A stretch of DNA of 55,396 nucleotides, taken from contig JAHDWN010000005.1 in NCBI GenBank assembly GCA_023382675.1, positions 1 to 55,396 of the forward strand. Reading direction: 5' to 3'. This DNA is from Anaerolineae bacterium (GTDB lineage: Bacteria; Chloroflexota; Anaerolineae; Aggregatilineales; Phototrophicaceae). Both the position numbers and the translations under genes were made by a program. Below the pieces are notes generated by a model that worked only from the letters and a program-made list of their open reading frames with translations, searched no databases and was not told the DNA's origin. How positions within the stretch are numbered: position 1 is the first letter of the stretch; each line of letters opens with the position of its first letter. Below, one piece after another: positions 1-55,396 of the stretch.

Positions 1-47
1 ATGACGGCGTTTTTATTTGACCCATGTTCATGCCTTGACAGGAGTAT

Positions 48-311
48 ATGAATGACAAGAACCAAACCCGCCAGACAAAAAACGAACATACCTTCGAGTA
101 CGTCCCGCCGCCGCTCGATGAGATCAGCGAGTATGCGCGGCAAGTCTGTGAAAGGCTTGAACTTACCGACCGCGCGCACCTGACGACAACGCGCAGGGAA
201 TTCGCGAGTTTCATGGACACTGTTGCCACCATCACAGCCAAGCATCTGACGAAGACAAGATGGAAACGCATAAGCATGAAAGGAAGCCCTCATGTACCCC
301 AGAAAGTCTAA
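48..311 (+). CDS. Small conserved ORF upstream of recombinase A
   Basis: An 87-residue basic/polar protein with no recognised domain. It shares the pattern EYVPP, then ARQVCE and a nearby leucine, with the small ORF in the same position before recombinase B (26818-27039). AGGAG lies just before the ATG, and the stop overlaps the start of recombinase A, so the two are probably co-translated. Conservation of the pair suggests a recombinase partner, such as a directionality factor or regulator. That role is inference; only the conserved motif and position are seen. Confidence 0.6.
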   Translation: MNDKNQTRQTKNEHTFEYVPPPLDEISEYARQVCERLELTDRAHLTTTRREFASFMDTVATITAKHLTKTRWKRISMKGSPHVPQKV

Positions 312-2076
312 GCAGACCAAGAAGGCGATGCAGCGCACGATTGCATTGTGCTATGTCCGCCAGTCATTTACGCGCGACGCGAATGACCGAGACAGCCCCG
401 AAAGGCAGCGCGCGAATATCATGGCGGTTTGCGAAAAGAATGGATGGGTTCCGGAGATTTACGAAGACGCAGAGAAGCACAAATCTGGAACCAAGGAGCA
501 CAACCGGCCTGGATGGTTAGCGCTTAAAGCTCGCCTGGGAGACCCAGACATTGCTGCGCTTGTCGCCAATGACCTGGCTCGACTGCATCGAAAAGGCTGG
601 CGAGTGGGCGATCTTATCGAGTATCTGGATCAACGCGGGGTAACGCTTGTTCTGGCCGCCCCAGGGCGCGAGATAGACCTGTCAACGCCGATGGGACGGC
701 TCTTCGTCCAATTCACGGCCATTCTGGACGAATGGTACGCAGCCGACATCTCGCAGAGAGCAAAGGATAATGTCGCCCACCGGAAAGCCAAAGGGTACAG
801 CATTGGGATGCCGCCGTTTGGTTCCATTCGTGGCGAAGATGGGTATCTGAAGCCCGCTCAGGATGGCGCGTGGCTGTTTCCCGACGGGACTTGGGTAACG
901 GGTACACCGGATGCACCGCCTGAGCAAGATGCGGTCTTCAAGAGCTACCACTCAGCTGCGGAGCGCATCTTGCGCCTCTACAGCACCGGCAAGTACGGGC
1001 TGGACAGAATTGCCTACCGGATGAACAAGGAGAACTGGGCATTTCGCGACCGCACGAACACGCCGCGCGCCTTGAACTCTGATGATGTACGCCGGGTCAT
1101 CAGCAATTGGGCGGAGTATGGAGGTATCGTATTCGAGAAAGGTACCAAGTGGCGCCCTGCCTACGAAACGCTCAAGCTGGATGAACTGCCATTTCGCTCA
1201 GATCGGGCTGTCTTCCCTATCGAACTTCTACGCGCCGTCGCCGAAGTGCGCATGGAGCGCACGAGGAAACCATCCGATCATGGCAAGAACCATGAGGCGC
1301 GCTTCTATCCCCTTGCAGGCGTACTCTACTGCGCACACTGTGAGAAAATAGCGGAGAGTCAGGATGACCGCCGACTGCGCAGCCTGTTGAGTGGACAGTT
1401 TGCGAACGGCATTCTCCGCTATCGCCACAAGCCGGGCGTCAAATGTGGTATCCACAATCGCTCCGTGCCTATAGAGGAGCTAGAGCAGGATTTCTTGCGC
1501 CTGATGAAACTGCTCACAGTGAAGCCAGAGGTCGAACACCTCTTGCTTGAGATAGCTATCCAGGCGGATAACGGTCGGCAGGGACACGAACAGCGGGACT
1601 TTGAGCAGGAGAAGACCGAAGCGCTTGCCCTCTGCTACCGCCGCATAGACGCAGTGGTAACTCTGTTCAAGGAGGGCACCATCGACAAGGCGGAATACCT
1701 GCGCCTGCGCGAACAGAACGAGCGCGAAATTGCACACTGGGAGTCGCGCACTTCCGATACTGAGAAACTGGGCCTGGAGTTTGCTCTTTGTATCGAGGCG
1801 GTCGATAAGATTCACCGGCTGTGGACGATCTCCAGCGACGAGGATCGGCAGGGATTGGTACGCAACTTATTCTCGTCGGTGACCTACGACCTGGATCGCC
1901 GCCGCATCACCGACTTCCGGCTCAAGCCCTGGGCCGGGCGGTTTTTGACGGTTCGTGCTGGCCTCCATGAGCTGGAAGAAGCGGCGAAAGACAAAGAAAA
2001 CGCGCCTCAACAAGACCGTCAAGGCGCGTGTACGGAGTTGCTCCATACGGGACTCGAACCCGTGTTTTGGCCTTGA
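292..2076 (+). CDS. Large serine recombinase A, C-terminus read from tRNA antisense
   Basis: A 594-residue site-specific recombinase of the large serine family, expected to integrate and excise element A. The N-terminal resolvase domain has the catalytic motif YVRQS (Ser25), then DSPERQR and LARLHRKG. A recombinase domain follows (GMPPFG, KYGLDRIAYRMN), then a zinc ribbon (LYCAHC, later a Cys and HNR) and a helical coiled-coil stretch. The start has AGGA upstream and overlaps the small ORF before it. The last 12 or so residues (ending TGLEPVFWP) are antisense to tRNA-Glu, so the C-terminus is supplied by the chromosome. It is a close relative of recombinase B; whether it too gains a tail on excision cannot be seen here. 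Confidence 0.9.
   Translation: MYPRKSKQTKKAMQRTIALCYVRQSFTRDANDRDSPERQRANIMAVCEKNGWVPEIYEDAEKHKSGTKEHNRPGWLALKARLGDPDIAALVANDLARLHRKGWRVGDLIEYLDQRGVTLVLAAPGREIDLSTPMGRLFVQFTAILDEWYAADISQRAKDNVAHRKAKGYSIGMPPFGSIRGEDGYLKPAQDGAWLFPDGTWVTGTPDAPPEQDAVFKSYHSAAERILRLYSTGKYGLDRIAYRMNKENWAFRDRTNTPRALNSDDVRRVISNWAEYGGIVFEKGTKWRPAYETLKLDELPFRSDRAVFPIELLRAVAEVRMERTRKPSDHGKNHEARFYPLAGVLYCAHCEKIAESQDDRRLRSLLSGQFANGILRYRHKPGVKCGIHNRSVPIEELEQDFLRLMKLLTVKPEVEHLLLEIAIQADNGRQGHEQRDFEQEKTEALALCYRRIDAVVTLFKEGTIDKAEYLRLREQNEREIAHWESRTSDTEKLGLEFALCIEAVDKIHRLWTISSDEDRQGLVRNLFSSVTYDLDRRRITDFRLKPWAGRFLTVRAGLHELEEAAKDKENAPQQDRQGACTELLHTGLEPVFWP
1996..2029 (-). terminator. Terminator for tRNA-Glu, inside recombinase A gene
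   Basis: On the minus strand, 10 nt after the tRNA 3' end, the arms ACGCGCCT and AGGCGCGT form an 8-bp stem followed by TTTTC. It lies within the 3' coding part of recombinase A, so the element appears to supply the terminator of the host tRNA. Confidence 0.6.
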
Positions 2077-2111
2077 GAGGGCCACGTCCTGGACCGCTAG
2101 ACGAATGGAGC
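2039..2111 (-). tRNA. tRNA-Glu (anticodon CTC)
   Basis: A 73-nt cloverleaf. The acceptor arms GCTCCAT and ATGGAGC pair fully and are followed by discriminator A. The anticodon stem TGGCC/GGCCA encloses the loop CTCTCAA, giving anticodon CTC (Glu). The T-loop contains GGTTCGAGTCC. CCA is not encoded. The 3' half overlaps the antisense end of recombinase A, marking the tRNA as the insertion site of element A. Confidence 0.95.
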
Positions 2112-2123
2112 GAAGTTGAGATA

Positions 2124-2152
2124 GTTATAGCAGCAGGCGCAGCGCCGGTCAA
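2124..2152 (-). promoter_or_regulatory. Promoter of tRNA-Glu
   Basis: On the minus strand, TTGACC and TATAAC are separated by exactly 17 nt, with the tRNA 5' end 12 nt after the -10. The promoter lies between attL of element B and the tRNA, so tRNA-Glu can be transcribed although element B separates it from tRNA-Arg. Confidence 0.75.
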
Positions 2153-2166
2153 GGTAAAACACCTGC

Positions 2167-2182
2167 CTGCGCGCCCAGAGGG
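2167..2182. repeat. attL of element B (16-bp direct repeat)
   Basis: Identical to 29022-29037 (CTGCGCGCCCAGAGGG). Downstream it continues with 9 of 12 matches (TTC, AA and CCCC shared). The repeat is the acceptor-stem and T-arm end of tRNA-Arg, left here as a copy detached from the rest of the tRNA. The neighbouring 2112-2166 is host DNA carrying the tRNA-Glu promoter. Confidence 0.88.
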
Positions 2183-2183
2183 T

Positions 2184-2423
2184 TTCAAAGCCCCAATACG
2201 GTACATCCTCAAAACCCCAATTGCGGACGCAGTAAGAGCAATTATAGCACGTCTCCACGCCACGTCGCCAGACAAGAAACAGCCCCCCAACTATAGAGAA
2301 CGCGATCAACGCATCCGAGAGCTATACGCAAGCGGCATGACCCAAGCCGCCATAGGTGCGATGTTCGGCATTTCCGGGCGTCGGGTGAGCTACATCGTGC
2401 ATGGAATAAAGACGAGAAAATAG
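2184..2423 (+). CDS. Severed C-terminal HTH segment of recombinase B
   Basis: A 79-codon open frame with no ATG, GTG or TTG until a Met inside the predicted HTH (2337). It encodes a basic linker, then a helix-turn-helix (IRELYASGMTQAAIG, then MFGISGRRVSYIV) and a basic end. Its frame across the 16-bp repeat reads ARPEG, exactly as recombinase B does at 29021-29038. Circularising element B therefore fuses it in frame to the recombinase. The TAG stop overlaps the AGGAG of the next gene. It could instead be a decayed orphan regulator, but the missing start, shared phase and shared peptide favour a split 3' end. Confidence 0.78.
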   Translation, partial: FKAPIRYILKTPIADAVRAIIARLHATSPDKKQPPNYRERDQRIRELYASGMTQAAIGAMFGISGRRVSYIVHGIKTRK

Positions 2424-2432
2424 GAGACTGCT

Positions 2433-3392
2433 ATGGACACCCAAATTGATATGGAAACTGTCTACCGCCATGAACGGCAGCGATGGATGAAAGAGGAAGC
2501 CCCACGACGATCATTCCGCGACATTCTCACAGGCAGTGTACCCTACTGGATTGTGTTAGTTGCGCTGGTTTTGTACGGACTATCCGCCCCCCACACCGCA
2601 GGCGTGTTTGACAAACTCACGCCCGGATGGGGCTTTATCGCCCCTATCGGCGTTGAATTTGGTTTACTGTATGCTGCATTCCGAAGGCGGCTTGCACAGG
2701 CGGAACAGGAACACTTACATTGGACGCTATGGGCATTGGAAATCCTGCTATTTCTTACCGCTATGCTGGTCAACGGTGCAGGCTCATTCAGTTCAGTGAT
2801 TGCAGCAATAGAGCTAGATACCCTATCGTTTGCCGCCATCATTGAGGGTTTTGGGAACTTACCCGCTACAAGCCAAGCGGCGCTGATTATGGCGGTGCTA
2901 TCGGCATTCATCATCCCCATCGGCGCGTTAGTTGCAGGCGACGGACTGGCGGCACTGGCACTTGAGCGACGCAGCGGCATAGACTTTCGTGAAAACCGCT
3001 GGCAGGAAGTAGAGTTCACCGTGATCTATCGGGCAGTCTTTGTCCGCTATTTGCAGCATGGACTACCGGAACGCGACGCCCGGCAGCGGGCATTTGCTGA
3101 GGTTCGAGGATACTTGGGTAGAGGTAGTTCGTCCGGTGTCCGCCTGTTGTCCGCTGGTAGCGGACAGACCGGACAGAGCGAACAGGGAGCGAACGGACAC
3201 AGCCCGAACGGGAAAAATGGTGCAGTAAAACAAGGTATCCGAGCATACTTAGACGAACATCCCGGCTTAGACCAGCAATCCATCAATGAGGTGTTATCCG
3301 CGCTCAAAACAGCAGGCGTACACGGCGGACGGACATCCGTAGGCGAGGTATTGGCAGAACGGAAAGAGCGTGTAACGAGCGGGCAAGCGTAG
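2433..3392 (+). CDS. Four-helix membrane protein with a winged-helix-like tail
   Basis: 319 residues. About four hydrophobic helices occur between residues 35 and 180 (for example WIVLVALVLYGLSAP and LIMAVLSAFIIPIGALVAG). A soluble part follows, with a Gly/Asn/Gln-rich linker (about 235-265) and a short helical C-terminus (AYLDEHPGLDQQSINEVLSAL) that resembles a winged-helix core. No family is recognised. The AGGAG Shine-Dalgarno overlaps the stop of the HTH segment 9 nt upstream, so in the circular element this gene would be translationally coupled to the recombinase. In the integrated state no promoter of its own is evident. A role in maintenance or transfer is inference from position. Confidence 0.8.
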   Translation: MDTQIDMETVYRHERQRWMKEEAPRRSFRDILTGSVPYWIVLVALVLYGLSAPHTAGVFDKLTPGWGFIAPIGVEFGLLYAAFRRRLAQAEQEHLHWTLWALEILLFLTAMLVNGAGSFSSVIAAIELDTLSFAAIIEGFGNLPATSQAALIMAVLSAFIIPIGALVAGDGLAALALERRSGIDFRENRWQEVEFTVIYRAVFVRYLQHGLPERDARQRAFAEVRGYLGRGSSSGVRLLSAGSGQTGQSEQGANGHSPNGKNGAVKQGIRAYLDEHPGLDQQSINEVLSALKTAGVHGGRTSVGEVLAERKERVTSGQA

Positions 3393-3405
3393 CCACCAGA
3401 AGCGT

Positions 3406-3450
3406 TTTACATCCGTAGGGTGAGGATGATATAGTGAAATTCTCACCCTA
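3406..3450 (+). promoter_or_regulatory. Promoter overlapped by an inverted repeat (possible operator)
   Basis: TTTACA (3406) and TATAGT (3430) are 18 nt apart, the second 14 nt before the ATG at 3450, so the leader would be very short. The 9-bp inverted repeat TAGGGTGAG (3416-3424) and CTCACCCTA (3442-3450) flanks the -10 and ends at the start codon, as an operator or start-occluding hairpin would. Confidence 0.5.
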
Positions 3451-4100
3451 TGATGGAACGTGACCGCCCTACCCCCGATGAAATCCTTTCACTCAAGAAC
3501 AGTATTGTTTCGCAGTTTCAGCAGTTGCCCCCAGAACATCAAGCCACATTGGGCTTAGTCCTAACCAAAGGCATTCTACAAGGTGAGATGGGCGCGTGGT
3601 TTCGTGAAGCACTGCAACTTACGGATACCGCGCCCTCACTCGCTTTAGGCTTTGGTCTAACAGAACAAGAGCGGCTTTTTATCCGGGTTTCGCATCAGCG
3701 TTTCCTCACATTTCTTACAGCGACAGATACCAGCATCCATGACGCGCAGCTATCAACCAATAGCTATGGGGAATTTCTGTTTGTCACCATGAGCAGACCG
3801 GGGACAGAGGAGCGGGAGCAATACACATTCTTTGGTTTAGGGTATCACGAACCGCGTGACCGCTGGATTACGGATGAGTGGTTTTGGTATCAAGCACGTC
3901 CGTATTCAGAACGGCAAGAGCAATTGGAGCGCGAACAGGTATTGCGGTTAATTGCGGAGCGACAAGCCGATATTAGCCGGGACGTTGCCTTGCACAAGCG
4001 GTCACGGCGAGGCGTGATCTTTGAGGAACTTGCCGACATGGGCGACGATGATAGCGTACTAGCGGATTTTGAAGACGGCGCATTTGATGATCTTGAATGA
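3450..4100 (+). CDS. Hypothetical protein, element B left operon
   Basis: 216 residues, soluble, with no recognised family. It is rich in Glu/Gln/Arg, with a helical N-terminus, a central aromatic section (QYTFFGLGYHEPRDRW, DEWFWYQARPY), a long charged helix (RQEQLEREQVLRLIAERQAD) and a very acidic end. It starts at ATGATG right after the inverted repeat. The stop overlaps the next start (ATGA), so the two genes are coupled. Confidence 0.75.
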   Translation: MMERDRPTPDEILSLKNSIVSQFQQLPPEHQATLGLVLTKGILQGEMGAWFREALQLTDTAPSLALGFGLTEQERLFIRVSHQRFLTFLTATDTSIHDAQLSTNSYGEFLFVTMSRPGTEEREQYTFFGLGYHEPRDRWITDEWFWYQARPYSERQEQLEREQVLRLIAERQADISRDVALHKRSRRGVIFEELADMGDDDSVLADFEDGAFDDLE

Positions 4101-4753
4101 CGCGCAACGTTTTATATATGAGCAAGGAAGGTATACCACTCCAACATGATATGTTTTCAGGGGAACTTGTGGATACCCGAAGCAACGCACAGAAAAAGAA
4201 AGACCGAGCGCGAGCCATTCCGCAGCAGACGCAGATGTTTAAGACCCCTGAGATGGTGCAAATCGGCAGACAGACCAACGCAGCACGCCGAGCGTGGTTA
4301 AACCAATCCGCCGCTCCACCGCTGGTACTTGAAACGATTGAAACCCGTACACCGGAGGAGATTGAGCGCGACCTACAGCGGGAAATCGAAGCGCAAACCT
4401 ATCACCTGTTTAGCGATCATCCAGAGTTCTATGAACAATTGCCGGACACCGAGCCTACAAACGGAGACGAGGACGAGATAGGGGATACCCCTGTAACTGG
4501 CGACATTTACGAGCGGAAACCGGAAACCTCAAAAATGGCTCTTTATCTTGACCTTGTACGGCTCAGTGAGGAAAACGCCGAAACGATCTGGATTGCGCCG
4601 CCGTATGAAACCGCATACATGACCCAAATCGCCGCGACGGTACTTGAGGCGCAGGCAATCGGACTTACACAGCCGGAGATTACAGCAGCGTTACAGATAG
4701 GACAACATCGGGGCAATACTCGAAAAATACTGTATCAGGCATCGCAGCCGTAG
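4097..4753 (+). CDS. Hypothetical protein, coupled to the gene before it
   Basis: 218 residues, charged and soluble, starting in the ATGA overlap with the upstream gene. The N-terminus contains a basic helix (NAQKKKDRARAIPQQTQM). The middle is acidic and probably disordered (PTNGDEDEIGDTPVTGD). The C-terminus (LEAQAIGLTQPEITAALQIG) looks like a short helix-turn-helix. Function unknown. Position suggests the same transcriptional unit as 2433-4100. Confidence 0.7.
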   Translation: MTRNVLYMSKEGIPLQHDMFSGELVDTRSNAQKKKDRARAIPQQTQMFKTPEMVQIGRQTNAARRAWLNQSAAPPLVLETIETRTPEEIERDLQREIEAQTYHLFSDHPEFYEQLPDTEPTNGDEDEIGDTPVTGDIYERKPETSKMALYLDLVRLSEENAETIWIAPPYETAYMTQIAATVLEAQAIGLTQPEITAALQIGQHRGNTRKILYQASQP

Positions 4754-4776
4754 GATAGCCGAACCTCGACGTGGAA

Positions 4777-5034
4777 TTACTGGTAGTCCGGGAGTTCGTC
4801 AGCTTCGCATTCAAAATCACAGCAGGGGCATGAAAGTATTATTGGCGGGTTACCGCTTTTCGCTGCCTTTGGTGTACCGTACTTCCACCGACGCATCGCA
4901 AGCAAATCACACGAAACGCAGAGGGGGCAGATGGTAGCCGTTTCAGTAGGACTATCTTCATTTGCATCCTCGCGCCAGTTCCACGACCTCCAATCATCAC
5001 TTTCACCCGATGCTGGTTTTCGTTCCTTGCTCAT
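4777..5034 (-). CDS. Small zinc-ribbon-like protein
   Basis: About 85 residues starting at MSKERK; the frame is open 21 codons further up, but that region reads poorly as protein. It has a polar N-terminus and two cysteine pairs, CPLC plus a following Cys, and CPCC with a further Cys (CDFEC), consistent with a zinc ribbon. It is convergent with 4097-4753. Function unknown; small zinc ribbons are common in mobile elements. Confidence 0.55.
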   Translation of the reverse strand: MSKERKPASGESDDWRSWNWREDANEDSPTETATICPLCVSCDLLAMRRWKYGTPKAAKSGNPPIILSCPCCDFECEADELPDYQ

Positions 5035-5157
5035 ACTTTTTCTCACGTAAAGATACAAAGGAGAGTATAGCTTGAGCCGACATTGAATGAAACCCATGTA
5101 CGTGCGTGTCCTACGGGCGTGGCGTTTGACGCCGCACTTGCGCGGTTGTGCGACCTG

Positions 5158-5493
5158 TCAGGCGGTAGCGGGTTCACCAAACTCTAGCGGGAGACCCGAA
5201 CTCGATAGTGCCTCATCTTTAAGCATACTTGTGAGCAGACCCTTGATTGCTTTCTTTACGGCTGCCTGACGATCTGGCATTTCAGTTTCATAAGTTACAT
5301 GAACGATGATAGTTGGATATGGGGCGACGCTTTCAAAAACGATTTGCCGCGTTACTCGTTTTTCCCACGCCTCAAAGGTGTCTAGCAGCCCTAAACTGGT
5401 GGGCGCGACCTGTACGCCAAATTGACCCGGTTTGAGAATAGGAACATTGTGACCGACAGCAGCAAAGAACTCTTTTACTTGTTGTATAGCCAT
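5158..5493 (-). CDS. Hypothetical protein divergent from the CBASS operon
   Basis: 111 residues, soluble, with no family recognised. It mixes short strands (TIIVHVTYETEM) with helices (QAAVKKAIKGLLTSMLKDEA). It is transcribed away from the CBASS operon, 138 bp from the HNH-SAVED start. Whether it belongs to the defence island is unknown. Confidence 0.6.
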   Translation of the reverse strand: MAIQQVKEFFAAVGHNVPILKPGQFGVQVAPTSLGLLDTFEAWEKRVTRQIVFESVAPYPTIIVHVTYETEMPDRQAAVKKAIKGLLTSMLKDEALSSSGLPLEFGEPATA

Positions 5494-5595
5494 AGATAGA
5501 CCCTCGTTTTGAAGGGAATTTTAGCGGTCTAAAAAGTGTTGGGCAAGCGAGGTAAATTGTTTCGTCATCCAGAATACTATATTGAATAATTACCC

Positions 5596-5624
5596 TGTAC
5601 AAAACCGCATGTTTGTTCTATCAT
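5596..5624 (+). promoter_or_regulatory. Candidate CBASS promoter, leaderless
   Basis: TGTACA (5596) and TATCAT (5619) are 17 nt apart, with the -10 only 7 nt before the ATG at 5632 and no Shine-Dalgarno. The mRNA would start at or next to the start codon. The -35 match is modest. Confidence 0.45.
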
Positions 5625-5631
5625 TCCAGGC

Positions 5632-6786
5632 ATGAGTGGAAAGAAAACAGACTTGGTTGAAACCCCTGACGTTGATGATAAGACCGCACTGCTCTTGTGG
5701 GTACGCGCAGGCGGTAGATGCTCTTTCCCCGGATGTAACGATTATCTTCTCCGCGACAGCCTAACTACCCGCGATATTAAGCACGGTCATATTGCCCACA
5801 TCGTTGCGAGAAGCAAAAACTTCACACGCGGCGACCACGATTTGCCTCTCGCAGAGCGTAGCAAGATTGATAATTTGATTTTGGTTTGTCAAAAGCATCA
5901 TAAACTCATTGATGATGACACGGAAGGAGAGTTCACAGTAGAACTCCTCCGTGCATACAAACAGCAGCATGAAGAACACATTTTTGAACTAACGAATTGC
6001 AGCCCTGATAAGCGAAGCAAGGTGATACGGGTTATCGCCCGGATCAGTGGTGAAAACGTTAGCGCCTCATACTCGCAAATCTGTGACGCTTTACTTGACC
6101 AGGGTAGATTTCCCCGTGAGAGAGAAACTGTTGATATTGATTTGAGCCAACACCCGGACGGTGACACGGAAGCCTTTATGCAGTACGGGACGGAGTTGAT
6201 AGCCTCGAAAGTCCGCCCTGTCTACGAGCGGTTAGTTGTTCAAGGTAACGTGGAACACGTCTCAGTATTTGCCATCGGTTCGATACCGCTCTTGGTATAT
6301 TTGGGGACGCAATTGAGTAACAAAGTCCCTACGGACTTGTATCAGCGCCACCGTGATAGGCAGGACTGGACATGGAAGCCCGAACCGGGAAACGCGCAGT
6401 ATGATATGAAACTTCTGAGGGAAGGCACAGACGCCTCTCAGGTTGCCCTAGTTCTGTCTTTGAGCGGGCGGTTGACACTCGAACAACTACCACAAAATGA
6501 TGATGCTTTTATCTATGAGATAACCTTAAAAGGGCAAAAACCCAATCCCGAATATCTGAGGACGAAAAGCGACCTTGAAAGTTTTAGGAGCATTTATCAG
6601 CAGTTCCTAGCCCATGTTCGAGATCAACATCCATCAGCCGAGACTATTCATCTCTTTCCAGCCATTCCCGCGCCTGTAGCAGTAGTGTGCGGACGGGAGT
6701 TATTGCATAAGATACCACCGAGCCTGCAAGTGTATGACAGAAGCAGACAGAGTGGTGGATTTCGTCATGTATTGGAGGTTCACTAA
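5632..6786 (+). CDS. cap5: CBASS effector: HNH nuclease fused to SAVED domain (Cap5-like)
   Basis: 384 residues. The N-terminal HNH nuclease shows zinc-type residues Cys30, Cys35, Cys86 and His89 and the catalytic pattern HIAHIVA (His56), Asn81, His90. From about residue 135 a SAVED domain follows, with the typical core VSVFAIGSIPLLVYLGTQL and LYQRHRDRQDWTW. In this family SAVED binds a cyclic oligonucleotide made by the adjacent CD-NTase, and the HNH domain then cleaves DNA, causing abortive infection. The stop directly abuts the CD-NTase start (TAAATG), so effector, synthase and E2 form one operon. The family call is firm; the nucleotide ligand cannot be told from sequence. Confidence 0.92.
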   Translation: MSGKKTDLVETPDVDDKTALLLWVRAGGRCSFPGCNDYLLRDSLTTRDIKHGHIAHIVARSKNFTRGDHDLPLAERSKIDNLILVCQKHHKLIDDDTEGEFTVELLRAYKQQHEEHIFELTNCSPDKRSKVIRVIARISGENVSASYSQICDALLDQGRFPRERETVDIDLSQHPDGDTEAFMQYGTELIASKVRPVYERLVVQGNVEHVSVFAIGSIPLLVYLGTQLSNKVPTDLYQRHRDRQDWTWKPEPGNAQYDMKLLREGTDASQVALVLSLSGRLTLEQLPQNDDAFIYEITLKGQKPNPEYLRTKSDLESFRSIYQQFLAHVRDQHPSAETIHLFPAIPAPVAVVCGRELLHKIPPSLQVYDRSRQSGGFRHVLEVH

Positions 6787-7674
6787 ATGAGCGCAAATCA
6801 GTATTTACGAGACGTTCTAGCCAGCCAAACATTTCAGGATGATGACCCTGAGTTGAAGGCGCTTCGAGATAAGCGCGATGAAGTGGAAAAAATTCTGCGT
6901 AAAGCGTTTCCCGGCGTAGCGATCCGATACGCAGGCTCTCACGCAAAAGGCACGATGATATGTGCGAGCTATGACCTTGACTTGACGTGCTATTTTGACC
7001 ATGACGACACACAGGCGGGGGATAGTCTTGAAGAAATCTACAATACTGTAAAGGCAGAATTGGAGAAGCATTATTCGGTGAACCCGAAAACTTCCGCTCT
7101 GCGATTGGAAGAGGGTGAACAGGATAAACAGTACACGCACGTAGATGTAGTGCCAGGTCGCTTTATTGATGGTGACGACGGCGATGTTTTTCTCTATCAA
7201 AATAGGAATGAGAAGAACCGCCTAAAAACTAATCTTGATGTGCATATCGAGACGATACGAGACAGTGGACTAACGGACGCTATTCGACTGGTCAAATATT
7301 GGCGGGAACGACAGGGCTTCAAGTTAAAAACCTTTGTGCTTGAGCTACTGGTAGTGAATGTTTTGGCGTCCCACAAATCCAAAGGACTTGAGGAACAGCT
7401 TACGCTCTTTTGGGAGTGCCTACGGGACAGTTTCGATAGTATAGCCATCGAAGACCCGGCTAATCCTGATGGGAATGATCTTATGCCCGTGTTGACCGAT
7501 GCTAAGGTACGGCTACAAACAGCCGCCGAAGCGACACTTCAAACCATAGAATATTCCGGTTGGGAGCAGGTTTTTGGTAATGTGGACGATCAACCAAGTG
7601 AACCGGAAAAAGCTGCTGCACTAATCAGCTTTCCGCAGGTTAGAACAGGCGGCGCTAAACCCTGGTCTAACTAA
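6787..7674 (+). CDS. CBASS CD-NTase (cyclic oligonucleotide synthase)
   Basis: 295 residues, the sensor-synthase of the CBASS operon. The nucleotidyltransferase signature is complete: Gly50-Ser51 in AGSHAKGT, the metal-binding pair Asp63/Asp65 in YDLDLTCYF, and a third acid at Asp120 (YTHVDVVPG). A helical C-terminal half follows (RLVKYWRERQGFKLKTFVLELL), typical of CD-NTases. The C-terminus ends GGAKPWSN rather than in a terminal glycine, which matters because related E2-linked systems modify the synthase C-terminus. The E2 gene starts 1 nt after its stop. The product nucleotide is unknown. Confidence 0.92.
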   Translation: MSANQYLRDVLASQTFQDDDPELKALRDKRDEVEKILRKAFPGVAIRYAGSHAKGTMICASYDLDLTCYFDHDDTQAGDSLEEIYNTVKAELEKHYSVNPKTSALRLEEGEQDKQYTHVDVVPGRFIDGDDGDVFLYQNRNEKNRLKTNLDVHIETIRDSGLTDAIRLVKYWRERQGFKLKTFVLELLVVNVLASHKSKGLEEQLTLFWECLRDSFDSIAIEDPANPDGNDLMPVLTDAKVRLQTAAEATLQTIEYSGWEQVFGNVDDQPSEPEKAAALISFPQVRTGGAKPWSN

Positions 7675-7675
7675 C

Positions 7676-8344
7676 ATGCCAGAGACGCAGCGCGACGCAA
7701 AGTTTGAGGAGATTAGACAGCTACTTCAACAGCATTATCCCACGCTTCATCTTACTTGTGAGAGCCGTCAATGGCTCATAAAAGGCAGTTTTCCAGTACG
7801 AGCAAACGGAGTAGAGATAGATCACTATCTGATCGCTATACTCATTCCGCAAGGCTTTCCCCGAAATGCGCCCCTTGTAAAAGAACTTGGCGGACGGATA
7901 CAAGAACATCCCGACTGGCATGTTTATCAGGAAGGTTTTCTTTGCCTCTTTTCACCGCTAGAGCGATGGAAGCATTTACCAGAAACCGCCACCATAATCA
8001 CGTATCTGGACGGCGCTCTGAACGATTACTTGTTCAGCCAGACCTATCACGAAAAACATGGAAAGTGGCCGCTTGGGGAACGAGGACATGGCGCGAGAGG
8101 AATTAGGGAATATCTGATAGAAGAGTTGGGTACTGATGATCTATCAGTAATGCGGCGATTTCTGGAATATCTAGGCAAAAAGAAAATACGGGGACAGTGG
8201 AGATGTTATTGCGGAAGCGGGAAGCAAATTCGCTTCTGCCACCTCGCCAAGATTAGCGACTTACACAATAAGATAACGCTTGCTGAGGCGCGGTATGCGT
8301 TACAGGTTCTTGATCGTGCGATGCAACGAAAATTGGTTGAATAA
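7676..8344 (+). CDS. CBASS E2-like protein with SEC-C zinc motif (short type II)
   Basis: 222 residues. The first 130 or so match a prokaryotic E2 (ubiquitin-conjugating-like) fold with candidate catalytic Cys90 in EGFLCLFSPLERW. The C-terminus has a SEC-C type zinc motif (Cys177, Cys179, Cys188, His189 in CYCGSGKQIRFCH). No E1 or JAB gene accompanies it, so the operon is the short, E2-only form of type II CBASS, in which E2 is thought to modify or control the CD-NTase. It is 1 nt downstream of the CD-NTase gene. Domain calls are by motif and context; conjugation activity is inferred. Confidence 0.82.
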   Translation: MPETQRDAKFEEIRQLLQQHYPTLHLTCESRQWLIKGSFPVRANGVEIDHYLIAILIPQGFPRNAPLVKELGGRIQEHPDWHVYQEGFLCLFSPLERWKHLPETATIITYLDGALNDYLFSQTYHEKHGKWPLGERGHGARGIREYLIEELGTDDLSVMRRFLEYLGKKKIRGQWRCYCGSGKQIRFCHLAKISDLHNKITLAEARYALQVLDRAMQRKLVE

Positions 8345-8349
8345 CTCGA

Positions 8350-9021
8350 TTACATCCTGACTGATGGGGCTTCCGGCAGCGGCTCTATCAGCACTTCGTC
8401 ATCATTCTGAGGATTGTTGACCAGCGGCAAAACTTGGTAGGCTTTCATATTCGCCGGATCGTAGGGTTTTAGAAGTGACAAGAGCGCACTAATTGGCGTT
8501 GTGAGCGTTGCCCATTGTTCTTCTATCTCACGCGGTAAAATGACGGGCATTCGGGCATGGATTGGTTTCATTACCTCATTCGGCTCACACGTCAGGATTG
8601 AATAGGTCTTTAGTTCTTTTCCTTCTGCATCTTTCCAGTTATCCCAAATGCCAGCGAAGGAAAACACCGGACGAGATTTTAGCCGGATAAAAAACGGTGT
8701 TTTTGTGCCGTCCGGGTTCTTGCGCCACTCATAGAAGCCCATCGAAGGAACGAGGCAGCGCCGCTTATAAAACGCATCCCGAAAGACCGGACTTTGTTGC
8801 ACGTTTTCCACACGGGCGTTAATCGTTGAGAACTTCACGCGCGGCTCTTTCGACCAGTGAGGAACAAGCCCCCACTTCATCAGTTCAGCGTGATACGGTG
8901 AGTTTTTCAGGATGACCGGAAGGAAGCTGCCCGGCGTAGCGTTGTACGTTGCATGGAAACCAGACGGCGGAGTTAGCCCGTAAGTTCTGAAATCCGAATT
9001 GACGGCGTAGCGGCCACACAT
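8350..9021 (-). CDS. SRAP (YedK/HMCES) abasic-site-binding protein
   Basis: 223 residues, normal family length. It starts MCGRYA with the catalytic Cys2, which crosslinks abasic sites in single-stranded DNA after Met removal. Other family residues are present: NARVEN, GFYEW and HARMPVILP. In this family the protein shields abasic sites in ssDNA during replication and often rides on mobile elements. It is convergent with the CBASS E2 gene, 5 bp apart. A TACAAT -10 box 8 nt before the ATG and no Shine-Dalgarno suggest leaderless transcription. Confidence 0.93.
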   Translation of the reverse strand: MCGRYAVNSDFRTYGLTPPSGFHATYNATPGSFLPVILKNSPYHAELMKWGLVPHWSKEPRVKFSTINARVENVQQSPVFRDAFYKRRCLVPSMGFYEWRKNPDGTKTPFFIRLKSRPVFSFAGIWDNWKDAEGKELKTYSILTCEPNEVMKPIHARMPVILPREIEEQWATLTTPISALLSLLKPYDPANMKAYQVLPLVNNPQNDDEVLIEPLPEAPSVRM

Positions 9022-9060
9022 ACAGGCGTATTGTACACTACTGTGGCAACCAATCTCTAT

Positions 9061-9088
9061 TTGTTCGAGAGGGAAACAGAACTATAAT
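9061..9088 (+). promoter_or_regulatory. Promoter of the PLD-SNF2/methyltransferase operon
   Basis: TTGTTC and a perfect TATAAT are 16 nt apart. The leader to the ATG at 9261 is about 165 nt. It contains a 24-codon frame (9105-9179) that could be a leader peptide, but nothing confirms this. AGAGG at 9251 is the Shine-Dalgarno for 9261. Confidence 0.55.
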
Positions 9089-9260
9089 TTCTAATTAGAG
9101 AGACATGCTTAATGTGAATTGCGTAGAGTTTGTTCCCATTTGCTGTTCATCAATTCGTATTACCCACCAAAAGCTGTAGAGTTTTATCGGTTTACCTTAG
9201 CAAGAGCTAGGCAAAACCCACAATTGGTTTATCCACCATCACTTACTGGCAGAGGTTCTG

Positions 9261-12200
9261 ATGCCCCGGATTTTTGACAACATTGAGCAAGACCTTCTCA
9301 CAGCCCTCCAAGAAACTATAGATGTTGCATTTCGCGCTGATTTTTGCGTCGGCTACTTTAACTTGCGTGGTTGGCGAGGGATTACACCATACATTGAAAA
9401 ACTTGAAGGCGGCAACGGGCGAAACTGCCGCGTACTGGTCGGAATGCAGCGCCTCCCCCAAGAGGAAGTGCGCGAACTCATGCGCCAATTCAAGGACAAC
9501 CAAACCATTGATAATCAGACGGCGCTCAGACTGAAGAAGCGATTGGCGGAAGAATTTCGCCAGCAATTGACAGTCGGTATTCCCACAAACGCCGATGAAG
9601 CCGGATTGCGACAACTTGCCGCTCAAATCCGCGCGGGTAAAGTTGTGGTCAAGCTCTTTCTCCGCTCTCTACACGCCAAACTCTACTTGCTCCATCGTAA
9701 TGACCGCATCAATCCTATCGTTGGCTATCTGGGCAGCAGTAACCTAACGTTGGCAGGACTACGGGATAACTACGAACTGAACGTTGATGTCCTTGATGGA
9801 GATGCCTGCAAAAAATTAGGACAGTGGTTTGAAGACCGCTGGACAGACCGCTGGTGCATTGATATTTCGGAAGAACTGGTCAACATTATCGAACAAAGTT
9901 GGGCGCGGGAAGACCTTATTCCTCCCTACCACATTTACGTCAAAATGGCGTATCACCTGTCGCATGAAGCCCGTGACGGTCTATCAAAATTTCGCATCCC
10001 ACCTGATTTCGGGCAAAAACTATTCGACTTTCAGGCGGCAGCCGTCAAAATTGCAGCCCATCATCTCAACAAGCGCGGCGGTGTCCTGATTGGAGACGTG
10101 GTAGGGTTGGGCAAAACCCTGATGGCAACCGCGCTCGCACGTATTTTTGAAGATGATTTTGGTCTTGATACCCTCATCATTTGCCCAAAGAACCTTGTCC
10201 CAATGTGGGAGGATTACCGAGAACAGTATCGCCTTCGCGCCCGGATATTGCCCATTAGCCTAGTCCATCGAGAGTTGCCTAACATGCGGCGACACCGATT
10301 GGTCATCATTGACGAGAGCCATAACTTACGCAACCGTGAAGGGCAGCGTTATCGGGCGATACAGGAATATGTTTATGCCAACGAAAGCATGTGCATTTTG
10401 CTTTCGGCGACACCGTATAACAAGACCTACCTTGACCTGTCAAACCAACTTCGATTGTTCGTAACGCCTGACGAGGACATCGGCATTCGCCCAGAACAGC
10501 TATTGCGTGAGATGGGTGAAACAGAGTTCATACGCCAGCACCAAGCGCCACTTCGTTCCCTAGCGGCTTTCGAGTATAGCCCATATGCAGACGACTGGCG
10601 GGAATTGATGCGGCTGTATATGGTGCGCCGCACCCGCAGCTTTATCCAAGATAACTACGCCGAGACCGACCCTGAAAACGGGCGCAGATACCTGACATTT
10701 GAGGATGGCTCACGATCTTACTTTCCGATACGCATTCCCCGGACAGTGAAGTTTTCGATTGACGAGACCAACCCTCATGACCAGTACGCCAGTCTATTTG
10801 CCCCAGATGTTGTAGATACTATCAATCATCTCAATTTGCCGCGTTATGGTCTGGGGAATTACATTTCCAGCACAGCACGAGACAGAGCGACGGACACAGA
10901 GATCAAGCAGCTTGACGATCTTTCCCGCGCTGGAAAACGGCTGATGGGTTTTTCGCGGACAAATCTGTTCAAACGACTGGAAAGCAGTGGGCAGGCATTC
11001 ATTCAGTCTGTCGAGCGACATATCCTACGCAACCTCATTTACCTCCACGCCATTGATAACAAGCTGGATTTGCCCATTGGGACGCAGGATGTCGGCGCAT
11101 TAGATAGTCGCACCAGCGACCTTGATCCAGACAGTCCGCTCAGTTTCTTGGCTGATGACGATCAGAATAACGAGGCGATACCAGTAATAAATGCAGTACG
11201 CTCGGCAGCCGACTTTGAGAAACTGGCAGCCACCGTTTACGGCAGTTATACCCGTCAATACCGCCGACGCTTCAAGTGGTTACGCGCCGAACTTTTCACC
11301 AAGCGCCTCGCCAAAGAACTGCGAGAAGACGCCCAGGCGCTCCTACAAGTGTTGAATTCTTGCGGTCAGTGGGAAATTGCACAGGACGCCAAGCTGAATG
11401 CGCTGGTAGACCTTTTGACGGTACAACACCCGAACGAGAAAGTGCTAGTGTTTACCCAATTTGCCGATACCGTGAGTTACTTGGAGCAGCAGCTTCAGCG
11501 ACACGGCATCCAACATTTAGCCGGGGTGACAGGCAATTCGGATAATCCGACAGCCCTAGCACATCACTTCAGTCCGGTAAGCAACGATAAGCGGCATATA
11601 GTTGCCTCGAAAGATGAACTTCGCGTCCTTATCGCTACTGATGTGCTTTCCGAAGGTCAAAACCTCCAAGACTGTCACATCATTGTCAATTACGACCTTC
11701 CCTGGGCAATTATCCGTCTCATCCAGCGGGCGGGACGTGTTGATCGTATCGGGCAGCAAGCCACCGACATCTTGTGCTACACATTCCTACCTGCTGACGG
11801 TGTAGAGCGAATTATTCGTCTTCGCGCCCGTGTTCGCCAGCGGTTGCAGGAAAACGCTGAGGTGGTTGGCACAGATGAGGCGTTCTTTGAGGACGACCAA
11901 AATCAGGCGGCAATCCTCAACCTCTACAACGAAAAGGCGGGCATTCTGGACGGCGAGGAAGATAGTGAGGTTGACCTTGCCTCTTATGCGTACCAGATTT
12001 GGAAGAATGCAATTACGCTTGACCCTCGCCTAGCAAAAACCATTCCGCAACTGCCTTCGGTAGTCTTCAGTACCCGTCCGCACATTCCCTATCCCGGCGC
12101 ACCAGAGGGCGTGCTGGTCTACATGCGGACGGCAGAGGGAAACGACGCGCTCGCGTGGATTGACCGCAACGGCGAGAGCGTCACTGAATCGCAATTTGCC

Positions 12201-12650
12201 ATATTAAAAGCGGCAGAATGCTACCCGGATATGCCTGCTCTCCCCCGTGATGAACACCATCATGAATTGGTACAAGCCGGACTGGTACAGATTATGAGGG
12301 ATGAACGCTCAGTAGGGGGACAGCTTGGGCGTCCAAGCGGAGCGCGTTTCCGCACGTATGAACGGCTTCAACGATTTACGACACAGCTTAAAGGAACATT
12401 ATTTGAAGCCAGTTACGAAGAGAAGGGACTATTCCAAGCTGTAGATGAGATTTATCGCTTCCCTTTGCGCCAGTCGGCGGTAGACGCGCTTAACCGCCAT
12501 CTCCGCAGCGGCATCAACGACGAGGAGCTTGCAGAGTTAGTGATGAACCTGCGAGCCGATGGTCGCTTGTGTGTAGTCGAAGAAGAAGAGCAAACGCAAG
12601 AACCTCGCATCATTTGTTCGTTGGGACTTTCAGCAACAGGACGAGAATAA
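9261..12650 (+). CDS. PLD-domain SNF2-type helicase/translocase (defence-associated)
   Basis: 1129 residues. A phospholipase-D-like nuclease module comes first (His138-x-Lys140 in LHAKLYLL, then GSSN at 158-161). A SNF2-type ATPase follows: Walker A in VVGLGKT (about 283), DESHN (about 351), SATPYNK (about 383), and helicase-C motifs with TDVLSEGQNLQ and RAGRVDRIGQ (about 823). The PLD motif has one HxK and lacks the usual Asp eight residues on. The stop abuts the methyltransferase ATG (TAAATG), so the two genes act together. Such pairing is typical of DNA-modification-based phage defence (type I, ISP or DISARM-like). The exact system type is not recognised. Confidence 0.85.
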   Translation: MPRIFDNIEQDLLTALQETIDVAFRADFCVGYFNLRGWRGITPYIEKLEGGNGRNCRVLVGMQRLPQEEVRELMRQFKDNQTIDNQTALRLKKRLAEEFRQQLTVGIPTNADEAGLRQLAAQIRAGKVVVKLFLRSLHAKLYLLHRNDRINPIVGYLGSSNLTLAGLRDNYELNVDVLDGDACKKLGQWFEDRWTDRWCIDISEELVNIIEQSWAREDLIPPYHIYVKMAYHLSHEARDGLSKFRIPPDFGQKLFDFQAAAVKIAAHHLNKRGGVLIGDVVGLGKTLMATALARIFEDDFGLDTLIICPKNLVPMWEDYREQYRLRARILPISLVHRELPNMRRHRLVIIDESHNLRNREGQRYRAIQEYVYANESMCILLSATPYNKTYLDLSNQLRLFVTPDEDIGIRPEQLLREMGETEFIRQHQAPLRSLAAFEYSPYADDWRELMRLYMVRRTRSFIQDNYAETDPENGRRYLTFEDGSRSYFPIRIPRTVKFSIDETNPHDQYASLFAPDVVDTINHLNLPRYGLGNYISSTARDRATDTEIKQLDDLSRAGKRLMGFSRTNLFKRLESSGQAFIQSVERHILRNLIYLHAIDNKLDLPIGTQDVGALDSRTSDLDPDSPLSFLADDDQNNEAIPVINAVRSAADFEKLAATVYGSYTRQYRRRFKWLRAELFTKRLAKELREDAQALLQVLNSCGQWEIAQDAKLNALVDLLTVQHPNEKVLVFTQFADTVSYLEQQLQRHGIQHLAGVTGNSDNPTALAHHFSPVSNDKRHIVASKDELRVLIATDVLSEGQNLQDCHIIVNYDLPWAIIRLIQRAGRVDRIGQQATDILCYTFLPADGVERIIRLRARVRQRLQENAEVVGTDEAFFEDDQNQAAILNLYNEKAGILDGEEDSEVDLASYAYQIWKNAITLDPRLAKTIPQLPSVVFSTRPHIPYPGAPEGVLVYMRTAEGNDALAWIDRNGESVTESQFAILKAAECYPDMPALPRDEHHHELVQAGLVQIMRDERSVGGQLGRPSGARFRTYERLQRFTTQLKGTLFEASYEEKGLFQAVDEIYRFPLRQSAVDALNRHLRSGINDEELAELVMNLRADGRLCVVEEEEQTQEPRIICSLGLSATGRE

Positions 12651-15600
12651 ATGGCTTTTTACCTCGCGGTGATCCGCCGATACATCCAGGCGTTTGATTT
12701 CCAGACTTTGTTTAACTACTTAGGTTGGGACAATCATCAAGGACAGCTAGTAATTCCGCTCGACGGTCAGCAGATAGCTTTGTCTGCGGTTGCCGAGAAG
12801 CGTGGCATGGTTGTCTATCGCTGCAACACGTTATTGGACTATTCGCGGCGTACTAAAGTCGAGCGGCAGGTTGCCAAATCCACGTTCGAGCATCTGATTG
12901 TCTACACCGATGGTCAGAGAGAGCAAATTTGGCAGTGGGTACGACGTGAGGTAGGCAAGCCGCTTGCCAACCGTGAGCGCCGTTTCTACCGAGGACAGAC
13001 GGGCGAAAATATTGCCCAAGCTCTCACCAAAATAGCGTTCAGTTTTGATGAAGAAGAGGCGCTGACGTTGGTTGATGTGACCAGCCGTATGCGGGCTACT
13101 TTCGATCTAGAGCCTGTGACACGGCGCTTCTATGACCGCTTCCAACGCCAACACGACGCATTTCTTGCCTTCATTGAGGGCATCCCGGATGAGGATTTGC
13201 AGCAGTGGTATGCGTCGGTGATGCTTAATCGCCTGATGTTTATCTACTTCGTACAGAAAAAGGGCTTCCTAGACGGAGACGTGGATTACCTTCGCAATCA
13301 TTTGGAACAGGTTGAGGGTAACTTCTATCGAGATTTTCTCTGCCCCCTGTTTTTCGACGGCTTCGCATCGAAAGAACACCCACAAGAAATTCGACGGTTG
13401 CTCGGCGATGTGCCATACCTCAACGGTGGGTTGTTCATGCGACATCAAATCGAAGAACTGTACGGCGAAGCAATCCAGATCGAGAATATTGCCTTTGAAA
13501 AGCTCTTTGACTTTTTTGATGACTACCGTTGGCATTTGGACGAGCGTCCGCTGCGAAACGACAACGAAATCAACCCTGATGTATTGGGCTATATCTTCGA
13601 GAAGTACATCAATCAGAAGCAGATGGGCGCGTACTACACCAAAGAGGATATTACCGACTATATCAGCAAGAATACGGTCATTCCTTTCTTATTCGACGAG
13701 GCGAGCAAAGCGGTAAAAATTGCATTTGAGGGTGAGCATACGCTTTGGGATTTGCTAACCGAGAACCCTGACCGCTACATCTATCCGGCGGTGCAGCGCG
13801 GCGTAGAATACGATCTGCCGGAGAATATTGCTATCGGACTGGATGACGTAAGCCAGCGCGGGGCTTGGAACACACCTGCTCCATCTGACTATGCCTTGCC
13901 CGCTGAAATTTGGCGTGAAGTGGTTGATCGCCGGAAACGCTACGCCGAGATTAGTGACAAATTGGCAAGGAGCGAAGTCCGGCATATCAACGATTTAATT
14001 ACCCTCAACCTTGACATTCGGCAGTTCGCGCAGGATGTGATTGACTACACCGACAGCGCCGATGTCGTGCGTGCTTTCTGGAAAGCGATCAACCGTGTAA
14101 CAGTCCTTGACCCAACTTGCGGCAGCGGCGCGTTTCTCTTCGCGGCATTGAACATCCTTGAGCCGTTGTATGAAGCCTGTCTGGAACGTATGGAAGGCTT
14201 TGTCGCTGAATTGGAGCGGAGCGGCGGCTACCCACAGAGTTACAATGACTTCCGCGAGGTGCTGGCGCGTATTGACCAGCACCCCAACCGCCGTTACTTT
14301 ATCCTCAAGAGTATTATCGTCAACAACCTATTTGGCGTGGACATCATGGAGGAAGCTGTTGAAATCTGCAAGTTGCGACTGTTCCTCAAGTTGGTGGCTC
14401 AGGTGGACGACAAGAGCAAAATTGAACCACTGCCAGATATAGATTTCAATATTCGAGCCGGAAATACGCTGGTCGGTTTTGCGACGCGCGATCAAATACA
14501 GGGAAATCTTTTTGCTCAGGCTGTACTACCGCAGATTGAAGTGTTAACTGGGACGCTCAATACGTTTCGTAAGGAGCAACTTGCAGGCAATGTCAGCCCG
14601 GAAACAATGACTGAGTTGAAGTCACACATTCAACAGAAAATAAACGAGATTGTAGATGTACTAGATAAAGCACTTGCCCCTATACACGGCTTCGGTACAG
14701 ATCAGGTTGCGCGCTTCCGCGACACCCACAAACCATTTCACTGGTTTGCCGAGTTCTACGGCGTGTTGAATAGTGGGGGCTTTGATGTGATTATCGGTAA
14801 TCCACCGTATGCGACCCTTAACTCAGTTAAGGAATACTCCGTAATTGGTTATAAGACAACTACTACTCGCAATCTTTATCCGTTGGTTTTAGAAAGATGC
14901 CTTCCATTAGCTGTCACTGAAGGCAGATCGGGATATATTGTTCCAGTCTCTTCTATTTCGACAGATGGTTACAGCACCTTGCAGGAAATAGTATTCCAAT
15001 ATTGTCTACATGCTAGTTCATTCGATGACAGACCAGCACGGCTATTTGAGGGTTTAGAACACATACAGCTCACAATTTGGCTAATCCAAAATCGTCCAAA
15101 TACTGAAGGCAAGTATCATACTACAGAGTGTTTTAGGTGGAGTTCTGTCGAGCGAGAGCATCTGTTTTCAAGGCTTGAATATCAAGAAGTCGAGACAACT
15201 CGTATTGAGAATACTCTACCGAAAATTAGCAGCCATTATGAGCAGTCATTGTTGGAAAGGGTATTCTCAGATCAGGCTATTATCGGACACCAAATGGTGA
15301 AACGCGGGAAATACAGCGTTTATTACTCAAGAAAAGTGCATAACTTTTTGCAGGCATTAGATTTTGTGCCGGAGGTTTATGATGGTGACGATAAACTTCG
15401 CGCCCCTTCTGAACTTAAAGAACTTCGATTTTCTGAAGCGTTCCAATCTGACGTGATTTTCTGTCTGTTGAATTCCACATTGTTTAGATGGTTCATAAAT
15501 GTATTCTCAGATTGCCGTCACGTAAATAAGCGAGAGGTCGAGGGCTTCCCAATAAATCTTCAGAAAGCAAGCAGTGAAGAAGGCTGGCAGCACCTTGCGG

Positions 15601-15839
15601 AAGTATTGTCTGACAACCTAAAGTCAACCTCTGAGTTCAGGACGATGAGATTTTCACATGACACATTGCGTATCCAGTGTATTATTCCAAAACTCTCCAA
15701 GCCTATCATTGATGATATTGACTACTTGCTAGCTCGACACTACGGCTTTACGGACGAAGAACTGGACTTCATCATCAACTACGACATTAAATATCGTTTG
15801 GGCGATGATCTGGATGGCGATGAGGGAGATGGGGAATGA
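12651..15839 (+). CDS. Eco57I/PglX-like N6-adenine DNA methyltransferase
   Basis: 1062 residues. A long N-terminal region (about 1-310) precedes the helical YYTKEDITDYI block. The methyltransferase core has motif I DPTCGSGAF (about 485) and motif IV NPPYA (about 716), which define an adenine-N6 enzyme. The C-terminal 300 or so residues would hold the target-recognition domain; their DNA (about 14820-15700) is visibly richer in A+T than the rest of the gene, suggesting domain exchange. It starts directly after the translocase stop. It probably marks self DNA so that the PLD-SNF2 partner attacks unmodified DNA; this role is inferred from the pairing. Confidence 0.88.
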   Translation: MAFYLAVIRRYIQAFDFQTLFNYLGWDNHQGQLVIPLDGQQIALSAVAEKRGMVVYRCNTLLDYSRRTKVERQVAKSTFEHLIVYTDGQREQIWQWVRREVGKPLANRERRFYRGQTGENIAQALTKIAFSFDEEEALTLVDVTSRMRATFDLEPVTRRFYDRFQRQHDAFLAFIEGIPDEDLQQWYASVMLNRLMFIYFVQKKGFLDGDVDYLRNHLEQVEGNFYRDFLCPLFFDGFASKEHPQEIRRLLGDVPYLNGGLFMRHQIEELYGEAIQIENIAFEKLFDFFDDYRWHLDERPLRNDNEINPDVLGYIFEKYINQKQMGAYYTKEDITDYISKNTVIPFLFDEASKAVKIAFEGEHTLWDLLTENPDRYIYPAVQRGVEYDLPENIAIGLDDVSQRGAWNTPAPSDYALPAEIWREVVDRRKRYAEISDKLARSEVRHINDLITLNLDIRQFAQDVIDYTDSADVVRAFWKAINRVTVLDPTCGSGAFLFAALNILEPLYEACLERMEGFVAELERSGGYPQSYNDFREVLARIDQHPNRRYFILKSIIVNNLFGVDIMEEAVEICKLRLFLKLVAQVDDKSKIEPLPDIDFNIRAGNTLVGFATRDQIQGNLFAQAVLPQIEVLTGTLNTFRKEQLAGNVSPETMTELKSHIQQKINEIVDVLDKALAPIHGFGTDQVARFRDTHKPFHWFAEFYGVLNSGGFDVIIGNPPYATLNSVKEYSVIGYKTTTTRNLYPLVLERCLPLAVTEGRSGYIVPVSSISTDGYSTLQEIVFQYCLHASSFDDRPARLFEGLEHIQLTIWLIQNRPNTEGKYHTTECFRWSSVEREHLFSRLEYQEVETTRIENTLPKISSHYEQSLLERVFSDQAIIGHQMVKRGKYSVYYSRKVHNFLQALDFVPEVYDGDDKLRAPSELKELRFSEAFQSDVIFCLLNSTLFRWFINVFSDCRHVNKREVEGFPINLQKASSEEGWQHLAEVLSDNLKSTSEFRTMRFSHDTLRIQCIIPKLSKPIIDDIDYLLARHYGFTDEELDFIINYDIKYRLGDDLDGDEGDGE

Positions 15840-15933
15840 GCGGGTACTAAAACAAATCGTCAATCTAGCCCGCATGTTTGTGCGAATTTTCCATACTGTT
15901 GATTGCGTCACATGGGTACTGTAGTATGAGGTT

Positions 15934-16149
15934 ATGGCATCGCCCGAACGTCCCGAACAAAATAGCTCTCCCTCCCCAACTAAGGATGAACTTGAAAGGA
16001 CACTGGCGGACATAGACCGCCAGTTGGAATTAGCGGACGAGAATGAAAATACCATTGAACGCTTCTACAAATGCGATCAACTTTTGGAACAGCGAGACGA
16101 GCTACAGGCTGAAATTGATCTAGCTACTTCCCCACCTGAAACCCCCTAA
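15934..16149 (+). CDS. Small acidic coiled-coil-like protein
   Basis: 71 residues with a disordered Pro/Ser-rich N-terminus and a charged helix with coiled-coil character (LERTLADIDRQLELADENEN, then FYKCDQLLEQRDELQAEIDL). No known family. It lies 94 nt after the methyltransferase. Amino-acid composition supports a real gene, but it has no clear Shine-Dalgarno. Confidence 0.55.
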   Translation: MASPERPEQNSSPSPTKDELERTLADIDRQLELADENENTIERFYKCDQLLEQRDELQAEIDLATSPPETP

Positions 16150-16289
16150 CTCGTCGCACAATCTCCAAAAAGCGGCGTCTCACCAGCCTCACAGAAAAAT
16201 TGTCAGAGGGCAATAACTGGAAATTCAAGGCAAGCGGCACAGAGAGGAAAAGCCGTATAGTCTACAAAAGAGGCTTATTTACTATCGGC
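16150..16289. other. Short non-coding gap
   Basis: No frame, repeat or promoter that I can support. It separates the small plus-strand ORF from the two minus-strand membrane peptides. Confidence 0.4.
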
Positions 16290-16373
16290 TTATTTGTCGT
16301 GGATGACAATGTAACTGATGACTGCACCCGCAGCCAGGACGCCGAGCAAGAGAACAAGTAGCGAACCGTTCAT
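16290..16373 (-). CDS. 27-residue single-helix membrane peptide
   Basis: It reads MNGSLLVLLLGVLAAGAVIS and then YIVIHDK, one hydrophobic helix with a charged end. A strong Shine-Dalgarno (AAGGGGGTGAT) overlaps the stop codon of the upstream 65-residue membrane protein, so the two are translationally coupled. The same AAAGGGGGTGAT signal precedes the small gene at 20299. Function unknown. Confidence 0.6.
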   Translation of the reverse strand: MNGSLLVLLLGVLAAGAVISYIVIHDK

Positions 16374-16380
16374 ATATCCA

Positions 16381-16578
16381 TCACCCCCTTTTCATGATTT
16401 GATACCCGCAGAAATACAGTCCTACAAAAATGGCTATCCCGACACCCGCAATAGCTAAATTCTCAGGGCGATCAGAAATAATCTGACCGACCACGAGCGC
16501 TGCTAATACGAGGTTTCCTAGCTCCATCAGCTTTTCCGCAATTCGCCCGCGTTCGTCTGAACTTAGCTTCCGTATCAT
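16381..16578 (-). CDS. Small two-helix membrane protein
   Basis: 65 residues with an amphipathic N-terminus (RKLSSDERGRIAEKLMELG) and two hydrophobic helices (VLAALVVGQII and AIAGVGIAIFVGLYFCGY). An extended -10 (TGC-TATGAT at 16587-16595, minus strand) sits 8 nt before the ATG without a Shine-Dalgarno, suggesting a leaderless message. The 27-residue peptide gene follows directly. Function unknown. Confidence 0.6.
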   Translation of the reverse strand: MIRKLSSDERGRIAEKLMELGNLVLAALVVGQIISDRPENLAIAGVGIAIFVGLYFCGYQIMKRG

Positions 16579-16665
16579 GTGAGAACATCATAGCATATCG
16601 GCACAACCGAACAGCCATCCCATTTCTATTTCGTCCGGCGAATATTTGGGTTGCCTGTACTCTGC

Positions 16666-16671
16666 TACACT
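16666..16671 (+). promoter_or_regulatory. Leaderless extended -10 of the primase gene
   Basis: TGC-TACACT lies 6 nt before the ATG at 16678, with no Shine-Dalgarno for that start. No good -35 is seen, as expected for an extended -10. Confidence 0.4.
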
Positions 16672-16677
16672 GTGAAC

Positions 16678-17643
16678 ATGAAGGCGCAGGAGCGGCAAGG
16701 GATGGAGCTTGACCGAGAGACATTACAGATATTCGCCGATCAGTTCATTCACCGATGGGACAGATACCCAATCCAGAACGGAGACGGCAGCTATACGGGC
16801 GTGAAATGGGAAGCCCTGACCCTTGCCCACGTCGAGAAGCATATTAGGGGAAACATCACACTTGGCGCGTATGCGCTGGACGCGGACAGCCGCGCCCGCT
16901 GGATATGCCTTGACGCCGATGACCCCCAAGAGTGGGACGGCATCAAAAACCTTGCCGTAAAACTTAGCAATCAGCGCGTGCCTGCCTATCTTGAACCATC
17001 GCGGCGAGGCGGTCATTTATGGCTATTCCTCACTCCCCTTTCAGGACGCGACGCCCGGCGATTTGGGAAGCAACTTCTAAAAGAACACAACCTTGAAACC
17101 GTTGAACTCTATCCAAAACAAGACGAACTGCGAACGGGTCCCGGTTCACTGGTACGGTTGCCACTTGGGATACATCGCAAAGACGGCAGGCGGTATCATT
17201 TCATCACGACCACCGGAGAGCCACTAGCGCCCACTATACGGGCGCAGATAGCGGTACTTGCCAACCCTGCCCGTGTCCCGCAGCCGTTTGTCAAAGACGT
17301 TCTCAAACGCGCCCCAAAAGCCAAGCGGCACTCCCCTACTCCCCACTTTGAGAAACGCAGTCAAGTTATCGGGGACACACCTGCCGAGAAGATCAAAAAC
17401 GCAATCAGTGTTTATGATTTTGTGAGCAACTACGTTCAGCTTGATCGAGGCGGGCGCGGGTTATGCCCGTTTCACGATGACCATGTTGAGAGTTTCAGCA
17501 TTGACCAGGAACGGAACTATTGGCATTGTTTCGCCGGATGCGAAGGTCAGACGGTCATAGACTTCTGGATGAAATGGAACAAGGTTGACTTCAAGCAAGC
17601 AGTCAAAGAGCTTGCCGGGATGCTACTCCCCCCTCTCCCCTAA
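16678..17643 (+). CDS. Primase: AEP-like domain with C-terminal DnaG-type CHC2 zinc finger
   Basis: About 321 residues. The first 200 resemble the archaeo-eukaryotic-type primase domain of TOTE/plasmid replication proteins (WICLDADDP acidic motif, EPSRRGGHLWLF, ELYPKQ, GSLVRLPLGIH). Residues from about 245 form a CHC2 zinc domain as in DnaG (CPFHDDH, then WHCFAGCEG). The combination suggests a primase that starts replication of the element. The start follows a leaderless -10; a second ATG at 16702 has AGGAG at good spacing, so the first eight residues are uncertain. It probably acts with the partition genes downstream in autonomous maintenance of the excised form. Confidence 0.8.
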   Translation: MKAQERQGMELDRETLQIFADQFIHRWDRYPIQNGDGSYTGVKWEALTLAHVEKHIRGNITLGAYALDADSRARWICLDADDPQEWDGIKNLAVKLSNQRVPAYLEPSRRGGHLWLFLTPLSGRDARRFGKQLLKEHNLETVELYPKQDELRTGPGSLVRLPLGIHRKDGRRYHFITTTGEPLAPTIRAQIAVLANPARVPQPFVKDVLKRAPKAKRHSPTPHFEKRSQVIGDTPAEKIKNAISVYDFVSNYVQLDRGGRGLCPFHDDHVESFSIDQERNYWHCFAGCEGQTVIDFWMKWNKVDFKQAVKELAGMLLPPLP

Positions 17644-17738
17644 CGGCTGCAACGCTTTTGTTCGCCGCCATACACAATTTCCACAACCTCCACAATTTCC
17701 TTGTTGACTTGTCACGAGCAGTATGTCATAGGTGATAT
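17644..17738 (+). promoter_or_regulatory. Upstream region of partition operon with repeated motif
   Basis: Two copies of CACAATTTCC flank a diverged CACAACCTCC. TTGACT follows at about 17703 and AGGTGA lies just before the ATG at 17739. The small repeats may be an operator for the HTH or ParA/RHH proteins. No convincing -10 was identified. Confidence 0.35.
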
Positions 17739-17930
17739 ATGAAGCCTTTTGTTTCCGCCCGTGAGTTTGGTCGAGTTGTCAAACGTGATACCAAGACGGT
17801 TATTGCATGGATTGAGCGCGGATGGATACCCGGAGCGCGGCGCGTGGGCAATCGTTACGAAATTCCGGCAACTGAAATTATGGCGTATAAAAACAGCCCG
17901 CAGTATCCCCCTGCAAAATGGCAAAAATAG
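17739..17930 (+). CDS. Excisionase/MerR-type HTH protein
   Basis: 63 residues with a winged-helix fold of the excisionase/HTH_17 type (VSAREFGRVVKRDTKTVIAW, then ERGWIPGARRVGNRYEIP). It is a DNA-binding protein, possibly controlling the partition operon or excision. The AGGTGA Shine-Dalgarno is close to the ATG. The 3' end overlaps the ParA start by 13 bp, so the two are co-translated. Its small size and fold also fit a recombination directionality factor; its location by parA favours operon regulation. Confidence 0.8.
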   Translation: MKPFVSAREFGRVVKRDTKTVIAWIERGWIPGARRVGNRYEIPATEIMAYKNSPQYPPAKWQK

Positions 17931-18667
17931 TATCCTTTTCTATCTACAAGGGTGGAACTGGCAAAACGACCAGCGCAGTTAACACGGCAGCAGCACTCGC
18001 CGAAATGGGTAAACGGGTGTTACTGGTTGACCTTGACCAGCAGGCGCAAACCACGCGGTATTTAGGGCTAGACCCGGATACAATGCCGATGAACCTTGCC
18101 CAAGTATTCATTCAGGGTGTACCGATCAATCTTACAGTCAAAAAGACCGATTTTGGGTTTGATCTCGTTCCCGCAAGCGATCTGCTTTCTGCTGTCGAGG
18201 CGATGCTTGAAAGCGGCAAAGACGAAGGATTATTACGCGAAAAATTGGACGCAATCGAGGCGGACTATGATTTTGTGTTGCTGGACACTCCCCCAGGTAA
18301 AGACAAACTGACATTTAACGCGATTGTAGCAGCCCGTCAGATCATCGTTCCAGTATCAGCCGAACGTATGGCGGTTGACGGTCTAGCCGACCTTATCAAA
18401 CATTTGCATACCGTGTTGTGGCCTAAATACGAGCTAGATCAGGACATACGGATACTCTTTACCAAATACGATGCGACCACTTCCCTCTCGCCGGGCATCG
18501 TGAAAAGCGCCCGGAAAATTTACCGGGAGAACGTCTTGCCGATGCTAATACATTCTGCCGTCGCATTCCCCCGTTCGTATGAAGCCAGGAAACCAATGAT
18601 CCATTTTGCGCCGTCACATCAAGGTACGCAAGCGTACCGCGAGTTGGCAGCGTGGCTTGCCCAATGA
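17918..18667 (+). CDS. parA: ParA-family partition ATPase
   Basis: 249 residues, normal for a type Ib/Soj-like ParA. The deviant Walker A is KGGTGKTT (residues 10-17), followed by the A' motif VDLDQQAQTTRYLG and Walker B (DFVLLDTPPG). These proteins segregate plasmids and integrative elements by forming ATP-dependent gradients on the nucleoid. Its partner is the ribbon-helix-helix gene overlapping its stop (ATGA). The presence of a partition module implies that element B has an extrachromosomal, replicating stage. Confidence 0.93.
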   Translation: MAKIVSFSIYKGGTGKTTSAVNTAAALAEMGKRVLLVDLDQQAQTTRYLGLDPDTMPMNLAQVFIQGVPINLTVKKTDFGFDLVPASDLLSAVEAMLESGKDEGLLREKLDAIEADYDFVLLDTPPGKDKLTFNAIVAARQIIVPVSAERMAVDGLADLIKHLHTVLWPKYELDQDIRILFTKYDATTSLSPGIVKSARKIYRENVLPMLIHSAVAFPRSYEARKPMIHFAPSHQGTQAYRELAAWLAQ

Positions 18668-19035
18668 AAAAGGTAGATACATCTGTTTTTGTCAGTGAGC
18701 AAAAAGCCAGCCGGATTAAGCCGGAAGAAATAGATATGGCGGACTTACCCCCTATTCCGAAGCCAGTTCCACACGATAACAAAAGCCAGGAACAGGAAAA
18801 AGCCGAACGCATTTCCGAACGAACGGAATTCCGAACGGAAAACCGTTCGGATCAGCGCCCCTCATTTTTTCCTCTCAAGCGACGCACCACCCGTTATAGT
18901 TTCGAGTTTTACGAAGATCAAATCTACAAATTGAAGGAACTCAAGCATCGGGCAGAGATGAGCGGAGAAAAGGTAACACTGTCTGACATTGCCAGAGAAG
19001 CCCTTGACGAATACCTCAAAGAAAAAGACCCCTAA
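18664..19035 (+). CDS. Ribbon-helix-helix centromere-binding protein
   Basis: About 123 residues. A disordered charged N-terminal half leads to a ribbon-helix-helix-like C-terminus (TRYSFEFYEDQIYKLKELK, then LSDIAREALDEYLKE). It overlaps the ParA stop. RHH proteins in this position bind centromere repeats and stimulate ParA. Repeats of GAACGGAATTCCGAAC lie both inside the coding sequence (18821) and right after the stop (19041, 19081), consistent with binding to its own locus for partition and autoregulation. Confidence 0.78.
   Translation: MKKVDTSVFVSEQKASRIKPEEIDMADLPPIPKPVPHDNKSQEQEKAERISERTEFRTENRSDQRPSFFPLKRRTTRYSFEFYEDQIYKLKELKHRAEMSGEKVTLSDIAREALDEYLKEKDP
18815..18850. repeat. Partition-site repeat inside the RHH gene
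   Basis: GAACGGAATTCCGAACGGAA (18821-18840) with flanking CCGAAC and CCGTTCGG half-sites. It is identical over 20 bp to the copy at 19041. The core CGGAATTCCG is palindromic. It encodes the low-complexity stretch SERTEFRTENRS. Confidence 0.75.
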
Positions 19036-19040
19036 ACACC

Positions 19041-19097
19041 GAACGGAATTCCGAACGGAAATTCGTTCGGAAGATCGAACGAACGGAATTCCGAACG
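19041..19097. repeat. Putative centromere (parS-like) repeats after the RHH gene
   Basis: Two further copies of GAACGGAATTCCGAAC (19041 and 19081) with an intervening inverted half-site (TTCGTTCGG) and a CGAAC half-site. They follow directly after the RHH stop. Together with the copy inside the gene they form an iterated array, the usual form of a partition site bound by RHH proteins. Confidence 0.75.
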
Positions 19098-19156
19098 CTG
19101 AATAGCGCGTCTTGACAATCCATTTTCGATGTGTGCAAGATGTAAAGTAGGCAATA

Positions 19157-19180
19157 AAAAAGCCCCGGCTAGGGCTTTTT
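19157..19180. terminator. Bidirectional terminator after the partition operon
   Basis: AAAAAGCCC and GGGCTTTTT form a perfect 9-bp stem with a 6-nt loop and T-runs on both strands, closing the HTH-ParA-RHH operon. Confidence 0.85.
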
Positions 19181-19318
19181 CAACTCGCGCGAAGATCGTA
19201 CCTTTACAATTCCTATCATTTCACTCCCGGTAATCCCTGTCAACCGGACAAACAGAGGGCGTAGTTTTTCGTGCCATTGATAATCCGTCCTCACTTTGCC
19301 GCCGAGCGGAGAAGGGGG

Positions 19319-19339
19319 GACGCTTTTGAAAAAAGCGTC
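19319..19339. repeat. 9-bp hairpin
   Basis: GACGCTTTT and AAAAGCGTC with a GAA loop form a perfect stem. There is no long T-run after it on the plus strand. It may be a terminator or an origin structure. Confidence 0.5.
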
Positions 19340-19570
19340 TAGGGGGGATGAGGAAAACAAAGCCTTGAAGAACAGGGGAGTAGATGGAGAGAAAGACTGA
19401 AGGCAAAGAGGGAATAGGCTGTACTGAACATACAGTAGGAAAATCCGGCGAACTGCATCACACCATATCGCTCTAAATCATCCAGGAATGTTTTTTCTGC
19501 TGCATGGTCAGTATCCGATAAAAAAGCGTCAGTAACGTCCTGTGTTTAAGTATCGAACTATGATGGTATT

Positions 19571-19648
19571 CGAGAGTACAAAAGCTGAACGAGTACAATA
19601 AATTCTATTCATAAATCTACTCGTTAAACTACTCGCTAGGAGCGAGTA
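19571..19648. repeat. Iteron-like GAGTA motifs
   Basis: Five copies of GAGTA or its complement occur in 78 bp (GAGAGTAC, ACGAGTAC, CTACTCGTT, CTACTCGCT, GCGAGTA), the last two forming the hairpin TACTCGCT-AGG-AGCGAGTA. The stretch is A+T-rich, as replication origins often are. Confidence 0.45.
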
Positions 19649-20124
19649 TCTTTACGTGGGAAAAACCCCTAATAAATCCGCCGCAATACAATGTGTTTCT
19701 CCTCATACCCCTCACTTGTCCAGGCTCGGATTATCCCGTTAAAACGGGACATCCTCACACTGGACGGCGGAGGGGCAATCGTCGAACCACCGCACCCGTC
19801 GCGTCCTTTTTCGGTGTCGCTACGCTCGCCAAAAATGCCGCGACTGCCCCCGTTGCCGCCGCTTTGTTTTATTCGTGCCTTCGGCACTTCATCTAAGGAA
19901 GCGGCGGGCGCGGGCGTCTGACGGGATAAACCCGCCATCCGCTCCGCTCAACAGTGGCAGTCGCGCCACCGGCGCGACGGGTGCGCGGCGGATCGCTAGG
20001 CGTGTAGGCTGAGGCGCACGCAGCCAGGTGCGATGTACAGATTGTGAGCTTCCGCAGTCTGTGGCTGTGCTATAGAAGCGCGACTAATTCCTGCCAGTTC
20101 CGCTCACTTCATCGTTCGTATTTT

Positions 20125-20231
20125 AGCGTTTGCCTTTTTCACGCCTGTCAAGGACGGTGCAAGTCGCTCCGCCTTTGACTGCATTCTCAAAGGTAGCGGA
20201 GCGATCCTTGACAGGCTAAAGCGCAAACGCT
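20125..20231. ncRNA. Large imperfect hairpin (107 nt): RNA or transfer/replication structure
   Basis: Paired blocks, outer to inner: AGCGTTTGC with GCAAACGCT, GCCTGTCAAGGA with TCCTTGACAGGC, TCGCTCCGC with GCGGAGCGA, and CTTTGA with TCAAAG. Bulges separate them and the loop is 8 nt. Four matched blocks in the same order cannot be chance. It could be a folded RNA or a DNA hairpin origin; the sequence does not decide which. Confidence 0.6.
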
Positions 20232-20245
20232 CACGTCTTTAGGTA

Positions 20246-20270
20246 GCTCAGTGAGCGGAACTCACTGAGC
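20246..20270. repeat. Perfect 10-bp hairpin
   Basis: GCTCAGTGAG and CTCACTGAGC with loop CGGAA, 15 nt after the large hairpin and 29 nt before the small gene at 20299. There is no T-run, so it is not a typical terminator. Confidence 0.6.
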
Positions 20271-20298
20271 AATGCTCCACAGAAAGGGGGTGATACCG

Positions 20299-20442
20299 AT
20301 GGTGAAGAAAACCTACACGTCAGAGCAGAAAGCGCAGTGGGTAGCTTGGTATATAGAGGAAATTCAGAGAACCAAGAAGCTCCTAGATCGAATAGAGAAA
20401 TTCTATCGAAATCTACTCACCGTACTACCAGCGAAGAAGTAA
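20299..20442 (+). CDS. Small basic helical protein (47 residues)
   Basis: It starts MVKKTYTSEQKAQWVAWYIE and continues with a basic helix ending LLTVLPAKK. AAAGGGGGTGAT lies 7 nt upstream as a strong Shine-Dalgarno, the same signal as before the 27-residue membrane peptide at 16373. Function unknown. It probably forms a unit with the next small gene. Confidence 0.6.
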   Translation: MVKKTYTSEQKAQWVAWYIEEIQRTKKLLDRIEKFYRNLLTVLPAKK

Positions 20443-20472
20443 TTCGCTGCTTTGGAAAGGGGTGAAAACCGT

Positions 20473-20589
20473 ATGCAGGTTCTACAAACCTTGCTTGGTG
20501 GTTTGGCGTTTGTAGTAGCGTTTTACTACTTTACCAAACCAAAAGGTCGCCCGAAACACTGTAAGTTTTGCGGACGACCAATTGAATAA
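20473..20589 (+). CDS. Small membrane-anchored zinc-knuckle peptide (38 residues)
   Basis: One hydrophobic helix (LLGGLAFVVAFYYF) is followed by a basic tail with a CxxC pair (HCKFCGRPIE), resembling a half zinc ribbon. GGAAAGGGGTGA precedes the ATG. It lies 30 nt after the preceding small gene and is followed by a terminator. Function unknown; the Shine-Dalgarno and composition support a real gene. Confidence 0.6.
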   Translation: MQVLQTLLGGLAFVVAFYYFTKPKGRPKHCKFCGRPIE

Positions 20590-20595
20590 CAAGTT

Positions 20596-20630
20596 TCGCG
20601 GGGTTAGGGCTAATCACTCTAGCCCCGCGA
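20596..20630 (+). terminator. Terminator after the two small genes
   Basis: TCGCGGGGTTAG pairs with CTAGCCCCGCGA (12 bp, one G-T pair), followed by TTGTATTT. Confidence 0.7.
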
Positions 20631-20680
20631 TTGTATTTACGCACTCTCATTATATCACCTGAGTGCAAGAGAGGAGTTTT

Positions 20681-21097
20681 ATGATAATCCGACTTCATGA
20701 GCAGAAAAATGTGATAGCCTCGCCGAAGGATGTGTACGCAATCTTACGAGCGGTTCTTTCGGCAGAGGATGAGGTTGACCGAGATAAGGAACACTTTTGG
20801 GTCTTCCAGCTTGATACACGGCTTCGCATTAAGGTACTAGAGTTGGTTACACTCGGTATACTCAACGCGAGTTTAGTCCATCCTCGTGAGGTGTTCACGA
20901 GAGCCATTACAAACCGCGCTCATGCAATTTTGATAGCCCATAATCATCCAAGCGGTCAAATCAATCCATCTGGTGAGGATTTAGATTTGACACAGCAATT
21001 GGTTAAGGCTGGAAAAATTCTGGGCATTGAGCTAGTAGATCACATCATCATTGGTGAAAGTGATTACCTGAGCATGAAGCAAAGCGGTTTGCTCTAG
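20681..21097 (+). CDS. RadC-like JAB-domain protein
   Basis: About 138 residues. It has the JAB/MPN metalloprotease-like metal site HNHPSG followed by Ser and Asp (PSGEDLDLTQQL), the signature of the RadC family. The start is the ATG at 20681 with GAGGAG upstream; an inverted repeat GCACTC/GAGTGC precedes it. RadC-like genes are very common on plasmids and integrated elements; their biochemical role is unresolved. The protein lacks the N-terminal HhH part of chromosomal RadC, as usual for element-borne copies. Confidence 0.9.
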   Translation: MIIRLHEQKNVIASPKDVYAILRAVLSAEDEVDRDKEHFWVFQLDTRLRIKVLELVTLGILNASLVHPREVFTRAITNRAHAILIAHNHPSGQINPSGEDLDLTQQLVKAGKILGIELVDHIIIGESDYLSMKQSGLL

Positions 21098-21102
21098 GCT
21101 TG

Positions 21103-21141
21103 AAGGGCTGTGGGCTGGCAACGGTCTACAGCCCTTTTTTT
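21103..21141 (+). terminator. Terminator of the radC-like gene
   Basis: AAGGGCTGT and ACAGCCCTT form a 9-bp stem followed by seven T residues. Confidence 0.85.
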
Positions 21142-21182
21142 GTTCGCCCTCGTTGCAGTGGGGAAGGCAACGCGACGCGCCT

Positions 21183-21707
21183 TTACCCGACTTCAAATGT
21201 GGGCGCGTCGCGTCTAATCCACGAGGGGAGCGGTTCATTTCGAGGATGTTCAAATTGCATATAGGCATCCAGAACCAATGCCTCAAACCGCTCATGTCGT
21301 TCTCGGCGGTGTAAAATCGCCGTTGCTCTATCGTTGAATGTATTAGGGAATGAGGCTTGATCGAGAACATTTCCCCATGTAGAAGCAGCATAGAGATCAT
21401 ACATGGTGATATTGTCAGTTGGTTTCGGTTCTTGGGTAGCTCCACGCCAACGGGTTTTTAATACGGCCAGTTCAAGGGCAATATCTGAGGGTTTCATCTC
21501 TTCGCCACGTCCAAGCCACTGACCATAGAGAATATCAGCAAAACTTTGCGCCGTTCTGCGGTACTTTTCCGTTGCGTCACGATACTCCTTATGCCAGTAA
21601 GGATGATCGGGTGCATGTATTGGTTTTTCCCATCCTGCAATGTGGTGGAAGTCATTTTCTACCATAGCTTGGGGAATAACCCCAAACATTGTATCATTTA
21701 CGATCAA
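21183..21707 (-). CDS. Hypothetical protein divergent from the HerA/VirD4-type ATPase
   Basis: Up to 174 residues; the start is a TTG at 21707 or an in-frame ATG six codons later. Soluble and rich in His, Trp and Tyr (FHHIAGWEKPIHAPDHPYWHKE), with helical segments and no recognised domain. It is transcribed away from the ATPase gene, 21 bp apart. Function unknown. Confidence 0.65.
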   Translation of the reverse strand: MIVNDTMFGVIPQAMVENDFHHIAGWEKPIHAPDHPYWHKEYRDATEKYRRTAQSFADILYGQWLGRGEEMKPSDIALELAVLKTRWRGATQEPKPTDNITMYDLYAASTWGNVLDQASFPNTFNDRATAILHRRERHERFEALVLDAYMQFEHPRNEPLPSWIRRDAPTFEVG

Positions 21708-21728
21708 TTGACTTAGAGGAGTGACGGC

Positions 21729-24347
21729 GTGGGTGAATTTATCTTGGGGAAGGATGAACGGGGGAATATCGTTGCGCTACCACCGGATGCGCGGAAGCAA
21801 GGTACGCACATGCTTGGCATTCAGGGGACAGGAAAAACCACATTGCTGCTTCGTATGGCGCTAGAGGATATTGCAGCCAATGAGGGCGTATGCGTGATTA
21901 CCCCGCACGGTGATCTTATCCAAGACCTGTTAGCCCGAATTCCCAAGCAACGCAGCCAAGATATTATCGTGTGGGATCCGTCCGATATGGCGCGTCCTTT
22001 TGGCTTCAACATTTTTGCCTGCGACAATCCGGCTGATGACGCACTAGTGAGCAGAATAGCCAACGATGTAGTTGTCAAGACGTTTGAACTTTTATGGGGA
22101 GATAGTTGGGGCGCGCAGATGGATGAGGTGATGCGCGTCGTAAGCGCAACAATAACCCGCTGTCAGGGGATGCCAGAGGCAGAGCGCCCCACCCTAACAG
22201 ATTTTTCGCGGTTCATACGGATGAAAGTATTTCGGCAGCGGTATCTTGACTACCTTTGGAGCAATTACCCGGTTCAGGCTGCCGGGCAACTGGATTGGTG
22301 GGATGACCTTGAGGCGGTTAGCGACCATGAACGCCGTGAGAGGGTACGTTCAACACTCAATAAGGCTAATCGCTTCTCAGAACAGCCGATGTTACGAAAT
22401 ATCTTCGGACAGCCGACGAGCAGTTTTAATTTGCGGCGTGTAATGGATGAGGGGAAAATATTGCTGGTTGATCTGACCAAAGCTCGGCTTGGTATTGACG
22501 ACAGCCGGATATTGGGAGCGGTGCTGGTTGGTCAATTCTATCTTGCGGCGCTCTCACGGGAAGATATTCCACAGGAAACTCGTCGCCCGTTTCACCTAAT
22601 CGTTGATGAGTTTCAAAACTTTGCCAGCACCGCGTTTTTTGAATTATTTGAAGAGGCGAGAAAGTACGCGATTGATTTGGTAATCGCACACCAGAATTTG
22701 ACGCAGCTTACAGAAAAAATGCGCGAAAGGGCGCTAAGTGCAGGGTGCAAGGTTGTATTTCGGGTTAACGGGAGTGATGCAGACCGCCTAAAAAAAGAAT
22801 TTCGTGTTACCGACGCTGACCGTCGGATAAAAGGGGAGCATGTCCGCCGTGATATAAGCATTGATCCCTGGCGTGACCTGAAGCGAGGAAGCCATAAGAA
22901 CCCACGAGTGCGCGAGTTGGTACGGGAGCTTGAACCGAGCTTCGTGTATTACCCAAGATTTGCTGACGCCCCAGGAGAGATCACGAAAAAGATCGAGGAC
23001 GAGATCACTCAATATCTCTATGATCGAATGATGGGCTATACCCCCTCGCTTGATCGTCTTATACTCAAGCCAAAGGTTACAGTGACCGAGTATCCCGGTC
23101 ACTATGAGTATCCATCCCTCTATTTTGGTGAGTTTAATCAATTCAAATCCATTCTGGATTGCAGCACTGAAGTGTGCAGGCTTGCGGTAGAGTTGCCAAA
23201 GGATAAGGCGTTCGAGTATGTAGAAGATAACTTGGAATTGTACGTGTCACGTTCTGCTGACCTACTAGGGGACATTCCACCTTACTATCGTTTGAGGGAA
23301 TATTCTGTATGGGTGGACATGGGATTTCCTTACGATGATGTCCCAAACCCCAATTGGTATGAGGCCAAGTACGGAAAAACTCAAAATTGGTCATCAGAAG
23401 AACTCAATGCTGTTTACGCTAGATTGCTCCAAAAAGTCGAGGCGCTGAAAAAGCCTCTAAAGCACGACCTGACAGTATGGCTGAACTTTTTACAGGATGA
23501 GCTTCGGAAATTAGAAGGGCATATTAGGAAAGTAGATCAACACGGGCATGGAGACAATTCGAGGCGGCTGGTTTTCGGTAGACTAGAGTTTGCTAATAAC
23601 AGCAGCTTCACGCCCGTAGGATATTGGGCTGTTGAGCGTGATGAAAAAACAGGACTAATCGTGCGAGAACGGAGTTCTCTATTTCATGTTTATGCTCCGC
23701 GCAGAAAGGTACAAGTATATGGTGGCTTTTCTTGGGAAGGCTATCGGCGTGCGTTGAGCGGTGCAGTTACGAAATGGCAACGGGCAGTCGCTTCTGCTTC
23801 ACGGCTAACGCTTCGGAAAATTCAGAATTTGCGCCGTAAGGAAGTGGAAGAGTGGTACAAAAACGCGCAGGCTTCTTGGAAACCGCCCCGAACTGAAACG
23901 CACTCGGAAGAGTTGGATGCTCATGATCGAGCGAAAAATGCGTTTTGGAATAACAGAATAGAATGGATACAAGAGCTTGGCGATTTATTAGCCGATGAAC
24001 CTGTCTATGCGCCAACAGGACAGACCGAGCCAATTTTCCAAACTGTTACTGAGGCGCAGGAAGAGTATCAAAACGCGCTTACTGGTCAAGAGAAATTCCA
24101 CGCTTGGGTTGTTTTTACAGGTGACGAAGAGACCGGATTGCGGCAGCACAAGGGAGTTGCGCTAGATGACGCGCAGCCGCCGCCTAAGGGTTGGGAAGCG
24201 CCCGTAGATGCAATTCGTCACCATTCCCGAATGCACTACGGGCGAGAGAGGGATCAAGTTGAACGGTTGATTACTAATCGGTGGCATCTTGGACAGAGAG
24301 ACAAGTTGGTACAGAAAGATGCTGAGGAGCTACCACCTGAACGATAA
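21729..24347 (+). CDS. HerA/VirD4-type DNA-translocating ATPase (coupling-protein-like)
   Basis: 872 residues. Walker A is GIQGTGKTT (about residue 30) and Walker B LIVDEFQNF (about 290), with HGDLIQDLL and IVWDPSD between, as in TraG/VirD4 coupling proteins. It has no N-terminal membrane helices, and a roughly 430-residue C-terminal extension of unknown fold follows. The GTG start has GAGGAG upstream. Together with the replication-relaxation gene 21 bp downstream it probably processes and moves element DNA. Without VirB-like genes it may serve a borrowed transfer apparatus or an FtsK-like route. Confidence 0.82.
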   Translation: MGEFILGKDERGNIVALPPDARKQGTHMLGIQGTGKTTLLLRMALEDIAANEGVCVITPHGDLIQDLLARIPKQRSQDIIVWDPSDMARPFGFNIFACDNPADDALVSRIANDVVVKTFELLWGDSWGAQMDEVMRVVSATITRCQGMPEAERPTLTDFSRFIRMKVFRQRYLDYLWSNYPVQAAGQLDWWDDLEAVSDHERRERVRSTLNKANRFSEQPMLRNIFGQPTSSFNLRRVMDEGKILLVDLTKARLGIDDSRILGAVLVGQFYLAALSREDIPQETRRPFHLIVDEFQNFASTAFFELFEEARKYAIDLVIAHQNLTQLTEKMRERALSAGCKVVFRVNGSDADRLKKEFRVTDADRRIKGEHVRRDISIDPWRDLKRGSHKNPRVRELVRELEPSFVYYPRFADAPGEITKKIEDEITQYLYDRMMGYTPSLDRLILKPKVTVTEYPGHYEYPSLYFGEFNQFKSILDCSTEVCRLAVELPKDKAFEYVEDNLELYVSRSADLLGDIPPYYRLREYSVWVDMGFPYDDVPNPNWYEAKYGKTQNWSSEELNAVYARLLQKVEALKKPLKHDLTVWLNFLQDELRKLEGHIRKVDQHGHGDNSRRLVFGRLEFANNSSFTPVGYWAVERDEKTGLIVRERSSLFHVYAPRRKVQVYGGFSWEGYRRALSGAVTKWQRAVASASRLTLRKIQNLRRKEVEEWYKNAQASWKPPRTETHSEELDAHDRAKNAFWNNRIEWIQELGDLLADEPVYAPTGQTEPIFQTVTEAQEEYQNALTGQEKFHAWVVFTGDEETGLRQHKGVALDDAQPPPKGWEAPVDAIRHHSRMHYGRERDQVERLITNRWHLGQRDKLVQKDAEELPPER

Positions 24348-24352
24348 GGGTA

Positions 24353-24361
24353 TGCTATAGT
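24353..24361 (+). promoter_or_regulatory. Extended -10, leaderless start of the replication-relaxation gene
   Basis: TGC-TATAGT lies 7 nt before the ATG at 24369. No Shine-Dalgarno and no clear -35 are present. It overlaps the end of the gene upstream. Confidence 0.5.
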
Positions 24362-24368
24362 CTGAACC

Positions 24369-25256
24369 ATGAGTAAGCCAACGCACCCCCGATTTACCGC
24401 CCGCGATGGACAAATCCTTGAGGCAATTTTTGCCTATGATGGTGTGTTGGCTGACTACCAGATACAGCGCCTCTTTTTTGGTGCTGTAAAGCGCACCGCA
24501 GAAATCCGCTTGCAAAAACTCGTTGAGATGGGATACATCACCCGTCCAGACCGCCAGCATCGGGCGCAATTGCCGGGCTATACAGTCTATTGGCTGACCA
24601 AGCCAGGAGCGGAGTATATAGCAAGTTTACAGGGACAATCCCTTGCCGATCTTCATTGGCGCAAACCGGAAGCCCGCTGGTCTTTGGTTCAGCATGATAT
24701 TGCCGTCAACGACTTTCGGATTGCCGTAACCCAAGCAGCCGCCGCCCATTCAGAGCTACAATTGACCGAATGGATACCGAGCAGCATATTTTGGGCGGAT
24801 CACGACACGATTGAATACGATATTAAGCAGGATGGTAAAGCAAGAAAGGAGCGGCGGGGAGTGCGTCCCGACAGCTATTTCGTAGTTGTCCAGCCCGGTT
24901 ATCCACCCTCACGGTTCTTGCTAGAGTTAGATCGTGCAACGGAGCATCATCCACGCTTTGCCCGCGAGAAGTTACACGCCGGGATCGCTTATATCAAATC
25001 GCCCGCCTACAGGCAACGGTTCGGGTATAACGCCGGACGCTGGTTAGTCGTGACCACAAGCGACATGCGACGCGGGAACATGCAGGAACTTGCCGAGCGC
25101 GAACTTGGAAAGGCAGCGGCAGCATTTTATTACACCACTAAGAACCTCACGGAACAATACAATCCTTTGATTGAGCCAATCTGGTTCAAGGGCGCAGAAG
25201 AGACGCCTACAGCACTGTTTGAGAGCTACACCAGAAACCCCCAGGACGGACACTAG
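24369..25256 (+). CDS. Replication-relaxation family protein
   Basis: 295 residues matching the Replic_Relax family: an N-terminal winged helix (FTARDGQILEAIFAYDGVLA, LQKLVEMGYITRP), the VQHDIAVNDFRIAV block and an acidic core (RRGVRPDSYFVV, FLLELDRATEHHPRF). Members occur on plasmids and integrative elements of Gram-positive bacteria and Chloroflexota and are thought to nick or initiate at the element origin. The gene directly follows the ATPase, a common pairing. It is probably the nearest thing to a relaxase in element B. Confidence 0.82.
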   Translation: MSKPTHPRFTARDGQILEAIFAYDGVLADYQIQRLFFGAVKRTAEIRLQKLVEMGYITRPDRQHRAQLPGYTVYWLTKPGAEYIASLQGQSLADLHWRKPEARWSLVQHDIAVNDFRIAVTQAAAAHSELQLTEWIPSSIFWADHDTIEYDIKQDGKARKERRGVRPDSYFVVVQPGYPPSRFLLELDRATEHHPRFAREKLHAGIAYIKSPAYRQRFGYNAGRWLVVTTSDMRRGNMQELAERELGKAAAAFYYTTKNLTEQYNPLIEPIWFKGAEETPTALFESYTRNPQDGH

Positions 25257-25584
25257 ACTGCCCAATTTGGCGTTTTTCGTTGCGTTACGACTGAAGCATC
25301 ATTCATCACATTTCCAGCCCTCAGACGGCTTTACAGTGGTTCATGACCCTATGATATGCTTGTTTGTATCCCGCGCAGCGGCACAAGCTCAAGTACCTAT
25401 ACGGCAAGAGGGAAAAGGTGTTCTCCATCCTGCTAGAGAACAGCCAGGTCATACAGCTTAAAGTGTGTTGCAGGACACCAGTTAAGGGATCATGACCCGG
25501 TTTTGTGTCAATTCGCGCGGGGGAATGATGACCCGACAATACAAATATTCGCCGGAGTTTCTTAATTTTTGGAACAACACACGT
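25257..25584. other. Intergenic gap between convergent genes
   Basis: 328 bp with no supported gene. A 43-codon frame (from a TTG at about 25364, containing KLKYLYGKREKVFSILLENS) reads like protein but lacks a Shine-Dalgarno; it may be a remnant. Confidence 0.35.
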
Positions 25585-26721
25585 TTAATCAAGAACAATA
25601 CTCAACTCTTTCGCCAGTCGGCGTAATTCGGCTTCATGGCGCTTGTACTCATACTCTCTAGCAGTCTTGATACCCGCTCCCACCAATTCTTGAACGCGGT
25701 CAAGGTTCGGTTTTTCGGCGTGAGTTTCACCAATAAGCCGACTTCGGATGATTTGGACGCCGCGCAAGGGAAGTGTTTTTCCCTCAGCTTTTCCCCGTTC
25801 AAACTCCTGTTGCGCGGCATCAAGCCGTGTATCCGCTTGTGGAAGGTGGAGTAATCCGCGTCCGTGTCCCATCGCTTCCAAGAGCAGTGATAATTCCTGT
25901 GCAGGCGCGATTTTCCCACCGTCTATGAGGTCAAGGCTCAGGGCTTCAGCTTGCTCAAACTGTACCGGATTTGAGAGATATGCGGGGACAAGGAGCGATA
26001 CCCGCACACCCGGCACATGCGGCGGTAAATCCCCAATAGTGGCAAGGTACTTATCAACCCATACAGCAGCATCGGCAGAACGCCACGCAACAAAATAGGC
26101 ATTGGCACGGAGCGAATACGCCCGCGCTTCCTCGCGGGTATGACCGATTTTTTGTGCCAGCCGCACCGCAAGCCGGAAATCGTCCATTGTGCGATCTACA
26201 ATCTCGCTTTTGGGTATCACGTCATTCATGGAGCGCATTCGGTCATTGAGTGACCTCAAAAGAAGCGCCTGTAGGTCTTTTACCCGCCGCTTGTCTTGTC
26301 GCGTATTGCTTTGTTCAATGAGCAACCGTTCTTCAATGTACCCAACCCACCGCGCCAGTAGGTCAAGCGCAAGCAGTGGGTCGCCGCGATCTCGCAAGGT
26401 GTAGGCGATACGAAGTTGATAGTAGGCTTCATCGAGAAAATGTGAGGAAGTGACCGCAAGCGGCCAGCTATGTTCAAGGTATGCCTGTTGCGCTTCAAGA
26501 GGGTCACGGTTTGCCATTTCTGCAAGAGCAGTTGGATCGAAATGGAAGAATGCCGCGATTTGTCCTAGCTCCCATGCCTCAGGCGTAATTTTCCCGCTTT
26601 TGTAGTCGCTCACCGTTTGGGGTGTCCGGTGCAGGGTTCGGGCAAGTTGACTTGCCGCACCGCGTCCCATGTCATCGAGACGGCGCGTGAGCCATTCACT
26701 AAAAAGCATTGGAACGGTCAT
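25585..26721 (-). CDS. XRE-type HTH regulator with TPR-like C-terminal domain
   Basis: 378 residues. The N-terminal HTH (ASQLARTLHRTPQTVSDYKSG, residues 23-43) is followed by about 300 residues of helical repeats with a TPR-like feel. This architecture is shared with peptide-responsive regulators of the RRNPP type, but no specific family is recognised. It sits between the replication genes and the recombinase, divergent from the small ORF before the recombinase, where an excision or transfer switch would be expected. That role is inferred. Confidence 0.72.
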   Translation of the reverse strand: MTVPMLFSEWLTRRLDDMGRGAASQLARTLHRTPQTVSDYKSGKITPEAWELGQIAAFFHFDPTALAEMANRDPLEAQQAYLEHSWPLAVTSSHFLDEAYYQLRIAYTLRDRGDPLLALDLLARWVGYIEERLLIEQSNTRQDKRRVKDLQALLLRSLNDRMRSMNDVIPKSEIVDRTMDDFRLAVRLAQKIGHTREEARAYSLRANAYFVAWRSADAAVWVDKYLATIGDLPPHVPGVRVSLLVPAYLSNPVQFEQAEALSLDLIDGGKIAPAQELSLLLEAMGHGRGLLHLPQADTRLDAAQQEFERGKAEGKTLPLRGVQIIRSRLIGETHAEKPNLDRVQELVGAGIKTAREYEYKRHEAELRRLAKELSIVLD

Positions 26722-26817
26722 TCCACAAAAATACCCAATATACGCCGAGCGAATGTTTTTGCCGCTATTCCCTTTGTATCATGCGAGTAAGAATAAGCGA
26801 TTACGGCAATTATACCG

Positions 26818-27039
26818 ATGAACCAGACGAAGCAGCGTATCGAGTACGTTCCCCCGAAAGCAGCAGCCATCCGAGCATTTGCACGGCAGGTATGTGAGAC
26901 ACTTGCTGACCGCATGAACGACCCCTGCTACCTTGACCCGGATGTGATACGAGGATTAGCAACCTTTCTGGAAATTGGCGCACGAGCGAAGGCACGACAC
27001 CTCAATAATCAGCAATTGGTTGACAGAGCAGAAAAATGA
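26818..27039 (+). CDS. Small conserved ORF upstream of recombinase B
   Basis: 73 residues, homologous in layout to 48-311 in element A: EYVPP near the N-terminus and FARQVCETL after it, then a helical C-terminus. The homology between two separate elements supports a real, functional gene tied to the recombinase. No clear Shine-Dalgarno; a TATACC box adjoins the ATG. Candidate directionality factor or cofactor, by position only. Confidence 0.65.
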   Translation: MNQTKQRIEYVPPKAAAIRAFARQVCETLADRMNDPCYLDPDVIRGLATFLEIGARAKARHLNNQQLVDRAEK

Positions 27040-27202
27040 GGCTACCCTTTGGGAGATTAACGCGGACGACGAGGTGCTACGAACACCCCGCCGCCCTAAG
27101 TCGAAGCACTAATCTACCTAGCGCAACGACCTCCGGCAACTGTACTACGTCGGTTGGCCTTGTGCTATATCGAACATTCTAGTCAGTTACGGAGTGTGTA
27201 CC
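27040..27202. other. Leader region of recombinase B
   Basis: 163 bp without a gene. The GGAG at 27191 fits the GTG at 27203. No strong -35/-10 pair was recognised. Confidence 0.4.
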
Positions 27203-29086
27203 GTGTCCCCTCACAAATCTTCCCCACCCCAACGTACCGTTGCCCTGTGTTATGTCCGCCAATCGCTCACGCGCAAAATTACCGATGAAACCGCCGACGA
27301 CCTGCCGGACAATACCCAAGACGACAGTAATGTAAAACTCGATATGGACAGCCCGGAGCGGCAGCGCAGCAACATTGAGCGCGTGTGTTCGGCGAAGGGA
27401 TGGACACCGGAATGGTATCAGGACGCCGAAGGTCACAAATCGGGAACAAAAGAGCATAACCGCCCCGGCTGGCTGGCATTGCAGGAGCGTCTTGGCGACC
27501 CGGATGTAGTTGCGGTAGTCGCCAACGACCTTGCCCGCTTGCATCGCAAAGGCTGGCGTGTTGGTCGCCTCATTGACATGCTTGAAGAACACGGCACGTA
27601 TTTGGTACTTGCCGCACCCGGACGGGAACTTGATCTATCTAGACCCCAAGACCGCATAGCCATTCAGATCATTGCTATGATTGACGAATGGTACGCCGCC
27701 GATGTCGCGCTCAGGCAGCGTGACAGTATTCAATATCGGAAGTTGCGTGGCATTTCGGTAGGCATTCCCCCGTTTGGTACAGCCCGCGATGAAGAAGGCT
27801 ATCTAGTCCCAAGTTCACGCGGCGCATGGCTTATGCCCGATGGGAACTTTAAGCCCGGACGAGTGGGGGATGAACCGCCCCACCCTGACGCAATTTGGCG
27901 CGGCTATTTTGACTGTGCGGAACGGATGCTTGTCCTGTTTGCCACAGGAAAATACGGCAGACGGCAAATTTCCCTGATGATGAACGAGGAAGGATGGGCG
28001 TTTCGCAACCGCAAAAACAAGCCCCGTCCGATAAACGGGGATGATGTACGGCGGGTAACTGCCAACTGGCGCGAATACGCGGGACTGGTTCTTGGCGGAC
28101 ACGCGCAGAACAAAAACCCGCTCAGGCTTGACAATCCGCTTGACGTGTTGACCGACACGGGGCGGAATGTGTTTCCGCTAGAGTTACTTCGTGACGTTGC
28201 CGCCGTTCAACTGGAACGGAGTTTCATAAAAAATCGGGTTAGCCCCAAAGCACACGCCCACGACTACGCGCTTTCCGGCGTTCTGTACTGCGCCCACTGC
28301 GCTCAGGATGCGCGAGAGAAAAGCAATCCGCTGCTGAGAGCGACCATCGCCGGACACAGAGGAAGCGGGGGCATTTTCCGCTATCGCCACAAAGAAGGAC
28401 ATCCGTGCCGCGCTCACAATCGTTCAGTGTTGCGTGAGGAGATCGAAGCGGATTTTTCGCGCTTGGTACATCTGCTTACTGTGGACAAACACCAATATCG
28501 CCTCATGCTTGAGCTAACACGCCTCTCGCAACAAAGTGAATGGCTTGGTATAGATGAGGTTGACTACGAAGAAGAGAAGCGCGTTGCGATTGCCAAGTGC
28601 CATAGGCGTATCGAAAATGCAAAGGCGCTCTGCCTTGCCGGAGACTTAAGTTCTGACGAGTACCTACGTATTAAAGACCAGAACGAGCGGGAGATTGCCC
28701 ATTGGGAAGCCCGCACCAGCGGCATGAAGCAAGCCGCACTGGAATATGCGCTGTGTCTTGAGACGATTGAAAAACTGGTCAAGTTTTGGGAGATTGCAAC
28801 AGATGAAGATAAGCAGGGAATGGTAGGGTTACTGTTTGAGTACATCGAGTACGATCTTGACGCCAAGCGCATCACCGACTTTCGGCTGAAGCCCTGGGCG
28901 GACAAGTTCGTAATTTTACGAGCGGCGTTGTACGAGACGGAAACAATAAACCCGCCTCAATTGTATGAGACGGGTTCGCTTGGGGACAGGGACGAAACTG
29001 CTTTGGAACCCCTGTACCGTGCTGCGCGCCCAGAGGGATTCGAACCCCCGACCGACGGTTCCGAAGACCGTTGCTCTATCCACTGA
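27203..29086 (+). CDS. Large serine recombinase B, integration-truncated C-terminus
   Basis: 627 residues from the GTG at 27203 (GGAG 8 nt upstream; an in-frame GTG at 27194 lacks one). The resolvase domain has YVRQS (Ser21), DSPERQR and LARLHRKG. The recombinase domain has VGIPPFG and KYGRRQISLMMN, and a zinc ribbon (LYCAHC, then Cys and HNR) and coiled coil follow. The last 16 residues (FEPPTDGSEDRCSIH and the preceding Gly codon) come from tRNA-Arg antisense. In the circular element the frame instead continues from ARPEG into the 79-residue HTH segment at 2184, giving about 691 residues. It is expected to integrate and excise element B. Confidence 0.92.
   Translation: MSPHKSSPPQRTVALCYVRQSLTRKITDETADDLPDNTQDDSNVKLDMDSPERQRSNIERVCSAKGWTPEWYQDAEGHKSGTKEHNRPGWLALQERLGDPDVVAVVANDLARLHRKGWRVGRLIDMLEEHGTYLVLAAPGRELDLSRPQDRIAIQIIAMIDEWYAADVALRQRDSIQYRKLRGISVGIPPFGTARDEEGYLVPSSRGAWLMPDGNFKPGRVGDEPPHPDAIWRGYFDCAERMLVLFATGKYGRRQISLMMNEEGWAFRNRKNKPRPINGDDVRRVTANWREYAGLVLGGHAQNKNPLRLDNPLDVLTDTGRNVFPLELLRDVAAVQLERSFIKNRVSPKAHAHDYALSGVLYCAHCAQDAREKSNPLLRATIAGHRGSGGIFRYRHKEGHPCRAHNRSVLREEIEADFSRLVHLLTVDKHQYRLMLELTRLSQQSEWLGIDEVDYEEEKRVAIAKCHRRIENAKALCLAGDLSSDEYLRIKDQNEREIAHWEARTSGMKQAALEYALCLETIEKLVKFWEIATDEDKQGMVGLLFEYIEYDLDAKRITDFRLKPWADKFVILRAALYETETINPPQLYETGSLGDRDETALEPLYRAARPEGFEPPTDGSEDRCSIH
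28945..28976 (-). terminator. Terminator for tRNA-Arg, inside recombinase B gene
   Basis: On the minus strand, AACCCGTCTCA pairs with TGAGGCGGGTT (one G-T pair), followed by TATTGTTT, about 50 nt after the tRNA 3' end. It is element DNA, mirroring the terminator placed by element A after tRNA-Glu. Confidence 0.65.
29022..29037. repeat. attR of element B (16-bp direct repeat)
   Basis: Identical to 2167-2182. Here the repeat is continuous with the intact tRNA-Arg, so the tRNA is restored by the integration. The crossover must lie within or next to these bases. Confidence 0.88.
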
Positions 29087-29097
29087 GCTATGGGCGC
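29025..29097 (-). tRNA. tRNA-Arg (anticodon TCG)
   Basis: A 73-nt cloverleaf with acceptor GCGCCCA/TGGGCGC, discriminator G, anticodon stem ACGGT/ACCGT with loop CTTCGGA (TCG, Arg), and T-arm GGGGG-TTCGAAT-CCCTC. CCA is not encoded. A weak promoter (TTGTGC, 17 nt, TAAGAT at 29111-29139, minus strand) overlaps the stop of the upstream gene. The 3' end is the attachment site of element B. Confidence 0.95.
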
Positions 29098-29113
29098 GGA
29101 TCACGAGCTTATC

Positions 29114-31486
29114 TTAGCGATTCATGCGCCGCTGCACAAGCTGCAAATTGTGCCGCGTCGTGAACAGCGCCACGTGATCGCCGAGCGCGCGTTGGAGGGC
29201 TTCGCAGCGTTCCAGGAGTTCACGCGCCTGGTCATAGCGCTGCTCATCCATCCACAGCAGCGCCTGATTGTTATAGACGCGCGCCAGGCTGTATTGATCC
29301 CCAGACTGCTCCAGCAAAGCGACCGCCTGCGTGTAATAGGCATTGGCCTGTTCTCGCACGCCCTGCGCCTGGACAGCGCGGGCAAGCTGCCCATACACCT
29401 TGCCGATGCCGGATCGATCATCACCGAGGAATGGCAGCGCCGCCAGCGCCGCCTGCTGGCAATCCGCCGGGCGCTTGAGTTGCAGCCAGGCTTCGCCCTC
29501 CATCAAATAGCGTCTGGCCGAAGGTTCGGCGCGCGCGAGCAGCCTCAGCGTATCTTCAGAATTACCCTGATCCAACAGAATCTGAGCATGTTCCAACAGC
29601 GCGCGAGCCGCCAGGGCTGAGACGTTCCATCGTTCCGCTTGCCCCTGCGCGCGTTCGAGCAGCGACAGCGCCAGTTCATACTGGCCGCGCAGCCGGCAGG
29701 TGACGCTCAACTCGATCTGCGCTTCCGCCTGCACAATAAATCCTTCGCGGCCGCCCGCCATGCCGCTCAGATGCATCGCCTGGCGCAGCGCTGCCTCGCT
29801 CTCGTCCCAGATGCTCAACCAGCGCGCACAGACACCGCGCCCGATCCAGAATGCCGCGATCTGATTATTCGCCGCCAGCGCATCGCGCAAGAGTTCAAGC
29901 CAGAGCGCCCAGTGATTGCGCCGGACACCCGCGCGCCACGAGACGGCGATCCAGGCCTGCCGCCGCTGTTCTGTCAGATCGAGCCAGCGCGCGATGAGCA
30001 AATGCTCCGCGAGTTCCTGCGCCGCCGCGTCCCCAGCGGTCACAGGCGCGTCCAGCTCTGTGATCAACCCGTCCACGTGCGGGCGCGCTTCGCCATCGGC
30101 TTGATAGTCGCGGATGATCCAGGCATAGGCGAAATCGATCAGGTAACACACGTCGGGCTGCTTGATCGCGACGATGTGCTTCAGCAGCAATTCGTCAACG
30201 AAAGGCGCATCCACCCGACTGCCCCACAGCGCACGCAGCCGCGCCAACGCCATCCCCTCCGGCGGCGTCAGCGCCATGATGTGCCACAGCCCGCGTGCCT
30301 CCGCCGACAAGCGCGCCGTTGTCTGTTGATAGAGCGACCGCGTACTCACCTGATTCAACGTTTCATCGACCATATGCCCGTACCCGTGAATCATCAAATT
30401 CAAGGAAAGCGGGTTGCCATGGCTGGCATTGGCGAGCGCCTCCAGTTCAACAGAACTGACTGCCGGGTCCCCCTGCAACTGCTGCCACCAATAGGCAGCC
30501 AGTGCCTGCGTATCATCCCAGGCCAGCGGCTCAAGGGTGAGCGCCGCCGTCACCGTTGGCAGCAGCACATACTGATCGGCAATCAGGATGACGTGCGCCG
30601 CTTCCAGATCGCGCAGCAGCCTGTCGAGCGCCGCCATATCGCCGAGCAGATCGTCGATACCGTCGATAACCACGACCAACCGCGCGGCCAGCAAATGCTC
30701 GCGCAAATCGAAGTCGAGCACGCCGCGCACCGCCGCGTGTTCACGCAGCCGCAACTCGACCGCCGCGACTGTCGCCGGGGTATCCAGCCAGATCACGTCG
30801 TCCACGCGGTCGTCTGCGATCAACTGCTCGACCAGCGCGCGCACGAACTGCGTTTTGCCCACGCCCAGGCTGCCGCTCACGAGCAGCTTTTGCGGGCCGC
30901 TGTTGCACCAGTCCAGAGCCAGATTCAACTGCGCATCCCGCCCGAAGAGCCGGGGGCTGGTCTGCCCGGGCAAGGTGGCGACTAAGCGCCGATGGCGCGC
31001 TTTACGGCGCGCGCGCCACTCGGCTTTGGTGAGCCTGACGGTCAGACGGTCAATTGCTGCGCGTTGGTAGCGGCGGAAGGTGCGCTCCTCAATATTGAGC
31101 GGCACGCACAGATGCGGTGCATCCAGTTCAAGATCAGCGCGGACGTAGCGATAATACAGCAGCGCCCAATGCTTGAGCGCCATGTGATCCAACTGTCCGA
31201 CGCGCTCAAGATCGTGCAGCGCCCCCGCGCGATCGGTGTCGTCGCGCAAAGCAGGCACATTCAGCAAGCGACAGTAGGCATTCAACCGGCGGCGGATCAG
31301 GCGCGTGAGCACACGCGCGACCGCAATCTCACGCAGCGCAGCGCCTCGCGGCGCATCGCGATCTTCGATCTGCCGTTCGACCAGATACAGATGATCGAGC
31401 GGGTTCGTCTGGTCGCGCTGGCGCTCGCCAAACGTCATCCTTTTGAGTGAGGCATGCACCGCATCGGGGCTGATGTATGGCTGCAT
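29114..31486 (-). CDS. STAND-type NTPase with C-terminal TPR repeats
   Basis: About 790 residues, starting at MQPYIS; the open frame further up overlaps the neighbouring gene and reads poorly. A helical N-terminus leads to an NB-ARC-like ATPase: Walker A GSLGVGKT, Walker B RLVVVIDGIDDLL, GxP motif HGNPLSL. The C-terminal third is TPR repeats (ALSLLERAQGQAERWNVSAL, YNNQALLWMDEQRYDQARE). Such proteins are signal-responsive switches or scaffolds in regulation or defence; the ligand is unknown. The start lies one base after the stop of the 266-residue gene (TGAGATG), so it is the last gene of the smpB operon. Confidence 0.8.
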   Translation of the reverse strand: MQPYISPDAVHASLKRMTFGERQRDQTNPLDHLYLVERQIEDRDAPRGAALREIAVARVLTRLIRRRLNAYCRLLNVPALRDDTDRAGALHDLERVGQLDHMALKHWALLYYRYVRADLELDAPHLCVPLNIEERTFRRYQRAAIDRLTVRLTKAEWRARRKARHRRLVATLPGQTSPRLFGRDAQLNLALDWCNSGPQKLLVSGSLGVGKTQFVRALVEQLIADDRVDDVIWLDTPATVAAVELRLREHAAVRGVLDFDLREHLLAARLVVVIDGIDDLLGDMAALDRLLRDLEAAHVILIADQYVLLPTVTAALTLEPLAWDDTQALAAYWWQQLQGDPAVSSVELEALANASHGNPLSLNLMIHGYGHMVDETLNQVSTRSLYQQTTARLSAEARGLWHIMALTPPEGMALARLRALWGSRVDAPFVDELLLKHIVAIKQPDVCYLIDFAYAWIIRDYQADGEARPHVDGLITELDAPVTAGDAAAQELAEHLLIARWLDLTEQRRQAWIAVSWRAGVRRNHWALWLELLRDALAANNQIAAFWIGRGVCARWLSIWDESEAALRQAMHLSGMAGGREGFIVQAEAQIELSVTCRLRGQYELALSLLERAQGQAERWNVSALAARALLEHAQILLDQGNSEDTLRLLARAEPSARRYLMEGEAWLQLKRPADCQQAALAALPFLGDDRSGIGKVYGQLARAVQAQGVREQANAYYTQAVALLEQSGDQYSLARVYNNQALLWMDEQRYDQARELLERCEALQRALGDHVALFTTRHNLQLVQRRMNR

Positions 31487-31487
31487 C

Positions 31488-32288
31488 TCACCAGGTGCCG
31501 TCAGGAAATGTGGACACGCCGGCGTGCTGGCCGATACGCTTGTACATCTGGAAGCCGGTGTACGGATGGCCGAGAATGCCATCGTGGATCGCCCACGAGC
31601 GCCCACGAATCGTGCGCCAGGCGTCAGGTTGGCGGAAGGGTTTCGCCGGGTCGAGGCGCATGTGCAGCTCACCGCCGGGCTGGAACTCCTGGTGGATGCG
31701 CTGCATCTCCCGGAAACCGCGCACGTAATTGAACCCGTAGCGTTCAAATACAATCGCGTTGTGATAGGCCAGCGGCTCGATCAGGAACATGTCGTGGCCC
31801 ATGTTGGCGATGAACTGCTCGAACACCGGGACGCTCTGGCGAAAGACGCGCAGCCCGGAACGCACCTGCCCCGGTGCCAGCCCGGCTTGCATCGCTCGCT
31901 CTTCGGCGTGGAGGTTGCGCGCAATCGTCCCCAGTTGGGTGTCGTTGCCGTCTTCGTCGCGGTCGATATTGAAGCGCGGCGCTTCCGGATCGTTGACGAC
32001 CACCAGCAGCACCAGCAGTTGGAAGTTGAACGTATCAACCATGTTGAAATACAGCATCGGGTCGCGTTCGCCCGGCTGCCGCCAGACGCTGACTTCCAGC
32101 GCGCGACTGCCGGATGGGCAGCGGAAGCGCACCACCGATTTGCCACCCACCGTCAGCGATTCCCGGTCGATTCCGTAGTTATCGAAGACCCAATCCGGGA
32201 TCAGCGTGCGGTAGATGGCGACCTTTTCGGCCTCGTCCAGCTTGTTGATCGAGAAGATCGACGACGGAAAGATAGGATCTGGATTCAA
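31488..32288 (-). CDS. Conserved hypothetical protein of the smpB operon
   Basis: 266 residues, soluble, family not recognised. The N-terminal half is strand-rich (VGGKSVVRFRCPSGSRALEV, YFNMVDTFNFQLLVLLVVVN). A helical middle (LGTIARNLHAEERAMQAGLA) is followed by an aromatic C-terminus (GHPYTGFQMYKRIGQ). The TTG start overlaps the smpB stop (TTGA), and its own stop nearly touches the STAND gene. The tight coupling suggests a shared function with the STAND ATPase. Function unknown. Confidence 0.75.
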   Translation of the reverse strand: MNPDPIFPSSIFSINKLDEAEKVAIYRTLIPDWVFDNYGIDRESLTVGGKSVVRFRCPSGSRALEVSVWRQPGERDPMLYFNMVDTFNFQLLVLLVVVNDPEAPRFNIDRDEDGNDTQLGTIARNLHAEERAMQAGLAPGQVRSGLRVFRQSVPVFEQFIANMGHDMFLIEPLAYHNAIVFERYGFNYVRGFREMQRIHQEFQPGGELHMRLDPAKPFRQPDAWRTIRGRSWAIHDGILGHPYTGFQMYKRIGQHAGVSTFPDGTW

Positions 32289-32749
32289 CGGTAGCGCTCC
32301 TTCATCGCCTGACGCATTTCACGCTCGCTGTCGCGCTTGGCGATGTCCTGGCGCTTGTCGTAGAGCCGCTTGCCCTTCGCCAGCGCGATCTCGACTTTCG
32401 CCCGCCCATTCTTGAGATACATCTCGGTTGGCACAACGGTGAAGCCTTTCTGGCGCACGCGGGTGATGATCTCCGCGATCTCGCGCTTATTGAGCAGCAG
32501 CTTGCGCGGGCGCACCGGATCGACGTAGCCATACGTGCCGGATCGGTCGTAGGGCGTGATGTGGACGTTCATCAGCCACAGCTCGCCAGATTGCTCCTGG
32601 ACAAATCCATCTTGTAGGTTGACCTTGTGATCGCGGATCGACTTGATCTCCGAGCCGGTCAGGACGAGTCCCGCCTCGAACCGTTTATCCAGATGGTAGT
32701 CGTGCGCAGCCTTGCGATTGCGCGTGATGATTTTCTTGCCTTCGCTCAT
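32285..32749 (-). CDS. smpB: SsrA-binding protein SmpB
   Basis: 154 residues, normal SmpB length. Hallmarks are visible: RNRKAAHDYHLDKRFEAGL, LTGSEIKSIR, DGFVQEQSGELWLMNVHI, RPRKLLLNKREI and the basic C-terminal tail (KLYDKRQDIAKRDSEREM-like) that enters the ribosome. SmpB delivers tmRNA to stalled ribosomes for trans-translation. The start is the ATG giving MSEGKK; the frame is open further up without support. It overlaps the next gene in a TTGA. Confidence 0.97.
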   Translation of the reverse strand: MSEGKKIITRNRKAAHDYHLDKRFEAGLVLTGSEIKSIRDHKVNLQDGFVQEQSGELWLMNVHITPYDRSGTYGYVDPVRPRKLLLNKREIAEIITRVRQKGFTVVPTEMYLKNGRAKVEIALAKGKRLYDKRQDIAKRDSEREMRQAMKERYR

Positions 32750-32859
32750 GGCAGTGTTGCTTTCCTTGAACCTGCTCCAGGCAATGCACCGGAAGCCGTT
32801 TTTCCTCCACACAAGATAGATTCAGAGCACTGTGATTGAATGTATCCTCTCCCCTTAAT

Positions 32860-32885
32860 CCCCTCCCCAGCGCAATGGGGAGGGG
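32860..32885. repeat. Inverted repeat between the S41 protease and smpB genes
   Basis: CCCCTCCCC and GGGGAGGGG with an 8-nt loop, no T-run. The surrounding CCTCTCCCC/GGGGTGGGG text looks like a dispersed REP-type palindrome rather than a terminator. Confidence 0.5.
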
Positions 32886-32969
32886 ACGAACCGCAGGTTT
32901 AGGGGTGGGGATGAAAGCACAATGCACGTGATTTGCTTTGAACGTGCAATAGGCTCTTCGCAGCCGCTT

Positions 32970-34217
32970 CTATCCGCCTCGCCCAGAGCTGCTGTCCAGC
33001 TTCGAGGCGAGATAGCGCAGCGCCTCCCCCATCTCGACATCGCGCCCGTTGGCATCCGGAATCATTTCGATGTCTGGCGTCAGCCCGTCACCTTCCAGGG
33101 CGCGCTGATCCGGCGTCAGCCACTCGGCGGCGGTCACGTGCAGCGACGATTGATCTGACAGCGGATAGATCTGCTGGATCGTGCCCTTGCCGTAAGTCTT
33201 TTGCCCGATCAGAATGCCGCGCGCGTAATCCTGAATCGCCCCGGCCAGGAGTTCCGCGCCGCTGGCCGTGCCACCATTGACGATGACCGCCAGCGGATAG
33301 CCGAGGGCCACGCCGCCCGCCGTGCCGTCAAAGCCTTCGATGTCGGTGCGGGTGCGCTCGAACGCGATTGCGCCGGAATCGACGAACTCGTCCGCCACTG
33401 CGACCGACTCGGCCAGCAGCCCGCCGGAGTTATCGCGCAGATCCAGCACCAGCCCGCTAATTTCGCTCGTCTTCAGATCGGCGAGCGCCGTGCGCAGCTC
33501 TTCCGGCGTGCGGCTGGTGAAACGCAGCACGTGGACGTAGCCGACGCGCGTATCTTCTTCGAGCACCCGCCAGATGACAGACGGCACGTTGATCACGTCG
33601 AAGTCGATAAACGTCGTGATCTCGTCATCCGCGCGCTTGCGAAACGTGATCTCGACCCCGTTGCCCGGCTTGACTTCGCCGCGCAGCATCTGGTCGATCT
33701 GATCCTGCTGCATCGACAGATCGACCGGCGTGCCATTCACCGCCAGCAGCACGTCGCCCGTTTCTATCCCGGCGCGCGTGGCCGGACTGTCGTCAAACGG
33801 AAACATGGTGATCTCACCAGCCTCATTCCGGTGCAGTTGGACACCGATGCCGCCATACGCACCGGCGAGCACGTCGCTTTCGCTGCGCGCCACCGGCGGA
33901 TCGACCAGGAAGGTGTAGCGATCCGCCAGCGTCATCAGCATTCCGCGGATCGCCGCCGCCTGCCGCTGGGCAAAATCAGGCTGCTCGCGCAGGTAATGCT
34001 CATCGATCAGTCGCTGAACTTCGAATAATACGGGATAATCCTGAGATTCGACGTTTGCCTGAGCGATGACGCGCGACGGCCCACCGATCACGTCTCGCGT
34101 CAGGAAACCCGCCGCAAAGACCAGTGCGATACCCAGGCCGATCACTACCCCGATCAATATGGATCGCCCAATTTCCTGGCGTGGAATGGAAGTGTTTTGT
34201 TTTTTCGAGTGGATCAT
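32970..34217 (-). CDS. S41-family C-terminal processing protease (CtpA-like)
   Basis: About 415 residues from MIHSKK. One N-terminal membrane helix (IGVVIGLGIALVFAAGFL) anchors a periplasmic/extracytoplasmic enzyme. A PDZ domain (GGIGVQLHRNEAGEITM, AGIETGDVLLAVNG) precedes the S41 protease core with catalytic Ser in NGGTASGAELLAGA and the Lys in YGKGTIQ. It removes C-terminal peptides from envelope proteins. An upstream in-frame GTG (34253) exists, but the ATG fits membrane topology better. Divergent from the kinase gene at 34272. Confidence 0.93.
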   Translation of the reverse strand: MIHSKKQNTSIPRQEIGRSILIGVVIGLGIALVFAAGFLTRDVIGGPSRVIAQANVESQDYPVLFEVQRLIDEHYLREQPDFAQRQAAAIRGMLMTLADRYTFLVDPPVARSESDVLAGAYGGIGVQLHRNEAGEITMFPFDDSPATRAGIETGDVLLAVNGTPVDLSMQQDQIDQMLRGEVKPGNGVEITFRKRADDEITTFIDFDVINVPSVIWRVLEEDTRVGYVHVLRFTSRTPEELRTALADLKTSEISGLVLDLRDNSGGLLAESVAVADEFVDSGAIAFERTRTDIEGFDGTAGGVALGYPLAVIVNGGTASGAELLAGAIQDYARGILIGQKTYGKGTIQQIYPLSDQSSLHVTAAEWLTPDQRALEGDGLTPDIEMIPDANGRDVEMGEALRYLASKLDSSSGRGG

Positions 34218-34271
34218 GGGTTTAAGATCACTAGAACGTTGATTTAACAGCACCTATTGTACAACGCGAAT

Positions 34272-35972
34272 ATGATAACGAGACAGTCGTCCATGATAAA
34301 CTTCGACCTCGACCCCTCGCTGTTCACGCATAATCCGCCGCTGGTCCTGGCGGTCGATGACGACCCGAACACAGCGAACATGCTGGAAACGATCTTCAAG
34401 CGCGTCGGCTTCCAGGTCGTCAAGGTGTCCAACGGCAACGCGGCCCTCGCCCAGGCGCAGGCACTGCTGCCCGATCTGATCCTGCTCGACTACATGATGC
34501 CCGGCATGAATGGCTTCGAAGTCCTCAGCGCCCTGCGCGCCGAAGACTCGACCAAGCGCATCCCGACCATCATCGTCACCGCCCAGGCGCGCCAACCGGA
34601 AGACCTCGAACGCGGCCTGAAGCTCGGCGCAGACGATTATCTGTACAAGCCATTCAACCCGCAGGAATTGATCGCGCGGGCGCAGAGCAAGATCAAAGCG
34701 CGCAAGCTGGAAGAAGATCTCGAACGGCGGACGCGCGAGCTGGAGGCGCTGCTGGGCGTCAGCGAGCAGTTCAACCAGACGATTCTGATGGATGAGCTGC
34801 TCGACCTGATCCCGAACCTGGCGCTCGACCTGATCCCTGCCGTAGCGGGTGTCATCTATCTCTTCGACGAAAGCGGCAACGTCAGCGGCGCACGGGTGCA
34901 GGCGCGGGAAAAGCTGAGCAACCCGGATGCGCTCGCCAACCCGACCTTCGCAAGTAGAGCGCTGCGGTGGCTGGAACAGCCCATCGCGCGCACGTGGTCG
35001 GCAAACGACACGCCGCTGCCGCAGTTCGAAAGCGGGATGATCGCCCCTCTGCGCGAAGGCAAGAACACCCTCGGCCTGCTGATGCTGGTCGCACAGACAC
35101 CGTTTGACGATCACCGTCTGCGCCTATTCGATGGCATCGCGCGGCAGGCGGCGCTGGCGCTGCGCAATGCCGAGCTGTACGACATCAAAGCGCGCTATGC
35201 GACCGAGTTGGAAATGCGCGTGGAAGAACGCACCCGCGAACTGCAATCCACCCAGCAGCTGCTCGTCCGCCAGGAGAAGCTGGCCTCGCTCGGCCATCTC
35301 GCCGCCAGCATCGCCCACGAAATCAACAATCCGCTCATGCCGATCCGCAATCTGCTGGATGATCTGGTCGAAGAGCTGACGGACAGCCAGGTCGAAATCG
35401 ACACCAAGGCGATCTCGATCATCCAGGACAGCCTGGAGCGCATCCGCAAGATCGTGCGCCAACTGCTCGATTTCACCGGCAGGCGCACCGAAGGCCCAGA
35501 CCTGCACTTCGTCGAGATCGGCCCGATCATCGAGGGCATCATCGATCTCAACCGCAAGCTGCTCGAACAGAGCAAGATCAAGATTGAAACTGACCTGCCC
35601 AAGCTCGACGCGGTCTATGGCAGCAAAGATCAACTCGAACAGGTCTTCATGAACCTGACGATCAACGCGCAGGCGGCCATGCCCAAAGGCGGCACACTCC
35701 GCATCTGCACACGCCAGGATGGCGACGAGATCGTGATCGAGTTCGAAGACACCGGCATCGGCATCGCGCTGGAGCACATCGACCGCATTTTCGATCCGTT
35801 CTTTTCGACCAAGCCGGAGGGCACCGGCCTGGGGCTGTTCGTCAGCTACGGCATCATCGGCAGCCACAACGGCAGCATCACCGCCGAGAGCAAGGTTGGC
35901 GCAGGTACGCGCTTCATCATCCGCCTGCCCATCCACCGCAATGCCGCTCAGCCGCTGCCGGAGGAAGACTAG
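34272..35972 (+). CDS. Histidine kinase with N-terminal receiver and GAF domains
   Basis: About 566 residues, cytoplasmic. A receiver domain comes first (VLAVDDDP, phospho-acceptor Asp in LILLDYMMPG, Lys in YLYKPFN). A GAF-like sensor domain (about 155-315) and a coiled coil follow, then HisKA with His in ASIAHEINNPL (about residue 348) and an HATPase domain (NAQAAMPKGG, DTGIGI, GTGLGLF). Having the receiver at the front means it can be controlled by another kinase. The start could also be the ATG at 34293. No separate output regulator gene is adjacent, so its target is unknown. Confidence 0.92.
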   Translation: MITRQSSMINFDLDPSLFTHNPPLVLAVDDDPNTANMLETIFKRVGFQVVKVSNGNAALAQAQALLPDLILLDYMMPGMNGFEVLSALRAEDSTKRIPTIIVTAQARQPEDLERGLKLGADDYLYKPFNPQELIARAQSKIKARKLEEDLERRTRELEALLGVSEQFNQTILMDELLDLIPNLALDLIPAVAGVIYLFDESGNVSGARVQAREKLSNPDALANPTFASRALRWLEQPIARTWSANDTPLPQFESGMIAPLREGKNTLGLLMLVAQTPFDDHRLRLFDGIARQAALALRNAELYDIKARYATELEMRVEERTRELQSTQQLLVRQEKLASLGHLAASIAHEINNPLMPIRNLLDDLVEELTDSQVEIDTKAISIIQDSLERIRKIVRQLLDFTGRRTEGPDLHFVEIGPIIEGIIDLNRKLLEQSKIKIETDLPKLDAVYGSKDQLEQVFMNLTINAQAAMPKGGTLRICTRQDGDEIVIEFEDTGIGIALEHIDRIFDPFFSTKPEGTGLGLFVSYGIIGSHNGSITAESKVGAGTRFIIRLPIHRNAAQPLPEED

Positions 35973-35993
35973 CACGCGACCCCGGAAGCAACA

Positions 35994-36021
35994 CAGGAGA
36001 AGGATTGCAACCCTTCTCCTG
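35994..36021. terminator. Hairpin between convergent genes
   Basis: CAGGAGAAGG and CCTTCTCCTG form a 10-bp stem 22 nt after the kinase stop. There is no T-run on either side, so termination is probable but not certain. Confidence 0.45.
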
Positions 36022-36067
36022 CTGACATTCTGGTCGATTGCGCACGGTCGTCAAACCGCCAACCCGC

Positions 36068-36913
36068 TTATCCTTTCACTGCCCCCATCGTGAAACCCTG
36101 AACCAGCCGATTGAGAAACAGGTTGTAAATCAATCCAACCGGGATAGCGATGATGACAGCAGCAGCCAACAGAGATTGCCAGAAAAAGACATCGCCGCGA
36201 ACCAGCTCAGTCGGAATGCCGACGCTAATCGTACGCTGCGCCGAGCTTGAGATAAAAGTCATTGCATAAATGAATTCGTGCAGTGTCAGGGTGAAGGTGA
36301 ATACGATCACGCTGATAACACCGGGAAGCGACAAGGGCATGATCACCCGCAGAAATGCACCAATCCGGTGTTGTCCGTCCACTAAAGCCGCCTCTTCCAG
36401 CTCGCGCGGGATGGCCTTGAAAAAACCCATCAACAGCCAGGTACAGAATGGTACCGTGATGGTTGGATAGGTGATGATGAGCGAGAGCAGGTTGTTACGC
36501 AATCCAAGCGCCACAATGATTCGAAACATCGGAATGAATAACAGGGTCGGCGGCACCAGGTAGACGAGGAAGATCAAGATTCCGGCACGTTCTCCCCAGC
36601 GGCCAGTCAAGCGCGCCAGTGCATAGGCAGCCGGAACCGCGAGAGTCAACGTAATGATCACGACAGCGATTCCGACAAGCAGAGAATTCTGTATGAAGAG
36701 GAGATAGGGCGTATCGTTAAAAAGGAGCTCCACGTGCTCTAGTGTAGGGGAAAGGTTATAGAAGAACGGATTGTTCGCTTTTCGGTAGAGATCGGCGCTG
36801 TCTTTGAACGCCATGATCGCCATACACAGAAATGGAGAGGCGGCAAAGAAAACGAAAAAGCTGATCGCCGCCCACAGGCCGATACGTCTGTTGGATGACG
36901 GTGCAGTCTGCAT
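36068..36913 (-). CDS. Sugar ABC transporter permease (MalG-like, CUT1)
   Basis: 281 residues with six predicted membrane helices and the EAA loop (EAALVDGQHRIGAFLRVIMP) that contacts the ATPase. Last gene of the SBP-ATPase-MalF-MalG operon. The start overlaps the end of the MalF-like gene by one base. The substrate, probably a sugar, glycerol derivative or oligosaccharide, cannot be read from the sequence. Confidence 0.93.
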   Translation of the reverse strand: MQTAPSSNRRIGLWAAISFFVFFAASPFLCMAIMAFKDSADLYRKANNPFFYNLSPTLEHVELLFNDTPYLLFIQNSLLVGIAVVIITLTLAVPAAYALARLTGRWGERAGILIFLVYLVPPTLLFIPMFRIIVALGLRNNLLSLIITYPTITVPFCTWLLMGFFKAIPRELEEAALVDGQHRIGAFLRVIMPLSLPGVISVIVFTFTLTLHEFIYAMTFISSSAQRTISVGIPTELVRGDVFFWQSLLAAAVIIAIPVGLIYNLFLNRLVQGFTMGAVKG

Positions 36914-37875
36914 TAGTTGACCTCCGTGCGTCGCGCAATCCTGAGCATGACCACTGCAACCGCCAACAGCAGCGGAAACAAGAACATCGCAATGGCTGCA
37001 CCTTGGCCCAGGTCTCCCCCTTGTATGCCCACGAAGAATGACCAGGTTGGCAGGATCTGCGTGTAATAAACCGGGCCACCACGTGTCAGGATGAAGACAA
37101 CCGTCATATCACCAAAGGTGAAGATCGTACTGAAAAGCAACGAAATGATCATGATCGGCAGAATCATCGGCAGCTTGACACGGAACAGCGTGCGGAAGAA
37201 GCGCGAACCATCCACTTCAGCCTGATCCAGAATGTCCTGCGGGATCGAGGTGAGCCCCGCCATCAAAATTACAGCTGCCAAAGGGGTCATACGCCAAACC
37301 TGGACGAGGATGACGGCAAATTGAGCCAGCTCAGGTTTACCAAGCCAGACGATATTCTTGGCTGGTCCGAGTAGCGTTCCAGGACCAAGCAGGCCGAAGA
37401 CTTCACGCAAGACCCAGTCAATCGGACTGAAGGCCGAGTCAAAGAACCACAACCAGCCAATGGTTCCCAGCGCCACGGGCGTCGCCCATGGAAGTATCAG
37501 GAGAAAGCGAACAAACCATTTGCCGCGAAACTGTTGCGTCAGGATAACTGCCAGGATGTTCGCCATGATAATGATGCCGATTTGCGAAATAATGGTGAAC
37601 TTGAAGGAGTTAGCCAGCGCATATTGGAAGCCATCTACGGTTGCCACATCACTGAAGTTTTCGGTCCCAACGAAGTCCAGAGACGTGTCGCCAACGGTCA
37701 CGTCCGAGACACTAAATAGAATGGCGATCAGAAACGGTAGGCCGACCAACAGCACGATGTAAAGCACGGCCGGCAGTAAGAACATCACGCCTACCGCGCG
37801 TTCGTTATCCCACAAATTTCGCGGAAACCAACTGCGTGTAGTGGTATTCGACTGAGGGACAGAAGCGCTGGTCAT
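36913..37875 (-). CDS. Sugar ABC transporter permease (MalF-like, CUT1)
   Basis: 320 residues with six or more membrane helices and the EAA loop (AEVDGSRFFRTLFRVKLPM). It forms the membrane channel with the MalG-like partner downstream. The ATG overlaps the ATPase stop (ATGA), so the subunits are made together. The N-terminus contains a conserved FLLPAVLYIVLLVGLPFL helix. Confidence 0.93.
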   Translation of the reverse strand: MTSASVPQSNTTTRSWFPRNLWDNERAVGVMFLLPAVLYIVLLVGLPFLIAILFSVSDVTVGDTSLDFVGTENFSDVATVDGFQYALANSFKFTIISQIGIIIMANILAVILTQQFRGKWFVRFLLILPWATPVALGTIGWLWFFDSAFSPIDWVLREVFGLLGPGTLLGPAKNIVWLGKPELAQFAVILVQVWRMTPLAAVILMAGLTSIPQDILDQAEVDGSRFFRTLFRVKLPMILPIMIISLLFSTIFTFGDMTVVFILTRGGPVYYTQILPTWSFFVGIQGGDLGQGAAIAMFLFPLLLAVAVVMLRIARRTEVN

Positions 37876-38906
37876 GATTTCCCACCATCCCAGCGTAAAC
37901 CGGACTCTTTATCGAACCGTTTGATGGCGAGATTGCGCACGGCAAACTCGTAGGAACTACCGACCTCGACCGGGTCATCGACCGAGATGGGCAATTTCGC
38001 CAGTGTCAGACTGGTCTCCGGAAAGCCATCGACGAACCCATAGAGCAGCCGATCGGAACCGAGGTATTCCACGCGCTTCACGTGGAAAGTGAATTTGATT
38101 GAATCGCTGCCGTCGACACGGGTCGCTGGCAGGAAGTGTTCGGGACGAAAGCCGAGTTCGTAATGGTCAGTGGGTAGAAGGTTCATGCTCGGTGACCCCA
38201 AGAACGTCGCCACAAACGTATTGTCGGGGTCATCATAGATGGCTTGCGGGGTTCCAATCTGCTGGACCTTACCGGATTCCATCACGACGATCCTGTCGCC
38301 AAGGCCCATGGCCTCAACCTGGTCGTGTGTCACAAAGATGGTCGTAATCCCCAGGCGTCGTTGAAATTCTTTGAGTTCGTCACGGGCCGCGGCTCGCAGT
38401 TTTGCATCCAGGTTAGACAGCGGCTCGTCGAGCAGCAGAACCATCGGTTCAGTCACCAGGGCGCGGGCAATTGCCACGCGCTGCCGCTCGCCGCCTGACA
38501 GCTGGCGTGGCTTACGACTAAGCAGATGGCCGATGGATACCATGGCGGCTGCCTGGTGAACCTTTTCATCGCGCTCGACCTTGCTCAGTTCCTGGCGTTT
38601 TGCCTTCAGCGGAAAGGCAATATTCTGGTAAACGCTCATGTGGGGATACAAGGCGTAACTTTGAAAGACCATCGCGATCTGCCGCATCCTCGGCGGCAGT
38701 CCATTCATGTTGCGATCCCCAATCCAGATTTCCCCGTGCGACGGCTGCTCAAGACCCGCAACGAGGCGCATCAACGTCGTTTTGCCGCATCCAGATGGTC
38801 CGAGGATGACCAGGAATTCCCCAGTCGAAATCTGCAACGAAACGCCATCGACTGCGCGAACATCGCCGAATTGTTTCGCTACATCCTTAATCTCTACAAC
38901 GCTCAT
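37872..38906 (-). CDS. Sugar ABC transporter ATPase (MsmK/UgpC/MalK-like)
   Basis: About 344 residues. The ABC domain has Walker [10 protein letters not shown], the Q-loop in [12 protein letters not shown], the signature [15 protein letters not shown], Walker [13 protein letters not shown] and the H-loop THDQ. The C-terminal 120 residues match the MalK-type regulatory/TOBE domain (GFRPEHF). It energises the permease pair downstream. An ATG (38906) follows an in-frame GTG; GAAGAG lies upstream. The gene is separated from the solute-binding protein gene by a 9-bp hairpin. Confidence 0.95.
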
Positions 38907-39005
38907 CACTCTTCTCTAATCTCCGCAGTCCCACGAGAAGCCTTCGATGATGAAGAATGCGAGGCCAATCTACCGCGGGTTTCCTGCCGGCTTCATGTGC
39001 AAGAA

Positions 39006-39027
39006 GGGGTATACCTGCGTATACCCC
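39006..39027 (-). terminator. Intra-operon hairpin after the solute-binding protein gene
   Basis: GGGGTATAC and GTATACCCC with a 4-nt loop form a perfect 9-bp stem between the solute-binding protein and ATPase genes. Such hairpins usually stabilise or attenuate the message so that the binding protein is made in excess. Confidence 0.65.
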
Positions 39028-39051
39028 TGGCAAGACTGTCAATGCATGAAC

Positions 39052-40389
39052 TTATTCGCCGCCGCCCACCAGGCCTCGGGCGCGCCATTCAGCGAATATC
39101 TCTTCGACGCGTGCAGCCGCTTGCGCCACCGATTCCTCTGCCGTCATTTCACCCAGGGCGACACGGCCAAACATGCTGGAGATAATGAACTCGTTATAGA
39201 CTTGGCCGATAGCGGGGTTGGCAACACCGGGATAACCCAATTGAACGCCCCATTCCGCGGCGCCTTCAAGCACCTTGAGTTTATCGGGTGGCATCGAGCC
39301 GAAGGGGTCGTTTGCGAGCCAGCCTTCGAGATCGGGCGCGGTCGGTGGGTAACACGGGAAATTGTACAATTCACTGTTGTAGACGACATCATTGAAGTTG
39401 TCGAGGTGATCGAGAATGAATTGTTTGGCAGCCTCAAGCTCCGCACCCTGAACATGCAGAGGAATTACATAGATTGACCATACGTGGGAGGATGCGAACG
39501 CTCCTGCCGGGCCCGCAAGTGCCGGTGAGAAGCCGATATCGTTTGCCGATTCTTCGTCGATTTTCTGCTGGCTGCGGTAGGCCGAGATTGAATTGAGAAT
39601 GTAGGAAAGATCACCAGCGATCAAGCCCTGGTTGTTGCTGGCGGCATTCCAGGCGAAGACCTCGTCCGTCATGGCGCTGGCGTACAGCTCGGCCATGTAG
39701 TTGACAGCTTCAATCGTCTCAGGCGAATTCAGAACCACATTCTCGTTTTCATCCTGAACTGAAGCGCCGTAGGACCACATGATAGCGCGGTTTGCCATCT
39801 CACTGTCGAGCTCCGGTGACAGCCCAATGCCCAAGGGAACGCCAAATTGCTCCTTGATCTTTGTGCCTCCGTCAAGCAGTTCCGCGTAGGTTGAAGGCCC
39901 ATTGGGATACCCGACTGCTGTCCACAGGCTGATGATGTAATCGCCAGGGTCAGGCACGTAAGTGTGTGTGAAACCATACCACCTGTCCAAAACTGGCAAA
40001 TACGAAGTCGCACTACAGGTGGGCAAAGGTTCGCCGTACTTCTCTTGAGCCGCCATATTAATGTCGGTCAGATCATGCAGGCCTTCGACGTAGGCAACCG
40101 GCGACAGGATGAATTCGACAATGCTATGCCCTTCACCAGCATCAATCTCCGCAGCCAGGGTGGCGGGCAGTTCAGCGAGATTGATGTGATCCACCGAGAC
40201 GCTAACGTTATTCTGGGTTCCCCAGTCGGCAGCATAGGCGTCGAACCATTCATCGTAACGGGGAACAAAATGGCTCCATTGAAGAATGGAGAGATTCACG
40301 TCATCTTGCGCGAGTACAGTGGGGACAATCGTGATGCTCAGGCAAAAAAGCGCAAGAACAAGTGCTTGGAAAGCTGACTTCGCGGACAT
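39052..40389 (-). CDS. Extracellular sugar-binding lipoprotein-like protein of ABC transporter
   Basis: About 445 residues starting at MSAKSAF, with AAAGGA 9 nt upstream. A clear signal peptide (ALVLALFCLSITIVPTVLA) ends before QDDVNLS; no lipobox Cys is seen. The mature part matches family 1 solute-binding proteins (SILQWSHFVPRYDEWF, SIVEFILSPVAYVEGL, DIGFSPALAGPAG). It captures the substrate outside the cell for the permeases downstream. The first and probably most expressed gene of its operon. Confidence 0.93.
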   Translation of the reverse strand: MSAKSAFQALVLALFCLSITIVPTVLAQDDVNLSILQWSHFVPRYDEWFDAYAADWGTQNNVSVSVDHINLAELPATLAAEIDAGEGHSIVEFILSPVAYVEGLHDLTDINMAAQEKYGEPLPTCSATSYLPVLDRWYGFTHTYVPDPGDYIISLWTAVGYPNGPSTYAELLDGGTKIKEQFGVPLGIGLSPELDSEMANRAIMWSYGASVQDENENVVLNSPETIEAVNYMAELYASAMTDEVFAWNAASNNQGLIAGDLSYILNSISAYRSQQKIDEESANDIGFSPALAGPAGAFASSHVWSIYVIPLHVQGAELEAAKQFILDHLDNFNDVVYNSELYNFPCYPPTAPDLEGWLANDPFGSMPPDKLKVLEGAAEWGVQLGYPGVANPAIGQVYNEFIISSMFGRVALGEMTAEESVAQAAARVEEIFAEWRARGLVGGGE

Positions 40390-40890
40390 AAAGAATATCC
40401 TTTCATGCTTGCATGATCGGTAACTCATCAATATGAACCATGAAGGGCTTGGAAATTGGCTGCGGTGGCCGCTCTATATAGAACCGGGTGAAATCAGTGC
40501 GTCCTGCCCCCAGACGACGCGCTCTTTGCCTAACTCCTCCTTCAAGAAGCGCCCGATTAACCGATGCGATTTATGAGTCTTCGTACGATGAAGCGTTCGA
40601 CCTCCTTCTACTGATTGGGCTGCATCTGCCATCCGTTTCGATCTGACCAACCGTCAAATATGCCGTCGCTTTCGTGGTAGGAAGGTCGATCCGGCTGCCG
40701 CAGGTAGATTGCGAACCCTTTGATCACAGGGGAATTGTTCAGGCATGCCTGATGATCAAAGCAACAAATCTGAGCGTATTCATTGCTCCGGCTTCAAGGT
40801 GGTGCACTAGTCTGTATATAAGCATTTTCAAAAGAACCTTTAGTCAATTCCGGCTAGCAGTTGCCCGCAGATGTCTTTCAGAAATGTTTG
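40390..40890. other. Gap upstream of the sugar transporter operon
   Basis: About 500 bp. A hairpin CATGC/GCATG (40405-40416) lies just before the binding-protein gene. A 52-codon minus-strand frame (40474-40632, containing RFLKEELGKERVVWGQDALI) reads like a protein remnant but has no known match in my judgement. The A+T-rich part near 40810 could hold the operon promoter; no clean -35/-10 pair was found. Confidence 0.4.
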
Positions 40891-41970
40891 TTACTCCGCG
40901 CGCAGGCGGGCCTGGAAGGCCTCGGCGTCGAAGATGCCGCTCAGATAGCCGCGCACGTCGGTCATGCTCGCGGTGAGCAGGCGGTATTCGGTGCCGGGGT
41001 CATCACAACTGACGAGCCGGAACCCGAGCGCCTGCGCCCCAAATTGAAGCACATCGCCCTCGCCGCTCAGCGTCTCCAACGCCCGTTCGAGCGTCGCGCG
41101 CAGCAGCACGCCCGGCTGCTCGCTGCACAGACGCACGACCAGCGTTTCGCCGCGGCTGGTGCTCTCGATGCTGACGGCGGAGGTCTCGCCAAAGGCGGAT
41201 TGGAACGCACCTTGCAGCGGCGCAAGTGCGGTCGCCTGCGCCGACTCATCGATTTCCTGCGTCGGCACTTGATTCTGCGCCCCGGCCATGATCGCCGTCG
41301 CCGTCAGCGCCAGATCGCTCTCGCCTTGCCCCGTCGTCCCCGCGGACACCGTCGCCGTCAGCGCAAGATCGCCGCCGCCCTGCCCCATCGACTCCGCCGA
41401 TGCCGTCGCACCCATGACGATGGCGGTCGCGGTTTCAAAGACACCCAACTCGGCGACAGGGGTCGGCTCAGAACCGGGCGCGAGTGCGCTCTGGCTAAGG
41501 AGCAGCGCGCCGACAATCGCGCAGAGGAAGAGCAGCGCCAGCGCCGCCATGCGCAGCCAATCCGGCGCGCCGCCGCGTGGCTCCTCGGTCACGTCGCTGT
41601 AGGCCACGTCACGCTCAAACTCCGGCATCGGCTCCAATTCGGGCAGCGCTTCCGGCACATCCGGGATGGTGCGGATCGGTTGGAGTTCCATATCGACCAG
41701 CGGATTGCCCGCGCCCCGGCTGGCTTCTTCCAATTGCTCCTGCAGGTCGCGCGCGCCGGGATACTGCGGATCGAGCGACAGGACGGTCTGCAATGCCGCG
41801 TGCGCATCGTCAATATCCGTGACCGCGTGCGCATACAGCCACCAGGCATCCGGGTTGTTTGGATATTCCGCGAGCAAAGGTCGCAGAAGGTCAACGGCTT
41901 CCGCGTGCTGATCGGCCTCGATCAGGGTGTAGATTTGCGACAGAAGAGAATTGATCGTGCTGCTGCTCAT
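40891..41970 (-). CDS. TPR protein with one membrane helix and extracytoplasmic repeats
   Basis: 359 residues starting at MSSST with GGAGG at good spacing. Two TPR-like repeats occur at the N-terminus (LLRPLLAEYPNNPDAWWLY, ALQTVLSLDPQYPGARDL). One membrane helix (LRMAALALLFLCAIVGALLL) is followed by a Thr/Ala-rich region with two near-copies of GQGxxDLALTATxxxxG, then a globular domain with two Cys. Likely an anchored assembly or surface protein; function unknown. Not in an operon with its neighbours. Confidence 0.8.
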   Translation of the reverse strand: MSSSTINSLLSQIYTLIEADQHAEAVDLLRPLLAEYPNNPDAWWLYAHAVTDIDDAHAALQTVLSLDPQYPGARDLQEQLEEASRGAGNPLVDMELQPIRTIPDVPEALPELEPMPEFERDVAYSDVTEEPRGGAPDWLRMAALALLFLCAIVGALLLSQSALAPGSEPTPVAELGVFETATAIVMGATASAESMGQGGGDLALTATVSAGTTGQGESDLALTATAIMAGAQNQVPTQEIDESAQATALAPLQGAFQSAFGETSAVSIESTSRGETLVVRLCSEQPGVLLRATLERALETLSGEGDVLQFGAQALGFRLVSCDDPGTEYRLLTASMTDVRGYLSGIFDAEAFQARLRAE

Positions 41971-42075
41971 TTCGCCTCCGCGGGTGCGGTCAGCCGTTGT
42001 CACTATGTTCGGAGTGTACACCAAGCAGTGAATTCATAGCAAATAAGATTTGCGCGCGAACGGCCACAACCGGAA

Positions 42076-42105
42076 ATAAAAAAGACTCGTATCACGACGA
42101 GTCTT
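42076..42105 (-). terminator. Terminator of tRNA-Leu
   Basis: AAGACTCGT and ACGAGTCTT (9 bp, 6-nt loop) followed by TTTTTTA on the minus strand, right after the tRNA 3' end. Confidence 0.9.
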
Positions 42106-42106
42106 G

Positions 42107-42189
42107 TGCGCTGGAGAGGAGTCGAACCTCCACCCCATTACTGGGACATGGCCCTCAACCATGCGCGTCTGCCATTCCGCCACCAGCGC
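42107..42189 (-). tRNA. tRNA-Leu (anticodon GAG)
   Basis: 83 nt with a long variable arm, as expected for Leu. The acceptor is GCGCTGG/CCAGCGC with discriminator A. The anticodon stem CATGG/CCATG holds loop TTGAGGG, giving GAG. The variable arm TGTCCCAGTAATGGGG is a paired stem. CCA is not encoded. Confidence 0.95.
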
Positions 42190-42201
42190 AATCTTGCTCG
42201 G

Positions 42202-42230
42202 ATTGTATCGATGCAGCCTGGGGCTGTCAA
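42202..42230 (-). promoter_or_regulatory. Promoter of tRNA-Leu
   Basis: A perfect TTGACA and TACAAT are 17 nt apart on the minus strand, the -10 12 nt before the tRNA start. Confidence 0.88.
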
Positions 42231-42447
42231 TGCTGAGTCGCGCGATCAGCCAGAGCCGGCAGCGCCCACTCCTCTGTTTCAAACCTAGCACATGGCCGTA
42301 ACAGTTTCGATACACGTCCGCGCTACCATGCGCAATATCGTCCAGTTCGCGGGCGCACCGCGTATCTGTAGAACTTCCCCCACCTTGCCACATAGAAATG
42401 GCGTGCGGCGTCCACGAAATATCGAGCGTAATGAGAAGGAGAAGACC

Positions 42448-43449
42448 ATGCCATTTACGGACCACAGTGACCTGTTTGGCGCGGTGCATGAGGAGGGCAT
42501 CAACCGGGTTGTCCGCCACGTCATGCGCCAACGACCGTCGCTCTTCAATTATGCGACGACCATTTTTCATCAGCGTCCAGAATTGTTTTGCCAGAAGATC
42601 GACGTAGCGGATACGGTGACCGAAGCTGGCAACCCGATCTTCACCGAGATGGAGCCGCTGCCGATTTTCGGCACGCCCGTGCCAATGGGGTTGAACTTCT
42701 GCTTCCAATTGACCGACTTCCAGATCGATTTCCACCCCAGCAACCAGTTCACCCTGCCACCGGAGTTGGGTCGTTCGCTGCCAGCGCAGCGGCTGGCGAT
42801 CCGCATTAAAGCCTGCGCCGGGCTGGACTGCCCGCCCAAGGACATCATCGACCGGCTCGTGCCCGTGCTTGAACAGCTCAACGTCGCACAACAGAAGCTG
42901 ATCATCGGCAAGGTGGACGAAACCTCCAAAGACCGGCAAACTTCGACCGGCAGACTGGCGTCCGGCACGTCGGATGCGCCGCTGTCGATCATGAGCCGGT
43001 CGGGCATGAGTCTGGCTGCATCGACCGGCATGGTCGCTGTGCCGCCGCGCGACGGTCCGGTGATCGTGCTGCCGACGCGCGAACTGATGTGCTTCTGCCT
43101 GGAAGTCTACGCCGTCGCCCACGTCGAATGGGGCACAGTCGCCGGTTCGAAGCAGCAGTGGCTCAAGCCGCGCGTGGACGGCATCGAGATTGTCGATCTC
43201 CAACCGACGCCGATGGAGAACGCGATCGAATGCTTCGTCATGACGACGCTGCGCCTCGGCATCCTGCCACAGCTGATCGTGCCGATGGAGAAGATGATCC
43301 TCGACATCACGGCGATGCTCCAGGAGCAGGGTCTGAACGTCGGCCAGCAAATCAACCTGCAACCGGCGGCAGTCCCCGGCGATGTGCCGAACAACCCGGC
43401 CATCGAACAAGATCAGATCAAAGCCTTCATCAACCTGGTCATCACGTAA
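42448..43449 (+). CDS. Conserved hypothetical protein, first gene of an unknown operon
   Basis: 333 residues starting at MPFTDH with AAGGAG upstream; the longer frame covers tRNA-flanking DNA. Soluble, no signal peptide. It mixes strands and helices with a Cys-containing segment (RIKACAGLDCPPKDIIDRLV) and a Ser/Thr-rich middle. It contains FCLEVYAVAHVEWGTVAG and ends QIKAFINLVIT. No family recognised. The next gene starts 12 nt after its stop with GGAGG between them, so they form an operon. Function unknown. Confidence 0.75.
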   Translation: MPFTDHSDLFGAVHEEGINRVVRHVMRQRPSLFNYATTIFHQRPELFCQKIDVADTVTEAGNPIFTEMEPLPIFGTPVPMGLNFCFQLTDFQIDFHPSNQFTLPPELGRSLPAQRLAIRIKACAGLDCPPKDIIDRLVPVLEQLNVAQQKLIIGKVDETSKDRQTSTGRLASGTSDAPLSIMSRSGMSLAASTGMVAVPPRDGPVIVLPTRELMCFCLEVYAVAHVEWGTVAGSKQQWLKPRVDGIEIVDLQPTPMENAIECFVMTTLRLGILPQLIVPMEKMILDITAMLQEQGLNVGQQINLQPAAVPGDVPNNPAIEQDQIKAFINLVIT

Positions 43450-43461
43450 AGGAGGTGCAGC

Positions 43462-44439
43462 ATGGCACATTTGACAGTTGCGGTGTCTGAAGGCACCATC
43501 CAGAAAGCATTCGACGTGCTGGTCAAGAACATCGCCTGGGAGAAGCAAGATTCGACCGATTTCGGCGCGTTCACCGCAGGCTACCACATCAAGGGCCATC
43601 TCGAAGGCGGCGATGTCGATCTGCGCAATGACGGCACGATCCGCATTAAAGAACTTGACATCAAGTGGGACAAGCTGGAAGTCTCGCTCGGCATCGATAT
43701 CCCGGAGATCTGCGTCGGCGGCGGCTGCATCCCCATGCCCTGGCCGATCCCGGATATTTGCCTGCCGCGCGTCTGCATCTTCAGCGCTGATCCGGACATC
43801 TCGATCTCGCCGGATTTCGCGGCGTTCGTGGCGCAGGAAGTCAGCTTCACCGGCAGCATCGAAGCGCGTTATTACAATGCGTCGCTGCCTGTGCCGCCCG
43901 GCTTCAACCCGTGCCAACTGCTCCAGGACGTGCTGATCGATAACAGCATCATTCAGCCGTTCCCACCCACCAACCAGTGGCACATCTTCATCAACCCGCA
44001 GACCATCGACGTTGACCTGTTCGATTTCGCGGACATCGTCGGCGATCTGATCGAGGATGCGCTGACCGCCGCGATCACGGCACTGATCCCCGGCGGCTGG
44101 GTGCGCGATCTGATCCTGGCGATCATCGGCGGCATCGCAGATCTGATCCGCTTCATCCTCGACATCCCGGACGAGATCGACGAATGGCTGAGCGACCTGT
44201 TCAATGTCAGCTTCGGCCTGCTCGATTTCCTGGGGACGCTGGTGCTGGATTTCTTCGGCAACTGTGTGCCGATTGCCCGCATCGACGATCCGTTCGAGAT
44301 TATGCCGGAGAAGGTGAGCAACAGCGTGCTGCTGAGCGGCGCGCCGGTGACGCTGGTGCCGGTGAAGGTGCCGATCCCCTCGTTGACCGTCAACGTCAAC
44401 GATGTCGAAATGGTCGCTACAGCGGACGTAGGAGGCTAA
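43462..44439 (+). CDS. Conserved hypothetical protein, amphipathic beta-rich, second gene of the operon
   Basis: 325 residues, AAAGGAGG upstream. Alternating hydrophobic strands dominate (GHLEGGDVDLRNDGTIRIKE, LDIKWDKLEVSLGIDI), with Cys-Pro segments (CVGGGCIPMPWPIPDICLP). Later comes a long hydrophobic helical patch (ALTAAITALIPGGW, DLILAIIGGIADLIRFILD). The pattern resembles a lipid-binding or membrane-inserting fold, but no family is recognised. There is no classical signal peptide. The third gene starts one base after its stop (TAACATG). Confidence 0.75.
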   Translation: MAHLTVAVSEGTIQKAFDVLVKNIAWEKQDSTDFGAFTAGYHIKGHLEGGDVDLRNDGTIRIKELDIKWDKLEVSLGIDIPEICVGGGCIPMPWPIPDICLPRVCIFSADPDISISPDFAAFVAQEVSFTGSIEARYYNASLPVPPGFNPCQLLQDVLIDNSIIQPFPPTNQWHIFINPQTIDVDLFDFADIVGDLIEDALTAAITALIPGGWVRDLILAIIGGIADLIRFILDIPDEIDEWLSDLFNVSFGLLDFLGTLVLDFFGNCVPIARIDDPFEIMPEKVSNSVLLSGAPVTLVPVKVPIPSLTVNVNDVEMVATADVGG

Positions 44440-44440
44440 C

Positions 44441-45226
44441 ATGACCAGGCAAAAAGTCGTCCTCAATCGCGCGATCTTCAGCGCGCGCCCACTCGATAGC
44501 AGCGCACTGACGGTGCTCTCTACCCTGATCCACCGCTTCCCGGAGCCGGGCGATTATGAAGTCTTCATCCGCCGCGGCGGGCAGCTCGTGCAGCGCGCGC
44601 CGGTGCGCGTCGTCAAGGAAGACGCCACTTACCAGATCAACGTCGATATGGCGGCGCTGGATGAGGCGGGCGGCGGCGAATGCTGCTGCAACGATGACAG
44701 CGCGTACGTACTCAACGCGGGTGGCGTGATGACCTTTCATGCCACACGTGGCACCGGAGCCTACAACGTCTCCGTCACGCAGTTGGGCGAACGCGAGAAG
44801 CACACCCTGCTCGACAGCCGTGAAGTCGTCCCGGCAGGCGATTGGTTCGCGGCCACGCTCGTACGTCCCGGCCTGTACAAGGTCAGCGCCGGTGACGCCA
44901 GCGCCGAGATCCGCGTTGGCATGCCGAAAGCCGGGGCAGGCTATCGCACCGACGAGGCCAACCTGGTCGAGCTGAGCAAGACGGTTTTCCGCACGAAATC
45001 GGCGCGGATGCTGTCCGGGCAGACGGTCGTCTTCCAGATGAGCGTGCCCGCCCGCGTCCGCGTCGAACTGGTCGAGCCGGACAAGGCGACGCTGCCGGGC
45101 GAAAAGCGCGGCACATTTACCCTGCGCAACCCGCGCGCGGAGGTCAAGCCATCCAGGCCACAGGCCACGTCGAAGACGGAAGCCAAGAAGCCGCCCCGCG
45201 GTGGGCCGCAGAAGCGCACGAAGTAG
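44441..45226 (+). CDS. Conserved hypothetical protein with basic disordered tail, third gene of the operon
   Basis: 261 residues. The first 210 or so look beta-rich, with a CCCND cluster (about residue 85) and an Ig-like pattern (RPGLYKVSAGDASAEIRVG). The last 40 are Lys/Pro/Arg-rich and disordered (PQATSKTEAKKPPRGG). Starts directly after the second gene. No family recognised. The tail could bind nucleic acid or acidic surfaces. It is convergent with the ICMT-like gene, with a perfect palindrome between. Confidence 0.72.
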   Translation: MTRQKVVLNRAIFSARPLDSSALTVLSTLIHRFPEPGDYEVFIRRGGQLVQRAPVRVVKEDATYQINVDMAALDEAGGGECCCNDDSAYVLNAGGVMTFHATRGTGAYNVSVTQLGEREKHTLLDSREVVPAGDWFAATLVRPGLYKVSAGDASAEIRVGMPKAGAGYRTDEANLVELSKTVFRTKSARMLSGQTVVFQMSVPARVRVELVEPDKATLPGEKRGTFTLRNPRAEVKPSRPQATSKTEAKKPPRGGPQKRTK

Positions 45227-45249
45227 CAGTCATTGGTATCATGGCACTG

Positions 45250-45275
45250 TACGGGCGAGATATATCTCGCCCGTA
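45250..45275. terminator. 26-bp perfect palindrome between convergent genes
   Basis: Arms of 13 bp (TACGGGCGAGATA and its complement) without a spacer, followed by a partial direct copy (ATCTCGCCCGTAC at 45284-45296). It lies between convergent stops, so it may act as a bidirectional terminator. The extra half-copy resembles a dispersed REP-type repeat. Confidence 0.55.
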
Positions 45276-45306
45276 TAAAGATACATCTCGCCCGTACCTG
45301 CGCCCC

Positions 45307-46044
45307 TCACCACAGGCCCGGCACGAGCCGACTCTTCACGCGCTGCGAATACTCGGCATAGCCCGTGAGTTCGGCTTGCAGCGTCCGATCTTCCAGCGAC
45401 GTGCGCACAGCCAGCACGACCGCCGTCACCAGCGCAGGGATGAGCGCCCAGAGCGAGCCGAGCATCAACGGCGTCGCCAGATGCGTGACCATGCCGCCCG
45501 CGTAGCCTGGATGGCGGATCAGCGCGTAGGGACCTGTGTCGACCACGGTATGATTGCGCTCGGTCTGGATGCGGACGGTGCCGGAGAAGAAGCGGTTGCT
45601 CAGGAACGCCCAGATGCTCAGGCACAAGCCAGCCGCGAACAGCACGACGCCGATCCACTCCACGGTGGACGACACCTCCGGCGACCAGTTGTTGCGGTGA
45701 TCCAGCCCGGCGATGACGATCAGCGCCAGCGGGCCAAGCAAGCCGACGATCAGCATCAGCCACTTGTCCCACGGCTTCGCGTCCTCCGCCTCGAGCGAGT
45801 GCCCGCGCTCATAGAGCAGATCCGGCTGCGTGAAGTAGGCGATCAGGCGACTGCCCAACCCGGAGATGATGTAGAGCGCGTAGTAGAGCCAGGCCATCGG
45901 CCAATCCCACGTCCCGGCGCTGAGGAACAGGATGAGCGGTAGCAGCAAGACGGCGACGAGAAAGCCGACCAGGGCGCGCAGCGGGAACGGCTTGCGTTCA
46001 GGTTCTGGCATGGAGGGTACATTCTGCGGTTTGGAGTCGATCAT
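45307..46044 (-). CDS. ICMT-like membrane methyltransferase
   Basis: 245 residues with five or more membrane helices and the C-terminal signature of the isoprenylcysteine carboxyl methyltransferase/phospholipid methyltransferase group (VVDTGPYALIRHPGYAGG, then ELTGYAEYSQRVKSRLVP). The bacterial substrates are generally unknown. A polar N-terminus precedes the first helix. Convergent with the unknown operon and divergent from the VapBC-type pair. Confidence 0.85.
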   Translation of the reverse strand: MIDSKPQNVPSMPEPERKPFPLRALVGFLVAVLLLPLILFLSAGTWDWPMAWLYYALYIISGLGSRLIAYFTQPDLLYERGHSLEAEDAKPWDKWLMLIVGLLGPLALIVIAGLDHRNNWSPEVSSTVEWIGVVLFAAGLCLSIWAFLSNRFFSGTVRIQTERNHTVVDTGPYALIRHPGYAGGMVTHLATPLMLGSLWALIPALVTAVVLAVRTSLEDRTLQAELTGYAEYSQRVKSRLVPGLW

Positions 46045-46200
46045 GGCGACCTCCTGTGATGATGCATGTACCTTTCAAATCAAACACAACGCGCGGGCAA
46101 TCGATCCCGCGCTTGAGTCCATTCTACGCCCCGTCTCTCCCACACAATCCCCCGCAAACTGGGGCTTCGCGGATGCTACGGAGATGCAGGCGGATGACGC

Positions 46201-46206
46201 TATAAT
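46201..46206 (+). promoter_or_regulatory. -10 box of the toxin-antitoxin pair
   Basis: A perfect TATAAT 33 nt before the antitoxin ATG. No good -35 at 17 nt. GAGGAG serves as Shine-Dalgarno. Confidence 0.45.
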
Positions 46207-46239
46207 GGGGGTATCAAGGTGCAGTGAGGAGTCCAGCGG

Positions 46240-46470
46240 ATGGCGGTGCAGTTGAACATCGACTATGAGCAGTTGGTCGAACTGGTTGAGCAGCTTTCCG
46301 ACGAACAGCAGCAAGCTTTGATCGCGCGGCTGCTGACACAGCGCGCACGCCAGCGTCCCTTGACCGTTGACGAGAAGATCCGGCTACTGGACGCCGCGAA
46401 GCTACACAACCCGGTGAATGAGCAGCCGTCGCCCCGCCGTGAAGACTGGTACGGTGACGATGGGCGGTAA
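46240..46470 (+). CDS. Antitoxin-like partner of a PIN toxin
   Basis: 76 residues: a helical N-terminus (YEQLVELVEQLSDEQQQALIARLL) and a disordered C-terminus ending EDWYGDDGR, the usual plan of short PIN-toxin antitoxins. The stop overlaps the toxin start by 11 bp. The antitoxin family is not one I can name. Confidence 0.75.
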   Translation: MAVQLNIDYEQLVELVEQLSDEQQQALIARLLTQRARQRPLTVDEKIRLLDAAKLHNPVNEQPSPRREDWYGDDGR

Positions 46471-46906
46471 AGCATTCGTCGATACCAACGTGCTCCTCCG
46501 AGCTTTGCTGACCGACATGGATTCGCATTCCGCATCCGATGCCCTGCTCAAGCGAATGTTGCATGAAGAAGCGGAACTCTGGATCAACGGACAGGTGATC
46601 CGCGAATTCATTGTGCAGGCAACGCACCCAAAGACGTTGAAGACGCCGCTGACAATGGCGCAGGTCATCGACGAAATCAACAAAATCAAGCCGATCTTCC
46701 AGATGGCTGACGAAACGCAAGCCGTGCGCGACAAGTTACTCGATCTGCTCGCGGAACATCCTACCCAGGGCAAACACGTCCACGACGTGAACATCGTTGC
46801 GACGATGCTCACGAATGGTATAGAAGTCTTGCTGACGATCAATACGGACGATTTCAAGAACTTCGCAAACCAAATCGAGCTGATTTCACCACAGCCCGAG
46901 GCGTGA
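46460..46906 (+). CDS. PIN-domain toxin (VapC-like)
   Basis: About 148 residues from MGGKAFVDTNVLLRALL; the N-terminal Asp of the PIN active site is in FVDTN. Further acidic residues are in FIVQATHP, HDVNIVATML and INTDDFKNF, completing the nuclease site. In this family the enzyme cleaves RNA, often tRNA, and is held in check by the upstream antitoxin. A longer frame exists, but this ATG fits the family. Confidence 0.88.
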   Translation: MGGKAFVDTNVLLRALLTDMDSHSASDALLKRMLHEEAELWINGQVIREFIVQATHPKTLKTPLTMAQVIDEINKIKPIFQMADETQAVRDKLLDLLAEHPTQGKHVHDVNIVATMLTNGIEVLLTINTDDFKNFANQIELISPQPEA

Positions 46907-47022
46907 TCCCTCGCATTCTTGTGTTGATGTCCCAGCCAGACAGTAGATCCACAGGTGGCGCGTTTGCACACGATCCCCGCCCACGCTAAGATTTGCGTCA
47001 TGCTTCACCCGGAGCCGACGTG

Positions 47023-47091
47023 ATGCCGCCGACCGATGCGCCCGACATCCACTATGACGTCTTCATCAGCTACGCGCGTGCTGAAATCTAA
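47023..47091 (+). pseudogene. TIR-domain protein remnant (first 22 codons)
   Basis: It reads MPPTDAPDIHYDVFISYARA and then stops. YDVFISYAR is the first strand and box 1 of a TIR domain, so only the beginning of a TIR gene survives. Sequence downstream is unrelated and leads into the RAYT gene 52 bp on, so the RAYT insertion or a deletion probably destroyed it. Confidence 0.7.
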
Positions 47092-47143
47092 TAAGACACT
47101 GCTGGAATGTCTGAAGATCGCCTTCGCCACAATCACCCGTTGA

Positions 47144-47704
47144 ATGCCACGTGCCATGAATTCCCTACCTCGGCGTAAATCCCCGCATTTACAAGGCTAC
47201 GACTACAGTCAATCGGGCGCGTATTTTGTGACCATCTGCACACATCGCCGTGAACACCTCTTTGGCGCTGTCGTCGACCAACATATGCATTTGTCCACGA
47301 TGGGATCGCTTGCCGAAGTGCTCTGGTACACCATCCCCGATCATCATCCACATGTCGAACTCGACGCGTTTGTCGTCATGCCCAACCACGTCCACGGCAT
47401 CATCGTTGTAGGGACGCCGCGTGCGGCGTCCGGCGATGAGAATGGTGGGCGATCGGCGGACAGGGCACGCCCCTCGGACAGGGCACGCCCTGTCCCTACA
47501 GAAACCCTCGGTATCATCGTTGGGGCCTACAAATCTGCCGTCACGCGCGCGATCAATCAGACGATGGGACTGTCCGCGCCAATCGTCTGGCAAAGTCGCT
47601 ATCACGATCACATCATCCGCAGCGAACCCGACCTGAACCGCGTCCGTGAATATGTGATCAACAATCCGGCGCGTTGGCATGAGGATACATTTTATTTGGC
47701 GTAG
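47144..47704 (+). CDS. REP-associated tyrosine transposase (RAYT)
   Basis: 186 residues of the Y1 transposase (HUH) family: HLQGYDYSQSGAYFVTICTH, the metal-binding HVH in VVMPNHVHGIIV, and the C-terminal block YHDHIIRSEPDLNRVREYVI with the catalytic Tyr in REYV. RAYTs mobilise and spread REP palindromes. Palindromes of the matching type lie inside the gene and just after it. A loop of about 30 residues between HVH and the C-terminal block is encoded by REP sequence itself. The start could be four codons later. Confidence 0.92.
   Translation: MPRAMNSLPRRKSPHLQGYDYSQSGAYFVTICTHRREHLFGAVVDQHMHLSTMGSLAEVLWYTIPDHHPHVELDAFVVMPNHVHGIIVVGTPRAASGDENGGRSADRARPSDRARPVPTETLGIIVGAYKSAVTRAINQTMGLSAPIVWQSRYHDHIIRSEPDLNRVREYVINNPARWHEDTFYLA
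47412..47431. repeat. REP palindrome 1
   Basis: GGACGCC-GCGTGC-GGCGTCC preceded by GTAG, inside the RAYT gene. Confidence 0.7.
47458..47495. repeat. REP palindrome 2 with partial tandem copy
   Basis: GGACAGGGC-AC-GCCCTGTCC (47476-47495) followed by CTACA, with a partial copy GGACAGGGCACGCCC directly before it. It codes for the repeat DRARP in the RAYT protein. Confidence 0.7.
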
Positions 47705-47739
47705 GATTCGATTCAGGTATCCGTGCGGAACCTGGGGAC

Positions 47740-47759
47740 GGACGCCAAAAATGGCGTCC
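47740..47759. repeat. REP palindrome 3
   Basis: GGACGCC-AAAAAT-GGCGTCC followed by CTAC, 36 bp after the RAYT stop, in opposite orientation to palindrome 1. Confidence 0.7.
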
Positions 47760-47908
47760 CTACGACTGCACCGTGAACTACGTACTCTGAAGCGTGAACC
47801 CCAAAACTGAGCACCGAGCACTGAGCACCTCACTCCCCGCCACTACACGCCCGCGCATTCCTGCGCTAAAATCACCCCCCATTCATCTGCCGTCATGAAA
47901 GGCTCGTT

Positions 47909-48922
47909 ATGCGCATCGTCGTCGACGCGATGGGCACCGATAACTGCCCCGCCCCGGATGTCGAGGGCGCGCTGCTGGCCGCGCGCGACTTTGGCGACCC
48001 GGTCATCCTGGTCGGCGACGAGACGCTGATCAGGAAGGAACTGGCGAAGCACGCCACGGCTGGCCTGCCGGTCGAGATCGTCCACGCGCCGGAAGCGGTG
48101 ACGATGGACGACAAGCCCGCCACAGTCGGCAAGGCCAAGCCCAACTCGTCGATGCACGTCGGCATGAACCTGGTCAAGAACGGCCAGGCAGACGCCTTCG
48201 TCTCGATGGGCAACACCGGCGCGGCGCTGAGCATCGCCCTGCTCAATACGCTCCGACGCATCCCCGGTGTCAAGCGCCCCGCCCTGACCGGCATCCTGCC
48301 CTTCGGCAACAACGGGCAAACTGTGCTGCTCGACGTGGGGGCGAACGCCGACTGCCGCCCGGATTGGCTGGCGCAGTTCGCGCTCATGGGCTCGCTCTAC
48401 ACCCGCCTGACGCTCAAAATCGATAAGCCGCGCGTGGCGCTGCTTAGCAATGGCGAGGAGGAGAGCAAGGGCACGGACATGCTGCGCGAGGCGCTGGAGC
48501 TGATCCGACCGCTGCCGATCCACTTCACCGGCAGCATCGAGCCGAAGGACGTGCTCAAGGGTGGCGCGGATGTCGTCATCAGCGATGGCTTCGTCGGTAA
48601 CATCTTCATCAAGACACTGGAAGCGGGCACGAGCACGCTCACGGAGGTCATCCGCGAGGAACTCATGGCGACGACGCTGAGCAAGATCGGCGCGGCGCTG
48701 GCACGCCCGGCTTTCCGCCGCGTGCGCAAGCGCATCGACCCGTTCGAGATCGGCGGCGCGCCACTCCTGGGCATCAACGGTGTTGTCATAATCGGTCACG
48801 GTCGCTCGAACGCGAACGCCATTCGCAACGGCGTGCGGCAGGCGCGTGCGGCTGTCAGCGGCGGTGTCATCGACGCCATCCGCGACGGGCTGGCGCGCAG
48901 CAGCGTAGAGGCCGAAGACTGA
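47909..48922 (+). CDS. plsX: Phosphate acyltransferase PlsX
   Basis: 337 residues, usual length. It starts MRIVVDAMGTDNCP, the PlsX hallmark, with GKAKPNSSMHVGMN, SMGNTGAAL, NGEEESKGTD, VVISDGFVGNIFIKTLE and GGAPLLGINGVVIIGHG following. It makes acyl-phosphate from acyl-ACP for phospholipid synthesis at the membrane. AAAGG lies upstream. It precedes fabF by 134 bp, the classic lipid-gene pairing, but acpP and fabD are absent here. Confidence 0.97.
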   Translation: MRIVVDAMGTDNCPAPDVEGALLAARDFGDPVILVGDETLIRKELAKHATAGLPVEIVHAPEAVTMDDKPATVGKAKPNSSMHVGMNLVKNGQADAFVSMGNTGAALSIALLNTLRRIPGVKRPALTGILPFGNNGQTVLLDVGANADCRPDWLAQFALMGSLYTRLTLKIDKPRVALLSNGEEESKGTDMLREALELIRPLPIHFTGSIEPKDVLKGGADVVISDGFVGNIFIKTLEAGTSTLTEVIREELMATTLSKIGAALARPAFRRVRKRIDPFEIGGAPLLGINGVVIIGHGRSNANAIRNGVRQARAAVSGGVIDAIRDGLARSSVEAED

Positions 48923-49056
48923 ACGCAGACCGTGGCAATCCGGCTGCGCTTTGCGTAGGATGGAATGATTTGCGCGACGTTCTCGTCAAGTTGCAGCGAG
49001 TCTGCAATCTGTCGAGGGCACAAGACCTACCGCATGAGTAGGGGGTATGAGGAAAC

Positions 49057-50319
49057 ATGGAACTACTGCGTAATGGCCGCCCGCGTGTGGTGATAACTGG
49101 CATGGGATCGGTATCCGCGCTCGGCCCTGTCAAAGATCTCTGGGATTCGCTCAAGAACGGGCGCTCCGGCATCCGCCGCATTGAGACAATCCCGATTGAG
49201 CACGTGCCGGTGCAGATCGGCGGCGAGGTGCGCGGCTTCGACCCGGTGGACTACGAGATCGACCGCAAAGAAGCGCGGCGCATGGGGCGCGCCTGCCAGT
49301 TCGCCATCGCCGCGGCCAAGATGGCGCTGGCCGACGCGGGGCTGACCATCGCCGATGTCGAGGCCCAGGGCGAGCGCGTCGGCACGGTCATCGGTTCGTC
49401 GCTCGGCTCGCAGGAACTCTCCGAGCAGACGACGACCAAATACCGCACTGAAGGCCGCAAGCCGAATCCGCTGGGGCTGGTCAATTCACTGCCGAACATG
49501 CCCGGCCACTACGTCAGCAAAGTCCTGCGCACGCTGGGGCCGCTGCTCGCGCCCTCGACGGCCTGCGCCACCGGCACACAGGCGGTCGGCGAGGCCAGCG
49601 AGCTGATCAAGAATGGCCGCTCAGATATGGTCGTCACCGGTGGCGTCGAGGCCGTGCTCCAGGACTACGCCATCGCCGGCTTCGAGGCGATGGACACGCT
49701 CGCGACCGGCTACAACGACAATCCAGCCGCTGCCAGCCGCCCGTTCGATAAGAACCGCAACGGCTTCGTCTTCGCGGAAGGCTGTGGCATCGTCATCGTT
49801 GAAAGTCTCGCCCACGCGCTCAAACGCGGCGCGCGCATCTACGCCGAAGTCCTCGGCCATGCCTCGTCGTCGGATGCCTACCACATCGCCGCACTCGATC
49901 CGAATGCGGGCGGCGCGACCCGTGCCATGCGCTGGGCGCTCGACAATGCGCATCTCAACCCGGACGACATCGGCTACATCAACGCCCACGGCACGTCGAC
50001 GCAGCCAAACGACGCCATGGAAACGCTAGCGATCAAGAAGGTCTTCGGCGAAGAAGCCTACAACCTGATGATCAGCTCGACCAAGAGCATGATCGGCCAC
50101 GCGCTTGGCGCGGCGGGCACGCTGGAGATCATCGCCAGCGTTATGACACTCGTCGAGCAGATCGTCCACCCGACGATCAACTACGAGACGCCCGACCCCG
50201 AGTGCGACCTCGACTACGTGCCGAACGTCGCCCGCCAGGTCGAGAATCTCAAGTATGTACTTTCGAACAGCTTCGGCCTGGGCGGTCAGAACGCCAGCAT
50301 CGTGCTCGGTAAGATCTAG
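49057..50319 (+). CDS. fabF: Beta-ketoacyl-ACP synthase II
   Basis: 420 residues, normal for FabF. The Cys-His-His triad is visible: Cys in STACATGTQ (about 170), His in INAHGTSTQPND (about 311), His in MIGHALGAAG (about 347). It elongates acyl-ACP with malonyl-ACP in fatty acid synthesis. It ends with the typical NSFGLGGQNASIVL. The start has AGGAAAC upstream. It probably shares a transcript with plsX. Confidence 0.97.
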   Translation: MELLRNGRPRVVITGMGSVSALGPVKDLWDSLKNGRSGIRRIETIPIEHVPVQIGGEVRGFDPVDYEIDRKEARRMGRACQFAIAAAKMALADAGLTIADVEAQGERVGTVIGSSLGSQELSEQTTTKYRTEGRKPNPLGLVNSLPNMPGHYVSKVLRTLGPLLAPSTACATGTQAVGEASELIKNGRSDMVVTGGVEAVLQDYAIAGFEAMDTLATGYNDNPAAASRPFDKNRNGFVFAEGCGIVIVESLAHALKRGARIYAEVLGHASSSDAYHIAALDPNAGGATRAMRWALDNAHLNPDDIGYINAHGTSTQPNDAMETLAIKKVFGEEAYNLMISSTKSMIGHALGAAGTLEIIASVMTLVEQIVHPTINYETPDPECDLDYVPNVARQVENLKYVLSNSFGLGGQNASIVLGKI

Positions 50320-50562
50320 CCCCGCCCTGCTTCAGCAACACGCAGCGCAGCGGACGCCACCACGGCGTCCGTTGTGATTCTGCGCGCATCACTTGCGCAA
50401 TTTTCAAGGCAGGGTTAGAAAGGTTGTGTAGATCGGCGCTTCCCCTGCGCCAACGTTCCACTGTCTACACTGCTTGTAAACTAAAGCCATGGCGGGATCG
50501 CCGGCTGCTGAACAGCGCGCGCTCCGGCTGCGGCTTGCGCCAGTTCTGATGGGAGTTACGAC
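50320..50562. other. Gap with REP-type hairpin after fabF
   Basis: CGGACGCC and GGCGTCCG (50351-50371) form a hairpin followed by TTGTGATT. It may end the fabF transcript, but its GGACGCC/GGCGTCC core also matches the REP palindromes near the RAYT. The rest of the gap holds no gene I can support. Confidence 0.55.
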
Positions 50563-51873
50563 TTGCGAATCGCTTTTATCCATCCGCCGTTCGAGACGAT
50601 GCCTACCATCTCCGAGCAGCGCTCGACCGCCTCCTTGATGGTGTGGACGACCCAGATCGCGCGGCGGCTGGCGTCTGAACACACCGTCGTCATCTATTCG
50701 CCGGGCGATGCGACTCATCAGGGCACGATCCACGACCAGGGCATCGAATACCGCTATATCGACTGGCACGCGCACACGCGCGAACGGCGCTTCGTCAACG
50801 CCCTTATCAACCTGGAGTATCTCGCCAATTACCCGCGCCGCAAGCGCCCGATCTTCGCCACACGCTGGTACTTCCCACGCTACATCGATCAGATCGCGCG
50901 CGAACTCAGCACCGAGACGTGGGACGTGATCCACGTCACGCATATCCCGCAGTATGCGCCGGTGATCAAGCGTCACAACCCCGGCGCAAAAATCGCGATG
51001 GAAATCCAGGCACTCTGGCTCTCGCAGTTCGATCCGGCGCTCGTGCGCCAGTCTCTGGATGCCACCGACCTGATACTCACGTGCGCCGATTTCGTCACCA
51101 ACGCATTGATCGAAGCGCTGCCGGAGTATGCCAGTCGCGCCCGCACCCTCTACAGCGGCATTGACAGCGAGCGCTTCCTGCTGGCACATACCGAGCGCAC
51201 GCCCGCACCCGCCGATCAGCCGGAAATCCTGTTTGTCGGGCGCATCTCACCGGAAAAAGGCGTCCACGTCCTGATCGAAGCCTTCACCCAGGTGGCAGAA
51301 CGCTACCCGCAGGCCACGCTCAACATCGTCGGCGGCACGAACGCCATTGGCTACCACTTCCTGATCCCGATGGAAGATGACCCCATCGTCCGCGATCTGG
51401 CGCGTTTCTATCACCCGCTCACCAAGCGCGACCGCTATCTGGCGCAGCTCCAGGCGCTGATCCCGCCGCATCTGCGCGAGCGGGTGCATTTTCGCGGAAG
51501 CATCGCCAACCAGCAGGTGCGCGACTACCTGCAACGGGCGACGGTCTTCGCCTTCCCGTCTGTCTGGCAGGAGCCGTTCGGCATATCGCTGATCGAGGGC
51601 ATGGCGAGCGGCGCGCCGGTCGTCGCCACGCGCGGCGGCGGCCCGCTGGAGATCATCGACGACGGCACAAGCGGCCTGCTGGTCGAGCGCAATGATCCGG
51701 GTGCGCTGGCGCAGGCGCTGCTCCACCTGATCGAGCATCCGTCGCTGGCTGGGCAGCTTGGCCGGGCGGCACAGGCACGCATCGAGCACCTGTTCACCTG
51801 GGATCAGTGCGCCGATCAGCTCATGGATTACTACATGACACTGCTGGCCGAGCCAGCACACACACAAATGTGA
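50563..51873 (+). CDS. Family 4 glycosyltransferase
   Basis: 436 residues, GT-B fold, from a TTG start with GGGAG upstream. The N-terminal half has RIAFIHPPFETMPT and an acceptor domain. The C-terminal donor domain has EILFVGRISPEKGVHVLIEA, ATVFAFPSVWQEPFGISLIEGMASGAPVV-type motifs and the EX7E pattern (EPFGISLIE). It transfers a sugar from an activated donor, probably in envelope or glycolipid synthesis; donor and acceptor unknown. The next gene follows after 79 bp. Confidence 0.92.
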   Translation: MRIAFIHPPFETMPTISEQRSTASLMVWTTQIARRLASEHTVVIYSPGDATHQGTIHDQGIEYRYIDWHAHTRERRFVNALINLEYLANYPRRKRPIFATRWYFPRYIDQIARELSTETWDVIHVTHIPQYAPVIKRHNPGAKIAMEIQALWLSQFDPALVRQSLDATDLILTCADFVTNALIEALPEYASRARTLYSGIDSERFLLAHTERTPAPADQPEILFVGRISPEKGVHVLIEAFTQVAERYPQATLNIVGGTNAIGYHFLIPMEDDPIVRDLARFYHPLTKRDRYLAQLQALIPPHLRERVHFRGSIANQQVRDYLQRATVFAFPSVWQEPFGISLIEGMASGAPVVATRGGGPLEIIDDGTSGLLVERNDPGALAQALLHLIEHPSLAGQLGRAAQARIEHLFTWDQCADQLMDYYMTLLAEPAHTQM

Positions 51874-51952
51874 GAGACTGCACCGAACCGCCGAGGCTGG
51901 TCTATAATCAGATCGGTATCGTCCGCACACCCGGAGCCGGAGAGGCGCAACC

Positions 51953-53200
51953 TTGGCAGCAGAGTCGCTTGCATTCATTCGCGAACTTTTGGATAGCGGA
52001 GACCTCAAGCGCGCCGAAGTTCAGATCGCGAAGCTCATGCGCGGCGACCTTGACCCCGCCGCGCAAGCGCAGGCGCACGTGCTGCGCGCGCGGGCGCGGC
52101 TGCTGGGTGCGCGCCCGGAGGATGCGCTCGACGACCTGGAAACGGCAAGCAGCCTGAACGACCATCCGGCTCATGCGGTCGAGATCGCTGTGCTATCGGC
52201 GGATGCGTGGTTCGCGCGCTTCGAACTCGCCAGCGTCGGTTTTGCCGACCGTGCGCACGCCCTGCGCGCCTACGATATGTACAGCGCGATCATCCACGAT
52301 TACCCGGACGACGAGCATCTGGGCTGGGTCTACTACCAGATGGGGCGCATCTGCCTGACCGACGGGCGCACCGACGAGGCGATTGAGTGCTTTCGCTCGG
52401 CGCTGATGTCGCCCAGCCCGCTGCCCGCCCTGACAGCGTTCTGTTTCGAGCGGCTCGGCTTCACGCATTACTACGAACTGCGCAATCCGCGCCGCGCCCG
52501 CGCCTTCCTGGAGAAAGCGATCTTCACCTACCCAGCCAGCGCCGACCCGGTCTGGCTGGCGCGCGTTCACACCCTGCGCAGCCGCATCCTGCGCGAAATG
52601 GGCGACGTGCGCGCGGCACTCGCGGCGGCGGAGCAGGCCATCGCCATCGCCCACGAGTCGGACGAGTCGCGGCTGGCCCTGGCCGACGCCTTCCTGACGG
52701 CGGGCGAGATGACGGCACAGATCGGCGGGCGTGACCGCGATGTCGTCACCTACTTGCAGCAGTTCTTCCAGACCGCGCGCAAGCCGCTCGGCATCGATGT
52801 CACCTGGTCGCGCGCCTACGAGATGTTGGGCAACGCGCATTTCAACCTGGGGCAGCACGGTGCGGCGGGCGCGGCCTACGAGCACGCGCTGCAATACAAC
52901 CCATATCACCCCTGGGAGATCGGCCTGCACTACCAGATCGCACGCAGTTATTATCAGGCGGAGGCCTACGACAAGGCTATCGGCGCGGTCGATACGCTCC
53001 TGCAGGCGGCGCAGAAGGATCACCAGACGATCAGCGATTACCGCATCTTCGACATCCTGGGCAGCGCGCACTTCGCGCTCAAGCATTACCGCGCCGCCGC
53101 CGAAGCCTACGATGCGGCGCTCAAGCTCGCGCCGTCCAGCGCGCCCGATCTCGACAAGATCAAGCGCTATCACCAGTTCGCGCTGGAGTTGCGGGGCTAG
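51953..53200 (+). CDS. TPR-repeat protein
   Basis: 415 residues made almost entirely of helical repeats (AQIAKLMRGDLDPAAQAQAH-like units, YYQMGRICLTDGRTDEAIEC, YEMLGNAHFNLGQHGAAGAA, DILGSAHFALKHYRAAAEAY). TTG start with GAGAGG upstream. No enzyme motif, signal peptide or membrane helix. Probably a cytoplasmic scaffold or adaptor; partner unknown. Confidence 0.82.
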   Translation: MAAESLAFIRELLDSGDLKRAEVQIAKLMRGDLDPAAQAQAHVLRARARLLGARPEDALDDLETASSLNDHPAHAVEIAVLSADAWFARFELASVGFADRAHALRAYDMYSAIIHDYPDDEHLGWVYYQMGRICLTDGRTDEAIECFRSALMSPSPLPALTAFCFERLGFTHYYELRNPRRARAFLEKAIFTYPASADPVWLARVHTLRSRILREMGDVRAALAAAEQAIAIAHESDESRLALADAFLTAGEMTAQIGGRDRDVVTYLQQFFQTARKPLGIDVTWSRAYEMLGNAHFNLGQHGAAGAAYEHALQYNPYHPWEIGLHYQIARSYYQAEAYDKAIGAVDTLLQAAQKDHQTISDYRIFDILGSAHFALKHYRAAAEAYDAALKLAPSSAPDLDKIKRYHQFALELRG

Positions 53201-53230
53201 GCCTCTTTGCGGTTCAAATAGGTGTCTTGT

Positions 53231-53650
53231 ATGAGCAGCGAACTCGTTTTCACGATACTTCCATTCGATCCGTGGGTTACACCAGGCAATGAGGTACGTT
53301 TGCCCATCGATTTGGATGATTTTGCACGTCAGCTTCAAGCCAAATGGCCTGGCTCAGAGATCAAAATTCATAGAAGTGAGGAAGGGCGTATCGCAAGGTT
53401 GTATGTACCGACCAGAACACAGGGGAAATGGAATATTGCAGGGTTTGAGGAAGATTACAGCCAGCTTTACGTGAGCGGCTGGCCTAAATCTACAGCCAAG
53501 GAAATTATTCTTTGGTATCGCCACTATGTTCCAATATGCTATCGACTGTTTCTTGTTACTCCTGAGAACGATCATGCAGTTGAGCTAACCGAAAACATCA
53601 CGCTAGATGACATAGAAGAAATGTATCCCTATCCAGTTTCCGACGAGTAA
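53231..53650 (+). CDS. A+T-rich orphan hypothetical protein
   Basis: About 139 residues from MSSELVF. Soluble and aromatic ([34 protein letters not shown]), with an acidic end. No family recognised. Its base composition is clearly more A+T-rich than the neighbours on both sides, so recent acquisition is likely. The size and acidic, aromatic make-up would suit a small immunity or effector-type protein, but this is a guess. Confidence 0.7.
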
Positions 53651-53685
53651 TTCTGCCAACCAGCAAGTTCGAGGACAACGTCTTG

Positions 53686-55041
53686 ATGAAAGTGAGAGTG
53701 ATCGGCGGCGGGCTGGCGGGCACCGAAGCCGCGTGGCAGTTGGCTGAGCGCGGCTGCGAAGTCACGCTCTACGAGATGCGCCCGCAGCGGCAAACCGGCG
53801 CGCACGTGACCGACCGGCTGGCCGAGCTGGTATGCAGCAATTCGTTCGGCAGCAAACTGCCCGACCGCGCCTCTGGCCTGCTCAAAGCCGAATGCCAGCG
53901 GTTAGGCTGCCTGCTGCTCGACATCGCCGACGCGACGGCGCTGCCCGCGGGCGGCGCGCTGGCAGTGGATCGTGAAGCCTTCGCCCAGCGCGTGACCGAG
54001 GCCATCGAAGGCCACGCCAACATCACGCTCGTGCGCGAGGAGATGCCGCGCATCCCCGACACGCCGGCGATCATCGCTTCCGGTCCGCTGACTTCGGATG
54101 CGCTGGCGGCGGCGATCGCGGCGCTCAGCGGGCACGAGTATCTCTACTTCTACGACGCCATCGCCCCGATTGTCACGCTCGACAGCATCAACCTGGACAT
54201 CGCCTTCCGCGCCAGCCGCTACGAACGCGGCGACGAAGATGAGGGCGACTACATCAACTGCCCGCTGAACAAGGCCGAGTACGAGGCGTTTGTCGATGCG
54301 CTGCTGGCCGCCGAGACAATCACGCTCAAAGACTTCGAGCGCGAAGACCCGCACTTCTTCGCCGGCTGCCTGCCGGTCGAGCAGATCGCCGCGCGCGGGC
54401 GCGACTCGCTCGCCTTCGGCCCGATGCGCCCGATTGGCCTGCGCGACCCACGAACGGGCAGGCGCCCCTGGGCGGTCGTCCAGCTCCGGCGCGATAACCT
54501 CGTCGGCACGCTCTACAACCTAGTCGGCTTCCAGACCAATCTCAAATGGGGTGATCAAAAGCGCGTGCTGCAAATGATCCCTGGCCTGGAGCAGGGCGAA
54601 TTCGTCCGCTACGGCATGATGCACCGCAACACCTTCATCAACTCCCCCAGCCTGCTGCGCCCGACGTTGCAGTGGCGCGCACGTGACGATCTGTTCTTCG
54701 CCGGGCAGATCACGGGCGTCGAGGGCTACATGGGCAACGTGGCGACCGGCCTGCTGGCGGGCATCAACCTGGCGCGGCAGCTTGCGGGCGAGCCACCGCT
54801 CACCCTGCCGCCGACGACGATGCTCGGCGCGCTGGTACATTACGTCACTCATGCCGAGGCCAAGCACTTCCAGCCGATGAAGGCCAACTTCGGCATCCTG
54901 CCGCCGCTAGAACCGCACGTCCGCGACAAGCGCCAGCGCTACGCTGCCTATGTCGCGCGGGCGTTGGCCGACCTGGATGCGGTGCTGGCAGGCGCGCACC
55001 TCGTACCACAGTCGCCAGCAGACGATGATAGTGAACACTAG
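53686..55041 (+). CDS. trmFO: tRNA uracil-54 methyltransferase TrmFO
   Basis: 451 residues, full length. FAD motif [20 protein letters not shown], then [50 protein letters not shown]-like [14 protein letters not shown] and [17 protein letters not shown], all typical. It makes 5-methyluridine at position 54 of tRNA using methylenetetrahydrofolate and FAD. An ATG follows an in-frame TTG at 53683. Common in Firmicutes and Chloroflexota, in place of TrmA. Confidence 0.97.
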
Positions 55042-55113
55042 GTCACACCTGGGCGATCCACGGACATGTAGCAGCATGACATTCGAACCACACATGCTCA
55101 GGAGGATTTCCGC

Positions 55114-55396
55114 ATGATCGACTCCACCCTGACCGCCCAGCGCTACTACGCCGCGCCCGGCGTCATGACCGATCCAGGCGACTACGCCGCCCAGCTCGAG
55201 CCGCTGCCGCGCGACCTACCCGCTCTCGTGCGCGTCGTCCAGGGGTTGATGCTGCACATCTTCTGGGCGGAGCGCTACGGCTGCAAGCTCGACGAAGCCC
55301 GCCAGAGCGAGGTCAACCTGCGCACCGTGCCGCAGAAGCTCAAGCGCATTTTCGAACTGGATGATCAACCGCTGACGGTCGCGCGCCCGCTCGAAC
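55114..55396 (+). CDS. Partial gene: transglutaminase-domain-like protein N-terminus
   Basis: 94 codons up to the window edge, with a strong AGGAGGA 7 nt before the ATG. It begins MIDSTLTAQRYYAAPGVMTD and continues VRVVQGLMLHIFWAERYGCK, which I associate with bacterial transglutaminase-superfamily proteins. The catalytic part is outside the window, so the call is tentative. Confidence 0.55.
   Translation, partial: MIDSTLTAQRYYAAPGVMTDPGDYAAQLEPLPRDLPALVRVVQGLMLHIFWAERYGCKLDEARQSEVNLRTVPQKLKRIFELDDQPLTVARPLE

Follow-up and report, generated by a model that had tools for sequence, protein, structure and literature searches.

The locus described here raises the question of which genes at the left end of an integrated element would fall under transcription from its recombinase gene once excision had joined the two ends, and how far such transcription would reach. 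The window, that is, the whole 55,396-nucleotide stretch of DNA analyzed, opens contig C5 in an Anaerolineae genome of 6.4 Mb and contains two insertions side by side. The original prediction placed the left-end genes, from the membrane-protein gene at 2433 perhaps to 4753, under the recombinase of the excised circle. A narrower explanation is considered reasonably probable: attP lies within the recombinase gene, and excision would join the body of this gene, its detached tail and the gene at 2433 into one coupled plus-strand unit, with the genes at 3450–4753 standing apart.

Neighboring insertions and boundaries of element B

The first insertion, element A, encodes a large serine recombinase at 292–2076 on the plus strand (Resolvase, 1.2e-24), the stop codon of which falls inside the antisense of a minus-strand tRNA-Glu(CTC) at 2039–2111. 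The left end of element A lies off the contig. The second insertion, element B, spans ~26.9 kb (2167–29037) and sits in a tRNA-Arg gene. Its left att core (2167–2182) is a copy of the tRNA-Arg 3′ end, and its right att core (29022–29037) is an exact 16-bp repeat of the left one, located at the 3′ end of the insertion target, tRNA-Arg(TCG), at 29024–29097 on the minus strand. The host flanks of element B, when joined, match the intact tRNA-Arg/tRNA-Glu pair of the G450 genome, of the same genus, at 79% over 710 nt, which identifies the empty site. The joined attP of element B is absent from the assembly, where the joined sequence was matched as two halves only. Element B combines a site-specific recombinase with defined att ends, as do integrative mobilisable and conjugative elements, and is an integrative element that is probably mobilisable.

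A recombinase gene divided by its own attachment site

The body of the large serine recombinase of element B is encoded at 27194–29086 on the plus strand (PF00239, 2.4e-16). Its last codons are tRNA-Arg antisense, within which the integrated gene ends RAARPEGFEPPTDGSEDRCSIH. Read over the predicted joint of the circle, the gene continues as RAARPEGFKAPIRYILK...GMTQAAIGAMFGISGRRVSYIVHGIKTRK and stays open through 2183–2423 on the plus strand, the first stop being the TAG at 2421. This left-end segment, the last ~80 codons, is the putative orphan C-terminal tail of the recombinase and carries an HTH, the matches to which fall below the curated cut-offs of Pfam (best Sigma70_r4, 9.8e-4) and likewise of PHROGs. 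No ATG, GTG or TTG codon occurs in frame ahead of the HTH in the window's tail, so that the tail should not be made alone when the element is integrated.

The 630-residue body has a length fitting large serine recombinases and matches the phrog_95 integrase (1.9e-32), and its profile, A4, matches solved serine integrases, the best being 9iu2 at 5.1e-9. At an E value of 0.1, Pfam recognizes the resolvase domain only, with no Recombinase or zinc-ribbon match in the long C-terminal part. The catalytic domain is N-terminal and remains with the body after the split. A contiguous natural body–tail ORF of 678 residues, from the relative G463:C20 and itself a tandem junction, was modeled with a mean pLDDT of 75.6. 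In the model the tail follows a stretch of low confidence (residues 569–632), and its loss should for that reason spare the body.

A small protein, a candidate accessory (directionality) factor, is encoded upstream of the element B recombinase at 26818–27039 on the plus strand. Related small proteins (EYVPP...ARQVCE) lie directly upstream of both recombinases in the window, that of element A at 48–311, and iterated tblastn located a homologue upstream in 25 of 31 loci, 23 of them already at the first round. Both recombinase genes also contain an opposite-strand terminator-like hairpin behind their own tRNA, at 2029–2000 in element A and at 28977–28948 in element B, the latter downstream of tRNA-Arg and within the recombinase coding sequence.

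Distribution of the split gene

Both ends were identified for seven elements, namely element B, G000:C11, G446:C130, G449:C35, G463:C20 (59.5 kb, with a 13-bp core) and insertions in comM of G407 and G446, the ends of the last being on two contigs and assumed to belong to one insertion. In all seven the frame at the left end carries on from that of the element's own recombinase, with the att site located within the recombinase gene, which is split upon integration. The HTH is present in five of the tails and absent from the two comM tails. The repeats of the comM elements are only 7–9 nt long and were missed by blastn, which was counted against the main explanation. A 16-bp repeat in G414, for which none of the frames yielded an HTH tail, is not among the seven. 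The larger point of the original prediction, that the recombinase gene is split, is therefore firmly supported by the family data; judged from these sequences, the split gene is a general feature of the family and the tight coupling described below a minority trait.

Copies of the tail evolve as protein. Their dN/dS values are 0.07–0.44 in 32 of 37 pairs, which are not independent of one another, and the other five pairs are saturated; the window's tail has no close relative and for this reason lies outside the set. Among 33 loci with related recombinases, 16 recombinases have their stop within a tRNA of the opposite strand (Glu, Arg or Lys), four adjoin a tail, four are cut by a contig end before the stop and nine end otherwise, one of these reaching 1 nt beyond a tRNA. 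A second set of 18 loci, which overlaps with the first, has 11 in which the stop falls in a tRNA. All 33 loci are from MAGs of Anaerolineae or other Chloroflexota, bar one labelled Pleurocapsa. Within the taxonomic family, 22 of the 61 genomes have a match to the recombinase, in some cases fragments or the resolvase domain only, as do 75 genomes of a 400-genome sample of the phylum, where the best match outside its own genome is at 1.6e-14 and the rest are to the resolvase domain or to tRNA-derived ends. The tail profile matches in 28 of 37 chosen genomes. No relatives of the recombinase were found in the viral_contigs, plasmids and phages collections.

At 14 places some recombinase adjoins a tail within a contig, in frame at eight and out of frame at six. 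These places include at least two tandem insertions, with body and tail from different elements, and one degenerate recombinase (G468:C22). Contiguous recombinase–tail ORFs were considered as circle forms and dropped: those of G463:C20 and G449:C35 are tandem insertion junctions, those of C56 and G456:C13 have recombinases that are themselves broken, and C56, where the entries at 13526 and 14057 are one ORF, contains a further recombinase fragment that has a tail of its own.

The window's own genome contains 21 tail matches, several of them in same-strand series 6–15 kb apart and mostly without a recombinase (L175–L178 on G000:C29, L179 and L180 on G000:C60, L182 and L183 on G000:C15). The left flanks within these series share a sequence, and conservation on the tail side sets in abruptly; the series look like stacked, partly non-autonomous insertions. 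Elsewhere, two tails occur on long ORFs of 669 and 658 residues (L209 on G444:C11 and L190 on G471:C438), the bodies of which do not match this recombinase family; these may be further recombinases bearing a tail of this kind.

A membrane-protein gene behind the tail

The first gene behind the tail, at 2433–3392 on the plus strand, encodes a 319-residue membrane protein with hydrophobic stretches and a soluble C-terminal part. As the original prediction stated, the stop of the tail overlaps its Shine–Dalgarno sequence: the letters at 2421–2426 are TAGGAG, followed by ACTGCT, with the TAG at 2421–2423 and AGGAG at 2422–2426. Nine nucleotides separate the TAG from the ATG at 2433. From this overlap, translational coupling of the gene to the tail is predicted. 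The predicted structure of the membrane protein has a mean pLDDT of 60 and no PDB match at an E value of 0.001 or better, and accordingly no function was drawn from it.

The spacing was compared across 58 tails, comprising 57 of the tail places from the profile listing and the window. Counting recognized membrane proteins only, a membrane-protein start lies 5–14 nt behind the tail in five of them: the window (9 nt), G449:C15 (5 nt), G463:C22 (14 nt), a second, contig-cut copy in G463:C22 (11 nt) and G463:C45 (13 nt, with a shortened ORF). The four cases outside the window belong to a second membrane-protein family, whose two complete copies show hydrophobic stretches. The other 53 tails have either no plus-strand ORF of 80 residues within 400 nt or an unrecognized one at −4 to 339 nt. 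Short ORFs with GTG or TTG starts at G452:C248 (19 nt), G425:C762 (11 nt) and G444:C5:398655 (−4 nt) were left out of the coupled set, as was a 59-residue ORF behind G463:C45:10260.

Homologues of the 2433 protein occur in five of the 61 family genomes, its own included, with 67–77% identity in four homologues and 32% in one. No relatives were found in the plasmids collection. In G446, three copies have the homologue beginning 10 nt past the end of the tail and carry GTAGG or GGAGG beside that stop, and in G407 the homologue overlaps the tail stop; all four of these left ends are comM-associated. Those of G446:C94 and G427:C686 are without tight spacing and were counted against the main explanation. 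The position of a membrane-protein gene immediately behind a tail is thus a recurrent trait, shared by a minority of the tails. The recombinase inserted in comM is a different large serine recombinase, ending in comM antisense (L223, 4200–5993; L224, 5647–7452; L170/L171), and at the left end of its elements a short in-frame tail is followed by the 2433 homologue.

Expected transcription of the left end

No sigma-70-like plus-strand site above background was found between 2112 and 2433, the interval in which a start site had been named as evidence against the original prediction: the highest-scoring match reaches 8 of 12, a value equalled or exceeded by 265 of 300 stretches of 322 nt drawn at random from the element, and since the scans know the sigma-70 consensus only, the lack of a match is not proof that a promoter is absent. 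A plus-strand terminator-like site was likewise not found between 2167 and 2433. The claims that 2433 has no recognizable promoter of its own and that recombinase transcription would run into it in the circle thus agree with the anatomy, i.e. with the single direction of the genes, the lack of recognizable promoters and plus-strand terminators between them, and the recurrence of the order in relatives.

The alternative that survives best is that 2433 is also transcribed while the element is integrated, either by read-through from element A or from a promoter departing from the sigma-70 consensus, to which the scans are blind, such that excision would change little. The element A recombinase, also on the plus strand, points at 2433 and ends 356 nt ahead of it; no plus-strand terminator-like site was found between the two, and silence of 2433 upon integration is therefore not assured. 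The original prediction had the integrated recombinase B running into the tRNA, as it does in antisense, and omitted this upstream recombinase. Nonetheless, the alternative is rather unlikely, because the best plus-strand match in the interval is at background and because element A is a chance neighbour, while the order of tail and membrane-protein gene recurs at other sites.

Transcription across the joint might instead drive the whole set from 2433 to 4753 as one operon. The three open frames (2433–3392, 3450–4100 and 4097–4753) are on the same plus strand, only 57 nt lie between 3392 and 3450, and the last two genes, encoding proteins of no confident family, overlap by 4 nt. However, a promoter-like site, TTTACA-18-TATAGT with a TG before the −10 element, is located just ahead of 3450 (3406–3435, plus strand). 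It scores 10 of 12, a score of at least 10 being reached in only 4 of 1000 random windows of the same size, and a 12-nt inverted repeat resembling an operator (3416–3427/3439–3450) surrounds it. Moreover, G407 and two of the three G446 copies depart from this order past the membrane-protein gene, their next long ORF being on the opposite strand. A single operon is accordingly improbable, and the suggestion that coupling extends perhaps to 4753 is not borne out; with its own promoter-like site and palindrome ahead of 3450, coupling probably ends after 2433. Two units are expected, the recombinase–tail–2433 unit in the circle and a 3450–4753 unit that is probably self-controlled.

A third possibility, that the left end is a decaying remnant with an incidental overlap of stop and Shine–Dalgarno sequence and a silent 2433, draws on the many tails without a recombinase, some of which are broken by stops. 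It is very improbable for element B, in which the recombinase, the tail and 2433 are all open frames, and 2433 shares 67–77% identity with four homologues, several of them placed alike. Scarcely credible is a reading of the HTH segment as an independent small regulator gene rather than a recombinase C terminus: an in-frame ATG precedes the HTH in 20 of 58 tails and many tails are in arrays without a recombinase, but the window's tail lacks such a start and the frame agrees with the element's own recombinase in every paired element.

In the favored explanation, attP within the recombinase gene, integration into tRNA-Arg would split the gene, leaving the catalytic body at the right end with its stop in the tRNA antisense and moving the HTH tail, devoid of a start codon, to the left end. 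Excision would rejoin body and tail in frame to give a full-length recombinase with its HTH, and in the circle the recombinase, the tail and 2433 would form one plus-strand unit, translation of 2433 being coupled to that of the tail through the overlapping stop. When integrated, 2433 would be cut off from this source and its expression would probably be low, bar read-through from element A, and the genes at 3450–4753 would probably follow their own regulated promoter. The rejoined tail and the membrane protein may thus be made mainly while the element is free.

More tentatively, at a little short of even odds, the recombinase may be regarded as sensing the state of its own DNA, the circle providing the HTH and a coupled membrane protein, integration stripping both, and stacking swapping tails. 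Elements stack at the same tRNA, and the tail of a newcomer can therefore fuse to the recombinase of a resident, the reading frame being kept at 8 of the 14 junctions. If so, a resident recombinase would acquire a foreign HTH without leaving the chromosome. The favored explanation itself would offer a simple means of tying the form of the recombinase and a circle-stage membrane protein to the state of the DNA, with no additional switch protein needed, and RNA and protein specific to the junction are predicted from it. The recombinase family is present in many Anaerolineae MAGs and is aimed at several tRNA genes.

Comparison with known systems

The recombinase of Tn916, the element to which the original prediction compared the locus, is a tyrosine recombinase. 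In the sections of the Tn916 account drawn on here, its left-end genes are transcribed from Porf7 only after circularization, the genes reached across the joint are those for DNA processing and conjugation, and an insulating terminator, T1, and an antiterminator, canT, take part (PMC11658703). The logic is shared, in that excision sets a promoter-bearing right end before promoterless left-end genes (PMC11658703, same sections). The likeness does not extend further. Element B has one membrane-protein gene behind the joint, the joint lies within a coding frame, the enzyme is a serine recombinase, and no T1-like plus-strand terminator was found between 2167 and 2433. Its transfer-like genes, for a TraG-like and a Replic_Relax protein, are on the recombinase side, whereas the three left-end genes match no transfer family.

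Archaeal SSV-type 'suicidal' integrases, as presented in the extract of a 2021 review used here, likewise have a recombinase gene that contains the att site and is split at integration, and the extract describes self-disrupting recombinases as exclusively archaeal (PMC8371274). These integrases are tyrosine recombinases in which the split parts off the C-terminal catalytic domain, whereas the serine recombinase of element B keeps its N-terminal catalytic body and loses the HTH tail only (comparison with the same extract). In mycobacteriophage BPs, according to the portion of the report cited, attP lies inside the repressor gene and integration yields a product 33 residues shorter (PMC4557955). 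Here too a gene containing attP would give a shortened product once integrated, but from that portion the BPs gene is a repressor gene and its tail a degradation tag, while in element B the gene is that of the recombinase, the tail an HTH and a downstream gene is predicted to be coupled to it. For ICEKp1, the text excerpted describes state-dependent switching of the int promoter (PMC13023037). As in element B, transcription at the joint would differ between the integrated and excised states; in the excerpt it is the int promoter that is switched, whereas in element B int would be joined to its own tail and a downstream gene. A literature search of titles and the starts of abstracts, with subscription papers mostly outside its range, recognized no serine recombinase with attP in its own gene. 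Excision-coupled expression (Tn916) and att-split genes (archaea, mycobacteriophage repressors) are already known; in element B the two would meet at a bacterial serine recombinase.

Transfer-like and cargo genes of element B

The transfer-like genes are a TraG/TraD-like ATPase, resembling a coupling protein, at 21729–24347 and a Replic_Relax protein at 24369–25256, both on the plus strand. No relaxase or VirB4-type family was found among the element proteins scanned, a subset of the ORFs. Given the TraG-like ATPase and the Replic_Relax protein, the membrane protein may help in transfer or anchoring of the circle. The region 5632–15839 carries defence cargo, comprising a CBASS system (SAVED-HNH effector, cyclase and E2-like protein), an SNF2/PLD helicase and a type IIG restriction enzyme. 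Because element B carries such phage defence, the proposed switch would bear on how defences move. Four copies of a CGAACGGAATTC...CGTTCGGA repeat at 18820–19111, around the end of the gene behind a ParA-like gene, are possibly a partition site.
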